A program made the position numbers and the translations under genes. This document shows, one piece after another, positions 1-35,765 of a stretch of DNA of 35,765 bases (position 1 is its first letter; each line of letters starts with the position of its first letter). Origin of the DNA: a virus. The notes below the pieces were generated by a model that saw only the letters and a program-made list of their open reading frames with translations, did not search any database and had not been told where the DNA came from. The stretch is taken from positions 1 through 35,765 of the IMG/VR virus record IMGVR_UViG_3300034064_000769. One strand, written 5' to 3'.

Positions 1-2103
1 TCTAATGCCAATTTTGTTTATTCGAGTTATATGGTATCATTACCATCAACGGGTTCATATAATGTTACAGCAGCAGGAGCACTTGAAGTTGCACTAAATA
101 TACCAGCCGTATCTGTATCAATTCCAGCAGGAGTTAGTCATACCACATCATACCCATCGTATTTACCTACATTCAATGGGCAATTCCATGGTGGGTATTC
201 ATCACCATCTGTTGCATACGCAGAATTAAATTTAGAAGCAGTTAATATTTCTACTGGTGTTGTTGTGGGTAGAACTTTACTTGGAACAGCCGCAGCTGTT
301 AGTTCATATAATGCTGGTAATTATTATACCGGAGAATATATAGAAGAAGGGGGAGGTGGAACGTGTTTAGTTGGAACATCACTAATTGAAATGGGTGATG
401 GTTCATTCAAACAAATTAAAGATATTCAAATTGGTGATTTTATTAAATCATTAGATATTGATTCATTAACACCAAAATATTCCGAAGAAAATGATTGGAC
501 TGCAACCCATATATCCGATTCCGAAAAAACAATTGAAGAGGTGTTGGATATCAAATCATATGCTGATAATGAAATTTACAATATAAATAATGGATTAATT
601 GAATGTACACACTCACACAAACATATTATTAAACAAAATGGTGTTTGGTGTATTAAAACAACTGATAAAATAAATGTTGGAGATATATTCCTAAATTCAG
701 AAAATGAAGAAGTTGAGATAACATCAATAACTATAAATGAGAAAACCGATGATGTTTATAACATTAGAGTATCTGGTAAGCATACTTATTATGTTAATGG
801 TATATTAACCCACAACGTAAAACTTGAAAGTTTTGTATCCGTAACTGGTGATACTAAAATTATATTATCATCTGGTGAAACTATTCTTGCTAAAGATGTT
901 GTTGAAGGTGAAAAAATAATAGCATGGAGTTGGAATGATAAATTAGATAATACTGAAGTAAACAAATTTAGTGAATTTGAAATAGCTAAAATTAAAAAGA
1001 GAAAAGTTGATAAAGTTTACAAAGTATCAGCCGGTGGTAAAACTATTAGAGTATCTGATTCGCATGGATTTTGGTTAAACGATAATAAACAAATAAAGAC
1101 TGTTGAATTAGTTGCTGGTAAAAGTATGATTAACATCAAAGATGGTAATGGTATTAAATTGGTATTAGTTGATAGTGTTGAAATTATTAAAACCGATGAA
1201 TGGGTATATACATTTTCTGTACCTGGAGTTCATAACTATGTTTCAGATGATATTATATCACATAATGATGGTACTTGGACATATATTTCAACCAACACTA
1301 TAAGTGGTTATCAAAATAATGTTTCTGCCCAAACTGGTGTAACGCGCTCAATGAATCTAACATCTACTGGTAATATTAGATTTAGATATTCAATTAGATT
1401 TTATGGGTATTCGGGTCAAAGAGCAAATATTGGTTCCAGTATTAATTCATATTCATTTACATACCAATCACATACTGTTGGGCCAACTTTAGCAAATACA
1501 CCAACATACGATACTATATTAAATGTATCTGTTCCATCCAATTTCGTTGAGATTAAAGCCGGTGGTATTCAAGTAGTATCAACACCTGATACCTATGTTA
1601 GAATACCAAGAAAACCAGCAGGTTCAGCTAATCAAGAAGTACTTAAAGCAGCCGGTGGTATATCATATTTTGAAAAAACAGTTGGTCTTGGGGTTGATAC
1701 CTCAACAGCTATTAATTCAAAGGGTGATATTATACCTGAATCTGATTCATTGTACAATATTGGTAACTCATCAAATAGGTTTGCATATACTTATACCGAT
1801 AACCTTATTGGATTAGGAAACCAACACCAAACAAATACGGTTGCTAGTTCAATGTCTACAAATAATTACCAAAAATTATCAGATGGTAGTATTATACAAT
1901 GGGGAAGAATAAATAGTTCTGCTAACGTAACATTCCCTGTAACATTTGGTTCACCACCGGTTGTAACTTGTGCATCTTATAGAAGTTCAAATGGTTCAAA
2001 TGGATATAATCATATATATAACCTTACCACATCTGGTGTTAGTTTAGTATTAGATAGTGTTGATGGGTATTGGATAGCTATTGGTAATCTTCCAACGGGA
2101 TAA
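1..2103 (+). CDS. Tail-fibre protein with two tandem Hint (intein-like) domains, 5' partial
   Basis: The frame is open from base 1, so the true start is probably upstream; the first ATG is at 31 and residues are numbered from it (690 aa). Residues 1-105 are Thr/Ser/Gly-rich fibre sequence ending in a Gly linker. Hint domain 1 runs from Cys112 (CLVGTSLIEM) through a TxxH block at 193-196 to His261-Asn262. Hint domain 2 runs from about Ser270 (SVTGDTKI) through SDSH at 342-345 to His411-Asn412. The residues after the terminal Asn are Val263 and Asp413, not Cys/Ser/Thr, so cleavage seems likelier than splicing. Beyond 413 the fibre resumes, with a 'LYNIGNSSNRF' type motif and a C-terminal segment (YQKLSDGSIIQWG ... 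YWIAIG) typical of gp53-like fibre tips. The fibre role is well supported from the C-terminus and from the downstream chaperone gene. Processing by the Hint domains is inferred. Confidence 0.85.
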   Translation, partial: SNANFVYSSYMVSLPSTGSYNVTAAGALEVALNIPAVSVSIPAGVSHTTSYPSYLPTFNGQFHGGYSSPSVAYAELNLEAVNISTGVVVGRTLLGTAAAVSSYNAGNYYTGEYIEEGGGGTCLVGTSLIEMGDGSFKQIKDIQIGDFIKSLDIDSLTPKYSEENDWTATHISDSEKTIEEVLDIKSYADNEIYNINNGLIECTHSHKHIIKQNGVWCIKTTDKINVGDIFLNSENEEVEITSITINEKTDDVYNIRVSGKHTYYVNGILTHNVKLESFVSVTGDTKIILSSGETILAKDVVEGEKIIAWSWNDKLDNTEVNKFSEFEIAKIKKRKVDKVYKVSAGGKTIRVSDSHGFWLNDNKQIKTVELVAGKSMINIKDGNGIKLVLVDSVEIIKTDEWVYTFSVPGVHNYVSDDIISHNDGTWTYISTNTISGYQNNVSAQTGVTRSMNLTSTGNIRFRYSIRFYGYSGQRANIGSSINSYSFTYQSHTVGPTLANTPTYDTILNVSVPSNFVEIKAGGIQVVSTPDTYVRIPRKPAGSANQEVLKAAGGISYFEKTVGLGVDTSTAINSKGDIIPESDSLYNIGNSSNRFAYTYTDNLIGLGNQHQTNTVASSMSTNNYQKLSDGSIIQWGRINSSANVTFPVTFGSPPVVTCASYRSSNGSNGYNHIYNLTTSGVSLVLDSVDGYWIAIGNLPTG

Positions 2104-2129
2104 TATATTATATTAATTAAAATTAAATT

Positions 2130-2516
2130 ATGACTGAAAGACAAATTTTTGCAACATACGATTCTGATGGGAATTACACTGGATTTTACCCAACTGATGT
2201 TTGGGATATTAAGTATATTCCTACGGAAAATCGAATTGAACTCACCTATGATGAGTGGCAAGAGGCAATTAGTACTCGATGTAAATATGTAAATAGTGTA
2301 CATACTAAAAACCCACTTACTAATGATGAACAAGCTGAACGGGATTTATTTACGGTTAGACTGAAACGAAATAATCTATTATCTGAATCCGATTGGACTC
2401 AATTTAATGATTCACCACTATCAGCTGAAAAGAAATTGGAGTGGGCAACTTATAGACAAGCATTACGAGATATTACAAATACAACTCCATATATTTACCC
2501 AATACAACCTGAATAA
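2130..2516 (+). CDS. Tail-fibre assembly chaperone (phage tail APC family)
   Basis: A 128-residue protein. Its C-terminal half carries the typical signature of phage tail assembly chaperones: RNNLLSESDWTQ at about 80-91, then a D-x-PL element, then WATYRQALRDIT. In this family the conserved block helps fibre subunits fold and trimerise and is not usually part of the virion. The N-terminal half (ATYDSDGNYTGFYPTDVW) resembles the variable part that recognises a given fibre. It lies 26 nt after the fibre gene, the usual position for a fibre-specific chaperone, so its partner is probably the upstream fibre. The family call is good; the exact substrate is inferred from position. Confidence 0.8.
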   Translation: MTERQIFATYDSDGNYTGFYPTDVWDIKYIPTENRIELTYDEWQEAISTRCKYVNSVHTKNPLTNDEQAERDLFTVRLKRNNLLSESDWTQFNDSPLSAEKKLEWATYRQALRDITNTTPYIYPIQPE

Positions 2517-2537
2517 TTTCGTTTAAATAAAAAAGTA

Positions 2538-2547
2538 TATACTTATA
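2538..2547 (+). promoter_or_regulatory. Candidate phage late-promoter box (TATACTTATA)
   Basis: One of ten intergenic copies of TATA[T/C]TTATA-like sequence in the window. It ends 24 nt before the ATG at 2572. The role as a -10-type late promoter is inferred from the repeated placement upstream of genes. Confidence 0.5.
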
Positions 2548-2571
2548 TATGAATATACAAACACAATAATT

Positions 2572-2844
2572 ATGGAACAAAAAACTGAACAATTAGAACA
2601 ATCGGTAATTGATAAATTAAAATCAATTCAAGAAGAACAAAACAATATGATTATTGCATTGGGACAATCGGCTGTTCGTAAAAGACAATTACAATCTCAA
2701 ATTGCAGATATTGAATCTCAAGAAAAAGAATTTGGTAATAGAATCGATAAATCTATTGCTGATATGAATACCGAACTTGCTGAATTGGATATTAAATATC
2801 CAAATGGACAAATTGATTTAGAAGCTGGGACGGTAGTTTATTAA
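2572..2844 (+). CDS. Small coiled-coil protein, paralogue of the gene at 7391
   Basis: A 90-residue, highly charged, Gln/Glu-rich protein predicted to be mostly helical coiled coil, with no signal peptide or membrane segment. It ends in YPNGQIDLEAGTVVY, nearly the same as YPRGQIDLREGTITY in the 108-residue protein at 7391-7717. The central parts also align (LGQ..VRKRQLQ against FGQIYLRRKEL). It has its own candidate late-promoter box and A-rich leader. Related coiled-coil proteins with a C-terminal 'G-x-IDL-x-x-G' tail are, as I recall, common hypothetical proteins of marine T4-like phages. No function is known to me; a structural or chaperone role is only a guess. Confidence 0.75.
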   Translation: MEQKTEQLEQSVIDKLKSIQEEQNNMIIALGQSAVRKRQLQSQIADIESQEKEFGNRIDKSIADMNTELAELDIKYPNGQIDLEAGTVVY

Positions 2845-2851
2845 TAAATAA

Positions 2852-2883
2852 TTTGGAAATACCAAATTAATTTTGTATCTTTG
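2852..2883 (+). promoter_or_regulatory. Bacteroidota-type sigma promoter (TTG-N20-TATCTTTG)
   Basis: TATCTTTG at 2876-2883 is an exact match to the Bacteroidota -7 box TAnnTTTG. A TTTG at 2852-2855 lies 20 nt upstream, matching the -33 element (TTG, usual spacing about 19-20). Transcription would start near 2890, just before the glycosylation cassette (ATG 2909). This is the best host-like promoter in the window and implies the cassette can be transcribed by host polymerase without a phage late factor. Confidence 0.65.
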
Positions 2884-2908
2884 TAAGATATGAACATATA
2901 AATAAGTT

Positions 2909-5071
2909 ATGTCAAAACAAAAATTGTTATATATAGCATCCCATCTCTCAACTGGTGGGATGCCACAATACCTTTTAAAGCAAATTCAAATCTTTAAAGA
3001 TAAATTTGATATTGAGGTAGTTGAGGTAAACAATCACTCTGGTGATGCCTTTGTAGTACAAAAGAATCAAATAGCTGATTTATGTAAGTTGTACACATTG
3101 GGTGATAATAAATCCGAACTTGTGGATATTATTAAATCAACTCAACCAAACATAATTCATTTTACGGAAATCCCCGAACATTTTTTAGCTCACAATATAT
3201 TAGATACTATTTTTGACAATAGTAGAAATTACTATATTGTAGCATCTACACATGGTTCTCATACAAATCCAAATGAAATCAAATATCATCCAGATAGATA
3301 TGTTTTAGTATCTGAATGGAGTAGACGAAGATTTGAATTGGTGGGAGTAGATACACGTGTATGGGATTATCCAATAGAAACTATTGAGTATGATAAAAAC
3401 GAATTCAAAAACGAATTGGGATTTGAATCTGATTGGAAGCATGTTCTTATGGTTGGATTATTTACTGAAGGTAAGAATCAGGGTGAAATATTCAACGTAG
3501 CTAGATTATTAGAAAAATATAAAATTAAATTTCATTTTATCGGAAACCAAGCTATGAACTTTGAATCATATTGGGGACCAATAATGAAACACAAACCTGA
3601 TAATTGTATTGTATGGGGTGAACGTAGTGATGTAGATAAATTCTACAAAGCATCGGATATGTTTTACTTTAGTTCTAAATTGGAATTAAATCCATTATCT
3701 ATTAAAGAGGCATTGGGATATGGATTACCATCTATATTCAGAAAACTACACACATATTTGGATTCATATGATAATAATGAATTGGTTACTTATATCGATG
3801 ATAACCTAAATCAAACCAAACAAATTATATTAGAAAAACTACAACCTGAATTTAATGAAATTCCTGGTTGGTTTTCATATGAACATTTGTATAATGAAAT
3901 GGTTGAAAATGGAACCGATGGTGATGTATTTGTTGAGTTGGGTGCATGGTTGGGTAAATCAACCAATCATATGGCTACCTTAATTAAAGATTCTAATAAA
4001 GATATTAAATTTACAACTGTTGATACTTGGAAAGGTACCGATGGTGAAGAAATACATGATACAATAGTTGGTGGATTTGGTGGGGATATATTTTCAGAAT
4101 TTATGGAAAATACTATGTTAAGTAATAACTCAAAATTATTTAACGTAATAAAGGATACATCTGAAAACGCATCAAATCAATTTCAACATAACTCAATTGA
4201 TTTTATTATGTTGGATGCGGGTCATACTTATGATTCTTTAAAATCCGATTTAAACTTTTGGTATCATAAAGTAAAACCGGGTGGTGTTATTAGTGGAGAT
4301 GATTATGGTGGAAGTTTCTTTCCGGGGGTTACTAGAGCAGCTGATGAATTTTTTTATAATCAAGCAAAGCACGTATATCGTTCATTTGTTAGAAAAAAAC
4401 CAAAGATTCAAATTAAACATTTGATGACTAAGCCAAATGATTTGAGAGAACAAATTAGTTCAGAATCACTAAAACAATTGGAAAGTTATGGAATGGTGTA
4501 TCAACCAATTGTAAATACTCCATTTGATGGAACACCACCATCTGATTTTTGTAAAAGACCAAATCAGATATCGGATAAGCCGGGAAACTTTGGGAATGGA
4601 TTAGGTCCATTAACGGGTAGGCATTATGGGTGCTTTAACGCACATAGGGGAGCATTAGAAGCTATGGATGATGAATTTGATTATACATTAGTATTTGAAG
4701 CTGATGCGTTTATATTCACTGGATTAAAAGAATTTGTTGAAGCAGTTCATAAAGCATGTTTTATTTCTGAAAGAGATGATGTTTACTTTATTGGATTATC
4801 AAACAATAATTCCAGAAGTAAAGAATACATTGATGATTTATTCAGTAAAACTGCATCAAACCAAGATTTAGCACATGCGTATCTAATACCAAATAGAACA
4901 AAGAGTTGGTGGATTGATAGATTTAATGATACCCTATGGGAGGGATATGATTTATGGTTAACTGATGTGTTTAATAAAGAATCTAAATTACGATATACTA
5001 CAAATAAAATGTATGTTAAACAAGCAGATGGATTTTCTCTTATTGATAGAGAAGTAAAAAAATGGAATTAA
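2909..5071 (+). CDS. Trifunctional glycosyltransferase-methyltransferase-glycosyltransferase fusion
   Basis: A 720-residue protein with three apparent modules. Residues about 1-310 look like a GT-B (GT4-like) glycosyltransferase: an N-terminal Rossmann start with STGGMPQYLLKQ at 14-25, a mid-protein 'HVLMVGLFTEGKNQ' segment, and a donor-site region NPLSIKEALGYGLPSIF at about 260-276. Residues about 330-500 look like a class I SAM-dependent methyltransferase (Methyltransf_24-like): FVELGAWLGKST as the SAM loop and FIMLDAGHTYDSLKSDL near 433. Residues about 535-720 resemble GT25-type transferases: LTGRHYGCFNAHRGALEAM, then an acidic FEADAF motif with Glu597 and Asp599. It is the first gene of a tightly packed cassette and overlaps the next gene by 10 nt. 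It probably extends or methylates a glycan begun by the neighbouring heptosyltransferase; acceptor and sugars are unknown. Domain classes are supported by motifs; substrates are not. Confidence 0.75.
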   Translation: MSKQKLLYIASHLSTGGMPQYLLKQIQIFKDKFDIEVVEVNNHSGDAFVVQKNQIADLCKLYTLGDNKSELVDIIKSTQPNIIHFTEIPEHFLAHNILDTIFDNSRNYYIVASTHGSHTNPNEIKYHPDRYVLVSEWSRRRFELVGVDTRVWDYPIETIEYDKNEFKNELGFESDWKHVLMVGLFTEGKNQGEIFNVARLLEKYKIKFHFIGNQAMNFESYWGPIMKHKPDNCIVWGERSDVDKFYKASDMFYFSSKLELNPLSIKEALGYGLPSIFRKLHTYLDSYDNNELVTYIDDNLNQTKQIILEKLQPEFNEIPGWFSYEHLYNEMVENGTDGDVFVELGAWLGKSTNHMATLIKDSNKDIKFTTVDTWKGTDGEEIHDTIVGGFGGDIFSEFMENTMLSNNSKLFNVIKDTSENASNQFQHNSIDFIMLDAGHTYDSLKSDLNFWYHKVKPGGVISGDDYGGSFFPGVTRAADEFFYNQAKHVYRSFVRKKPKIQIKHLMTKPNDLREQISSESLKQLESYGMVYQPIVNTPFDGTPPSDFCKRPNQISDKPGNFGNGLGPLTGRHYGCFNAHRGALEAMDDEFDYTLVFEADAFIFTGLKEFVEAVHKACFISERDDVYFIGLSNNNSRSKEYIDDLFSKTASNQDLAHAYLIPNRTKSWWIDRFNDTLWEGYDLWLTDVFNKESKLRYTTNKMYVKQADGFSLIDREVKKWN

Positions 5072-6213
5072 TGATTTACGATAAATTAACTAAAAATTTA
5101 AATAACATTGTTGAAGTACGAAATAAAGTAAATTATCATTTCGTAAATGGTCCTTGGGCTGAAGTATTGGGAAACCAAACGGGTAAATACAATGTTAAGT
5201 TTATAAACAAACGTAATGGTAATGTTTTATTCACAACCGAATTATCAAACAATACTTGGGCTAAATGTAATATTGAGTATTTTATAGATTGGAGAATTGA
5301 AATATGGGAAGGTAATACTTTATTTTTTGAACATGATTATACCGCAACTAATAAGAGAGTTTATCTAGCACTATCATCAAAAGCATTGGGTGATACATTA
5401 GCATGGTTTCCATACTTTGACGAATTTCAGAAAGTACATAATTGTGAATTAATTGTATCTACATTTCATAACGAAATGTTAGAGTCACAATATCCAAATA
5501 TAGAATTTGTAAAACCAGGTCAAAGTGTTGAAAATTTATACGCAATGTATACTGTTGGTTTATTCTATAATGAAGATGGTAGTGTAAATAACAGAAAAAA
5601 TCCAAACGATTTTAAATCCCAAACAATGCAAAAAATGGGTTCTGATATATTGGGATTACCATATAAAGAAATAAAACCAAAGTTACCATCATCAGATATT
5701 GTTAAAGATGATAAGTTAATAACAATAGCAATACATGGAACTGCTCAATCTAAGTATTGGAATAACCCAAATGGTTGGCAAGAAGTAGTGAATTGGTTAA
5801 ATGATAAAGGTTATACAGTTAAACTATTATCACAAGAGAATAATGATTATATGGGTAATAAACACCCAACTGGAGTAGTCAAACACCCAGCCGGTTCTTT
5901 GGAAAAAGTAATGGATGAAATGAGAAAATCAAAAGCATTCATTGGTATTGGTAGTGGGTTAAGTTGGTTAAGTTGGGCATTGGGTACAAAGACGGTATTG
6001 ATTAGTGGATTCTCATATGATTGGGCAGAAATGCAAGATTGTGTTAGAATAACTTCACCTAAAGATAAATGTGGTGGATGCTTTAACCGATTAAAATTAG
6101 ATGCTGGTGATTGGAATTGGTGTCCAGACCATAAAGGTACGGATAGGCAATTTGAATGTACTAAAGCAATTACATCTCAGATGGTTATTAATGAATTAGA
6201 AAAGTTTCTATGA
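5062..6213 (+). CDS. Autotransporter-type protein O-heptosyltransferase (BAHT/TibC-like)
   Basis: A 383-residue protein matching the strand-loop-strand O-heptosyltransferases (TibC/Aah family, GT9-like), which transfer heptose from ADP-heptose to Ser/Thr of beta-helical adhesins. The N-terminal domain (about 20-95) carries the family pattern VNYHFVNGPWAEVLG and ends with YLALSSKALGDTLAWFPY, the start of the catalytic GT-B fold. The C-terminal domain has GIGSGLSWLSWALGTKTV. The C-terminus has Cys337-x2-Cys340-x13-Cys354-x11-Cys366, the four-Cys pattern that binds iron in TibC. Start ATG 5062 overlaps the previous gene by 10 nt; an in-frame ATG at 5071 is possible. The next two genes could supply the ADP-heptose donor, which strongly supports the assignment. 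The target is likely a phage fibre protein, which is inference. Confidence 0.85.
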   Translation: MELMIYDKLTKNLNNIVEVRNKVNYHFVNGPWAEVLGNQTGKYNVKFINKRNGNVLFTTELSNNTWAKCNIEYFIDWRIEIWEGNTLFFEHDYTATNKRVYLALSSKALGDTLAWFPYFDEFQKVHNCELIVSTFHNEMLESQYPNIEFVKPGQSVENLYAMYTVGLFYNEDGSVNNRKNPNDFKSQTMQKMGSDILGLPYKEIKPKLPSSDIVKDDKLITIAIHGTAQSKYWNNPNGWQEVVNWLNDKGYTVKLLSQENNDYMGNKHPTGVVKHPAGSLEKVMDEMRKSKAFIGIGSGLSWLSWALGTKTVLISGFSYDWAEMQDCVRITSPKDKCGGCFNRLKLDAGDWNWCPDHKGTDRQFECTKAITSQMVINELEKFL

Positions 6214-6599
6214 AAAAGGTTTGGTTAAATGGATGTTTTGATGTTTTACATCATGCGCATTTTAAGATGATTGAGTTCGCATCTGCCTTTGGTGATATTG
6301 TTATTATTGGAATTGATTCCGATAGGAGAGTAAAGGAATTAAAAGGAGAAGATAGACCGTTCCATACTGAAGAAGAACGAAAGTATAATTTGGAAAGAAT
6401 TAAAGGAGTTAGTAAAGTAGTTATATTTGATTCAGCTGAATTATTAGAAAATGTAATTAAAACATATAACCCTGATATATTTGTAATTGGGTCTGATTAT
6501 AAAAATAAACCAATAGTGGGAGAACAATACGCAAAATCAATTGTGTATTTTAATCGAATGGATGATTTCAGTACAACTAAAATATTAACAAATGAGTAA
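6210..6599 (+). CDS. hldE (C-terminal domain): D-glycero-beta-D-manno-heptose 1-phosphate adenylyltransferase (HldE C-domain-like)
   Basis: A 129-residue single-domain nucleotidyltransferase of the RfaE domain II / HldE C-domain type. It should convert heptose-1-phosphate and ATP to ADP-heptose. The opening WLNGCFDVLHHAHFKMIEFA contains the HxxH catalytic motif (His14, His17), with Ala in place of the usual Gly before the second His. VIIGIDSDRRVKELKGEDRP and a C-terminal DFSTTKIL complete the family pattern. It overlaps the heptosyltransferase by 4 nt (ATGA) and the kinase gene by 8 nt, so translation is probably coupled. In most bacteria this domain is fused to the kinase as HldE; here it is a separate gene encoded first. 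A glycerol-3-phosphate cytidylyltransferase-like enzyme is the main alternative, but the neighbours favour heptose. Confidence 0.8.
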   Translation: MKKVWLNGCFDVLHHAHFKMIEFASAFGDIVIIGIDSDRRVKELKGEDRPFHTEEERKYNLERIKGVSKVVIFDSAELLENVIKTYNPDIFVIGSDYKNKPIVGEQYAKSIVYFNRMDDFSTTKILTNE

Positions 6600-7344
6600 A
6601 GTATTAATTATAGGTGAGGGATGTTTAGATGAATTCGTTTATGGAAAAGCTACACGATTATCACCTGAAGGACCTGCACCTGTTTTTATAGAATCACATA
6701 CAATCACCAATGGTGGTATGGCTTATAATGTTAAAGAAAATTTAGAAGCATTGGGTTGTAAAACTGAATTGATTTGTAATACTCAATTGATTGTAAAAAA
6801 GAGATATGTTGAGGAAAGTTTTAATCATTTACTTTTACGAGTTGATATTGATGATGTAGTTCCGCCTATTGGTAATACACTTTCTGAAATAAATTTTTAT
6901 GATTTTGATATGATAGTCATATCGGATTATAACAAAGGATTTCTAAGTGATACTGATATTGCTAAAATAGCATTTAATCACCCTAATACAATTTGTGATA
7001 CTAAAAAAAAATTAGGAGAATGGTGCACTGATTTAAAGTTCATTAAATTAAACAGAACCGAATATCAAAATAATAAATCATTTATTGAAAATAATGAATG
7101 GATTTTAGAAAAACTAATAATCACATTAGATAAAGATGGATGTATGTATTTAAACAATATGTATCCAACTGATAAAGTTGAGATAATGGATATCTCAGGA
7201 GCAGGTGATACTTTTGTAGCAGGATTCACTACAAAGTATTTGGAAACAAATAATATTAATGAATCAATTATATTTGGAAATCGATGTTCATCTCAGGTTA
7301 TACAAAAACGTGGGGTAAGTGTAATTTCTGAAAATTTCAGTTAG
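6592..7344 (+). CDS. hldE (N-terminal domain): D-glycero-beta-D-manno-heptose 7-phosphate kinase (HldE N-domain-like, PfkB/ribokinase family)
   Basis: A 250-residue PfkB-family sugar kinase. The opening VLIIGEGCLDEFVYGKATRL followed by SPEGPAPVF is very close to the RfaE/HldE signature. GGMAYNVKENLEALG is the N-terminal PfkB motif, ISDYNKGFLS the middle motif, and SGAGDTFVAGF (GAGD at 203-206, catalytic base Asp206) the C-terminal PfkB signature. It is shorter than HldE kinase domains of about 310-320 residues, with material apparently missing after the first sheet region (about residues 60-68), so it is a compact version. It would phosphorylate heptose-7-phosphate at C1. The isomerase GmhA and phosphatase GmhB are not in this window, so sedoheptulose-derived substrate would have to come from host enzymes or phage genes elsewhere. 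Confidence 0.8.
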   Translation: MSKVLIIGEGCLDEFVYGKATRLSPEGPAPVFIESHTITNGGMAYNVKENLEALGCKTELICNTQLIVKKRYVEESFNHLLLRVDIDDVVPPIGNTLSEINFYDFDMIVISDYNKGFLSDTDIAKIAFNHPNTICDTKKKLGEWCTDLKFIKLNRTEYQNNKSFIENNEWILEKLIITLDKDGCMYLNNMYPTDKVEIMDISGAGDTFVAGFTTKYLETNNINESIIFGNRCSSQVIQKRGVSVISENFS

Positions 7345-7345
7345 A

Positions 7346-7355
7346 TATATTTATA
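7346..7355 (+). promoter_or_regulatory. Candidate phage late-promoter box (TATATTTATA)
   Basis: Copy of the recurring intergenic box, ending 35 nt before the ATG at 7391. It separates the small coiled-coil gene from the glycosylation cassette. Confidence 0.45.
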
Positions 7356-7390
7356 TATGAATTCAAAAACAATTTTTAATTAAAAAAACA

Positions 7391-7717
7391 ATGGCAAACG
7401 AAACAATTCAAAAAATCGAGTTAGTTACAGTAGAATTAACCGAAGATATCCTTACTCCACTAAGAGAAGGCAATGGTAAAATTCAAGAATTAGTAAACGC
7501 TTTCGGGCAAATCTATTTGAGAAGAAAAGAATTAGAAGAAGAAATGGATAAACTACATGATGGTTTAGAAAGAGCTGAAGCTGATTTTAAATCTCAAAAT
7601 GATGCGATGAGAGAATTAGTAGCTGGTCTTGAAAAGGAATACCCAAGAGGTCAAATCGATTTAAGAGAAGGTACTATTACTTATAATCCAGCTTTTAAAG
7701 AGCAAGCGGCTAAATAA
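7391..7717 (+). CDS. Small coiled-coil protein, paralogue of the gene at 2572
   Basis: A 108-residue charged protein, predicted as a long helical coiled coil (heptad-like RRKELEEEMDKLHDGLERAE). It carries YPRGQIDLREGTITY near the C-terminus, the same tail as the protein at 2572-2844, plus a short extra end (NPAFKEQAAK). It has its own candidate late-promoter box and an A-rich leader (AAAAAAACAATGG). Together the two paralogues bracket the sugar-modification cassette. Codons here are richer in C-ending forms than in the cassette, suggesting higher expression. No signal peptide or membrane segment. Function unknown. Confidence 0.75.
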   Translation: MANETIQKIELVTVELTEDILTPLREGNGKIQELVNAFGQIYLRRKELEEEMDKLHDGLERAEADFKSQNDAMRELVAGLEKEYPRGQIDLREGTITYNPAFKEQAAK

Positions 7718-7738
7718 AAAACTAAAACAATAAATTAT

Positions 7739-7748
7739 TATATTTATA
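7739..7748 (+). promoter_or_regulatory. Candidate phage late-promoter box (TATATTTATA)
   Basis: Copy of the recurring box, ending 27 nt before the ATG at 7776 of the giant multidomain gene. Confidence 0.45.
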
Positions 7749-7775
7749 TGGTATAAGAGAAATAATTATCATATA

Positions 7776-10700
7776 ATGAGTGATTTATCAAAGTTTTTAG
7801 TAGAGAGTATATTATTAGGAGAAGCGAGCAGTGTAAAGGACTTAGTTGTTGTTTACTCTGGTCGCTTTCAACCTTTTCATAAAGGGCACTTCGCTACTTA
7901 CCAAACATTAGTAAAAAAGTTTGGAAAAAATAATGTTTATATCGGAACCTCTGATAAAACAGACAATCAAAAATCCCCATTCAATTTTAAGGAGAAAGTA
8001 AAGGTAATGACCACTATGTTTGGTATCCCATCAAACAAAATAGCTCAGGTCAAAAATCCCTATGCTCCAACTGAAATCCTAAGCAAATTCAATAAAGAAA
8101 CTACTGCATTTATAACTGTGGTTGGTGAGAAAGATTCAAGTCGTTTGGGTGGGAAGTATTTTGAAAAATACAAAGATAGTATTGAATTGGAAGGATATGC
8201 TGATAGGGGGTATGTTTTTATATCACCAGCACAACCAAATGCAATTAGTGGTACTGATGTTAGGATTGGTTTAAAAAAAGGTAGTACTGAGGATAAAAAA
8301 GATTTCTTTGTAAAGAAAGCTTATGGTAAATTCAATCAATCAATTTTTGATATGGTTGTTGATAAACTTTCCAAATTACCAGAATCAATTAATTTAGATG
8401 AAGGTATTACATTAGATGTTGAAATCGGAGATACCATTTTAATGGGTAGATTTAAAAATAAAAAAGTTATTGTAAAAACTATTGGAAAAGATGAACATGG
8501 AATGCCAACTATCAATGGTAAAAAGGTAGCAACTTTTAGAATGATAAAGGAAGGATATCAAGTAATCTTTGAAGATGAAAATGATGATTCCAAATACACT
8601 CATATTGGACATGGTGTGTATAAACAAAAAGGTAAAGAGGATGATGAATCTTCTCCATCTTTTTCAAAGAATGATGGTGGTAAGTATGTTAAAATAGATG
8701 GAGCTAGTGATACAAAATCGGAACCATCTAAAGGAACTAAAGTAGCCGGTTCGGATATGTTTAAACATGCACCTGATGTTAAGCAAAAAGAAAAACCCAA
8801 AACTGAAATACCAAATGTTGCATTAGATAATGTAACTAAGGTATTACCAAAAGCAGATTCAGATACATTTAGTTCAGAATCGGATATTCCTAAAATTTCA
8901 AATAAGCAACAAAGAGAAATTTCAATGCAGATTGATAAGTTGGTTCAACTAACAAATCAGGCAAAAGAAAATGGTGAAGCAGCTCCTAATTACAATTTAT
9001 GTAAAATAACTGTAGCTGGAACAAACTTATATTGTGCTGGTAATGCTGGAATTCCTCGTGAGGAAATGCCACAATTTAAAGGCAAACCAACCGAAGGTTC
9101 ACCTGCGGCAAGTATGGAAAAAGATATAAATGGTGAAGTTGATACGGAACCAATGTTTAGAGAACTATTGAAAAGAAAGGGTATTAAAACTATCCAAACT
9201 GAATTACCATCGGATTCTCTAAAAGCAACTCAATCTGAATTAGTTGGTGCAAAGGTAGCTGGTATGGCAAAGGCATTAGAGAATGACCCGAATCATCCAA
9301 AGATTACTGCTCCAATCTATGTAAGTAGAGATGGATATGTAGTGGATGGTCATCATCGTTGGGCAGCTGTAACAACAAACGCAATTAGAGATGGGAAACC
9401 TGCTAATATGAAAGTTATTGTTATTGATGCCGATATAAAGGATGTGATACCAATGTCAAATAAATTTGCAGAAGAAATTGGTGTTGCTGCTAAAAAAGCA
9501 GATACTGGTAAAAACGAATCGGTAATTAACGAAATCCCAATGGCTGATTTACAACAAATTGATAAATACGCTGATAGACAATTAAATCCAATTGATATCG
9601 TTCTTACTGATAAACATTTTTTCGATAGATTAAATGATACGAGAAATGGTAAGGAAATATCAGCAGCAGAACTAACTGGGTTCTTTAAAAGATTAGGTAG
9701 AAATAAAAAGAAATTTGTTGAATTCTTAACTCAATACAACCAAGTTGTAGCAAAGGATAATAGAACTAATATCAATATACCATTTATGCTTCAAGCTAAT
9801 AAAGCTATTGCAAAAACTATAATGAGAAAAGGTGAATTCAAAACAACAACACCTGAATATAAATTTGAATCAGTAATTGCTGAAACGTTAGACTCTCATT
9901 TGGGGAAAAAACATGGTGTGGAATTGGATGTATATGAATATCCAGAATACTTAGAAATTCACAGAATAGTTGTTCCAAAAGAAAAAAGAAGTGAGGGTAT
10001 TGGTACAAAAGTAATGAATGATATTATTACTTATGCAAAGAAAACCAAAAAAGATGTATTCTTAACTCCATCATCTGATTTTGGGGGTTCTAAGGGAAGA
10101 TTAATCCAATTCTATAAATCATTCGGATTTAAAGATAATAAAGGTGGAACTAGAGATTTTAGAAGCAAAGAATCAATGAAATTGACTGTTGAAACAATCA
10201 AACATATTGATGGTAAGTGGGTGGTATATCCAAAGGATGGTGGTGATAGATTAGGAACACATGATACTAAAGAGAAAGCACTTAAGCAATTAAGAGCAAT
10301 TGAAATAAGTAAAAATGAAAATATTAATTCAAAAAATCATAAATCGGATGGTACAATAGACCATAATTTTTTACAACATCACAAATCGGGAACATATACA
10401 CCTGATATGGGATATGGTGCAGAATTGGATACAATTGATTTTGATGATAGTAAAAAAACAGAACCTGGTCATCAAACAAATACAAAGGATACCGAAGATA
10501 AAGGATATGAAATGGTTAAAAAATCAGTAGAAGAAGCATACACTAAAGGTAATATCTTTGGTGGTAAACTTAAAATAGGTGGAGTAGCAGTTCCATTAGA
10601 AGTTGAATTGATTGGAGCTGATAATAAGAAAAAAGTATTCATTGTAAAGGTTGTTCATATTGATTCAAAGTATCATTCTAAATTACCATCAAATGGAATA

Positions 10701-12248
10701 TTAGAAATACCTGCAAGAATATTCAGAACACCGGGTGGTGGTTGGTATAAAGTAAAAACCAAATCAGCATTTGAAGGAATTGGAATGGGTTACCCAGACC
10801 AAGCATGGATTGATAAACATAAAGAAGTTCTTAAAAGATTAAGAAAGAAATTTAACGCTGAGAAATTACAATATAACGAACCATACGCATTGGGTGGTGG
10901 GATTAGTGAAAGAGTAGAAAATGGTAAAGTAATTTGTGATAATTGTGGTTGGAGTTGGAAAATTTCTGAAGGTGGAAGTGATACCTATATGTGTCACAAA
11001 TGTGGAACTGATAATAACCCAAACATAACTGAGGGGTTATTAACTGAAGGTGGTGCGTATGGACATATGAATCATCCATTTGATACTGAAATTAACTTAA
11101 CATTTGGACAACTTAAAGATATTGTGAATCGTGCATTAGAAGGTAAGTTGGAATTGACAAGAGAAAAAACTGATGGACAAGCATTAGCAATCAGTTGGGT
11201 GAATGGAAGATTAGTTGCTGCTAGAAACAAAGGACATCTAGCTAATAGAGGTGAGAAGGCATTGGATATAAATGGAGTAGCTACTAAGTTTGCCGGAAGA
11301 GGTGAGTTAGAAAAAGCATACAACTTTGCTATGAGTGATTTATCAAAAGCAATAAAATCACTTTCAGAAAAACAAAGAGAAAAAGTTTTTAAGAATGGTG
11401 CATGTTTTATGAATTTGGAGGTAATATATCCAACTTCGGTAAATGTAATTCCTTATGGACAAGCACTATTAGTATTTCATGGAACAATGGAATATAATGA
11501 AGCTGGTATAGCAATTGGTGAAAATCAAGAAGCAGCTAAAGTTTTGGCTGGTATGATTAAGCAAGTAAATCAAAACGTACAATCGGCTTATACAATACAA
11601 GGACCTCCAGTTGTTAAGTTACCACAATCAAAAAACTTAACTTCATTAAAAGGAAAATATAGTGGACAGATTACAAAACTACAATCTAAGTTTAAACTAT
11701 CCGATACGGATGGTATTGCTGATTATCATCAAGCATGGTGGACTGATTTTGTAACTAAGAAATCACCATCTCCGATTGATAATAGAACTCTAATGGGATT
11801 GGTTAAGAGATGGGCATTCTATGATAAATCATTCCGTTTAGACAATAAAAACATTACCGATGCTAAAGTATTAAGTTGGGCAACTGGTATTGATAAGAAT
11901 GACCACGCTAAGATAGCAAAGGATAATATTAGACCTTTTGAGGATATATTTTTGGGTGTTGGCTCTGAAGTACTTTCATTTATGAGTTCAGTACTTACAG
12001 CAAACCCTGATTCTGCGGTTAGAGCTATGAAGGATAGATTAGATAAAACTATATCAGATGTTAAGACTGGTGGTGATGAAAAGAAGATAGCAAAACTTAA
12101 AATGGAATTACAAAGATTAAACGCTATTGGTGGAAAAGATAAAATAGTTCCAAACGAAGGTATCGTATTTGTGTACAATGGAAATACAATGAAACTAACA
12201 GGTACATTTGCACCATTAAATCAAATTCTTGGATTATTTTACGAATAG
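7776..12248 (+). CDS. Giant multidomain protein with capsid-targeting-like N-terminus; nucleotidyltransferase, ParB-like, GNAT and KxDG ligase-type domains
   Basis: A 1490-residue protein. Residues 1-16 (MSDLSKFLVESILLGE, then Ala17) look like a T4-type capsid-targeting peptide ending at a prohead-protease site. Apparent modules: NadM-like nucleotidyltransferase about 25-200 (GRFQPFHKGH at 29-38, ISGTDVR); small beta domain 210-260; disordered Ser/Lys/Asp-rich linker; ParB-like fold about 480-585 (VDGHHRW at 523-529); helical domain 587-700; GNAT acetyltransferase about 704-795 (RSEGIGTKVM); DUF2188-like segment about 804-843; zinc ribbon with Cys1054, 1057, 1073 and 1076; and a C-terminal nucleotidyltransferase/ligase-type domain with EKTDGQ (Lys1131, Asp1133, Gly1134) and MNLEVIYP (Glu1215). 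Sites of the form [LIV]xE then a new domain occur at E209, E586, E703, E920 and E1091. It has its own candidate late promoter. The best reading is a polyprotein packaged in the head; separate enzymes or adaptors would then be released. Individual activities are inferred from motifs. Confidence 0.7.
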   Translation: MSDLSKFLVESILLGEASSVKDLVVVYSGRFQPFHKGHFATYQTLVKKFGKNNVYIGTSDKTDNQKSPFNFKEKVKVMTTMFGIPSNKIAQVKNPYAPTEILSKFNKETTAFITVVGEKDSSRLGGKYFEKYKDSIELEGYADRGYVFISPAQPNAISGTDVRIGLKKGSTEDKKDFFVKKAYGKFNQSIFDMVVDKLSKLPESINLDEGITLDVEIGDTILMGRFKNKKVIVKTIGKDEHGMPTINGKKVATFRMIKEGYQVIFEDENDDSKYTHIGHGVYKQKGKEDDESSPSFSKNDGGKYVKIDGASDTKSEPSKGTKVAGSDMFKHAPDVKQKEKPKTEIPNVALDNVTKVLPKADSDTFSSESDIPKISNKQQREISMQIDKLVQLTNQAKENGEAAPNYNLCKITVAGTNLYCAGNAGIPREEMPQFKGKPTEGSPAASMEKDINGEVDTEPMFRELLKRKGIKTIQTELPSDSLKATQSELVGAKVAGMAKALENDPNHPKITAPIYVSRDGYVVDGHHRWAAVTTNAIRDGKPANMKVIVIDADIKDVIPMSNKFAEEIGVAAKKADTGKNESVINEIPMADLQQIDKYADRQLNPIDIVLTDKHFFDRLNDTRNGKEISAAELTGFFKRLGRNKKKFVEFLTQYNQVVAKDNRTNINIPFMLQANKAIAKTIMRKGEFKTTTPEYKFESVIAETLDSHLGKKHGVELDVYEYPEYLEIHRIVVPKEKRSEGIGTKVMNDIITYAKKTKKDVFLTPSSDFGGSKGRLIQFYKSFGFKDNKGGTRDFRSKESMKLTVETIKHIDGKWVVYPKDGGDRLGTHDTKEKALKQLRAIEISKNENINSKNHKSDGTIDHNFLQHHKSGTYTPDMGYGAELDTIDFDDSKKTEPGHQTNTKDTEDKGYEMVKKSVEEAYTKGNIFGGKLKIGGVAVPLEVELIGADNKKKVFIVKVVHIDSKYHSKLPSNGILEIPARIFRTPGGGWYKVKTKSAFEGIGMGYPDQAWIDKHKEVLKRLRKKFNAEKLQYNEPYALGGGISERVENGKVICDNCGWSWKISEGGSDTYMCHKCGTDNNPNITEGLLTEGGAYGHMNHPFDTEINLTFGQLKDIVNRALEGKLELTREKTDGQALAISWVNGRLVAARNKGHLANRGEKALDINGVATKFAGRGELEKAYNFAMSDLSKAIKSLSEKQREKVFKNGACFMNLEVIYPTSVNVIPYGQALLVFHGTMEYNEAGIAIGENQEAAKVLAGMIKQVNQNVQSAYTIQGPPVVKLPQSKNLTSLKGKYSGQITKLQSKFKLSDTDGIADYHQAWWTDFVTKKSPSPIDNRTLMGLVKRWAFYDKSFRLDNKNITDAKVLSWATGIDKNDHAKIAKDNIRPFEDIFLGVGSEVLSFMSSVLTANPDSAVRAMKDRLDKTISDVKTGGDEKKIAKLKMELQRLNAIGGKDKIVPNEGIVFVYNGNTMKLTGTFAPLNQILGLFYE

Positions 12249-12258
12249 TAAAAAATTC

Positions 12259-12268
12259 AATACTTATA
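12259..12268 (+). promoter_or_regulatory. Candidate phage late-promoter box (AATACTTATA)
   Basis: Copy of the recurring box with one mismatch at the first base, ending 24 nt before the ATG at 12293. Both this copy and the one at 2538 are followed by TATGAATATA. Confidence 0.45.
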
Positions 12269-12292
12269 TATATGAATATATAAGAACAATTT

Positions 12293-12970
12293 ATGGCTAA
12301 TACAGAATTTAAGAAAAGTTTCATGCATCCAACTCGTAGAAAGTTGGCTGATATGGTTCAGACTGGTGAATACGAAAAAAATACGCAAGTTGGATTCTCT
12401 AATATAAAAGAGGAAGTTTCCAGAACCATTGGAGATATTTGGGAAGATAAAGATGGTTATCTTTGGGAACAAAAAGAATATGGTAGAGTAAGACAATCTA
12501 AGAGTAGTGATACCATGTCTGAAGTTAGAAATTATTTACAACAAATTTCAAGTTGTAAATCAAATGATTGTGATGTTAGTGGTAACTACTCAAATGCAGA
12601 TAAGAAGTTAATTTCAAAGACTGGATATTGTGCTGGCTGTTTAGCTAGACGAGAATTTCAAATAAAACAAGATGGTTTATGGGAAGCATATAGTGAATAT
12701 AGAATTTATTCAAATATGGCAGCTTATGGTACGGATGTTTTGGAAAAATTAAACAACGCATATAAAGAGGTATCCAATATACATGAGTATGTAAACGAAG
12801 ATGGCTCAGTTGAAAGATGGCAAAATGATAAAGATGTAGAGCAGTTAAAAACTGAAATACAAAAAGATATTGATAGTGGTAAGTTGGAACTTATCGAAGT
12901 TATAGAAAAACGAAACGCAGCATATGAATTATTAAAAGATAAGAATTATGAATTGGTTTCAAAACTTTAA
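12293..12970 (+). CDS. Conserved Cys4 (zinc-binding) protein of unknown function upstream of terminase
   Basis: A 225-residue soluble protein. The N-terminus has a basic patch (FMHPTRRKLADMVQTGEY). Cys88-x4-Cys93 and Cys113-x2-Cys116 could form one zinc site. The C-terminal third is charged and helical (KTEIQKDIDSGKLELIEVIE). It is preceded by its own candidate late-promoter box and is the first gene of the segment leading to the large terminase. No small terminase (gp16) is otherwise evident, so by position it could serve that role, but I do not recognise gp16 sequence features and would not name it so. Confidence 0.7.
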   Translation: MANTEFKKSFMHPTRRKLADMVQTGEYEKNTQVGFSNIKEEVSRTIGDIWEDKDGYLWEQKEYGRVRQSKSSDTMSEVRNYLQQISSCKSNDCDVSGNYSNADKKLISKTGYCAGCLARREFQIKQDGLWEAYSEYRIYSNMAAYGTDVLEKLNNAYKEVSNIHEYVNEDGSVERWQNDKDVEQLKTEIQKDIDSGKLELIEVIEKRNAAYELLKDKNYELVSKL

Positions 12971-12980
12971 ATTTAATAAT

Positions 12981-13319
12981 ATGAAAGACAACAAATTGGT
13001 AATTTTATTGGTTATTATCGCAGTGTTAATAGGGTGGAGTATATTTACAACCAGCCAAATTAAAACTGATATAGCTGGCTATAATCAAAAAATTGATTCA
13101 ATCCAAAAGGATATTGATTCGGTTTATACAAAAAATGATTTGATAGATACTCAAATTGATTTAGTTGATACACATATCTCTAATGTAGATAAAGATATTC
13201 AACAAGTAACAAAAAACATAACTATAATTAAAAATAATACAGATGAGAAAGTTAATAACGTTGCTACTATTGGTAACATTGAGCTCGAGCGCTTATTCAC
13301 AGAAAGATACGCTAACTAA
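12981..13319 (+). CDS. Membrane-anchored coiled-coil protein, inner-membrane spanin candidate
   Basis: The start is chosen at ATG 12981, giving 112 aa (MKDNKLVILLVIIAVLIGWS); an upstream in-frame ATG at 12948 would place the gene inside its neighbour and add an unlikely polar extension before the membrane helix. A single N-terminal transmembrane helix spans about residues 6-24. The rest is a regular coiled coil with repeated I-D-S/I-Q-K-D-I elements. This N-in, C-out topology with a periplasmic coiled coil is the layout of Rz-type i-spanins. The next gene starts inside its 3' end in another frame (77-nt overlap), as often seen for spanin pairs. Function is inferred from topology and overlap only. 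Confidence 0.6.
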   Translation: MKDNKLVILLVIIAVLIGWSIFTTSQIKTDIAGYNQKIDSIQKDIDSVYTKNDLIDTQIDLVDTHISNVDKDIQQVTKNITIIKNNTDEKVNNVATIGNIELERLFTERYAN

Positions 13320-13662
13320 GAAAGATACAAGTGTTGTAGTTTTACCAACAAAAATTGCTAGATTAGTTTATCAAGACCTAATTCGTTTTGATGGAGCTAA
13401 ATTGGAGATTGTTGAATTAAATAAAACAGTATTACTTAAAGATGAACAAATAAGTTTATTTAAACAAAAGGATACTCTTAAAAACGAAAAGATTGGAAAC
13501 TTAGAATTAATCATTACTAAAAAGGATGAGCAGTTTTCATTAGAGAGACAAAAATCGGAAAGTTTAATAAAAGAACTAAAAGGACAGAAGTTTAAAACTG
13601 GATTTTATAAGGTAACTTCAATTGTTGGAATAATTGCAACTACAGTCCTTTTAATAAAGTAA
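13243..13662 (+). CDS. Exported coiled-coil protein with C-terminal membrane segment, spanin-like candidate
   Basis: A 139-residue protein. The N-terminal signal peptide has a basic start, a Leu-rich core and SSSAYS before Gln20 (A-x-S cleavage, the Bacteroidota-like ...YSQ form). There is no lipobox Cys. A Lys/Glu/Leu-rich coiled coil spans about 50-115, and a second hydrophobic helix about 121-138 (VTSIVGIIATTVLLIK) ends the protein. It overlaps the upstream membrane gene by 77 nt in a different frame. Signal peptide plus C-terminal anchor recalls a unimolecular spanin without the usual lipid anchor, or a Bacteroidota-specific lysis accessory. No lysozyme or holin is seen next to it, so the lysis role is only a hypothesis. 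Confidence 0.65.
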   Translation: MRKLITLLLLVTLSSSAYSQKDTLTKKDTSVVVLPTKIARLVYQDLIRFDGAKLEIVELNKTVLLKDEQISLFKQKDTLKNEKIGNLELIITKKDEQFSLERQKSESLIKELKGQKFKTGFYKVTSIVGIIATTVLLIK

Positions 13663-13665
13663 TTT

Positions 13666-15252
13666 ATGGCTGAAGTAAAGAAATCATTAAAACAAATTAT
13701 TGCTGAAGAATATCAAAAGTGTGCAAAAGACCCGATATACTTCATGCGAAAATATTGTATGATTCAACATCCGGTGAAAGGTAAAATACCCTTTCACCTT
13801 TTTCCGTTTCAAGAAGATACACTAACTCAGTTTAAAGACCATCGTTATAATATTATTCTAAAATCAAGACAAACTGGTATCTCAACATTGACTGCTGGTT
13901 TCTCACTTTGGAAAATGCTATTTAATGATGATTTTAACGTATTGGTTATTGCAACAAAGCAAGAGGTTGCTAAAAACTTAGTAACTAAGGTAAGGGTTAT
14001 GAATCAATATCTACCAAGTTGGTTAAAACTAACAACGGTGGAGGATAACAAATTATCACTTAGATATGCAAACGGCTCTCAAATCAAAGCAACATCTGCT
14101 GCTAGTGATGCTGGTCGTTCTGAAGCACTATCTTTATTAGTATTTGATGAGGCGGCATTTATCGATAAGATTGAAGATATATGGGTATCTGCACAATCTA
14201 CATTATCAACTGGGGGTAACGCAATTATCCTTTCTACACCAAATGGTGTTGGAAACTTTTTCCACAAAACTTGGGTAGGTTCTGAAGATGGAACAAACTC
14301 ATTTAATAATATTAGAATCCATTGGAGTGTACATCCTGAAAGAGAGCAAGCTTGGCGAGATGAACAAGAGGTTCTATTAGGAACAAAGGGAGCAGCTCAA
14401 GAGTGTGATTGTGATTTCGTATCTTCTGGAGATAGTGTAATCGAACCACAACTCCTACAATTTTATAAAGAAACATTTGTGCAAGACCCAGTAGAAAAAG
14501 GTGGATTTGATGGAAACCTTTGGAGATGGGAATATCCTAACTATAATAAAACTTACATAGTATCAGCTGACGTTTCGAGGGGAGATTCTTCGGATTACTC
14601 TACCGCACACGTTATTGATGTTGAAGCATCTGCGCAAGTAGCAGAATATAGAGGTAAGTTGGATACAAAGGATTTTGGAAATTTCTTAGTATCATTAGCA
14701 ACCGAATATAACAACGCACTATTGGTAATTGAAAACGCAAATATTGGTTGGGCAGCTATTCAACAAGTATTGGATAGGGGATATACTAATTTGTATTATA
14801 CATCTCGAGATTTAAAATATGTGGATGTGGATAATCAATTATCAAACAAATATCGTTCGGAGGATAGAAGTATGGTAGCTGGATTCTCAACCACATCAAG
14901 AACCCGACCTTTGATTATTTCAAAGTTGGAGGAGTATGTAAGAGAAAAATCAATCATAATCCGTTCAGTAAGAACCATAGATGAGTTATTTACATTCATT
15001 TGGAACAATGGTAGAGCTGAGGCAATGCGTGGTTATAATGATGACCTTACGATGGCATTAGCCATATCACTTTGGGTTAGAGATACATCACTTAGATTAA
15101 GACAAGAGGGTATTGATTTAACAAAACAAGCTATTAACAGTATATCATCATATACTTATAGTGGTGTTTATGGTGGTAACGATATGGATAGTAATCCTTG
15201 GCAAATGAACGTTGGGGATGGTAGTATTGAAGATTTAAGTAAATGGTTATAA
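13666..15252 (+). CDS. gene 17: Terminase large subunit (gp17-like)
   Basis: A 528-residue packaging motor. Walker A-type LKSRQTGIST lies at 65-74 (SRQxG is typical of T4 gp17 and relatives); Walker B LLVFDE ends at Asp161-Glu162; a coupling-type segment IILSTPNGVGNFF is at about 187-199. The RNase-H-like nuclease domain starts near 295 (YIVSADVSRGDSSDY, Asp302), with Glu356 (LLVIENANIG) and Asp459/460 (GYNDDLTMALAI) as the expected acidic triad. T4 gp17 is 610 residues, so this is a compact form. It starts 3 nt after the previous gene. It translocates DNA through the portal encoded just downstream and cuts the concatemer. Confidence is high from the full set of motifs. Confidence 0.95.
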   Translation: MAEVKKSLKQIIAEEYQKCAKDPIYFMRKYCMIQHPVKGKIPFHLFPFQEDTLTQFKDHRYNIILKSRQTGISTLTAGFSLWKMLFNDDFNVLVIATKQEVAKNLVTKVRVMNQYLPSWLKLTTVEDNKLSLRYANGSQIKATSAASDAGRSEALSLLVFDEAAFIDKIEDIWVSAQSTLSTGGNAIILSTPNGVGNFFHKTWVGSEDGTNSFNNIRIHWSVHPEREQAWRDEQEVLLGTKGAAQECDCDFVSSGDSVIEPQLLQFYKETFVQDPVEKGGFDGNLWRWEYPNYNKTYIVSADVSRGDSSDYSTAHVIDVEASAQVAEYRGKLDTKDFGNFLVSLATEYNNALLVIENANIGWAAIQQVLDRGYTNLYYTSRDLKYVDVDNQLSNKYRSEDRSMVAGFSTTSRTRPLIISKLEEYVREKSIIIRSVRTIDELFTFIWNNGRAEAMRGYNDDLTMALAISLWVRDTSLRLRQEGIDLTKQAINSISSYTYSGVYGGNDMDSNPWQMNVGDGSIEDLSKWL

Positions 15253-15275
15253 AATTATGTAAAGTTATATAAAAT

Positions 15276-15285
15276 GATATTTATA
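15276..15285 (+). promoter_or_regulatory. Candidate phage late-promoter box (GATATTTATA)
   Basis: Copy of the recurring box with one mismatch at the first base, ending 28 nt before the ATG at 15314. Confidence 0.4.
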
Positions 15286-15313
15286 TAGTATTAGATAATA
15301 TTTAGTCAAATAT

Positions 15314-15721
15314 ATGGAAAATTATACTTTAGAACTTTACAATGAAATCAGAGGCATTTTCGAAGAAGATGTTACTGAATATTATGTTGAAAACTACGAT
15401 GATTTAAAAGAATTCATAGAATTCTTAAAAACCATAAAGGGGGAAGTTAACGAAGCCGAATATCAGGGAAGAGAGGTAAAACTCAATAAACCGATGAGAG
15501 GTGATGTTAAGAAGTTTAAAGTATATGTTAACAATCCAAAAGGGAATGTTGTAAAAGTAAATTTTGGGCATGGCGGAACATCAGCAAAATCAGCAGGTGA
15601 AGAAACTATGAGAATTAAAAAATCAGACCCAGAACGAAGAGCATCATTTAGAGCAAGACACAATTGTGATACACCTGGTCCAAAAACAGGAGCAAGGTAT
15701 TGGAGTTGTAAAGCTTGGTAA
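15314..15721 (+). CDS. Small head-associated protein with C-terminal basic Cys/Arg motif (DUF5872-like)
   Basis: A 135-residue protein. The N-terminal 47 residues are acidic and helical and end in GEVNE47, then Ala48, matching the prohead-protease-like pattern seen in neighbouring head proteins. The C-terminal half (about 48-135) has a beta segment (VYVNNPKGNVVKVNFG) followed by KKSDPERRASFRARHNCD, then TPGPKTGARYWSCKAW. This domain recurs in T4-like phages and is, to my recollection, DUF5872; its role is unknown. Lying between terminase and portal with a cleavable N-terminus, it may be a processed internal head protein whose basic part binds DNA. That is inference. Confidence 0.75.
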   Translation: MENYTLELYNEIRGIFEEDVTEYYVENYDDLKEFIEFLKTIKGEVNEAEYQGREVKLNKPMRGDVKKFKVYVNNPKGNVVKVNFGHGGTSAKSAGEETMRIKKSDPERRASFRARHNCDTPGPKTGARYWSCKAW

Positions 15722-15752
15722 ATTAATAAAGGTTATAAAAACAAAAACAAAA

Positions 15753-17522
15753 ATGGCAGAACAACAACAAAGTACGTTTTTTCAAAGATTAACAAAACTC
15801 TTTTCTACTCAAGCCGTAGTCAAAATTGACAAGGATGGGAAGAGAAAAGTAGTTGATGTTGATGACAGACAGCAAGGAAGTACTAATTTATTGAACCTTA
15901 GAGATAGGTACACTAAATTACAAAGAGGATTTGCTGGTGACCAAATGGCTGCACAGTCAATGGCATACCATCAAGTTCGTAGAGAATTATTTAGAGATTA
16001 TGATGCTATGGATAATGACCCGATTATATCATCGGCATTAGATATATACTCAGATGAATCTACATTAAAGAATGAATTTGGAGATGTAATTCAAATCAAA
16101 ACTCAAAACGAAAAAGTAAAAGCATTATTAGAAAATCTTTTCTATGATATTTTAAATATTGAATTTAACCTATGGGCATGGACTCGTAATATGGTTAAGT
16201 ATGGTGATTTTTTCCTTTCGGTGGAAATACAACCAGGTAATGGTATTATTAATGTACAACCACTTCCAGTTTATGAAACTGAAAGATTGGAAAATACTGA
16301 CCCAAATAATCCAAACTATGTTAAGTTCAAAGTTAATCATGACCCTATTGGAAAAGGTGAATATGAGAACTATGAAGTAGTACACTTTAGATTATTATCA
16401 GATACCAACTTCTTACCTTATGGTAAGGCAATGATTGAAAATGGTAGAAGAATTTGGAAACAAGTTTCTCTTATGGAAGATGCTATGTTAATTCATAGAA
16501 TTATGAGAGCACCGGATAAGAGAGTTTTCAAAATTGATATTGGTAATATTCCACCAAACGAAGTGGATAACTACATGCAAAAGATTATCAACAAAATGAA
16601 GAAAGTTCCATTTGTTGATAAGAATAGTGGTGATTATAACTTAAAATATAATATCCAAAACTTAACTGAAGATTTCTTCTTACCTGTTAGGGGTGGTGAT
16701 AGTGGTACTCAAATTGATTCATTAGGTGGATTACAATACACAGCTATTGAAGATATTGATTACTTAAAAAACAAATTGTTTGCAGCTCTTAAAATTCCAA
16801 AAGCATATTTGGGGTATGATGAGAATGTAAATGGTAAAGCAACACTTGCTGCAGAAGATGTAAGATTTGCAAGAACGATTGAGAGAATCCAAAGAACATT
16901 GGTATCCGAACTTACTAAATTGGCAATTGTACATTTAGCATCTCAAGGTATCGAAGATGCTGATATGGTTGATTTTGAATTATCATTGGTAAATCCATCT
17001 ACAATCTATGAGCAAGAGAAAGTAAACCTTTGGAGTGAGAAAGTAAGATTAGTTTCTGATATCAATGCATTAAATATGATTTCTAAAGATTGGGCATATG
17101 AAAATATATTCAATATGAGTAAAGATGAGGTAGACCAACAAAAAGCTGGAATGATAAATGACCTCAAAGATAGATTCAGATATAACGCTATTGAAAACGA
17201 AGGAAATGACCCGGCAATGCCACAACAACCAACTGATATCGAAGAAAGTTTGGAAAAACTTAAAACGGAATTAAAGGATGAAGGTGGTAGACCAAGAGAG
17301 GGTAATACTTATGGTAAAGATAAACATCCTTATGGTAGAGACCCATTAGGAGCTAAAGAAAACCAAAAAGCTCTGAAAAGAGAAAGTTCAGCGGTTAGAG
17401 TTAATGCAAATATTGCAAAAGAATACATTAACGGAATATCATCAAAAAAACAAATTATAAAAGAAAAAGTTGACTTTTTAGATGATTCAAATTTGTTAGA
17501 CGAGGAAAAAATTAGTAAATAA
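15753..17522 (+). CDS. gene 20: Portal vertex protein (gp20-like)
   Basis: The start is set at ATG 15753 (589 aa). A longer in-frame start at 15666 would overlap the previous gene and add 29 residues that look like shadow translation; 15753 has an A-rich leader. Family features include YHQVRRELFRDYDAMDNDPI followed by SSALDIYSDEST near 75-105, the clip/stem region with RRIWKQVSLMEDAMLIHRI, PDKRVFKIDIGNIPPNEVDNY, and KIPKAYLGYDENVNGKATLA followed by a helix. T4 gp20 is 524 residues. It forms the dodecameric DNA-entry ring and nucleates prohead assembly. The extended C-terminus (about 530-589) is polar and charged and probably flexible. Confidence 0.93.
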   Translation: MAEQQQSTFFQRLTKLFSTQAVVKIDKDGKRKVVDVDDRQQGSTNLLNLRDRYTKLQRGFAGDQMAAQSMAYHQVRRELFRDYDAMDNDPIISSALDIYSDESTLKNEFGDVIQIKTQNEKVKALLENLFYDILNIEFNLWAWTRNMVKYGDFFLSVEIQPGNGIINVQPLPVYETERLENTDPNNPNYVKFKVNHDPIGKGEYENYEVVHFRLLSDTNFLPYGKAMIENGRRIWKQVSLMEDAMLIHRIMRAPDKRVFKIDIGNIPPNEVDNYMQKIINKMKKVPFVDKNSGDYNLKYNIQNLTEDFFLPVRGGDSGTQIDSLGGLQYTAIEDIDYLKNKLFAALKIPKAYLGYDENVNGKATLAAEDVRFARTIERIQRTLVSELTKLAIVHLASQGIEDADMVDFELSLVNPSTIYEQEKVNLWSEKVRLVSDINALNMISKDWAYENIFNMSKDEVDQQKAGMINDLKDRFRYNAIENEGNDPAMPQQPTDIEESLEKLKTELKDEGGRPREGNTYGKDKHPYGRDPLGAKENQKALKRESSAVRVNANIAKEYINGISSKKQIIKEKVDFLDDSNLLDEEKISK

Positions 17523-17531
17523 ATTAAAACT

Positions 17532-17541
17532 TATATTTATA
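17532..17541 (+). promoter_or_regulatory. Candidate phage late-promoter box (TATATTTATA)
   Basis: Copy of the recurring box, ending 48 nt before the ATG at 17590. It would drive the prohead-core gene cluster. Confidence 0.4.
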
Positions 17542-17589
17542 CACAATGATTACATCGTTTATGAATATATTATTATAGGACAAAAATAA

Positions 17590-18468
17590 ATGAAGAAGGT
17601 AAAACATTCGAAATTTAAGAACACAGGTATTCTATTTGAACTTCTTGTAAGGCAAATTACATTAGAAGTGCTTAATGGAGATGCGACTGAAAAAGCAAAG
17701 CATATTGTTAGAGAATTCTTTTCACCAAAAACTGAATTGAATAAAGAACATAGATTATATGAACTCTTACTAAAGGAGAAATATAAGTCAGAATCCAGAG
17801 CTGAAAAATTTATTGATACAATCAATGAAGCGCATACCCGTATCAATCAAAGTAAATTACAAAGAGAAAAATATAATCTTATTAAGAAGATTAATGAATC
17901 ATTCGATATGGATGATTTCTTATCATCTCCAATAACTAACTATAAAGTATTAGCATCAATATATAAAGTATTTGAAGCTAAGAATATGGTAGATTATGAT
18001 GTTAAAGATATTTTTAATTCTAAAATTACTTTAATTGAAAATATAACATCGAATCAAACAGTAATTGTAGAAAAATCAGATGATGCTCAGAAATTAGTAG
18101 AATCTTATAAAAAACAAGATAAAGATTTAAGATTACTTACCTACAAAATATTAGTAGAAACGTTTAATAAAAAATATTCTAATTTAGATGAAAGTCAAAA
18201 AGAATTATTAAAGCAGTTTATTAATAATATTACCAATACTACTAAATTTAAAGAATACGTTGAGAAGGAAATTCCATCAATAGTAAAAGAATTAAAAGTA
18301 TTACATAAGTCTATCAATGACAAAGTTACTAAAATTAAATTAGCTGAGACTGTATCTGTTTTAAATAAAACTAAAATTGGTAAGACTGTTTCTGATAATC
18401 ACGTATCATCATTAATGATATCATACGAATTAATTAAAGAACTAAAGGGTAGATTAAATGACAAGTAA
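17590..18468 (+). CDS. Probable prohead core protein between portal and protease
   Basis: A 292-residue, Lys-rich, almost entirely helical soluble protein with no signal peptide. Its opening FKNTGILFELLVRQITLEVL is the most distinctive block. In T4 the genes between 20 and 21 encode the small prohead core proteins gp67 and gp68; this protein sits in the same place and, like core proteins, is helical and charged, but it is larger and I see no sequence match to either. It overlaps the next gene by 11 nt. Core/scaffold is the likeliest role from position; the function is not established by sequence. Confidence 0.6.
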   Translation: MKKVKHSKFKNTGILFELLVRQITLEVLNGDATEKAKHIVREFFSPKTELNKEHRLYELLLKEKYKSESRAEKFIDTINEAHTRINQSKLQREKYNLIKKINESFDMDDFLSSPITNYKVLASIYKVFEAKNMVDYDVKDIFNSKITLIENITSNQTVIVEKSDDAQKLVESYKKQDKDLRLLTYKILVETFNKKYSNLDESQKELLKQFINNITNTTKFKEYVEKEIPSIVKELKVLHKSINDKVTKIKLAETVSVLNKTKIGKTVSDNHVSSLMISYELIKELKGRLNDK

Positions 18469-18907
18469 ACTAAGAGAACTAATTGATGAACTTTTAGAAG
18501 AGATTCAGCAAGAGGAGTTAGAGTTAGGTGAAGCAACAACAACTGGTGATGTAGCTGGATACAATACTCCCAATGCATTCAAAGCAACGGATGGTACTGA
18601 TGAAGAAGCTGAACCAGATGATGCAATTACAAAAAGAATAAATCAATCAACTGGATATAAAAAAGTTGATGAAAATCGTTGGCATGAATTAAGAAAAGAT
18701 GAATCCTCTCCAAAACAAAAAATTGGTAGAGGAATTTCTAATGTTAATAGACAACTTTCTGAAATCGAAACATTCCTTGGTTGGTATGGTAAGATTAAAA
18801 ATGAAGGTGATTTAAACTCTGACCAATATTGGAAAAGAACTAAATCAAACTTATTCAGAATAAGAGAGAGATTAAACAATATTGCTACATCAATTAGCAA
18901 ACTATAA
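18458..18907 (+). CDS. Internal head protein candidate with cleavable N-terminal peptide
   Basis: A 149-residue protein. Residues 1-25 (MTSKLRELIDELLEEIQQEE then LELGE) form an amphipathic acidic helix ending at Leu-Gly-Glu25, then Ala26, the same pattern as the predicted capsid-protein cleavage site (LDE, then Ala). A polar stretch follows (ATTTGDVAGYNTPNAFKATD). The C-terminal half is a helical domain (NVNRQLSEIETFLGWYGKIK). It overlaps the preceding gene by 11 nt and lies in the prohead cluster. Together these suggest a protein co-packaged with the core and trimmed by gp21. The role inside the head is unknown. Confidence 0.65.
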   Translation: MTSKLRELIDELLEEIQQEELELGEATTTGDVAGYNTPNAFKATDGTDEEAEPDDAITKRINQSTGYKKVDENRWHELRKDESSPKQKIGRGISNVNRQLSEIETFLGWYGKIKNEGDLNSDQYWKRTKSNLFRIRERLNNIATSISKL

Positions 18908-18922
18908 TAGGAAACCTATACT

Positions 18923-20026
18923 ATGAATATTACTAGAGCAAAACTAAAAGAAACACTTCGTACAATCGTTAATGAGGAATCGGAGTATCAATCATTTTTC
19001 AAAGCCGCATTAGAAAAAGCTGGAAAATCTATCCCATCTATGAGTGATGAGGAAAAGAAAGCATTTTTTGATAAAATCGATGCCACATGGGATGGTAGAG
19101 GTGAAAAGAATGAAGAATTAGTTGGTGGTCAAAAGAAATTAGATGTTGATAAAGATGGTGATATCGGTAGTGATGATTTAGCAGATTTAAGAGCTGGTAA
19201 AAAAGTAGATGAAGCATCATATCCAACTGATTTAAAAATCGGTTCTGTAATATTAGGACAAGGATTCACCCGATTAAAGGGAATAGATGGTGGGAAGTAT
19301 TATAAAGTTGTAGATATGGATAGTATTTCAGCAACATTCGTTCCATCTGATAAAAATGGTAATACAAAGGGTTCAAAAAAAGTAAGACATCGTTTAGGTG
19401 ATATTGATGGTGGTATTAAAACTGCTAAAAGAGGTGATGAAAACGGAATCGTTGTAATCAAAGAATCAGTTAACGAAGCAATTGGTAATGATAAATCAAT
19501 GTTAGCATTGGTAGATATATTATCCAACTCAATGGAATATTATGAGGATGATAGTGATTTTTTACAAGCAGTTAGAGGTGGACAAGGATGGTCTGGTATT
19601 GCAGGTTTTAAAAATAGTAGTTTAATTCCGGTATTTAAATCTATATATAAAAAGTATTGGACAGTATCTCCACAAAATAGAACTAATTGGATTACAAAAA
19701 ATTGGATTAATTGGTTAAAGCCATTTGGATTGGAAGAGAATGTAAATTCTGAAACTGATACATTTAATGAAGCAGCAGACGTTAAAAAAAGATTTATGTT
19801 TGATTTCTATACGGATTCCAATCAAAGAAATACCGAAAGAGAAACAAACTTTTTGGCTACTACATTGGAAAGCGCAATTAAAGCAGCTGAACATATTTGT
19901 AAAGTAACTGGATATGCGTATGTTGAAATATACTACAAAGATTTGTTTTTAGGTAGTATGAAAAAACAAAATGGTTTTAAATTTGTTGAGGGTAGGGGCT
20001 ATCCTAAATTCAAATCAATAAATTAA
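18923..20026 (+). CDS. Multidomain internal head protein candidate with several protease-like sites
   Basis: A 367-residue protein. The N-terminal peptide MNITRAKLKETLRTIVNE ends at Glu18. Further [LIVF]xE, then Ala sites occur between modules: VDE97 before ASYP, VNE185 before AIGN, FNE283 before AADV. Between 19 and 97 there is a helical domain ending in an EF-hand-like calcium loop (DVDKDGDIGSDDLADLRAG). Residues 98-185 form a small beta domain (LKIGSVILGQGFTRLKGIDG). Residues 186-283 are helical with several Trp. Residues 284-367 are a compact alpha/beta domain (YAYVEIYYKDLFLGSMKKQ). The arrangement suggests a precursor cut into about four pieces by the gene 21 protease. I do not recognise the individual domains apart from the calcium-type loop. 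Confidence 0.65.
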   Translation: MNITRAKLKETLRTIVNEESEYQSFFKAALEKAGKSIPSMSDEEKKAFFDKIDATWDGRGEKNEELVGGQKKLDVDKDGDIGSDDLADLRAGKKVDEASYPTDLKIGSVILGQGFTRLKGIDGGKYYKVVDMDSISATFVPSDKNGNTKGSKKVRHRLGDIDGGIKTAKRGDENGIVVIKESVNEAIGNDKSMLALVDILSNSMEYYEDDSDFLQAVRGGQGWSGIAGFKNSSLIPVFKSIYKKYWTVSPQNRTNWITKNWINWLKPFGLEENVNSETDTFNEAADVKKRFMFDFYTDSNQRNTERETNFLATTLESAIKAAEHICKVTGYAYVEIYYKDLFLGSMKKQNGFKFVEGRGYPKFKSIN

Positions 20027-20040
20027 TCCATAAATAATAA

Positions 20041-20046
20041 GAGGAG
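20041..20046 (+). promoter_or_regulatory. Strong Shine-Dalgarno for the prohead protease gene (GAGGAG)
   Basis: GAGGAG lies 5 nt before the ATG at 20052. Most starts in this window have only A-rich leaders, so this purine-rich site stands out. It fixes the start of the protease gene. Confidence 0.6.
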
Positions 20047-20051
20047 CAGAT

Positions 20052-20639
20052 ATGAAAAGCTTAATAATAGAAACGAATTTGTTTAAGGGATTAGTTAACG
20101 AAGATGCCTCTGGTAGAACTATCGTTAAAGGAATCCTACAAAGAGCTGGGGCGGAAAACCAAAATGGTAGAGTATATCCAATGCCAATCTTACAAAGAGA
20201 AGCAAAGAGATATGAAACACTTATCAAAGAAAGACGAGCATTAGGTGAATTAGACCACCCTGATTCGTCTGTAATCAACTTGAAGAACGTATCTCATAAT
20301 GTGAGAGAAATTCATTGGGAAGGTAATGATTTATGTGGTACAGTTGAAATCTTACCAACACCATCTGGAAACATATTAAAAGAATTGTTAAGAGCTGGAA
20401 TCCTATTAGGTATCTCATCAAGAGGTATGGGTTCTACTAGACAATTAGAAGGAAATAAAGTAGAAGTTCAAGAGGACTTTGAATTAATCGGTTGGGATTT
20501 TGTTTCCAATCCATCTACGCATGGTGCATTTATGACACCTATGAACGAATCGGTAGTTAAATCTATTGGTACTGATGTTTGTGGTGAATTTTGTAAAGCA
20601 CAAGATTTAATGAGAGAAATCATAACAGGATTAATATAA
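20052..20639 (+). CDS. gene 21: Prohead maturation protease (gp21-like)
   Basis: A 195-residue serine protease of the T4 gp21/assemblin-like group that cleaves scaffold, capsid and internal proteins during head maturation. The catalytic His is in GELDHPDSS (His69) and the catalytic Ser in GILLGISSRGMG (Ser122 or Ser123), with RTIVKGILQRAGAENQNGRV as the conserved N-terminal strand-loop. GWDFVSNPSTHGAFM is the typical C-terminal core motif. The N-terminus itself ends a short helix at LVNE17, then Asp18, a possible self-cleavage site. It is slightly smaller than T4 gp21 (212 residues). Its stop overlaps the next start by 1 nt. Location between portal and scaffold matches T4. Confidence 0.93.
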   Translation: MKSLIIETNLFKGLVNEDASGRTIVKGILQRAGAENQNGRVYPMPILQREAKRYETLIKERRALGELDHPDSSVINLKNVSHNVREIHWEGNDLCGTVEILPTPSGNILKELLRAGILLGISSRGMGSTRQLEGNKVEVQEDFELIGWDFVSNPSTHGAFMTPMNESVVKSIGTDVCGEFCKAQDLMREIITGLI

Positions 20640-21187
20640 TGAGCAAGAAAAACTTTGACATATACGATTATGTAACAAATAACACCTTTACTTTAAAAGT
20701 AGAACAAAAGGGTGGTAATAACGTATCTAAGGGATATAATGATATTCGTAAAACCAATATCAATGAAGTAAAAATAGTTAATGGTAAATTCAGTATAGCT
20801 GAATCATTAGAAGATAATAGACCATTATCAAACGAAGTTAAAAAACACTTCTTAGAAATTATTTCAACTTATAAAACATTCCAAGAGCAAATGAAAAGAA
20901 ATTCAGATATCGTTGAGGTAGCTGAAACTTTGGGTGGAATCGTAGAAGCTGCTAAAACCCTAACACTTTCTGAAGCTGATGATTGGTTTGATAAAGTAAC
21001 CATCAAAAGAAATATGAGTGAGTTAGATAAAATGGATAAAGCATTTGAAAAGGTTGCAACTGAAGCAAGACAGTTAGATGAGAGATTACATTCACTTTAT
21101 GAAGATATGGGTAACATATTAAATAGATACTATGAAATTTCTGATTTAGATGGTGAAATTGTAAAAGAACGTTTAGGAAAAAAATAA
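20639..21187 (+). CDS. Hypothetical head-cluster protein, helical
   Basis: A 182-residue soluble protein, translationally coupled to the protease gene by a 1-nt overlap (TAATG). Residues 1-80 are mixed with polar loops (VEQKGGNNVSKGYNDIRKTN); the rest is largely helical and charged, probably coiled coil (MDKAFEKVATEARQLDERLH). There is no clear N-terminal cleavage peptide like those of its neighbours. Its position between protease and scaffold suggests a prohead core component or protease partner. No family recognised. Confidence 0.65.
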   Translation: MSKKNFDIYDYVTNNTFTLKVEQKGGNNVSKGYNDIRKTNINEVKIVNGKFSIAESLEDNRPLSNEVKKHFLEIISTYKTFQEQMKRNSDIVEVAETLGGIVEAAKTLTLSEADDWFDKVTIKRNMSELDKMDKAFEKVATEARQLDERLHSLYEDMGNILNRYYEISDLDGEIVKERLGKK

Positions 21188-21189
21188 TT

Positions 21190-22326
21190 ATGAAAGAGCA
21201 ATTAAGAAAAATAGTAAGAGAAACTATGAAAGAATCAGTTCTTTCAGAAATAGAATCAGTAAACGAAGGAAGATACGATGCTGATTTAGATAAAATTGAA
21301 GCAGCAGTTAAAAACGCATCATCATTTATGAACGTTGGTTCTGAATTAAAGAAAATTGGTGTAAAGTATGATTTCTCAACTTCAATGATACCGATGTATA
21401 GAATTAAAGTATCTGGAAACACTATTGCAATTGTAAATAAGAAATATGCAGCTGGTGCAGAAAGAGAAGTTAAAGATATTGCAATTGGATTAATGGAGAA
21501 TATTATTAAAGAATCGTTATCTCCTGAAGTTGCTAAACATATGGGTAGTATTCATAAGGGATTTAAAATGGTAGAAGATGATGGTGCAATGGTTTATGAT
21601 TCACCAAACAATGCTAAAAAAGCAGCAGATTTTTTAAATTCAAAAAAAATAGCAGCATCATTTGATGGTAAATATGTATATTTAGAATCAGTAGTAACTG
21701 AGGCATTCAAACATATCATTCACGTTGATACACCAACTCAAGTAGTTTCTAAACCAGTAGCAGCTCAAATAATGGCATTGGCTAAAAAAGGTATTCGTTC
21801 AAAAGAAATTGGATTGGAGATGGGATTTACTGGTAACGCTAAGTTAGCAGCTGATACATTCCAAAAAGTTAAAAGTAGAATATACTTTGAGCTTGATAAA
21901 AGAGAATCAGTAGTAACTGAAGGTGCTGGTAAAGAAGCAATGGGAATTGCAGCATTAACTGCTACAAGAGGTGATGCGGTTCAAGCCTTTATTGATAAAC
22001 ATAATTTGGATGGTGTAAAACTTTTCAAAAGTATTAAATCAGCAAACTTGCAAGGTAAAATGAATTTTGTTAGTGCATTGGTTGGACACGATGGTAATCC
22101 AAATCAAAGACTTACAATCAAACTTCACCAAAAGAATGAATCGGTAAATGAAGAAGAAATTAGATGGAGCGCAGTTGAAAATGCAATCATTAACTTTTTA
22201 AAAATGAATACAAAGATTTTAGATAAGAGAGTTAAAGATAAAGATACTGATGGTGTTAAGGGGGGATTGCAATCAATCATTGATGGTTTAACCAACGCAC
22301 AAAGAAGTTTAAAATTAAAAAAATAA
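21190..22326 (+). CDS. Multidomain internal head protein candidate with repeated ESV-x-x-E linkers
   Basis: A 378-residue protein. The N-terminal peptide (1-26) is a basic amphipathic helix ending IESVNE26, then Gly27. Three more near-identical linkers separate domains: LESVVTE171 then Ala, RESVVTE244 then Gly, NESVNE321 then Glu. Domains: 27-171 (alpha/beta, perhaps two copies of a small fold; compare VNKKYAAGAEREVKDIAIG and YDSPNNAKKAADFLNSKKIA); 172-244 with a helix-turn-helix look (IMALAKKGIRSKEIGLEMGF); 245-320; and a helical tail 322-378. The linkers match the expected prohead-protease specificity, so this is probably a packaged precursor cut into several fragments. The HTH-like part could bind DNA in the head or after injection; this is inference. 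Confidence 0.65.
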   Translation: MKEQLRKIVRETMKESVLSEIESVNEGRYDADLDKIEAAVKNASSFMNVGSELKKIGVKYDFSTSMIPMYRIKVSGNTIAIVNKKYAAGAEREVKDIAIGLMENIIKESLSPEVAKHMGSIHKGFKMVEDDGAMVYDSPNNAKKAADFLNSKKIAASFDGKYVYLESVVTEAFKHIIHVDTPTQVVSKPVAAQIMALAKKGIRSKEIGLEMGFTGNAKLAADTFQKVKSRIYFELDKRESVVTEGAGKEAMGIAALTATRGDAVQAFIDKHNLDGVKLFKSIKSANLQGKMNFVSALVGHDGNPNQRLTIKLHQKNESVNEEEIRWSAVENAIINFLKMNTKILDKRVKDKDTDGVKGGLQSIIDGLTNAQRSLKLKK

Positions 22327-22349
22327 CTATATTAAAAAACAATTTTATT

Positions 22350-22637
22350 ATGTATATCGATTCTAACAAACATGCGTATGGGCTAGGTGGGGCTCAAATT
22401 ATAAGTGGGTCTAGGCAATTAACAGTTAGTAATGTATATCGTTATAAGACGGTAACAGCTACAGTAACTGACCTTAAATTTAATGCTTCACAAATATCTG
22501 GTTCATTTGGTTTAAATACAATACCAGCTGGAGTAGATGTATTCGGTAGTATAACTGAGATTACACAATCATCTGGTGTAGGTATTGCATATTATGGTAT
22601 ACCTGAATTTAATATAAATACTGGGCAATCGTATTAA
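22350..22637 (+). CDS. Small beta-rich hypothetical protein before the scaffold gene
   Basis: A 95-residue protein rich in Ser, Thr, Gly, Val and Ile with alternating patterns, so likely beta-structured (RQLTVSNVYRYKTVTATVTD). No signal peptide, no Cys. It ends just before a terminator at 22640-22664, making it the last gene of the prohead cluster transcript. Its composition is like that of phage surface or fibre subunits and unlike the helical core proteins around it; a head-decoration role is possible but unsupported by any motif I know. Confidence 0.6.
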   Translation: MYIDSNKHAYGLGGAQIISGSRQLTVSNVYRYKTVTATVTDLKFNASQISGSFGLNTIPAGVDVFGSITEITQSSGVGIAYYGIPEFNINTGQSY

Positions 22638-22639
22638 TA

Positions 22640-22664
22640 AAAGGTGGTTTATCCATCTTTTTTT
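22640..22664 (+). terminator. Rho-independent terminator
   Basis: An 8-bp stem AAAGGTGG / CCATCTTT (one G-U pair) with loop TTTAT, followed by a T run. It lies just after the stop at 22637 and before the scaffold/capsid promoter. Confidence 0.6.
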
Positions 22665-22724
22665 ATGTATTTTAAAAAAAACTAAAGAAAATTATACATT
22701 TTTTATCGTTTTCTAAAAAATATG

Positions 22725-22738
22725 TATATTTATCTTTG
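22725..22738 (+). promoter_or_regulatory. Promoter for scaffold and capsid genes (TATCTTTG overlapping late-type box)
   Basis: TATCTTTG at 22731-22738 matches the Bacteroidota -7 box exactly. It overlaps TATATTTATC (22725-22734), a near copy of the recurring late-type box. No good TTG -33 element is seen at the expected spacing, so the phage box may do part of the work. Transcription would begin near 22745 and give a leader of about 130 nt. Confidence 0.5.
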
Positions 22739-22743
22739 TTAAT

Positions 22744-22840
22744 AACCCATTCTTATGGGTTTATTGGTTAATGAATACTCACCTATATGTGTAGTTACCG
22801 AACAACCAATTCAAAACCAACTACATTGAGGTTCCTCAAA
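22744..22840 (+). promoter_or_regulatory. Structured 5' leader of the scaffold/capsid transcript
   Basis: The gene-free stretch before 22877 contains three inverted repeats: AACCCA/TGGGTT with a 6-nt loop (22744-22761), TGTAGTT (22790-22796) with AACTACA (22819-22825), and TTGAGG/CCTCAA (22826-22839) with only 2 nt between arms. The first would sit at the extreme 5' end of the mRNA and could protect it from decay. Function is inferred; no known riboswitch fold was recognised. Confidence 0.4.
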
Positions 22841-22876
22841 TAACTTCAGAAAATTTTAAAAAACACGGTAAAAGAA

Positions 22877-23899
22877 ATGGCAAATTCAAAATTGTTAAAA
22901 GAAGCAATTGCTGATGCCAAGGCTGTAAGGGAAACCGCTATCGCTAACGCTAAAATCGCATTAGAGGAAGCTTTTACTCCACGTTTACAATCTATCCTAT
23001 CAAGAAAGCTACAAGCTGAAATGGAAGGTGAAGAGGAAGAAACTATGGAAGAAGAGATGGACTCAATGGATTTAGACATGGGTGATGACGAAGAACAAAC
23101 TGCTATGGTAAGCAATGAAGAAGAAGCTACTGATGTTGTTGAAGAAGAGGAAACAGAAATGGACTCTGAAGAAGCAATGGAAGAAGCTGAAGGGTATGAT
23201 GACCCGACTAACGCTGATGACGCATCAATGTCTGAAGAAGATGAGATGGGTGAAGATGAGTTAGATTTAGAAGAAATCATCAGAGAACTTGAAATGGGTA
23301 TGGACTCTGAAGAAGAGGAAGTAACTGAAGAAGAAGAAATGGAAATTGCTCCCGAAGAAGCTCCTGTAGCTGAAGAGGAAGAAATGGAAATGGGTTCTGA
23401 AGAAGAAGCTCCTGTATCTGAAGAAGAAGATGAAATCGACTTAGAGGAAATCCTTAGAGAAATGGGTTACGGGGATGATGAGGAAGTAACTGAAGGTGAA
23501 GAAGAAGTTGTTGATAACTCTGCAGAATTAGAAGCAGAATTAGAAGAAGCTTATTCAGTAATCAAAAAATTACAATCTACAATCAACGAAGTAAACTTAT
23601 TGAACGCAAAATTACTTTACGCTAACAAATTGTTTAGAGGTTATAATTTAACTAACGAGCAAAAAGGTAAAGTTGTAGAAAATCTTGACAGAACAACTTC
23701 TGTTAGAGAAGTAAAATTAGTTTTCGCAACGTTATCAGAATCAATGAACTTTACAGGTACTGAAAGAAAAGCTAAAAGAGCAATCGCTGAAAGCGTAGCA
23801 TCTAAGCCAACTCGTTCAACTGCACCTAAGAAAGAAATCATTTCTGAGAACACAAATCTAATGGCTGCAAGATTCAAAGAACTTGCAAACATTAAATAA
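22877..23899 (+). CDS. gene 22: Prohead scaffold/core protein (gp22-like)
   Basis: A 340-residue scaffold protein directly before the capsid gene, as in T4. The N-terminal part is a charged helix (MANSKLLKEAIADAKAVRET) with a candidate protease site at ALEE31, then Ala32 (AFTPRLQSIL). Residues about 48-215 are extremely acidic, with runs of Glu and Met. The C-terminal part (about 217-340) is a coiled coil followed by LTNEQKGKVVENLDRTTSVR, typical of gp22-type scaffolds. T4 gp22 is 269 residues; the extra length is the acidic tract. It should form the prohead core and be degraded by the gene 21 protease. Codons are more C-ending than in most of the window. Confidence 0.85.
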   Translation: MANSKLLKEAIADAKAVRETAIANAKIALEEAFTPRLQSILSRKLQAEMEGEEEETMEEEMDSMDLDMGDDEEQTAMVSNEEEATDVVEEEETEMDSEEAMEEAEGYDDPTNADDASMSEEDEMGEDELDLEEIIRELEMGMDSEEEEVTEEEEMEIAPEEAPVAEEEEMEMGSEEEAPVSEEEDEIDLEEILREMGYGDDEEVTEGEEEVVDNSAELEAELEEAYSVIKKLQSTINEVNLLNAKLLYANKLFRGYNLTNEQKGKVVENLDRTTSVREVKLVFATLSESMNFTGTERKAKRAIAESVASKPTRSTAPKKEIISENTNLMAARFKELANIK

Positions 23900-23937
23900 T
23901 TTATTTATTAACAAACACATTAAAAAAGAAAAATAAA

Positions 23938-25578
23938 ATGGCAAATTTCGATTTATCTAAGTTAATGGAAGGAAAGAACCCACAATCGGTTATGTTGAAC
24001 GAAACTCGTCAACTTAAATCAAAATGGGAAAAAACTGGACTTCTTGAAGGCTTAAAGACAAAAGACCAAAGTGCAATGGCTGTACTTTTGGAAAACCAAG
24101 CAAAACAATTGCTTGATGAAGCAACACAAACTGGTGTTGGTGCAAACTCTGAAGAGTGGAGCGGTGTAGCTTTACCTTTAGTAAGAAGAATCTTCGGTGA
24201 GATTGCTTCTAAAGAATTCGTTAGTGTACAACCTATGAACTTACCTTCTGGACTTGTATTCTATTTGGATTTCAAATATGGTACTGCTCAAGGTGGTAAC
24301 CCAACTTTCTCTGGAAAATCACTTTTTGGTGGTAACGGACAAGATTCTGCTGCTGGTGCTGGTTTCGGTACTACTGCAGTAGCTGAAAATGGTTTATATG
24401 GTGAAGGTAGATTCGGATACACAGTAAATGATGTAACTGCATCTTTCGCTCACTCTGCAATCACTTATACTTCAGCATCTTGGGCTGATGTAGGATTTAC
24501 ATCTGAACTTTCTGCTTCTGTAGCAGCTGGACAAGTGCATAAAGCAACTTTCACAGCTCCAACAACAGCTGATTTAGATGGTGTACGTTCATTTAACGTA
24601 GCAAGTGGTTCACTTACTAACTTAAATCAATTCCACAAAGTATCTGGAGCTAACTTAGTAATGTTCGTATCAGCATCTGCTGGTTTACAAACTGCTAAAA
24701 CTGCTGCACAAACTGTAGTATTAACTTACTCAGTTGTACCAAATGATTACTCTAGAGGTGATTTTGAAGATGGTAAAAACTCTGGTAAAAGAGCAGATAC
24801 TGAAGGAACAATCGGAACTGATATCGATATTCCTGAGGTTGACTTAGAATTGAAATCAGAGGCTATCGTTGCTAAGACTCGTAAGTTGAAAGCAGTATGG
24901 ACTCCTGAATTGGCGCAAGATTTGAACGCTTACCACTCAATTGACGCTGAAGCGGAATTAACTTCTATGTTATCTGATTATATCTCTTTAGAGATTGACT
25001 TAGAAATCTTAGATATGTTAAAATCAAACGCTTTAACTACTGAGTATTGGTCAGCAACTATTGGTGAAGAATACAATGCAGCATCAGGCGTATGGTCTGG
25101 AGCAGCAACTGGAATGGCTTACCAAAAGAATACTTGGTTCCAAACTTTAGGTACTAAATTAAACAAAGTATCTAACAAAATTCACCAATTGACATTAAGA
25201 GGTGGAGCTAACTTCGTTGTTGCTTCTCCTGATGTATGTACTATCTTAGAATCGATTCCTGCATTTACAGTGAACGCTGATAAGGATTCTGCATCTTTCG
25301 CAGCTGGTGTAACGCAAGTTGGTGCTATCGCTAATAGATACACTGTTTACAAAAACCCTTACATGACTTCAAACGAAATCTTGTTAGGATTCAGAGGTTC
25401 AAACTTCTTGGAAACTGGAGCTGTTTACGCACCATACGTTCCATTAATTATGACTCCTTTGGTGTATGACCCAACAAACTTTACTCCTCGTAGAGGTGTA
25501 ATGACAAGATACGCTAAGAAAATGGTTCGTCCTGAGTACTACGGTCGTATTTTTGTTAAAGATTTAGCTTCTATTTAA
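23938..25578 (+). CDS. gene 23: Major capsid protein (gp23-like)
   Basis: A 546-residue HK97-fold capsid protein of the T4 gp23 family. The N-terminal 61 residues form the expected propeptide, ending QLLDE61, then Ala62; T4 gp23 is cut after Glu65 in a similar LTE-A context. The mature part starts with NSEEWSGVALPLVRRIFGEI, a highly conserved gp23 block, followed by VSVQPMNLPSGLVFYLDFKYG. The C-terminal region includes NKIHQLTLRGGANFVVASPD and GVMTRYAKKMVRPEYYGRIF. An inserted Ala/Ser/Thr-rich section (about 135-275) fits the variable surface domain. The gene uses many C-ending codons (AAC, TTC, TAC) and CGT, fitting very high expression. It is followed by a strong terminator. Confidence 0.96.
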   Translation: MANFDLSKLMEGKNPQSVMLNETRQLKSKWEKTGLLEGLKTKDQSAMAVLLENQAKQLLDEATQTGVGANSEEWSGVALPLVRRIFGEIASKEFVSVQPMNLPSGLVFYLDFKYGTAQGGNPTFSGKSLFGGNGQDSAAGAGFGTTAVAENGLYGEGRFGYTVNDVTASFAHSAITYTSASWADVGFTSELSASVAAGQVHKATFTAPTTADLDGVRSFNVASGSLTNLNQFHKVSGANLVMFVSASAGLQTAKTAAQTVVLTYSVVPNDYSRGDFEDGKNSGKRADTEGTIGTDIDIPEVDLELKSEAIVAKTRKLKAVWTPELAQDLNAYHSIDAEAELTSMLSDYISLEIDLEILDMLKSNALTTEYWSATIGEEYNAASGVWSGAATGMAYQKNTWFQTLGTKLNKVSNKIHQLTLRGGANFVVASPDVCTILESIPAFTVNADKDSASFAAGVTQVGAIANRYTVYKNPYMTSNEILLGFRGSNFLETGAVYAPYVPLIMTPLVYDPTNFTPRRGVMTRYAKKMVRPEYYGRIFVKDLASI

Positions 25579-25601
25579 TAGAAACTTAATTTTATAGAAT
25601 T

Positions 25602-25630
25602 AGAGGGATAGGAAACTATCCCTCTTTTTT
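25602..25630 (+). terminator. Rho-independent terminator after the capsid gene
   Basis: A 9-bp perfect stem AGAGGGATA / TATCCCTCT with loop GGAAAC, then a run of T. It is almost identical to the terminator at 27084-27112. Confidence 0.85.
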
Positions 25631-25651
25631 ATGCGGTTTTGTTAAAACTCT

Positions 25652-25661
25652 TATACTTATA
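25652..25661 (+). promoter_or_regulatory. Candidate phage late-promoter box (TATACTTATA)
   Basis: Copy of the recurring box, ending 15 nt before the ATG at 25677 and directly after the capsid terminator, where a new promoter is required. Confidence 0.5.
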
Positions 25662-25676
25662 ATAAAGTAGAATTTT

Positions 25677-25880
25677 ATGGCTTTACCCTGCCCCGCATGT
25701 AAACAACCACTTGGTTTAACTTTACAATTTATTATAAAGCATCCAGTGATGGCATGCCCACATTGTGAAGTTATAATGGATTTTACTGTAAATGAAGAAA
25801 TTAAAAAAAGTTTTACGGAAGCAATTTCGGAAATAGATAAAATAAAAAAGAAATATAAGGGTATGGTTAAATTTTCATAA
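25677..25880 (+). CDS. Small zinc-ribbon protein
   Basis: A 67-residue protein. Cys5-x2-Cys8 (CPAC) and Cys27-x2-Cys30 (CPHC) form a classic zinc-ribbon pair separated by a short beta section. A charged helical tail follows (EAISEIDKIKKKYKGMVKF). It stands alone between the capsid terminator and the next candidate promoter. Ribbon proteins of this size in phages can be transcription or assembly factors; nothing in the sequence decides the role here. Confidence 0.7.
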   Translation: MALPCPACKQPLGLTLQFIIKHPVMACPHCEVIMDFTVNEEIKKSFTEAISEIDKIKKKYKGMVKFS

Positions 25881-25905
25881 AGCTATTTGCTTTCAAAAAA
25901 TACTA

Positions 25906-25915
25906 CATACTTATA
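25906..25915 (+). promoter_or_regulatory. Candidate phage late-promoter box (CATACTTATA)
   Basis: Copy of the recurring box with one mismatch at the first base, ending 45 nt before the ATG at 25961. Confidence 0.4.
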
Positions 25916-25960
25916 AACAACTTTGGTTACGTTAAACTAATATAAAAAAAAATAAATTTT

Positions 25961-26563
25961 ATGGCATCAATCGCAGACCAGTTCGCAGGTCTTCCAATAG
26001 AAGAACTAATTGTTTCTCCTATTATTGGAATGGCTAAAGGGCAAGCAAAATTAAATGAAGTAACTTGGAAGTACATTTCTGAAGTTGCTTTCGTAAAAGA
26101 TGAAAAGACAGGTAAAACATCTGCTCGTTCATTAGACGTAGAAATGAATCGTGTTGTTACTAACGCAGATACAGGTGAACAAGAAATACAAAAATTGTAT
26201 AGTAAAGTTCCAATGTTACCATTAGTACCACTACCATCATTGGCTATTACATCAGCGGACATCGAATTCGCTATGGAAGTTAAAACATCTGAAGCATCGA
26301 AGGATACATCAGCTAGTGAAAACAGCTATGAAATGTCTGCAGGTGGAAAATGGTGGGGAATGAGCTTTAACGCTAAAGTAGCAGGTAAAGTTTCAACCAA
26401 CAAAGAAAACACTCGTTCAACTGATAACTCAGCAAAATACAATGTAAAAGTACATGCTGAGCAATTACCAGCAACTGAAGGTATGTTGAAATTATCTGAT
26501 TACCTAACTCAAATGTTAGAGCCATCGTTAATTCCATTCGGAGAAGGTACTGCAGCTAAGTAA
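25961..26563 (+). CDS. DUF2589-like protein, first of a pair
   Basis: A 200-residue protein matching, from memory, the DUF2589 family: an N-terminal helix with FAGLPIEELIVSPIIGMAKGQ, a long two-part beta region (YSKVPMLPLVPLPSLAITSA then DIEFAMEVKT), a Ser/Thr-rich loop, a second beta strand pair (YNVKVHAEQLPATEGMLKLSDYL) and a short C-terminal helix. The family is found in diverse bacteria and its role is not known to me. Here it lies immediately after the capsid region and next to a second similar protein. A structural or surface role in the virion is plausible from position. No signal peptide or membrane helix. Confidence 0.65.
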   Translation: MASIADQFAGLPIEELIVSPIIGMAKGQAKLNEVTWKYISEVAFVKDEKTGKTSARSLDVEMNRVVTNADTGEQEIQKLYSKVPMLPLVPLPSLAITSADIEFAMEVKTSEASKDTSASENSYEMSAGGKWWGMSFNAKVAGKVSTNKENTRSTDNSAKYNVKVHAEQLPATEGMLKLSDYLTQMLEPSLIPFGEGTAAK

Positions 26564-26589
26564 TAATTAAACAATAAAGGTTATATATT

Positions 26590-27066
26590 ATGGCAAGATT
26601 AAATGTAGAGGAACTAGTTGGCGGTCTGTTAGAGGCCGCCATGGTTTCTCAAGGTATAAGTGAAAGACAGCATATTAATGCTCTCCGAAACTATTTCAAT
26701 GAAGATGGTACACCCAAAACTACTTCCTTTAATATAGGTGGTAGGGATATGATTGTTCCTCTTTATATTTTAGCAGACCACTCATCTATTGGGTTGGAAG
26801 AATTAGATATTGAGTTCTCTTGTAGACTTATATTTGGTGATGAAGAAAAGGAAGTTTCCAATCTTAAAAAATCTCTATTGGGGTTATTTAAGAAAAAGGG
26901 ATACGAACACAATATCAAAGGTATTGAGGTTGATTCCGGTTACAATCCAAGTGAAGCTGGTATGGCTAAGATTAAAGTAAAATTTAAGGCAGATGAAAAG
27001 CCGGAAGCGGTTAGTCGATTAATTGATGAATATATTAAAAATTTGGAAGACCCGAATCAAAAATAA
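26590..27066 (+). CDS. Probable partner of the DUF2589-like protein
   Basis: A 158-residue protein lying 26 nt after the DUF2589-like gene and before a terminator, so the two form one transcript. It shares the overall plan of its neighbour: N-terminal helix (VEELVGGLLEAAMVSQGISE), PLYILADHSSIGLEELDIEF resembling the neighbour's PLxxL...I..xDIEF block, then beta strands (MAKIKVKFKADEKPEAVSRL) and a C-terminal helix. DUF2589-type proteins often occur as such unequal pairs in bacteria. Role unknown; the pair may form a hetero-oligomer. Confidence 0.6.
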   Translation: MARLNVEELVGGLLEAAMVSQGISERQHINALRNYFNEDGTPKTTSFNIGGRDMIVPLYILADHSSIGLEELDIEFSCRLIFGDEEKEVSNLKKSLLGLFKKKGYEHNIKGIEVDSGYNPSEAGMAKIKVKFKADEKPEAVSRLIDEYIKNLEDPNQK

Positions 27067-27083
27067 AATTTTATTATAAAATC

Positions 27084-27112
27084 AGAGGGATAGGGAACTA
27101 TTCCTCTTTTTT
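27084..27112 (+). terminator. Rho-independent terminator, near-copy of the capsid terminator
   Basis: Stem AGAGGGATA / TATTCCTCT (one G-U pair), loop GGGAAC, then a T run. It differs from the hairpin at 25602 by only a few bases, including a shared downstream TTTATGC context. Confidence 0.85.
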
Positions 27113-27142
27113 TATGCTTTTTTTTCCATTACTAAATTTTAC

Positions 27143-27152
27143 AATATTTATA
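27143..27152 (+). promoter_or_regulatory. Candidate phage late-promoter box (AATATTTATA)
   Basis: Copy of the recurring box with one mismatch at the first base, ending 20 nt before the ATG at 27173, directly after a terminator. Confidence 0.5.
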
Positions 27153-27172
27153 AGTATTAAACATCAATTATA

Positions 27173-27556
27173 ATGGCAGCAGGAAGATACTCATTTGTAA
27201 TAGAGCAAGGAGCAACAACTAATTTTCAAATTGATTGGACCGATGAAAGTGGTTCGGCAATTGATTTGAGTGGTTATCATGCGAGAATGCAAATACGTCC
27301 GCACGTAGAGTCAACAACAACATTGTTATCACTATCATCATCACTTTCGGATAGTTGTGGAACGGGTATTAATCTAAGTGGTTCAAATGGTATAACACCA
27401 ATACAAAGTGGTTCAATAGGTATCTATATATCAGCATATTCATCATCTTTATTAGATTTTGGTGAAGCAGTTTATGATTTAGAAGTGGTTAAAGGGTGTG
27501 AAGTTACGAGATTATTGGAAGGTAAAGTTAAATTATCTAAAAACGTAACGAGATAA
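27173..27556 (+). CDS. Small beta-sandwich-like appendage protein
   Basis: A 127-residue protein with the pattern RYSFVIEQGATTNFQIDW, then SAIDLSGYHARMQIRPHVES, then LDFGEAVYDLEVVKG, then LLEGKVKLSKNVTR. This pattern recurs in small structural proteins of T4-like and other phages, just before fibre genes, and resembles the N-terminal attachment domain of baseplate/fibre proteins (BppU-like in layout). It probably forms a beta-sandwich that anchors an appendage. It is separated by one base from the next fibre-like gene, so the two are likely partners. Family relation is from memory. Confidence 0.6.
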   Translation: MAAGRYSFVIEQGATTNFQIDWTDESGSAIDLSGYHARMQIRPHVESTTTLLSLSSSLSDSCGTGINLSGSNGITPIQSGSIGIYISAYSSSLLDFGEAVYDLEVVKGCEVTRLLEGKVKLSKNVTR

Positions 27557-27557
27557 A

Positions 27558-28322
27558 ATGGCAATAAAAGTAACACAAAATTTAACAAAAGTAACTATAT
27601 CATCGGTTGGTGTTCAAGGACCAAAAGGAGATTCTGCACAAGATAGTGATTTATCTTTCTTAGTAACAACATCTTCTTTTAATGATTATACAGCATCACA
27701 AGCCACATTAAATAATAAATTTGCAATCACAGGTTCGAATACCTTTAGAGGTGAGCAAGTTATAAGTGGCTCAATCCTAATTAGTGGTTCATTAGTACCG
27801 GCAACTGGACAAGGAACATTCACATCTTCATTTAGTTTAGGTTCACCATCAAATGCTTGGAAAGACCTTTATATATCACAAGGTTCAATTATTTTCGTAG
27901 ATGCGGTAACGCAAGAAACTTCATCATTTTCAATTGAGAATAATGCTGGTGGACAAAAGACTGTAAAATATACGGCAGCACTAACAGCATCGGCTTATTT
28001 AGGAGATGGTAGACAACTAACAAATTTATCAGCAAATACAAATTGGAATAACACATACGATTCATATTTAATAAGAAAAACAGAACAATTAACTTTTTCG
28101 GGAGATTATATTTTAGAAAACGGATTTTTATTAATTGAAGGTGGTGATGAAGAAGTAGAATACTCCGCAAACAAATCATTCAAAAAAGAAGGAACACTAT
28201 TTATAGGTGGAAATCTATTACTTAAAGATAGTGTTATTGAAAATAATGGTAAGATAAGTGTGGGTGGAGAAGTTATATTAATAGGTAATTCATCAATAGA
28301 CGGAACAGGAACAATAATATAA
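27558..28322 (+). CDS. Fibre-like structural protein
   Basis: A 254-residue protein. The N-terminus has a short collagen-type element (VGVQGPKGDS). A Ser/Thr/Gly-rich fibre section follows with the phrase ITGSNTFRGEQVISGSILIS, shared in kind with the fibre at 31887 (TGSNVFTGTQTISGSG). FSLGSPSNAWKDLYISQGSI is a common phage-fibre motif also found in the fibre at the left edge (LYNIGNSSNRF). The last 80 residues form a run of short beta turns (GTLFIGGNLLLKDSVIENNG) that suggest a solenoid cap. No catalytic motif. Virion appendage role is well supported by composition and neighbours. Confidence 0.7.
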   Translation: MAIKVTQNLTKVTISSVGVQGPKGDSAQDSDLSFLVTTSSFNDYTASQATLNNKFAITGSNTFRGEQVISGSILISGSLVPATGQGTFTSSFSLGSPSNAWKDLYISQGSIIFVDAVTQETSSFSIENNAGGQKTVKYTAALTASAYLGDGRQLTNLSANTNWNNTYDSYLIRKTEQLTFSGDYILENGFLLIEGGDEEVEYSANKSFKKEGTLFIGGNLLLKDSVIENNGKISVGGEVILIGNSSIDGTGTII

Positions 28323-28326
28323 AAAT

Positions 28327-30987
28327 ATGCAATACATTCAATTACAAGGGCAAGTAGCCGCAGATTTAGATACTCCATTAGAAGGTGGGTATAATTTGTT
28401 TATAGATACAACAAATGGCTCTATCAAAGCAAAAGATAGTGAAGGTAATCTAACCGGTGGTGGAGCTGGTGGTGGATTAGTAGAAACCACTTATAATGGA
28501 TTAACCGCTTCATTAGCGACTGATTCATTAACACCTGGTACTTACTATAAGATTACCGATTTTAGGACTTGTTATGACCAACCGGATTATGATGTTTATG
28601 GTAACTCAATTCAAGTTGGTAATTATAGAACAGGTAGTATTTCACCTATAATTGTATTCGCATTAGACTCCGGTTCTTTGGCATCAGATGCATATCAACC
28701 CGAATATCCAAATGATAATATTAAATACGATATTACATTTAATCAAACCGAAGTAACTGATAGTCCTGCATTTGGTAGAATTATATATAGAAAAGATAAT
28801 CAAGGAAACGAAATGGATTACGATTTCAGAGAAGTTCTTTTCAAAAGATATGATGCATATTATTCTGAAGATGTTTATGATGGAACTATTTCTGTTGAAG
28901 AATCTGGTAGTTTTGCTTTTATCACCGGTAGTGGAACATTTTTTGAAAATTTCACAACTGGAAGTGTTGTTGGTGTTTTGAATATCAATAATGACCCTCT
29001 TGTATTTTACTATGAAATCGTATCAATTGAAGATGATTATCGTATGGTTGTTACTGGAAGTAGATATAACTCTCCTAGTGATACTCGTTTGTTAGATGCA
29101 AATCTATTAGAAGGAGTGTCTTGGAAACAAAATAACATCCTATCTAATTCAGCTTCAATAGAAATACCAACCTTTGAGTATATAGGAGACTGTTTTAATA
29201 ACACATCTACAAATACGGCTGCATTTACGGTATGGGATGAAAATACTTTCCTATTACCAAACAATGTATTCAAAGGTGAAAACACTTATAGAGATAATTC
29301 ATTCTCACAAGTTTTTAGAAATAACACATTTAATGATGCTAGTTCTAACTCTAATATAGTTATGGATAGATTTTATAATAATATTATTAATAACGATTTT
29401 GATAATAACATAATCAAAGATAGTTTTTACAATAATATAATTGTTTGTGATTTTAGATACAACACAGTTAGTGGTGAGTTCCACAATAATCATTTTGGAG
29501 ATGAGGATGAGGATGATTTTGATTACAATATCATTAATGGTGAGTTCTATAATAACTTCTACACATCAGATGATGATTTTTATTATAACATAATCAACGG
29601 AGGTTTTGACCACAACATCATACTTGATGAATTTAGTAAAAATACTCTTAATGGGTTTTATAATAATGTGTTAGGTGGTGAATTTGGTGATAATAGAATA
29701 GGTGAAAGTTTTTACGGAAATAAGACCTACAATGAATTTAGAGAAAATACAATAGCGGATGAGGTTTATAATAATAACTTCTTTTCATCATTCTTAGGTA
29801 ATACAATAATAGGACATGAAGTTTATAATAATAACTTTTACAGTTGGACCGAAGATAATCAAATAGGTTCTAGTTTTCGAAATAACGATATAGGAGAGTC
29901 TGATGATTATGGTGATACGAATTTTTCCCGAAACAAAATCGGTAATGATTTTTATGATAATATTGTTAGCCAATCTTTTGAGGATAATGTAATCGGTAGT
30001 GGTTTTTACGATAATACTATTAATAATGAATTTTTACACAATAATATTGAAAGTGATTTTGAATCGAATACAATAGTAAATAATGGTGAACTAGAATCGT
30101 TTGAGTACAATCAAATAGGTAATGAGATGAAAGGAAATTTAATTTCAGGTAGTTTTATCTCAAATAAAATTGGTTATGCATTTGTAGGAAATGAAATTGG
30201 AGATGGGTTTAATAGTAATACTATTGGTAATATTTTTACCGGAAACGATATAGGAGAAGGCTGTATCAGTAACATATTTGGTGATTATACTATTGAAAAT
30301 AATATTGGTAATGGGTTCGTGGAGAATTTTATATTAAATAATTTTATTGATAACACCATTGCTAATGATTTCAAAAGTAATAAAATTGGAAATGATTTTA
30401 CTGATAATATGATTGGTGATGGTTTTGGATTTGGTGGCAGTTCGTATAGAGGTAATGTAATTGGAAATAGTTTTACTGACAATATAATCGGAGAATACTT
30501 CTACGATAACAATATTGGAGATAGATTTACATACAATAGAATAGGTAATGACTTCCAATATAATAGAATAGAAACGGAATTGGATGATTATGATTTTACC
30601 ACATATTTAGGGGTAATCAATACCATATCATCTTCGATAACCGATGGAACTGATGGAGTTTATTCAGATTTAACTGGTTCAACTGCAGGGTTTGGTTCGG
30701 GTTCGGTATTTGAAGTAACTGTTGCATCAAGTATTGTTAGTAATATTGCAATTACAAATAGTGGAAATCTATACGAAGTGGATGATACTATAACAATAGC
30801 ATCTGGTTCATTTGGTGGAACTACTGATTTAGTATTAACAGTTACTGAATTACACCCAGCCCCAATGGTTTATGGAAATTATAACAAAACTATTCAAAGA
30901 AGATTTGATGGAACGATTGTATTAACTGCGTTAGATGATAGTAATCAATTCTATATAACTCAAGCCATCACCGAAGCAATAGACTAA
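28327..30987 (+). CDS. Large appendage protein with nine-residue beta-solenoid repeats
   Basis: An 886-residue protein. The N-terminus (1-60) has a Gly-rich fibre start, then a globular region (about 60-310) with YYKITDFRTCYDQPDYDVYG. From about residue 330 to 755 the chain is built of consecutive nine-residue units, consensus N-x-I-G-x-x-F-x-x, some forty of them, interrupted by a few longer acidic loops (for example DEDEDDFDY). Asn at position 1, Ile at 3 and Phe at 7 would stack as ladders in a beta-solenoid, two units giving an 18-residue turn. The C-terminal about 110 residues are a beta-rich end domain (SGSVFEVTVASSIVSNIAIT). It lies among fibre genes, so it is probably a rigid tail or head appendage. 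I do not recognise a named family. Confidence 0.75.
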   Translation: MQYIQLQGQVAADLDTPLEGGYNLFIDTTNGSIKAKDSEGNLTGGGAGGGLVETTYNGLTASLATDSLTPGTYYKITDFRTCYDQPDYDVYGNSIQVGNYRTGSISPIIVFALDSGSLASDAYQPEYPNDNIKYDITFNQTEVTDSPAFGRIIYRKDNQGNEMDYDFREVLFKRYDAYYSEDVYDGTISVEESGSFAFITGSGTFFENFTTGSVVGVLNINNDPLVFYYEIVSIEDDYRMVVTGSRYNSPSDTRLLDANLLEGVSWKQNNILSNSASIEIPTFEYIGDCFNNTSTNTAAFTVWDENTFLLPNNVFKGENTYRDNSFSQVFRNNTFNDASSNSNIVMDRFYNNIINNDFDNNIIKDSFYNNIIVCDFRYNTVSGEFHNNHFGDEDEDDFDYNIINGEFYNNFYTSDDDFYYNIINGGFDHNIILDEFSKNTLNGFYNNVLGGEFGDNRIGESFYGNKTYNEFRENTIADEVYNNNFFSSFLGNTIIGHEVYNNNFYSWTEDNQIGSSFRNNDIGESDDYGDTNFSRNKIGNDFYDNIVSQSFEDNVIGSGFYDNTINNEFLHNNIESDFESNTIVNNGELESFEYNQIGNEMKGNLISGSFISNKIGYAFVGNEIGDGFNSNTIGNIFTGNDIGEGCISNIFGDYTIENNIGNGFVENFILNNFIDNTIANDFKSNKIGNDFTDNMIGDGFGFGGSSYRGNVIGNSFTDNIIGEYFYDNNIGDRFTYNRIGNDFQYNRIETELDDYDFTTYLGVINTISSSITDGTDGVYSDLTGSTAGFGSGSVFEVTVASSIVSNIAITNSGNLYEVDDTITIASGSFGGTTDLVLTVTELHPAPMVYGNYNKTIQRRFDGTIVLTALDDSNQFYITQAITEAID
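29330..30590 (+). repeat. 27-bp-period degenerate coding repeat (NxIGxxFxx units)
   Basis: Within the gene at 28327, units such as NKIGNDFYD, NVIGSGFYD, NTIGNIFTG, NKIGNDFTD and NNIGDRFTY follow each other every 9 codons. DNA copies are diverged, so conservation is at the protein level. The regularity is highest between about 29930 and 30580. Confidence 0.85.
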
Positions 30988-31002
30988 TAAAACGAAAGAA
31001 AT

Positions 31003-31263
31003 ATGAGAATATGTATATTATGCGAAGAATCAAAAGTTCAGCAAGCAAGAGAAAAAATGAAAAATGATAATATCTTAAAAATAGATTTATCACCAAGCGG
31101 AGAATTACCTGCAACTCACAAATTGTGTGTAATGGCAGTTACCGAAGAAAAAGCTAATCAGATGATGAGTTCTGCTGAATTAACTATAATAGAGGCAATG
31201 AACCCAAAAGAGTTTTTAGCAAAGTATGGTTTGAAAAAAATTGGAAAAAGTTTTGGATTTTAG
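31003..31263 (+). CDS. Small hypothetical protein upstream of the oxygenase
   Basis: An 86-residue soluble alpha/beta protein (MRICILCEESKVQQAREKMK ... ELPATHKLCVMAVTEEKANQ). Two strand-helix units are apparent, and it contains a Ser-Pro-Ser-Gly-Glu-Leu-Pro-Ala-Thr-His segment that looks like an active-site or binding loop. It lies 15 nt after the solenoid fibre gene and overlaps the oxygenase gene by 23 nt in another frame. I do not recognise a family; small proteins of this kind next to fibre genes may be chaperones or enzyme partners. Confidence 0.6.
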   Translation: MRICILCEESKVQQAREKMKNDNILKIDLSPSGELPATHKLCVMAVTEEKANQMMSSAELTIIEAMNPKEFLAKYGLKKIGKSFGF

Positions 31264-31894
31264 TAATTATAAAATAAAAAGGGGATTTATTACACCTACC
31301 GAGTCTAAACAAATAATAAATTGGATAGACTCGATTGACCATAGTGGTAATGGTGCTAATCATCATCTTTCGGAATTATCAAAAGAACTAAAAGGTAAAT
31401 CCTATATGTTCGATATTTCGGATACACCTTTTACAAATTATATTACAAAGTTCCAATCCGTATCAGATGTTTCAAAAGAGAAACTACCTGATTTTATTCA
31501 TAGTATCATTGATAGGATTGCAAAAGAATTCCATTTTCCTAAAAATCATATCTTCTTACAAGCGGTAGATATGAATAGTGGTGGGAAGATAAATCCTCAC
31601 TATGATGCGGCAGTTGAAGGATATGTTAATTATAAATGTAACATAAGTGTTTTATCAGAGGATTACGAATTGTTTTTAGATAAAGATGTTATAACTATAA
31701 ATGAAGGTGATTTATACGGATTTGAAGCATCGTTATACAAACATTGGACAAACGAATTCAAATCAAGAAGAGTTTTCCTAAGTTTTGGTTTTTTATTACC
31801 ATACGATGTGGTAGGCAGAACCGAAACAGATGTAAGAGTTCGTTTGAGTAAAAGAATAGAAAGATATTTCCAAAAAACAATAGAAAATGTTTGA
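31241..31894 (+). CDS. 2-oxoglutarate/Fe(II)-dependent oxygenase (hydroxylase-like)
   Basis: A 217-residue protein with the 2OG-Fe(II) dioxygenase facial triad: His120-Tyr-Asp122 (INPHYDAAVEGY), distal His168 (LYKHWTNE), and the 2-oxoglutarate-binding Arg176/177 eight to nine residues later (SRRVFLSFGF). The jelly-roll strands between are evident (YVNYKCNISVLSEDYELFLD, then VITINEGDLYGFEASL). No upstream ATG fits: the frame begins at TTG 31241, inside the preceding gene, and the next ATG (31408) would remove the N-terminal helices, so a TTG start is proposed. It overlaps the following fibre gene by 8 nt. Such enzymes hydroxylate proteins or small molecules; in tail-fibre neighbourhoods of T4-like cyanophages related oxygenases are common. 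The substrate may be a fibre protein. Confidence 0.8.
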   Translation: MEKVLDFSNYKIKRGFITPTESKQIINWIDSIDHSGNGANHHLSELSKELKGKSYMFDISDTPFTNYITKFQSVSDVSKEKLPDFIHSIIDRIAKEFHFPKNHIFLQAVDMNSGGKINPHYDAAVEGYVNYKCNISVLSEDYELFLDKDVITINEGDLYGFEASLYKHWTNEFKSRRVFLSFGFLLPYDVVGRTETDVRVRLSKRIERYFQKTIENV

Positions 31895-33836
31895 AAGTAA
31901 AATAAATAGAGGAAAAGTAAATGGATACGCTCCGTTAGATGGTGATGGTAAAGTATCGTTATCTCACTTACCTGATGTAGTTGGTGTAGCTGGTACATCT
32001 GGAACATCGGGTGTAAATGGAACTTCTGGTACTTCGGTATTTGCAGATAGTAATTCGTTGGCAACAACTGGTTCTAACGTTTTTACTGGAACTCAAACAA
32101 TAAGTGGTAGTGGTGATATTTCACTTACAATAGGAGACGTAAATTTTATTGGAGGTCCTTCTTTTGGTTTAAGAGTAACCGGTTCTGATGGAGCTCCACT
32201 ATTTCTAACATCTGATGGAACTTTATTAATTGGAGCTATTACTAATCCTACGAATGTATCTGATGATGCATCCTTTTTTGCAAATCAATTAAATTCATAT
32301 CCTGTTTCAGATGGACCTACTGCAGCAATATTAGTTCAAAAATCAGGTTCATTCCAATCTAATTGGGTATTTGATTATGATGGTAAAAGTTATTTTCCTA
32401 GTGATATTAATATTGGATATAATTCATTGGGTAGCGGATTAACTTCTGGTTCATTAAACATTACTAATGGTGATATTAATTTAACTGGTTCTTTACTAAT
32501 GACTGGTTCTATTATATTAAATGGAGTAACTTATACAAGTTTATCTGGAAATGGTGGCACATCTGGCGAAAGTGGTACGAGTGGAGTAGATGGTACATCT
32601 GGAACTTCTGGTGAAAGTGGCACATCCGGTGAAAGTGGTACAAGTGGAACTTCCGGTACATCCATATTGTTGGACTCTACTTTAACATTTGAAGGCAATA
32701 TAATTTCAGGTAGTAGTGTTGAGACAGTTGGTACACAAATAACAATTGCACAAGACTATTATGGTGGTACTGGTTTGAATGGTAGTGGATTAATTGTAGC
32801 TGATAATGCAGAAAGTAGTGGAGTACAAAATGGATGGATAATTAGATTTTATGATGGTACAATAAGGACGGTAACTGGTAATTATGTCCCATCTGGAGAG
32901 TCTTTTAGAACTATTGCATTTGGTTCATCTGTATCCCTTAATCCAGCATATCCTTTGACTATAGAAAGTCCAGATTACCAACTTGGTTCAGATGCTTCTG
33001 TAGAACTTAAAGTGGGTGAACATAGTATAGTATTAGGTGATGATGGTATCTTAAAATTAAATAATGGGTTTGGTGAAATATATGCGGATGATGAAAATTA
33101 TTCGGTTAGAATTGGAACTTCGGCTGAAAATGTAGCACCAAACTCACAAATTATACTTGGTGTAGGAAATGAGACATTGAAAATCAAAGCCGGACCTCCT
33201 TTAAGAGAATGGACTTTTGGAGAAAGTGGTAATTTTAATTTAACAGGTAGTATAAATGGAGCTCGTAATTTACCAACAACTGGTTCAAATCAATTTAATG
33301 GTTCACAATATATAAGTGGTTCAGTATATGTAAGTGGTTCTATCTATAAGGATGGTAACAAACAATTCAACTACGGACAATGGGCTTCATTAGAAACTCA
33401 AACTGGTTCTGCTAATACGGCATACGCTATGAAGTTGGAAGTGCCGGTTCCTGAATTTGAAGGTATATATGTTGGTAATAATGGTAGTGGATTTCCAACT
33501 AGAATTTATGTAGAAAATAACGGATTATATAACATTCAATTTTCAGCACAATTACATACCACCTCAAACGAGTCGTGTGATTTTTCTGTTTGGTTTGCTA
33601 TGACAGGTTCTAATATAGCTAATTCAAATACGGATTTCTCTATTGAAAAGGTAAGTGGTGGTGGATTCCAAGTGGCAGCATTAAACTTCTTAACTCCAAT
33701 TACATCCGGAAGTTATGTAGAATTGTATTGGTCAAAAACAACGGCAAACGGACAATTGCAATATAAGGGAACGCAGGTATCACCAACTAGACCGGCAACA
33801 CCATCGGTAATTGTGACAGTAACGCAAGTGGCATAA
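31887..33836 (+). CDS. Tail-fibre protein with Gly-Thr-Ser collagen-like triplets
   Basis: A 649-residue fibre. It begins with a conserved attachment phrase (INRGKVNGYAPLDGDGKVSL then SHLPDVVG), then a short GTSGTSG tract (about 36-50). A globular or spiral section follows with TGSNVFTGTQTISGSG. A longer tract of about 37 residues of G-x-x triplets (GTSGESGTSGVDGTSG...) lies at about 223-259, followed by more beta regions and an end domain (about 500-649; NNGLYNIQFSAQLHTTSNES) that looks like a TNF/C1q-type jelly roll, common at collagen-like fibre tips. No proline is seen in the triplets. It is coupled to the oxygenase by an 8-nt overlap. The Thr/Ser-dense triplets are plausible sites for glycosylation. 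Confidence 0.8.
   Translation: MFESKINRGKVNGYAPLDGDGKVSLSHLPDVVGVAGTSGTSGVNGTSGTSVFADSNSLATTGSNVFTGTQTISGSGDISLTIGDVNFIGGPSFGLRVTGSDGAPLFLTSDGTLLIGAITNPTNVSDDASFFANQLNSYPVSDGPTAAILVQKSGSFQSNWVFDYDGKSYFPSDINIGYNSLGSGLTSGSLNITNGDINLTGSLLMTGSIILNGVTYTSLSGNGGTSGESGTSGVDGTSGTSGESGTSGESGTSGTSGTSILLDSTLTFEGNIISGSSVETVGTQITIAQDYYGGTGLNGSGLIVADNAESSGVQNGWIIRFYDGTIRTVTGNYVPSGESFRTIAFGSSVSLNPAYPLTIESPDYQLGSDASVELKVGEHSIVLGDDGILKLNNGFGEIYADDENYSVRIGTSAENVAPNSQIILGVGNETLKIKAGPPLREWTFGESGNFNLTGSINGARNLPTTGSNQFNGSQYISGSVYVSGSIYKDGNKQFNYGQWASLETQTGSANTAYAMKLEVPVPEFEGIYVGNNGSGFPTRIYVENNGLYNIQFSAQLHTTSNESCDFSVWFAMTGSNIANSNTDFSIEKVSGGGFQVAALNFLTPITSGSYVELYWSKTTANGQLQYKGTQVSPTRPATPSVIVTVTQVA
32553..32663 (+). 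repeat. Gly-Thr-Ser / Gly-Glu-Ser triplet repeat tract
   Basis: Nine-base-type coding repeats giving GTS, GES and GVD triplets within the fibre gene; a shorter similar tract lies at 31990-32037. Such tracts may expand or contract by slippage or recombination. Confidence 0.85.
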
Positions 33837-33877
33837 TTTTAGATAATCCGATTCTAAACACTATTCTTTAATTTTTT

Positions 33878-33887
33878 TATATTTATA
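33878..33887 (+). promoter_or_regulatory. Candidate phage late-promoter box (TATATTTATA)
   Basis: Copy of the recurring box, ending 21 nt before the ATG at 33909 of the neck gene. The intergenic space is also bounded by an 8-bp inverted repeat, TAGATAAT (33840-33847) and ATTATCTA (33898-33905). Confidence 0.45.
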
Positions 33888-33908
33888 GGTAACTCAAATT
33901 ATCTATAA

Positions 33909-35066
33909 ATGATACAACCTTTAATATATCCAGGCTCATCATCATTTTTCCCAGGTCAGACACCATTTGGTATCTATGACAATGATTATGTTTTTGGAGA
34001 TGATGCTCCTAAAGTAGCACTTTGGTGTGCTAGAAGATTAGGTTATCCTATCCAAAATGTGGAACTTATTGATGAGAATTTCTATGCCTGTTTTGAAGAA
34101 GCAGCATCTGAATACTCTGCTCAAGTAAATCAATTTAATATCCGAAATAATCTAACTTCATTGTTAGGTAAACCAATAGGAACGAACTATTCTCAAAAAA
34201 TGGTTCAAGGAACTAATCTACCATATTTGGTTGGGTTGGCGGATTCTTATGGAACTCAAGCTGGAGTTGGTGGTAATACTGATATTAAGAAGGGAAGTAT
34301 TCCATTGGAAATTGGTAAGCAGGAATATGATTTAGATACCTTATTTGCAGATGTAAGTGAGAGTGGTAAAAAAATTGATATAACAAGAGTATTTCACGAA
34401 GCAACGCCAGCAATCAATAGATTTTTTGATCCATATTCAGTTAGTGGACAAGGAACATTGAACCTAATTGATGAGTTCGGATTCGGTTCGTTTTCACCAT
34501 CTGCACAATTTGTTCTAATGCCGATGTATGAAGATATGTTAAGAATTCAAGCAATTGAATTTAACGATCAATTCCGTAAATCAGCATTTACATTTAATAT
34601 AGTAAATAATAAAATAAGAATATTTCCAATTCCATCAAGCACATCATTGATAACAACTTTATATTTTGATTATATAGTTAGAGATGAATACTTTGCAAAT
34701 TCAACAATAGTTAAAGCAGATGTAGTGTCGGATTATTCTGATGTGGAATATGATTTTATTTCATATAGAAAAATAAATGATGTTGGTAGACAATGGATTA
34801 GAAAATATACACTTGCTTTAGTAAAAGAATTATTAGGAGCGATTAGAGAAAAATATTCTACTATTCCAATTCCAGGTTCTGAGATAAGTTTGGATGGGGG
34901 TGCGTTAAGAGCAGAAGCACAAACTGAGAAGGATAATCTAATGACTCAACTGAGAGAAACTTTGGAAGAACTTAGTAGAAAAAATCAGTTTGAATATAGA
35001 AATTCAGAAGCCACCCAAACGCAAGAAATGTTACAAAAGATTCCATTAGCAATTTACATAGGTTAA
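33909..35066 (+). CDS. Probable neck protein (gp13-like)
   Basis: A 385-residue protein. The N-terminal section (DDAPKVALWCARRLGYPIQN then VELIDENFYACFEEAASEYS) is typical of head-completion/neck proteins of T4-like phages of marine bacteria, which share this acidic helical opening. The mid-region has a strand-rich part (FVLMPMYEDMLRIQAIEFND, then FTFNIVNNKIRIFPIPSS). The C-terminus is a helical, charged section (LVKELLGAIREKYSTIPIPG then a coiled coil). It is followed after 8 nt by a gp14-like gene, as in T4 (13-14). T4 gp13 is 309 residues. The neck joins the filled head to the tail. The assignment rests on gene order and remembered family patterns, so the number is tentative. Confidence 0.6.
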   Translation: MIQPLIYPGSSSFFPGQTPFGIYDNDYVFGDDAPKVALWCARRLGYPIQNVELIDENFYACFEEAASEYSAQVNQFNIRNNLTSLLGKPIGTNYSQKMVQGTNLPYLVGLADSYGTQAGVGGNTDIKKGSIPLEIGKQEYDLDTLFADVSESGKKIDITRVFHEATPAINRFFDPYSVSGQGTLNLIDEFGFGSFSPSAQFVLMPMYEDMLRIQAIEFNDQFRKSAFTFNIVNNKIRIFPIPSSTSLITTLYFDYIVRDEYFANSTIVKADVVSDYSDVEYDFISYRKINDVGRQWIRKYTLALVKELLGAIREKYSTIPIPGSEISLDGGALRAEAQTEKDNLMTQLRETLEELSRKNQFEYRNSEATQTQEMLQKIPLAIYIG

Positions 35067-35074
35067 ACTAAAAT

Positions 35075-35530
35075 ATGGCTAGATTTGCATTAGATAGAGA
35101 TATAAGATTCTTTGAAGGAATATCTGCCGAATTGGTTGATGCTGTCATTCAAACTACTGTTGTATTATACAAATTAATTATAGGTGAAAGTAAAACTAAT
35201 CTTTATGGTGAATCTTTAAACAAAACTTATTATAAAGGAGTTGAAACTACCTCTGTAATCGAAAGAGATGATACTAGTGCTAATTACGAAGGATTTGGTG
35301 CAGATGCTAATCAAAATGTTAAATTCCGTTTCAATAGATTTACATTGAAAGATAATAATTTTTATCCTGAAATTGGTGATATTATTTATCACAATGATGC
35401 ATATTTTGAAATTGATAATGTTACCGAAGATCAATTAATTGGTGGTAGACCGGGTGAGAAATTTTCAATTATTTGCTCTACATTTATGAGTAGAAGAACA
35501 ACATTACAAACTGAAGAAAGAGTATCATAA
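35075..35530 (+). CDS. Probable neck protein (gp14-like)
   Basis: A 151-residue protein. SKTNLYGESLNKTYYKGVET, then VKFRFNRFTLKDNNFYPEIG and DIIYHNDAYFEIDNV make up a pattern (Y-G-E-S, then a beta-barrel ending in 'GD-I-I-Y-x-x-x-x-Y-E-I-D') that I associate with the gp14-type neck/head-closure proteins. The N-terminus (ALDRDIRFFEGISAELVDAV) is a short helix pair. It is smaller than T4 gp14 (256 residues). It shares one base with the next start (TAATG). The pair with the upstream gene supports a neck role; a tail-completion protein is the alternative. Confidence 0.55.
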   Translation: MARFALDRDIRFFEGISAELVDAVIQTTVVLYKLIIGESKTNLYGESLNKTYYKGVETTSVIERDDTSANYEGFGADANQNVKFRFNRFTLKDNNFYPEIGDIIYHNDAYFEIDNVTEDQLIGGRPGEKFSIICSTFMSRRTTLQTEERVS

Positions 35531-35765
35531 TGCAAAAAAACGAAACAAATAGAGCAAATCAATTAGCAGTAGAACCCCAATATGTAAAGGGGGTTAAACT
35601 GATTGATATAGATACCACCATATCAGAATATATGGTTAATACTATTGTTCCTGATTTGGAGGAAAATAGTAATAAAATTAAAGTTCCTTTGATTTATGGT
35701 AACGCAGAAAGATGGACAAATGCAAGAAAGCAAGGATATTTAAAAGACCAAAGAGGTAAAATACA
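35530..35765 (+). CDS. Conserved phage virion protein, 3' truncated by window edge
   Basis: The reading frame starts at ATG 35530, overlapping the previous stop by one base, and is open to the end of the window (78 codons seen). The visible part reads MQKNETNRANQLAVEPQYVK, then a Leu-Ile-Asp-rich segment and VPLIYGNAERWTNARKQGYL. The 'YGNxERW...GxxxDxxGKI' phrase is, as I recall, found in large virion proteins located after gp14 in cyanophage-type T4 relatives. No role can be named from this fragment. Confidence 0.65.
   Translation, partial: MQKNETNRANQLAVEPQYVKGVKLIDIDTTISEYMVNTIVPDLEENSNKIKVPLIYGNAERWTNARKQGYLKDQRGKI

Follow-up and report, generated by a model that had tools for sequence, protein, structure and literature searches.

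A shuffled phage polyprotein with a capsid-targeting-like leader and predicted prohead-protease sites at its module junctions

The DNA analyzed here (the window, 35,765 nucleotides covering positions 1 to 35,765 of IMG/VR virus record IMGVR_UViG_3300034064_000769) encodes a modular protein of 1490 residues (P0001; 7776..12248, + strand). The original prediction described a multidomain protein at this position, and its open reading frame and ATG start were both confirmed. We consider it probable that P0001 is a head-cargo polyprotein resembling the T4 internal proteins, and that P0001 would be cut in trans by an S77 prohead protease and its modules ejected along with the DNA.

Our set of relatives began with 118 ORFs possessing both ends of the polyprotein, and was reduced to 117 after start choice, 60 distinct, 52 non-redundant and 34 strict sequences; 13 listed ORFs have the same sequence as P0001, some being one contig found twice, and one copy (L089) was kept among the 52. 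These 52 relatives, 763-1968 aa long, are constant at their ends, with a leader and an NMN-adenylyltransferase-like domain first and a KxDG ligase-like domain last, and between the ends lie modules in shuffled combinations, up to ten segments behind one leader. The ten commonest module clusters have median lengths of 45 to 403 aa, and the small module M2 (residues 210-259; 8403..8552, +) occurs in 42 of the 52 relatives, with five kinds of left neighbour and 12 kinds of right. The polyprotein is divided into three consecutive genes in one case (L094) and into two in another (L148).

The domain that always stands first, M0 (residues 17-203; 7824..8384, +), is a HIGH-type nucleotidyltransferase with a cytidylyltransferase-like fold (PF01467, 4.4e-8). 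Residues H34, G36 and H37 (HxGH) and S156-G-T158-x-V-R161 are invariant in a set of 38 of the 52 relatives, from which some close relatives had been removed by hand and others by a residue limit; we take HxGH and SxTxxR to be NadM-type NMN adenylyltransferase motifs. The NadM-like identity originally proposed agrees with these residues, but the nearest curated models, which are NMN adenylyltransferases, score far below their cut-offs (31.3 bits vs 127; 27.9 vs 181.2). NadV, the NMN-making partner, is present in two of six large contigs.

The domain that always stands last, M1 (residues 1092-1490; 11049..12248, +), is predicted to be a ligase-like covalent nucleotidyltransferase. Although the KxDG ligase-type domain of the original prediction has no HMM match in Pfam, PHROGs or NCBIfam, K40-x-D42-G43, R59, E124, E370-G371 and K382 are the same in all of 49 sequences, with T41 almost invariant too, and, judging by eye, we presume these to be ligase motifs, with KxDG as motif I. 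The AF2 model of M1 (pLDDT 84) yielded weak structural matches: the best by Foldseek had an E of 0.054, the top five rows all being RNA ligases, and the best by VIA was T4 Rnl2 (Z 5.7, rmsd 4.0, 113 aligned), with RNA or DNA ligases in 12 of the 15 rows having a Z of at least 5.0. Against viral models, Foldseek gave ten matches with E <=0.001, which carry cytidyltransferase-like, uncharacterised or no names and in one case the name of a SET domain, and which are apparently relatives; RNA-ligase rows begin at E 0.019. M1 resembles the RNA ligases T4 Rnl1/Rnl2 and fungal Trl1 in its motif I, in further ligase-type residues and, weakly, in core structure, but differs from them in a long helical insertion that precedes the E-G motif, with structural scores below the reliable range and a ligase activity that is predicted. 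Ribosomal protein eS6, the best sequence-only match (E 0.0099), was disbelieved as a solved relative of M1. Action of the terminal enzymes on NAD or RNA ends, or in counter-defence, is plausible as a prediction from their conserved catalytic residues, and we raise tentatively the possibility that the constant pair would be the first enzymes at work in the infected cell, refilling NAD+ and repairing RNA that has been cut.

Between these ends, the ParB-like fold of the original prediction was recovered at residues 407-573 (8994..9494, +), matching phrog_2859 (3.5e-23), a PHROG for which no function is given, and the ParB-like phrog_2159 (1.7e-3); another phage matches residues 322-617 with a separate gene of 1410 aa. 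The GNAT and zinc-ribbon domains fared less well: matches to both were found, but the GNAT acetyltransferase-like domain (residues 704-802; 9885..10181, +) scores below the PF13508 cut-off (4.8e-5; 24.1 vs 27 bits), in addition to matching phrog_10691 (2.8e-19), and Pfam HMM support for the four-cysteine ribbon (residues 1046-1086) is weak. Residues 1044-1085 match a 66-aa open frame of another phage. Module M3 occupies residues 587-703 (9534..9884, +), and a DUF2188/PDC-S16-like small domain is placed on a weak basis at residues 805-862 (10188..10361, +), where PDC-S16 is the sole PADLOC match (4.3e-4, weak). BLAST found no modules of the P0001 family in other ORFs of the window. Fold prediction for a full-length shorter relative (L096; 1047 aa, 19 sequences) reached a mean pLDDT of 50.9, and a MAFFT fragment alignment for folding P0001 itself, in which 26 or 29 of the 116 fragments were in the right place, was left unused.

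The original prediction of a T4-like targeting leader held up well among the relatives. The leader of P0001 (residues 1-16; 7776..7823, +) reads MSDLSKFLVESILLGE followed by A, so ending in LGE before an alanine, and [LIVM]xE precedes the nucleotidyltransferase core in 51 of the 52 relatives, with its E at residue 15 (33 sequences) or 16 (18 sequences); the sole exception, L029, begins without a leader. According to excerpts of PMC9026906, T4 gp21 cleaves on the C-terminal side of L/I-X-E, and targeting needs no more of IPIII than its first 10 residues. In genome-wide searches, a loose leader pattern picked up 61 of 321 ORFs and proved too permissive, and a stricter pattern gave a modest excess in a sister contig (14/321 vs 4.8 with the first Met; 18 vs 9.0 with all candidate Mets), and we therefore claim no count of cargo genes.

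The modules also occur as small separate ORFs, and in 19 of 25 such ORFs [LIVMF]xE stands at the module start (random expectation 22%). The site is present in 13 of the 16 ORFs whose module starts within 50 residues of the first Met, and in six of the other nine, where that distance is greater and which include an ORF with unknown residues (L412). One of the 25 (L149) represents the start of the polyprotein itself in a short form, and the six modules without a site include M3 of the Melnitz phage.

The polyprotein gene lies 7.8 kb upstream of a gene for a T4-type prohead protease of peptidase family S77 (20052..20639, +; PF03420 2e-25, phrog_207 1.7e-50), the predicted cutter, which is present in 20 of 22 contigs, some of them near-copies; the other two contigs stop some 4 kb beyond the ligase domain. 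The T4-type major capsid protein (23938..25578, +; phrog_138 5.5e-72) carries the site [LIV]59-x-E61 followed by A62, and [LIV]xE followed by [AST] is found near the N-terminus in 65/65 sequences, E61 and [LIV]59 each being conserved in 65/65. Two more modular proteins lie nearby in the head cluster, one with ESVxxE-type sites (21190..22326, +) and one at 18923..20026 (+), whose homology breaks fall on [LIVM]xE 2.94-fold (rank 1 of 20) and 2.38-fold (rank 3 of 20) over expectation; their families have no ORFs in common with the polyprotein family, and with 42 ORFs in common between themselves they are not two independent replications.

The position of the gene in the head cluster would suit a protein of the prohead core or of scaffold type. 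Like T4 gp22, gp67 and gp68, such a protein would be packed and then cut many times, but its pieces would mostly leave before DNA packaging and have no role in the host. Multi-site cutting of core proteins has a T4 precedent, and excerpts of the same source state that multiply cut T4 core proteins mostly exit the head as fragments (PMC9026906), which counts against cargo. We nevertheless regard this explanation as unlikely: many of the pieces are domain-sized, catalytic residues are invariant in both terminal enzymes, and the modules also occur as small ORFs with a leader and site, like T4 internal proteins.

Homology breaks in the P0001 family fell on [LIVM]xE in 613 of 3547 distinct contexts, which are not the same as independent evolutionary events, 3.65-fold over expectation, with E ranking 1 of 20 and a sharp positional peak. 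Among the remaining ORFs of these loci, called mechanically on both strands at >=250 aa (n=370, 241 with breaks, amounting to a tenth of the family's break number), 22 of 350 breaks did so, 0.92-fold and hence no effect. The 34 strict sequences gave 225 of 1503 (3.19-fold, vs 1.30-1.82 for other spacings), and a shift null gave a z of 20.5 for [LIVM]xE and 0.5 for [LIVM]xD, with [LIVM]xK likewise showing little.

Of the junctions originally predicted, E209 (11 breaks; with E203, which has 8, at 8382..8402, +), E586 (9; 9531..9533, +) and E920 (9; 10533..10535, +) were borne out, E703, the right end of M3, was weak (4), and E1091 had none, the break lying five residues earlier at E1086 (26) and E1091 falling within a block common to all. 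Together with E1045 (4), these last two are the predicted cut sites flanking the zinc ribbon (10908..11048, +). E16 is outside this per-site count, which excluded breaks close to the N-terminus. The motif is a short one: breaks are also frequent off any site (ends 714, 718 and 344; start 168), and nine copies of [LIVM]xE inside conserved modules (E73, E118, E463, E566, E649, E721, E977, E1198 and E1249) have none. The sites E203, E259, which is the right end of M2 (26 breaks), and E266 (8) are additions to the original list.

Another explanation is that P0001 is an ordinary cytoplasmic or late protein of polyvalent type working uncut, [LIVM]xE being a recurrent linker in domain shuffling. Serratia phage Parlo does have residues 617-801 (M3 plus GNAT) in a DarB-like protein, but the spacing of exactly one residue with E at P1, the same motif in the capsid-protein site and leader, and the lack of any such effect in the loci's other ORFs make this improbable. 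Finally, that the break signal is an artefact, produced by local alignments that stop at matched residues or by linkers rich in glutamate, is very hard to credit: breaks are mildly E-rich in general ([^LIVM]xE 45.2% vs 35.3%, z 6.0; [LIVM]E 18.1% vs 12.8%, z 4.8; [LIVM]xxE 21.9% vs 15.7%, z 4.6), but [LIVM]xD, [LIVM]xK, the other spacings and the 350 breaks of other ORFs do not reproduce the signal, and the small separate ORFs provide evidence of another kind.

Cutting of a head-cargo polyprotein by the prohead protease into cargo enzymes, through a leader and [LI]xE sites as originally predicted, is the reading that comparative sequence evidence strongly supports (leader, breaks, the two neighbouring families, capsid-protein site, S77 protease and small ORFs); the protein's presence in virions, packaging, cutting and ejection into the host are what we infer. 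The leader, acting like a T4 internal-protein capsid-targeting sequence, would carry the entire polyprotein into the core of the prohead. There the co-encoded S77 protease would cleave the leader and the module junctions after [LIV]xE. This would free the NMN-adenylyltransferase-like enzyme, M2, the ParB-like domain, M3, the GNAT domain, the zinc ribbon and the ligase-like enzyme within the head, from which they would be ejected together with the DNA; with one tag and one gene, many proteins would therefore be delivered at equal dose. Recombination at these junctions would allow modules to be gained, lost or reordered, and some phages encode the same modules as separate genes, each with its own leader. 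More broadly, it seems reasonably likely that a T4-related phage lineage has converted its internal-protein system into a plug-in cargo platform of one-tag polyproteins, whose cassettes, bounded by prohead-protease sites, are swapped among polyproteins and separate tagged genes by recombination there and freed in the head for injection, a phage counterpart of the RNA-virus polyprotein that is cut in trans during capsid maturation.

The system shares with T4 internal proteins and Alt a short leader ending in [LI]xE, a co-encoded S77 protease, a T4-type head cluster and a cargo proposed to act early; unlike T4, where each cargo protein has its own gene and terminal cuts (excerpts of PMC9026906), its predicted cut sites are exchange points. 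Polyvalent proteins, likened to viral polyproteins in the portions of PMC5512222 available, similarly carry 2-15 conflict-type domains per chain, GNAT and ParB-like modules among them, with mosaic architecture and proposed injection. Several such domains are present in P0001 (nucleotidyltransferase, ParB-like, GNAT, ligase-like), the GNAT and ParB-like matches being weak or to families with no function assigned. The same portions ascribe release to embedded peptidase domains, present in part of those proteins and not obligatory, whereas no peptidase match was found in P0001 with Pfam, PHROGs or NCBIfam, and trans cuts at [LIV]xE are predicted; one of 38 relatives matched a metallo-protease PHROG. 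In SPN3US and phiKZ, too, head and ejected proteins are cut by a gp21-related protease after a short motif ending in E (PMC10052503 and PMC9026906, in part). Nine SPN3US proteins contain 14 sites, of which 13 serve to remove a propeptide at the N-terminus and one to remove the C-terminal propeptide of the protease itself, and those excerpts describe no separation of enzyme modules. The ejected anti-restriction proteins DarA and Hdf of P1, of which DarA has its N-terminus cut by the P1 protease, are unlike the polyprotein in being separate genes with N-terminal processing (excerpts of PMC12810830). Among the matches listed from open-licence PMC literature, to which this statement is confined and which implies no absence from print, none describes a head-cargo polyprotein cut by a prohead protease into separate enzymes; the same literature yielded no paper on Mel-JY01 and, among the matches listed, no virion-proteome paper for phiM12 or immuto.

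If the cargo reading is true, the cassettes form a natural catalogue of proteins, mostly with no function assigned so far, that for phages are worth delivering before any gene expression, and the polyprotein reveals a simple evolutionary route to sets of injected effectors. The short leader plus [LIV]xE would also be a signature for finding such cargo in environmental phages, and T4-type head targeting would become testable in cultivated Flavobacterium phages. M3 has a 53.6% identical stretch in one Flavobacterium phage, immuto.

The modular polyprotein P0001 (1490 aa, gene 7776-12248) contains a HIGH-type nucleotidyltransferase, nearest by profile to NMN adenylyltransferases but under their cut-offs, a ParB-like domain (PHROG profile match), a GNAT domain with a Pfam score under the cut-off, a weakly supported Pfam zinc ribbon and, at the C-terminus, a KxDG ligase-like domain without any HMM match. 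Two scans of IMG/VR confirmed at least 585 relatives of the ligase end and at least 567 of the nucleotidyltransferase end, 80 of each being kept, and the fetched loci yielded 118 ORFs with both ends, which were reduced to 60 distinct proteins after start choice and to 52 (763 to 1968 aa) once near-copies were removed. In all 52, the nucleotidyltransferase comes first and the ligase-like domain comes last, and between these constant ends modules have been gained, lost and reordered. When cut at supported sites, the 52 proteins fell into 348 segments, which formed 49 clusters. This procedure divided the nucleotidyltransferase of three proteins into two segments; as it is based on the sites themselves, its only use is to describe architecture. 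The middle module at residues 210-259, present in 42 of the 52, has left neighbours of five kinds and right neighbours of 12, and that at 587-703 (26 of the 52) has 12 kinds on either side.

The positions at which alignments between relatives start or end (homology breaks), taken from BLAST alignment ends alone, fall more often than expected on [LIVM]xE, the predicted cut site of a T4-type S77 prohead protease. Since the proteins are related, their breaks do not count as independent of one another. Of 757 breaks, 37.5% had this motif within four residues, against 12.2% of shifted positions (z 20.5), whereas [LIVM]xD was found near 13.7% of breaks against 13.2% of shifted positions; other glutamate patterns were mildly raised (z 4.6 to 6.0). 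Placement was exact in many cases: 108 alignment ends fell directly on the glutamate compared to 15 on aspartate, and 100 alignment starts lay at the hydrophobic residue two before it compared to 3 for the aspartate control. When counted as distinct contexts, [LIVM]xE occurred at 613 of 3547 breaks, a 3.65-fold enrichment that ranked glutamate first of 20 residues, while among 370 other ORFs from these loci, 241 of them with breaks, it occurred at 22 of 350 (0.92-fold, rank 5). A strict set of 34 proteins gave 225 of 1503 (3.19-fold), with spacings of 0, 2, 3, 4 and 5 residues reaching 1.30- to 1.82-fold. At sites near breaks, P2 is often K or N and P1' often G, S, D, I or M.

Two further genes of the window, both beside the protease gene, belong to families with similarly placed breaks: that of 21190-22326 has 307 of 1372 on [LIVM]xE (2.94-fold, rank 1), and that of 18923-20026 has 200 of 1256 (2.38-fold, rank 3 after two residues with only 2 and 12 matches). 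These two families overlap by 42 ORFs, and neither shares any with the P0001 family. An ESVxxE-type linker motif occurs at least twice in just three of the 321 ORFs of a sister 270-kb contig: P0001 (four), the 21190 gene (six) and a 257-aa ORF at 22356-23129 (two).

Within P0001, the original prediction had placed cuts between modules at five [LIV]xE sites, of which E209 (11 breaks), E586 (9) and E920 (9) coincide with breaks and E703 (4) does so weakly. E1091 drew none, because the stretch around it is part of a block common to all relatives, whose alignments start at E1086 (26). Breaks also mark E203 (8), E259 (26), E266 (8) and, weakly, E1045 (4), and frequent breaks lie off any site at 714, 718, 344 and 168. 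The proposed resemblance of the leader, the N-terminal 16 residues, to a T4 capsid-targeting peptide holds across the family: it ends in [LIVM]xE in 51 of the 52 relatives, with the glutamate at residue 15 or 16.

Modules also exist as small separate genes. Among 25 distinct small ORFs from the fetched loci, 19 carry [LIVMF]xE in a 14-residue stretch that runs from 8 residues ahead of the module start to 6 past it, compared to 21.9% of random stretches of that length (binomial 1.3e-8, yet several leaders are related), as do 13 of the 16 whose module starts no more than 50 residues from the first Met; six of the 25, including the 587-703 module in Melnitz phage, have no site there. The ligase-like domain stands alone in four IMG/VR loci, behind leaders such as MIRLRKILNE/ILLKE/GGA (slashes mark predicted cuts), and in huge phage LR756500, behind MKFLKSYEEFLNE/NLILE/GGS. 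At one locus (L094) the polyprotein is three consecutive genes, the second starting MIKLTDLLSE/ and the third MIRLKKLLSE/VLLNE/, and at another (L148) it is split into two. The cultivated Flavobacterium phage vB_FspM_immuto (immuto below), whose host is Flavobacterium sp. LMO8, has a 104-aa gene for module M23 (59% identity, 1.1e-39) starting MRLLELLRE/A and the 587-703 module within a 252-aa gene starting MKKSQLRQIIKE/A. Microcystis phage Mel-JY01 has a 639-aa form with the two constant domains alone, and in LR756508 the nucleotidyltransferase is preceded by a DGHHRW stretch, judged ParB-like by eye. Further phages carry modules within second polyprotein genes as well.

Several other loci are of note. 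A 1410-aa second polyprotein of another phage (L191:6332-10564) contains a ParB-like module behind the leader MNMNLSELINE/. Distant full-length homologues of the ligase-like domain (25-28%) occur on two 400-kb rumen contigs filed under Firmicutes and Erysipelotrichaceae (L413, L414), which are possibly huge phages; the L413 copy has a leader ending ILE/GG. The sister 270-kb contig has two three-gene runs (L187:7191-9210 and L188:8533-10330) whose leaders resemble either MI[SKQR]L..[LI][LI] with xE soon after it or MSSSKLKTILSE. These are candidates for further head cargo; one of the genes encodes an AAA_33/zeta-toxin-like kinase (4.1e-10).

The window, a virus record of 35,765 bases, holds a T4-type head cluster of terminase, portal (both named from matches to annotated immuto genes), S77 prohead protease and major capsid protein. 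The protease gene (20052-20639; PF03420 2e-25, phrog_207 1.7e-50) lies 7.8 kb downstream of the P0001 gene on the same strand. Of 22 contigs with a P0001 relative, near-copies among them, 20 have PF03420 and the other two end about 4 kb past the ligase domain; in seven contigs, the distance from that domain to the S77 match, downstream on the same strand, is about 6.5 to 9.3 kb. The capsid protein (23938-25578; phrog_138 5.5e-72) has its top matches among phage records in an uncultured huge phage (53%), immuto (52%), Mel-JY01 (51%) and Rhodothermus phage RM378 (39%). Its residues 59-62 read [LIV]-x-E/[AST], all 65 sequences having [LIV] and E, followed by A (60), S (3) or T (2). T4 gp21 is described as cleaving after L/I-X-E, with gp23 shedding a 65-residue N-terminal propeptide (excerpts of PMC9026906). 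The window's capsid site differs from those at breaks in having mostly D at P2 and A at P1', and the same break analysis as for the neighbouring genes found no internal breaks in the capsid family alignments.

Judged from sequence comparison alone, P0001 would act like the T4 internal proteins with capsid-targeting sequences, with packaging, cutting and ejection all predicted; it has a leader of their kind but differs in placing many domains behind a single one. The nearest multidomain class is the polyvalent proteins, whose release is ascribed, in the part of PMC5512222 concerned, to embedded peptidases; none was found in P0001 by Pfam, PHROGs or NCBIfam profiles. Cuts listed for SPN3US in sections of PMC10052503 comprise 13 removals of an N-terminal propeptide and one of a C-terminal propeptide, and DarA of P1 is noted as N-terminally processed (a passage of PMC12810830). 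Passages of a jumbo-phage review and an NAD review (PMC7824862, PMC9503650) treat injected multidomain proteins and do not describe the cut-site layout.

Both constant enzymes retain invariant residues. In the ligase-like domain these are K40-x-D42-G43, R59, E124, E370-G371 and K382 (49 sequences, identity down to 41%), which by eye correspond to ligase motifs I, Ia, III, IV and V. Its AF2 model (pLDDT 84) matched RNA ligases as the top five solved structures in Foldseek, with a non-significant best E of 0.054, and T4 RNA ligase 2 as the best in VIA (Z 5.7, rmsd 4.0, 113 residues), although Z below 8 may reflect a common arrangement; 12 of the 15 VIA rows with Z of at least 5.0 were RNA or DNA ligases and the remaining three RNA methyltransferases. 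Since the motif residues are invariant but the fold matches weak, membership in the ligase superfamily is likely by motif and unproven by fold. The nucleotidyltransferase has invariant HxGH and SGTxVR in 38 proteins. Enzymes making NAD+ from NMN and sealing RNA ends would, as a pair delivered before transcription, match defences acting through NAD+ depletion or tRNA cleavage. NadV, said in part of PMC9503650 to accompany NadM in phages, was found in two of six large contigs searched and not in the one whose protein is identical to P0001.

Elsewhere in the window, 28327-30987 encodes a protein of 886 aa that bears a long repeat rich in N, I and F, made of units like YNNIINNDF, and has no Pfam match up to E 0.01. 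A tail-fibre-like protein with a gp53-like C-terminus (31-2103) contains a tandem pair of Hint/intein-type regions, matching PT-HINT at residues 126-260 (1.9e-7) and Intein_splicing at 372-412 (1.8e-10). A sugar cluster within the late region (2909-7344) includes a glycosyltransferase-methyltransferase fusion, a heptosyltransferase-like GT9 and adjoining cytidylyltransferase and PfkB kinase genes, which resemble a split HldE (LPS heptose activation).
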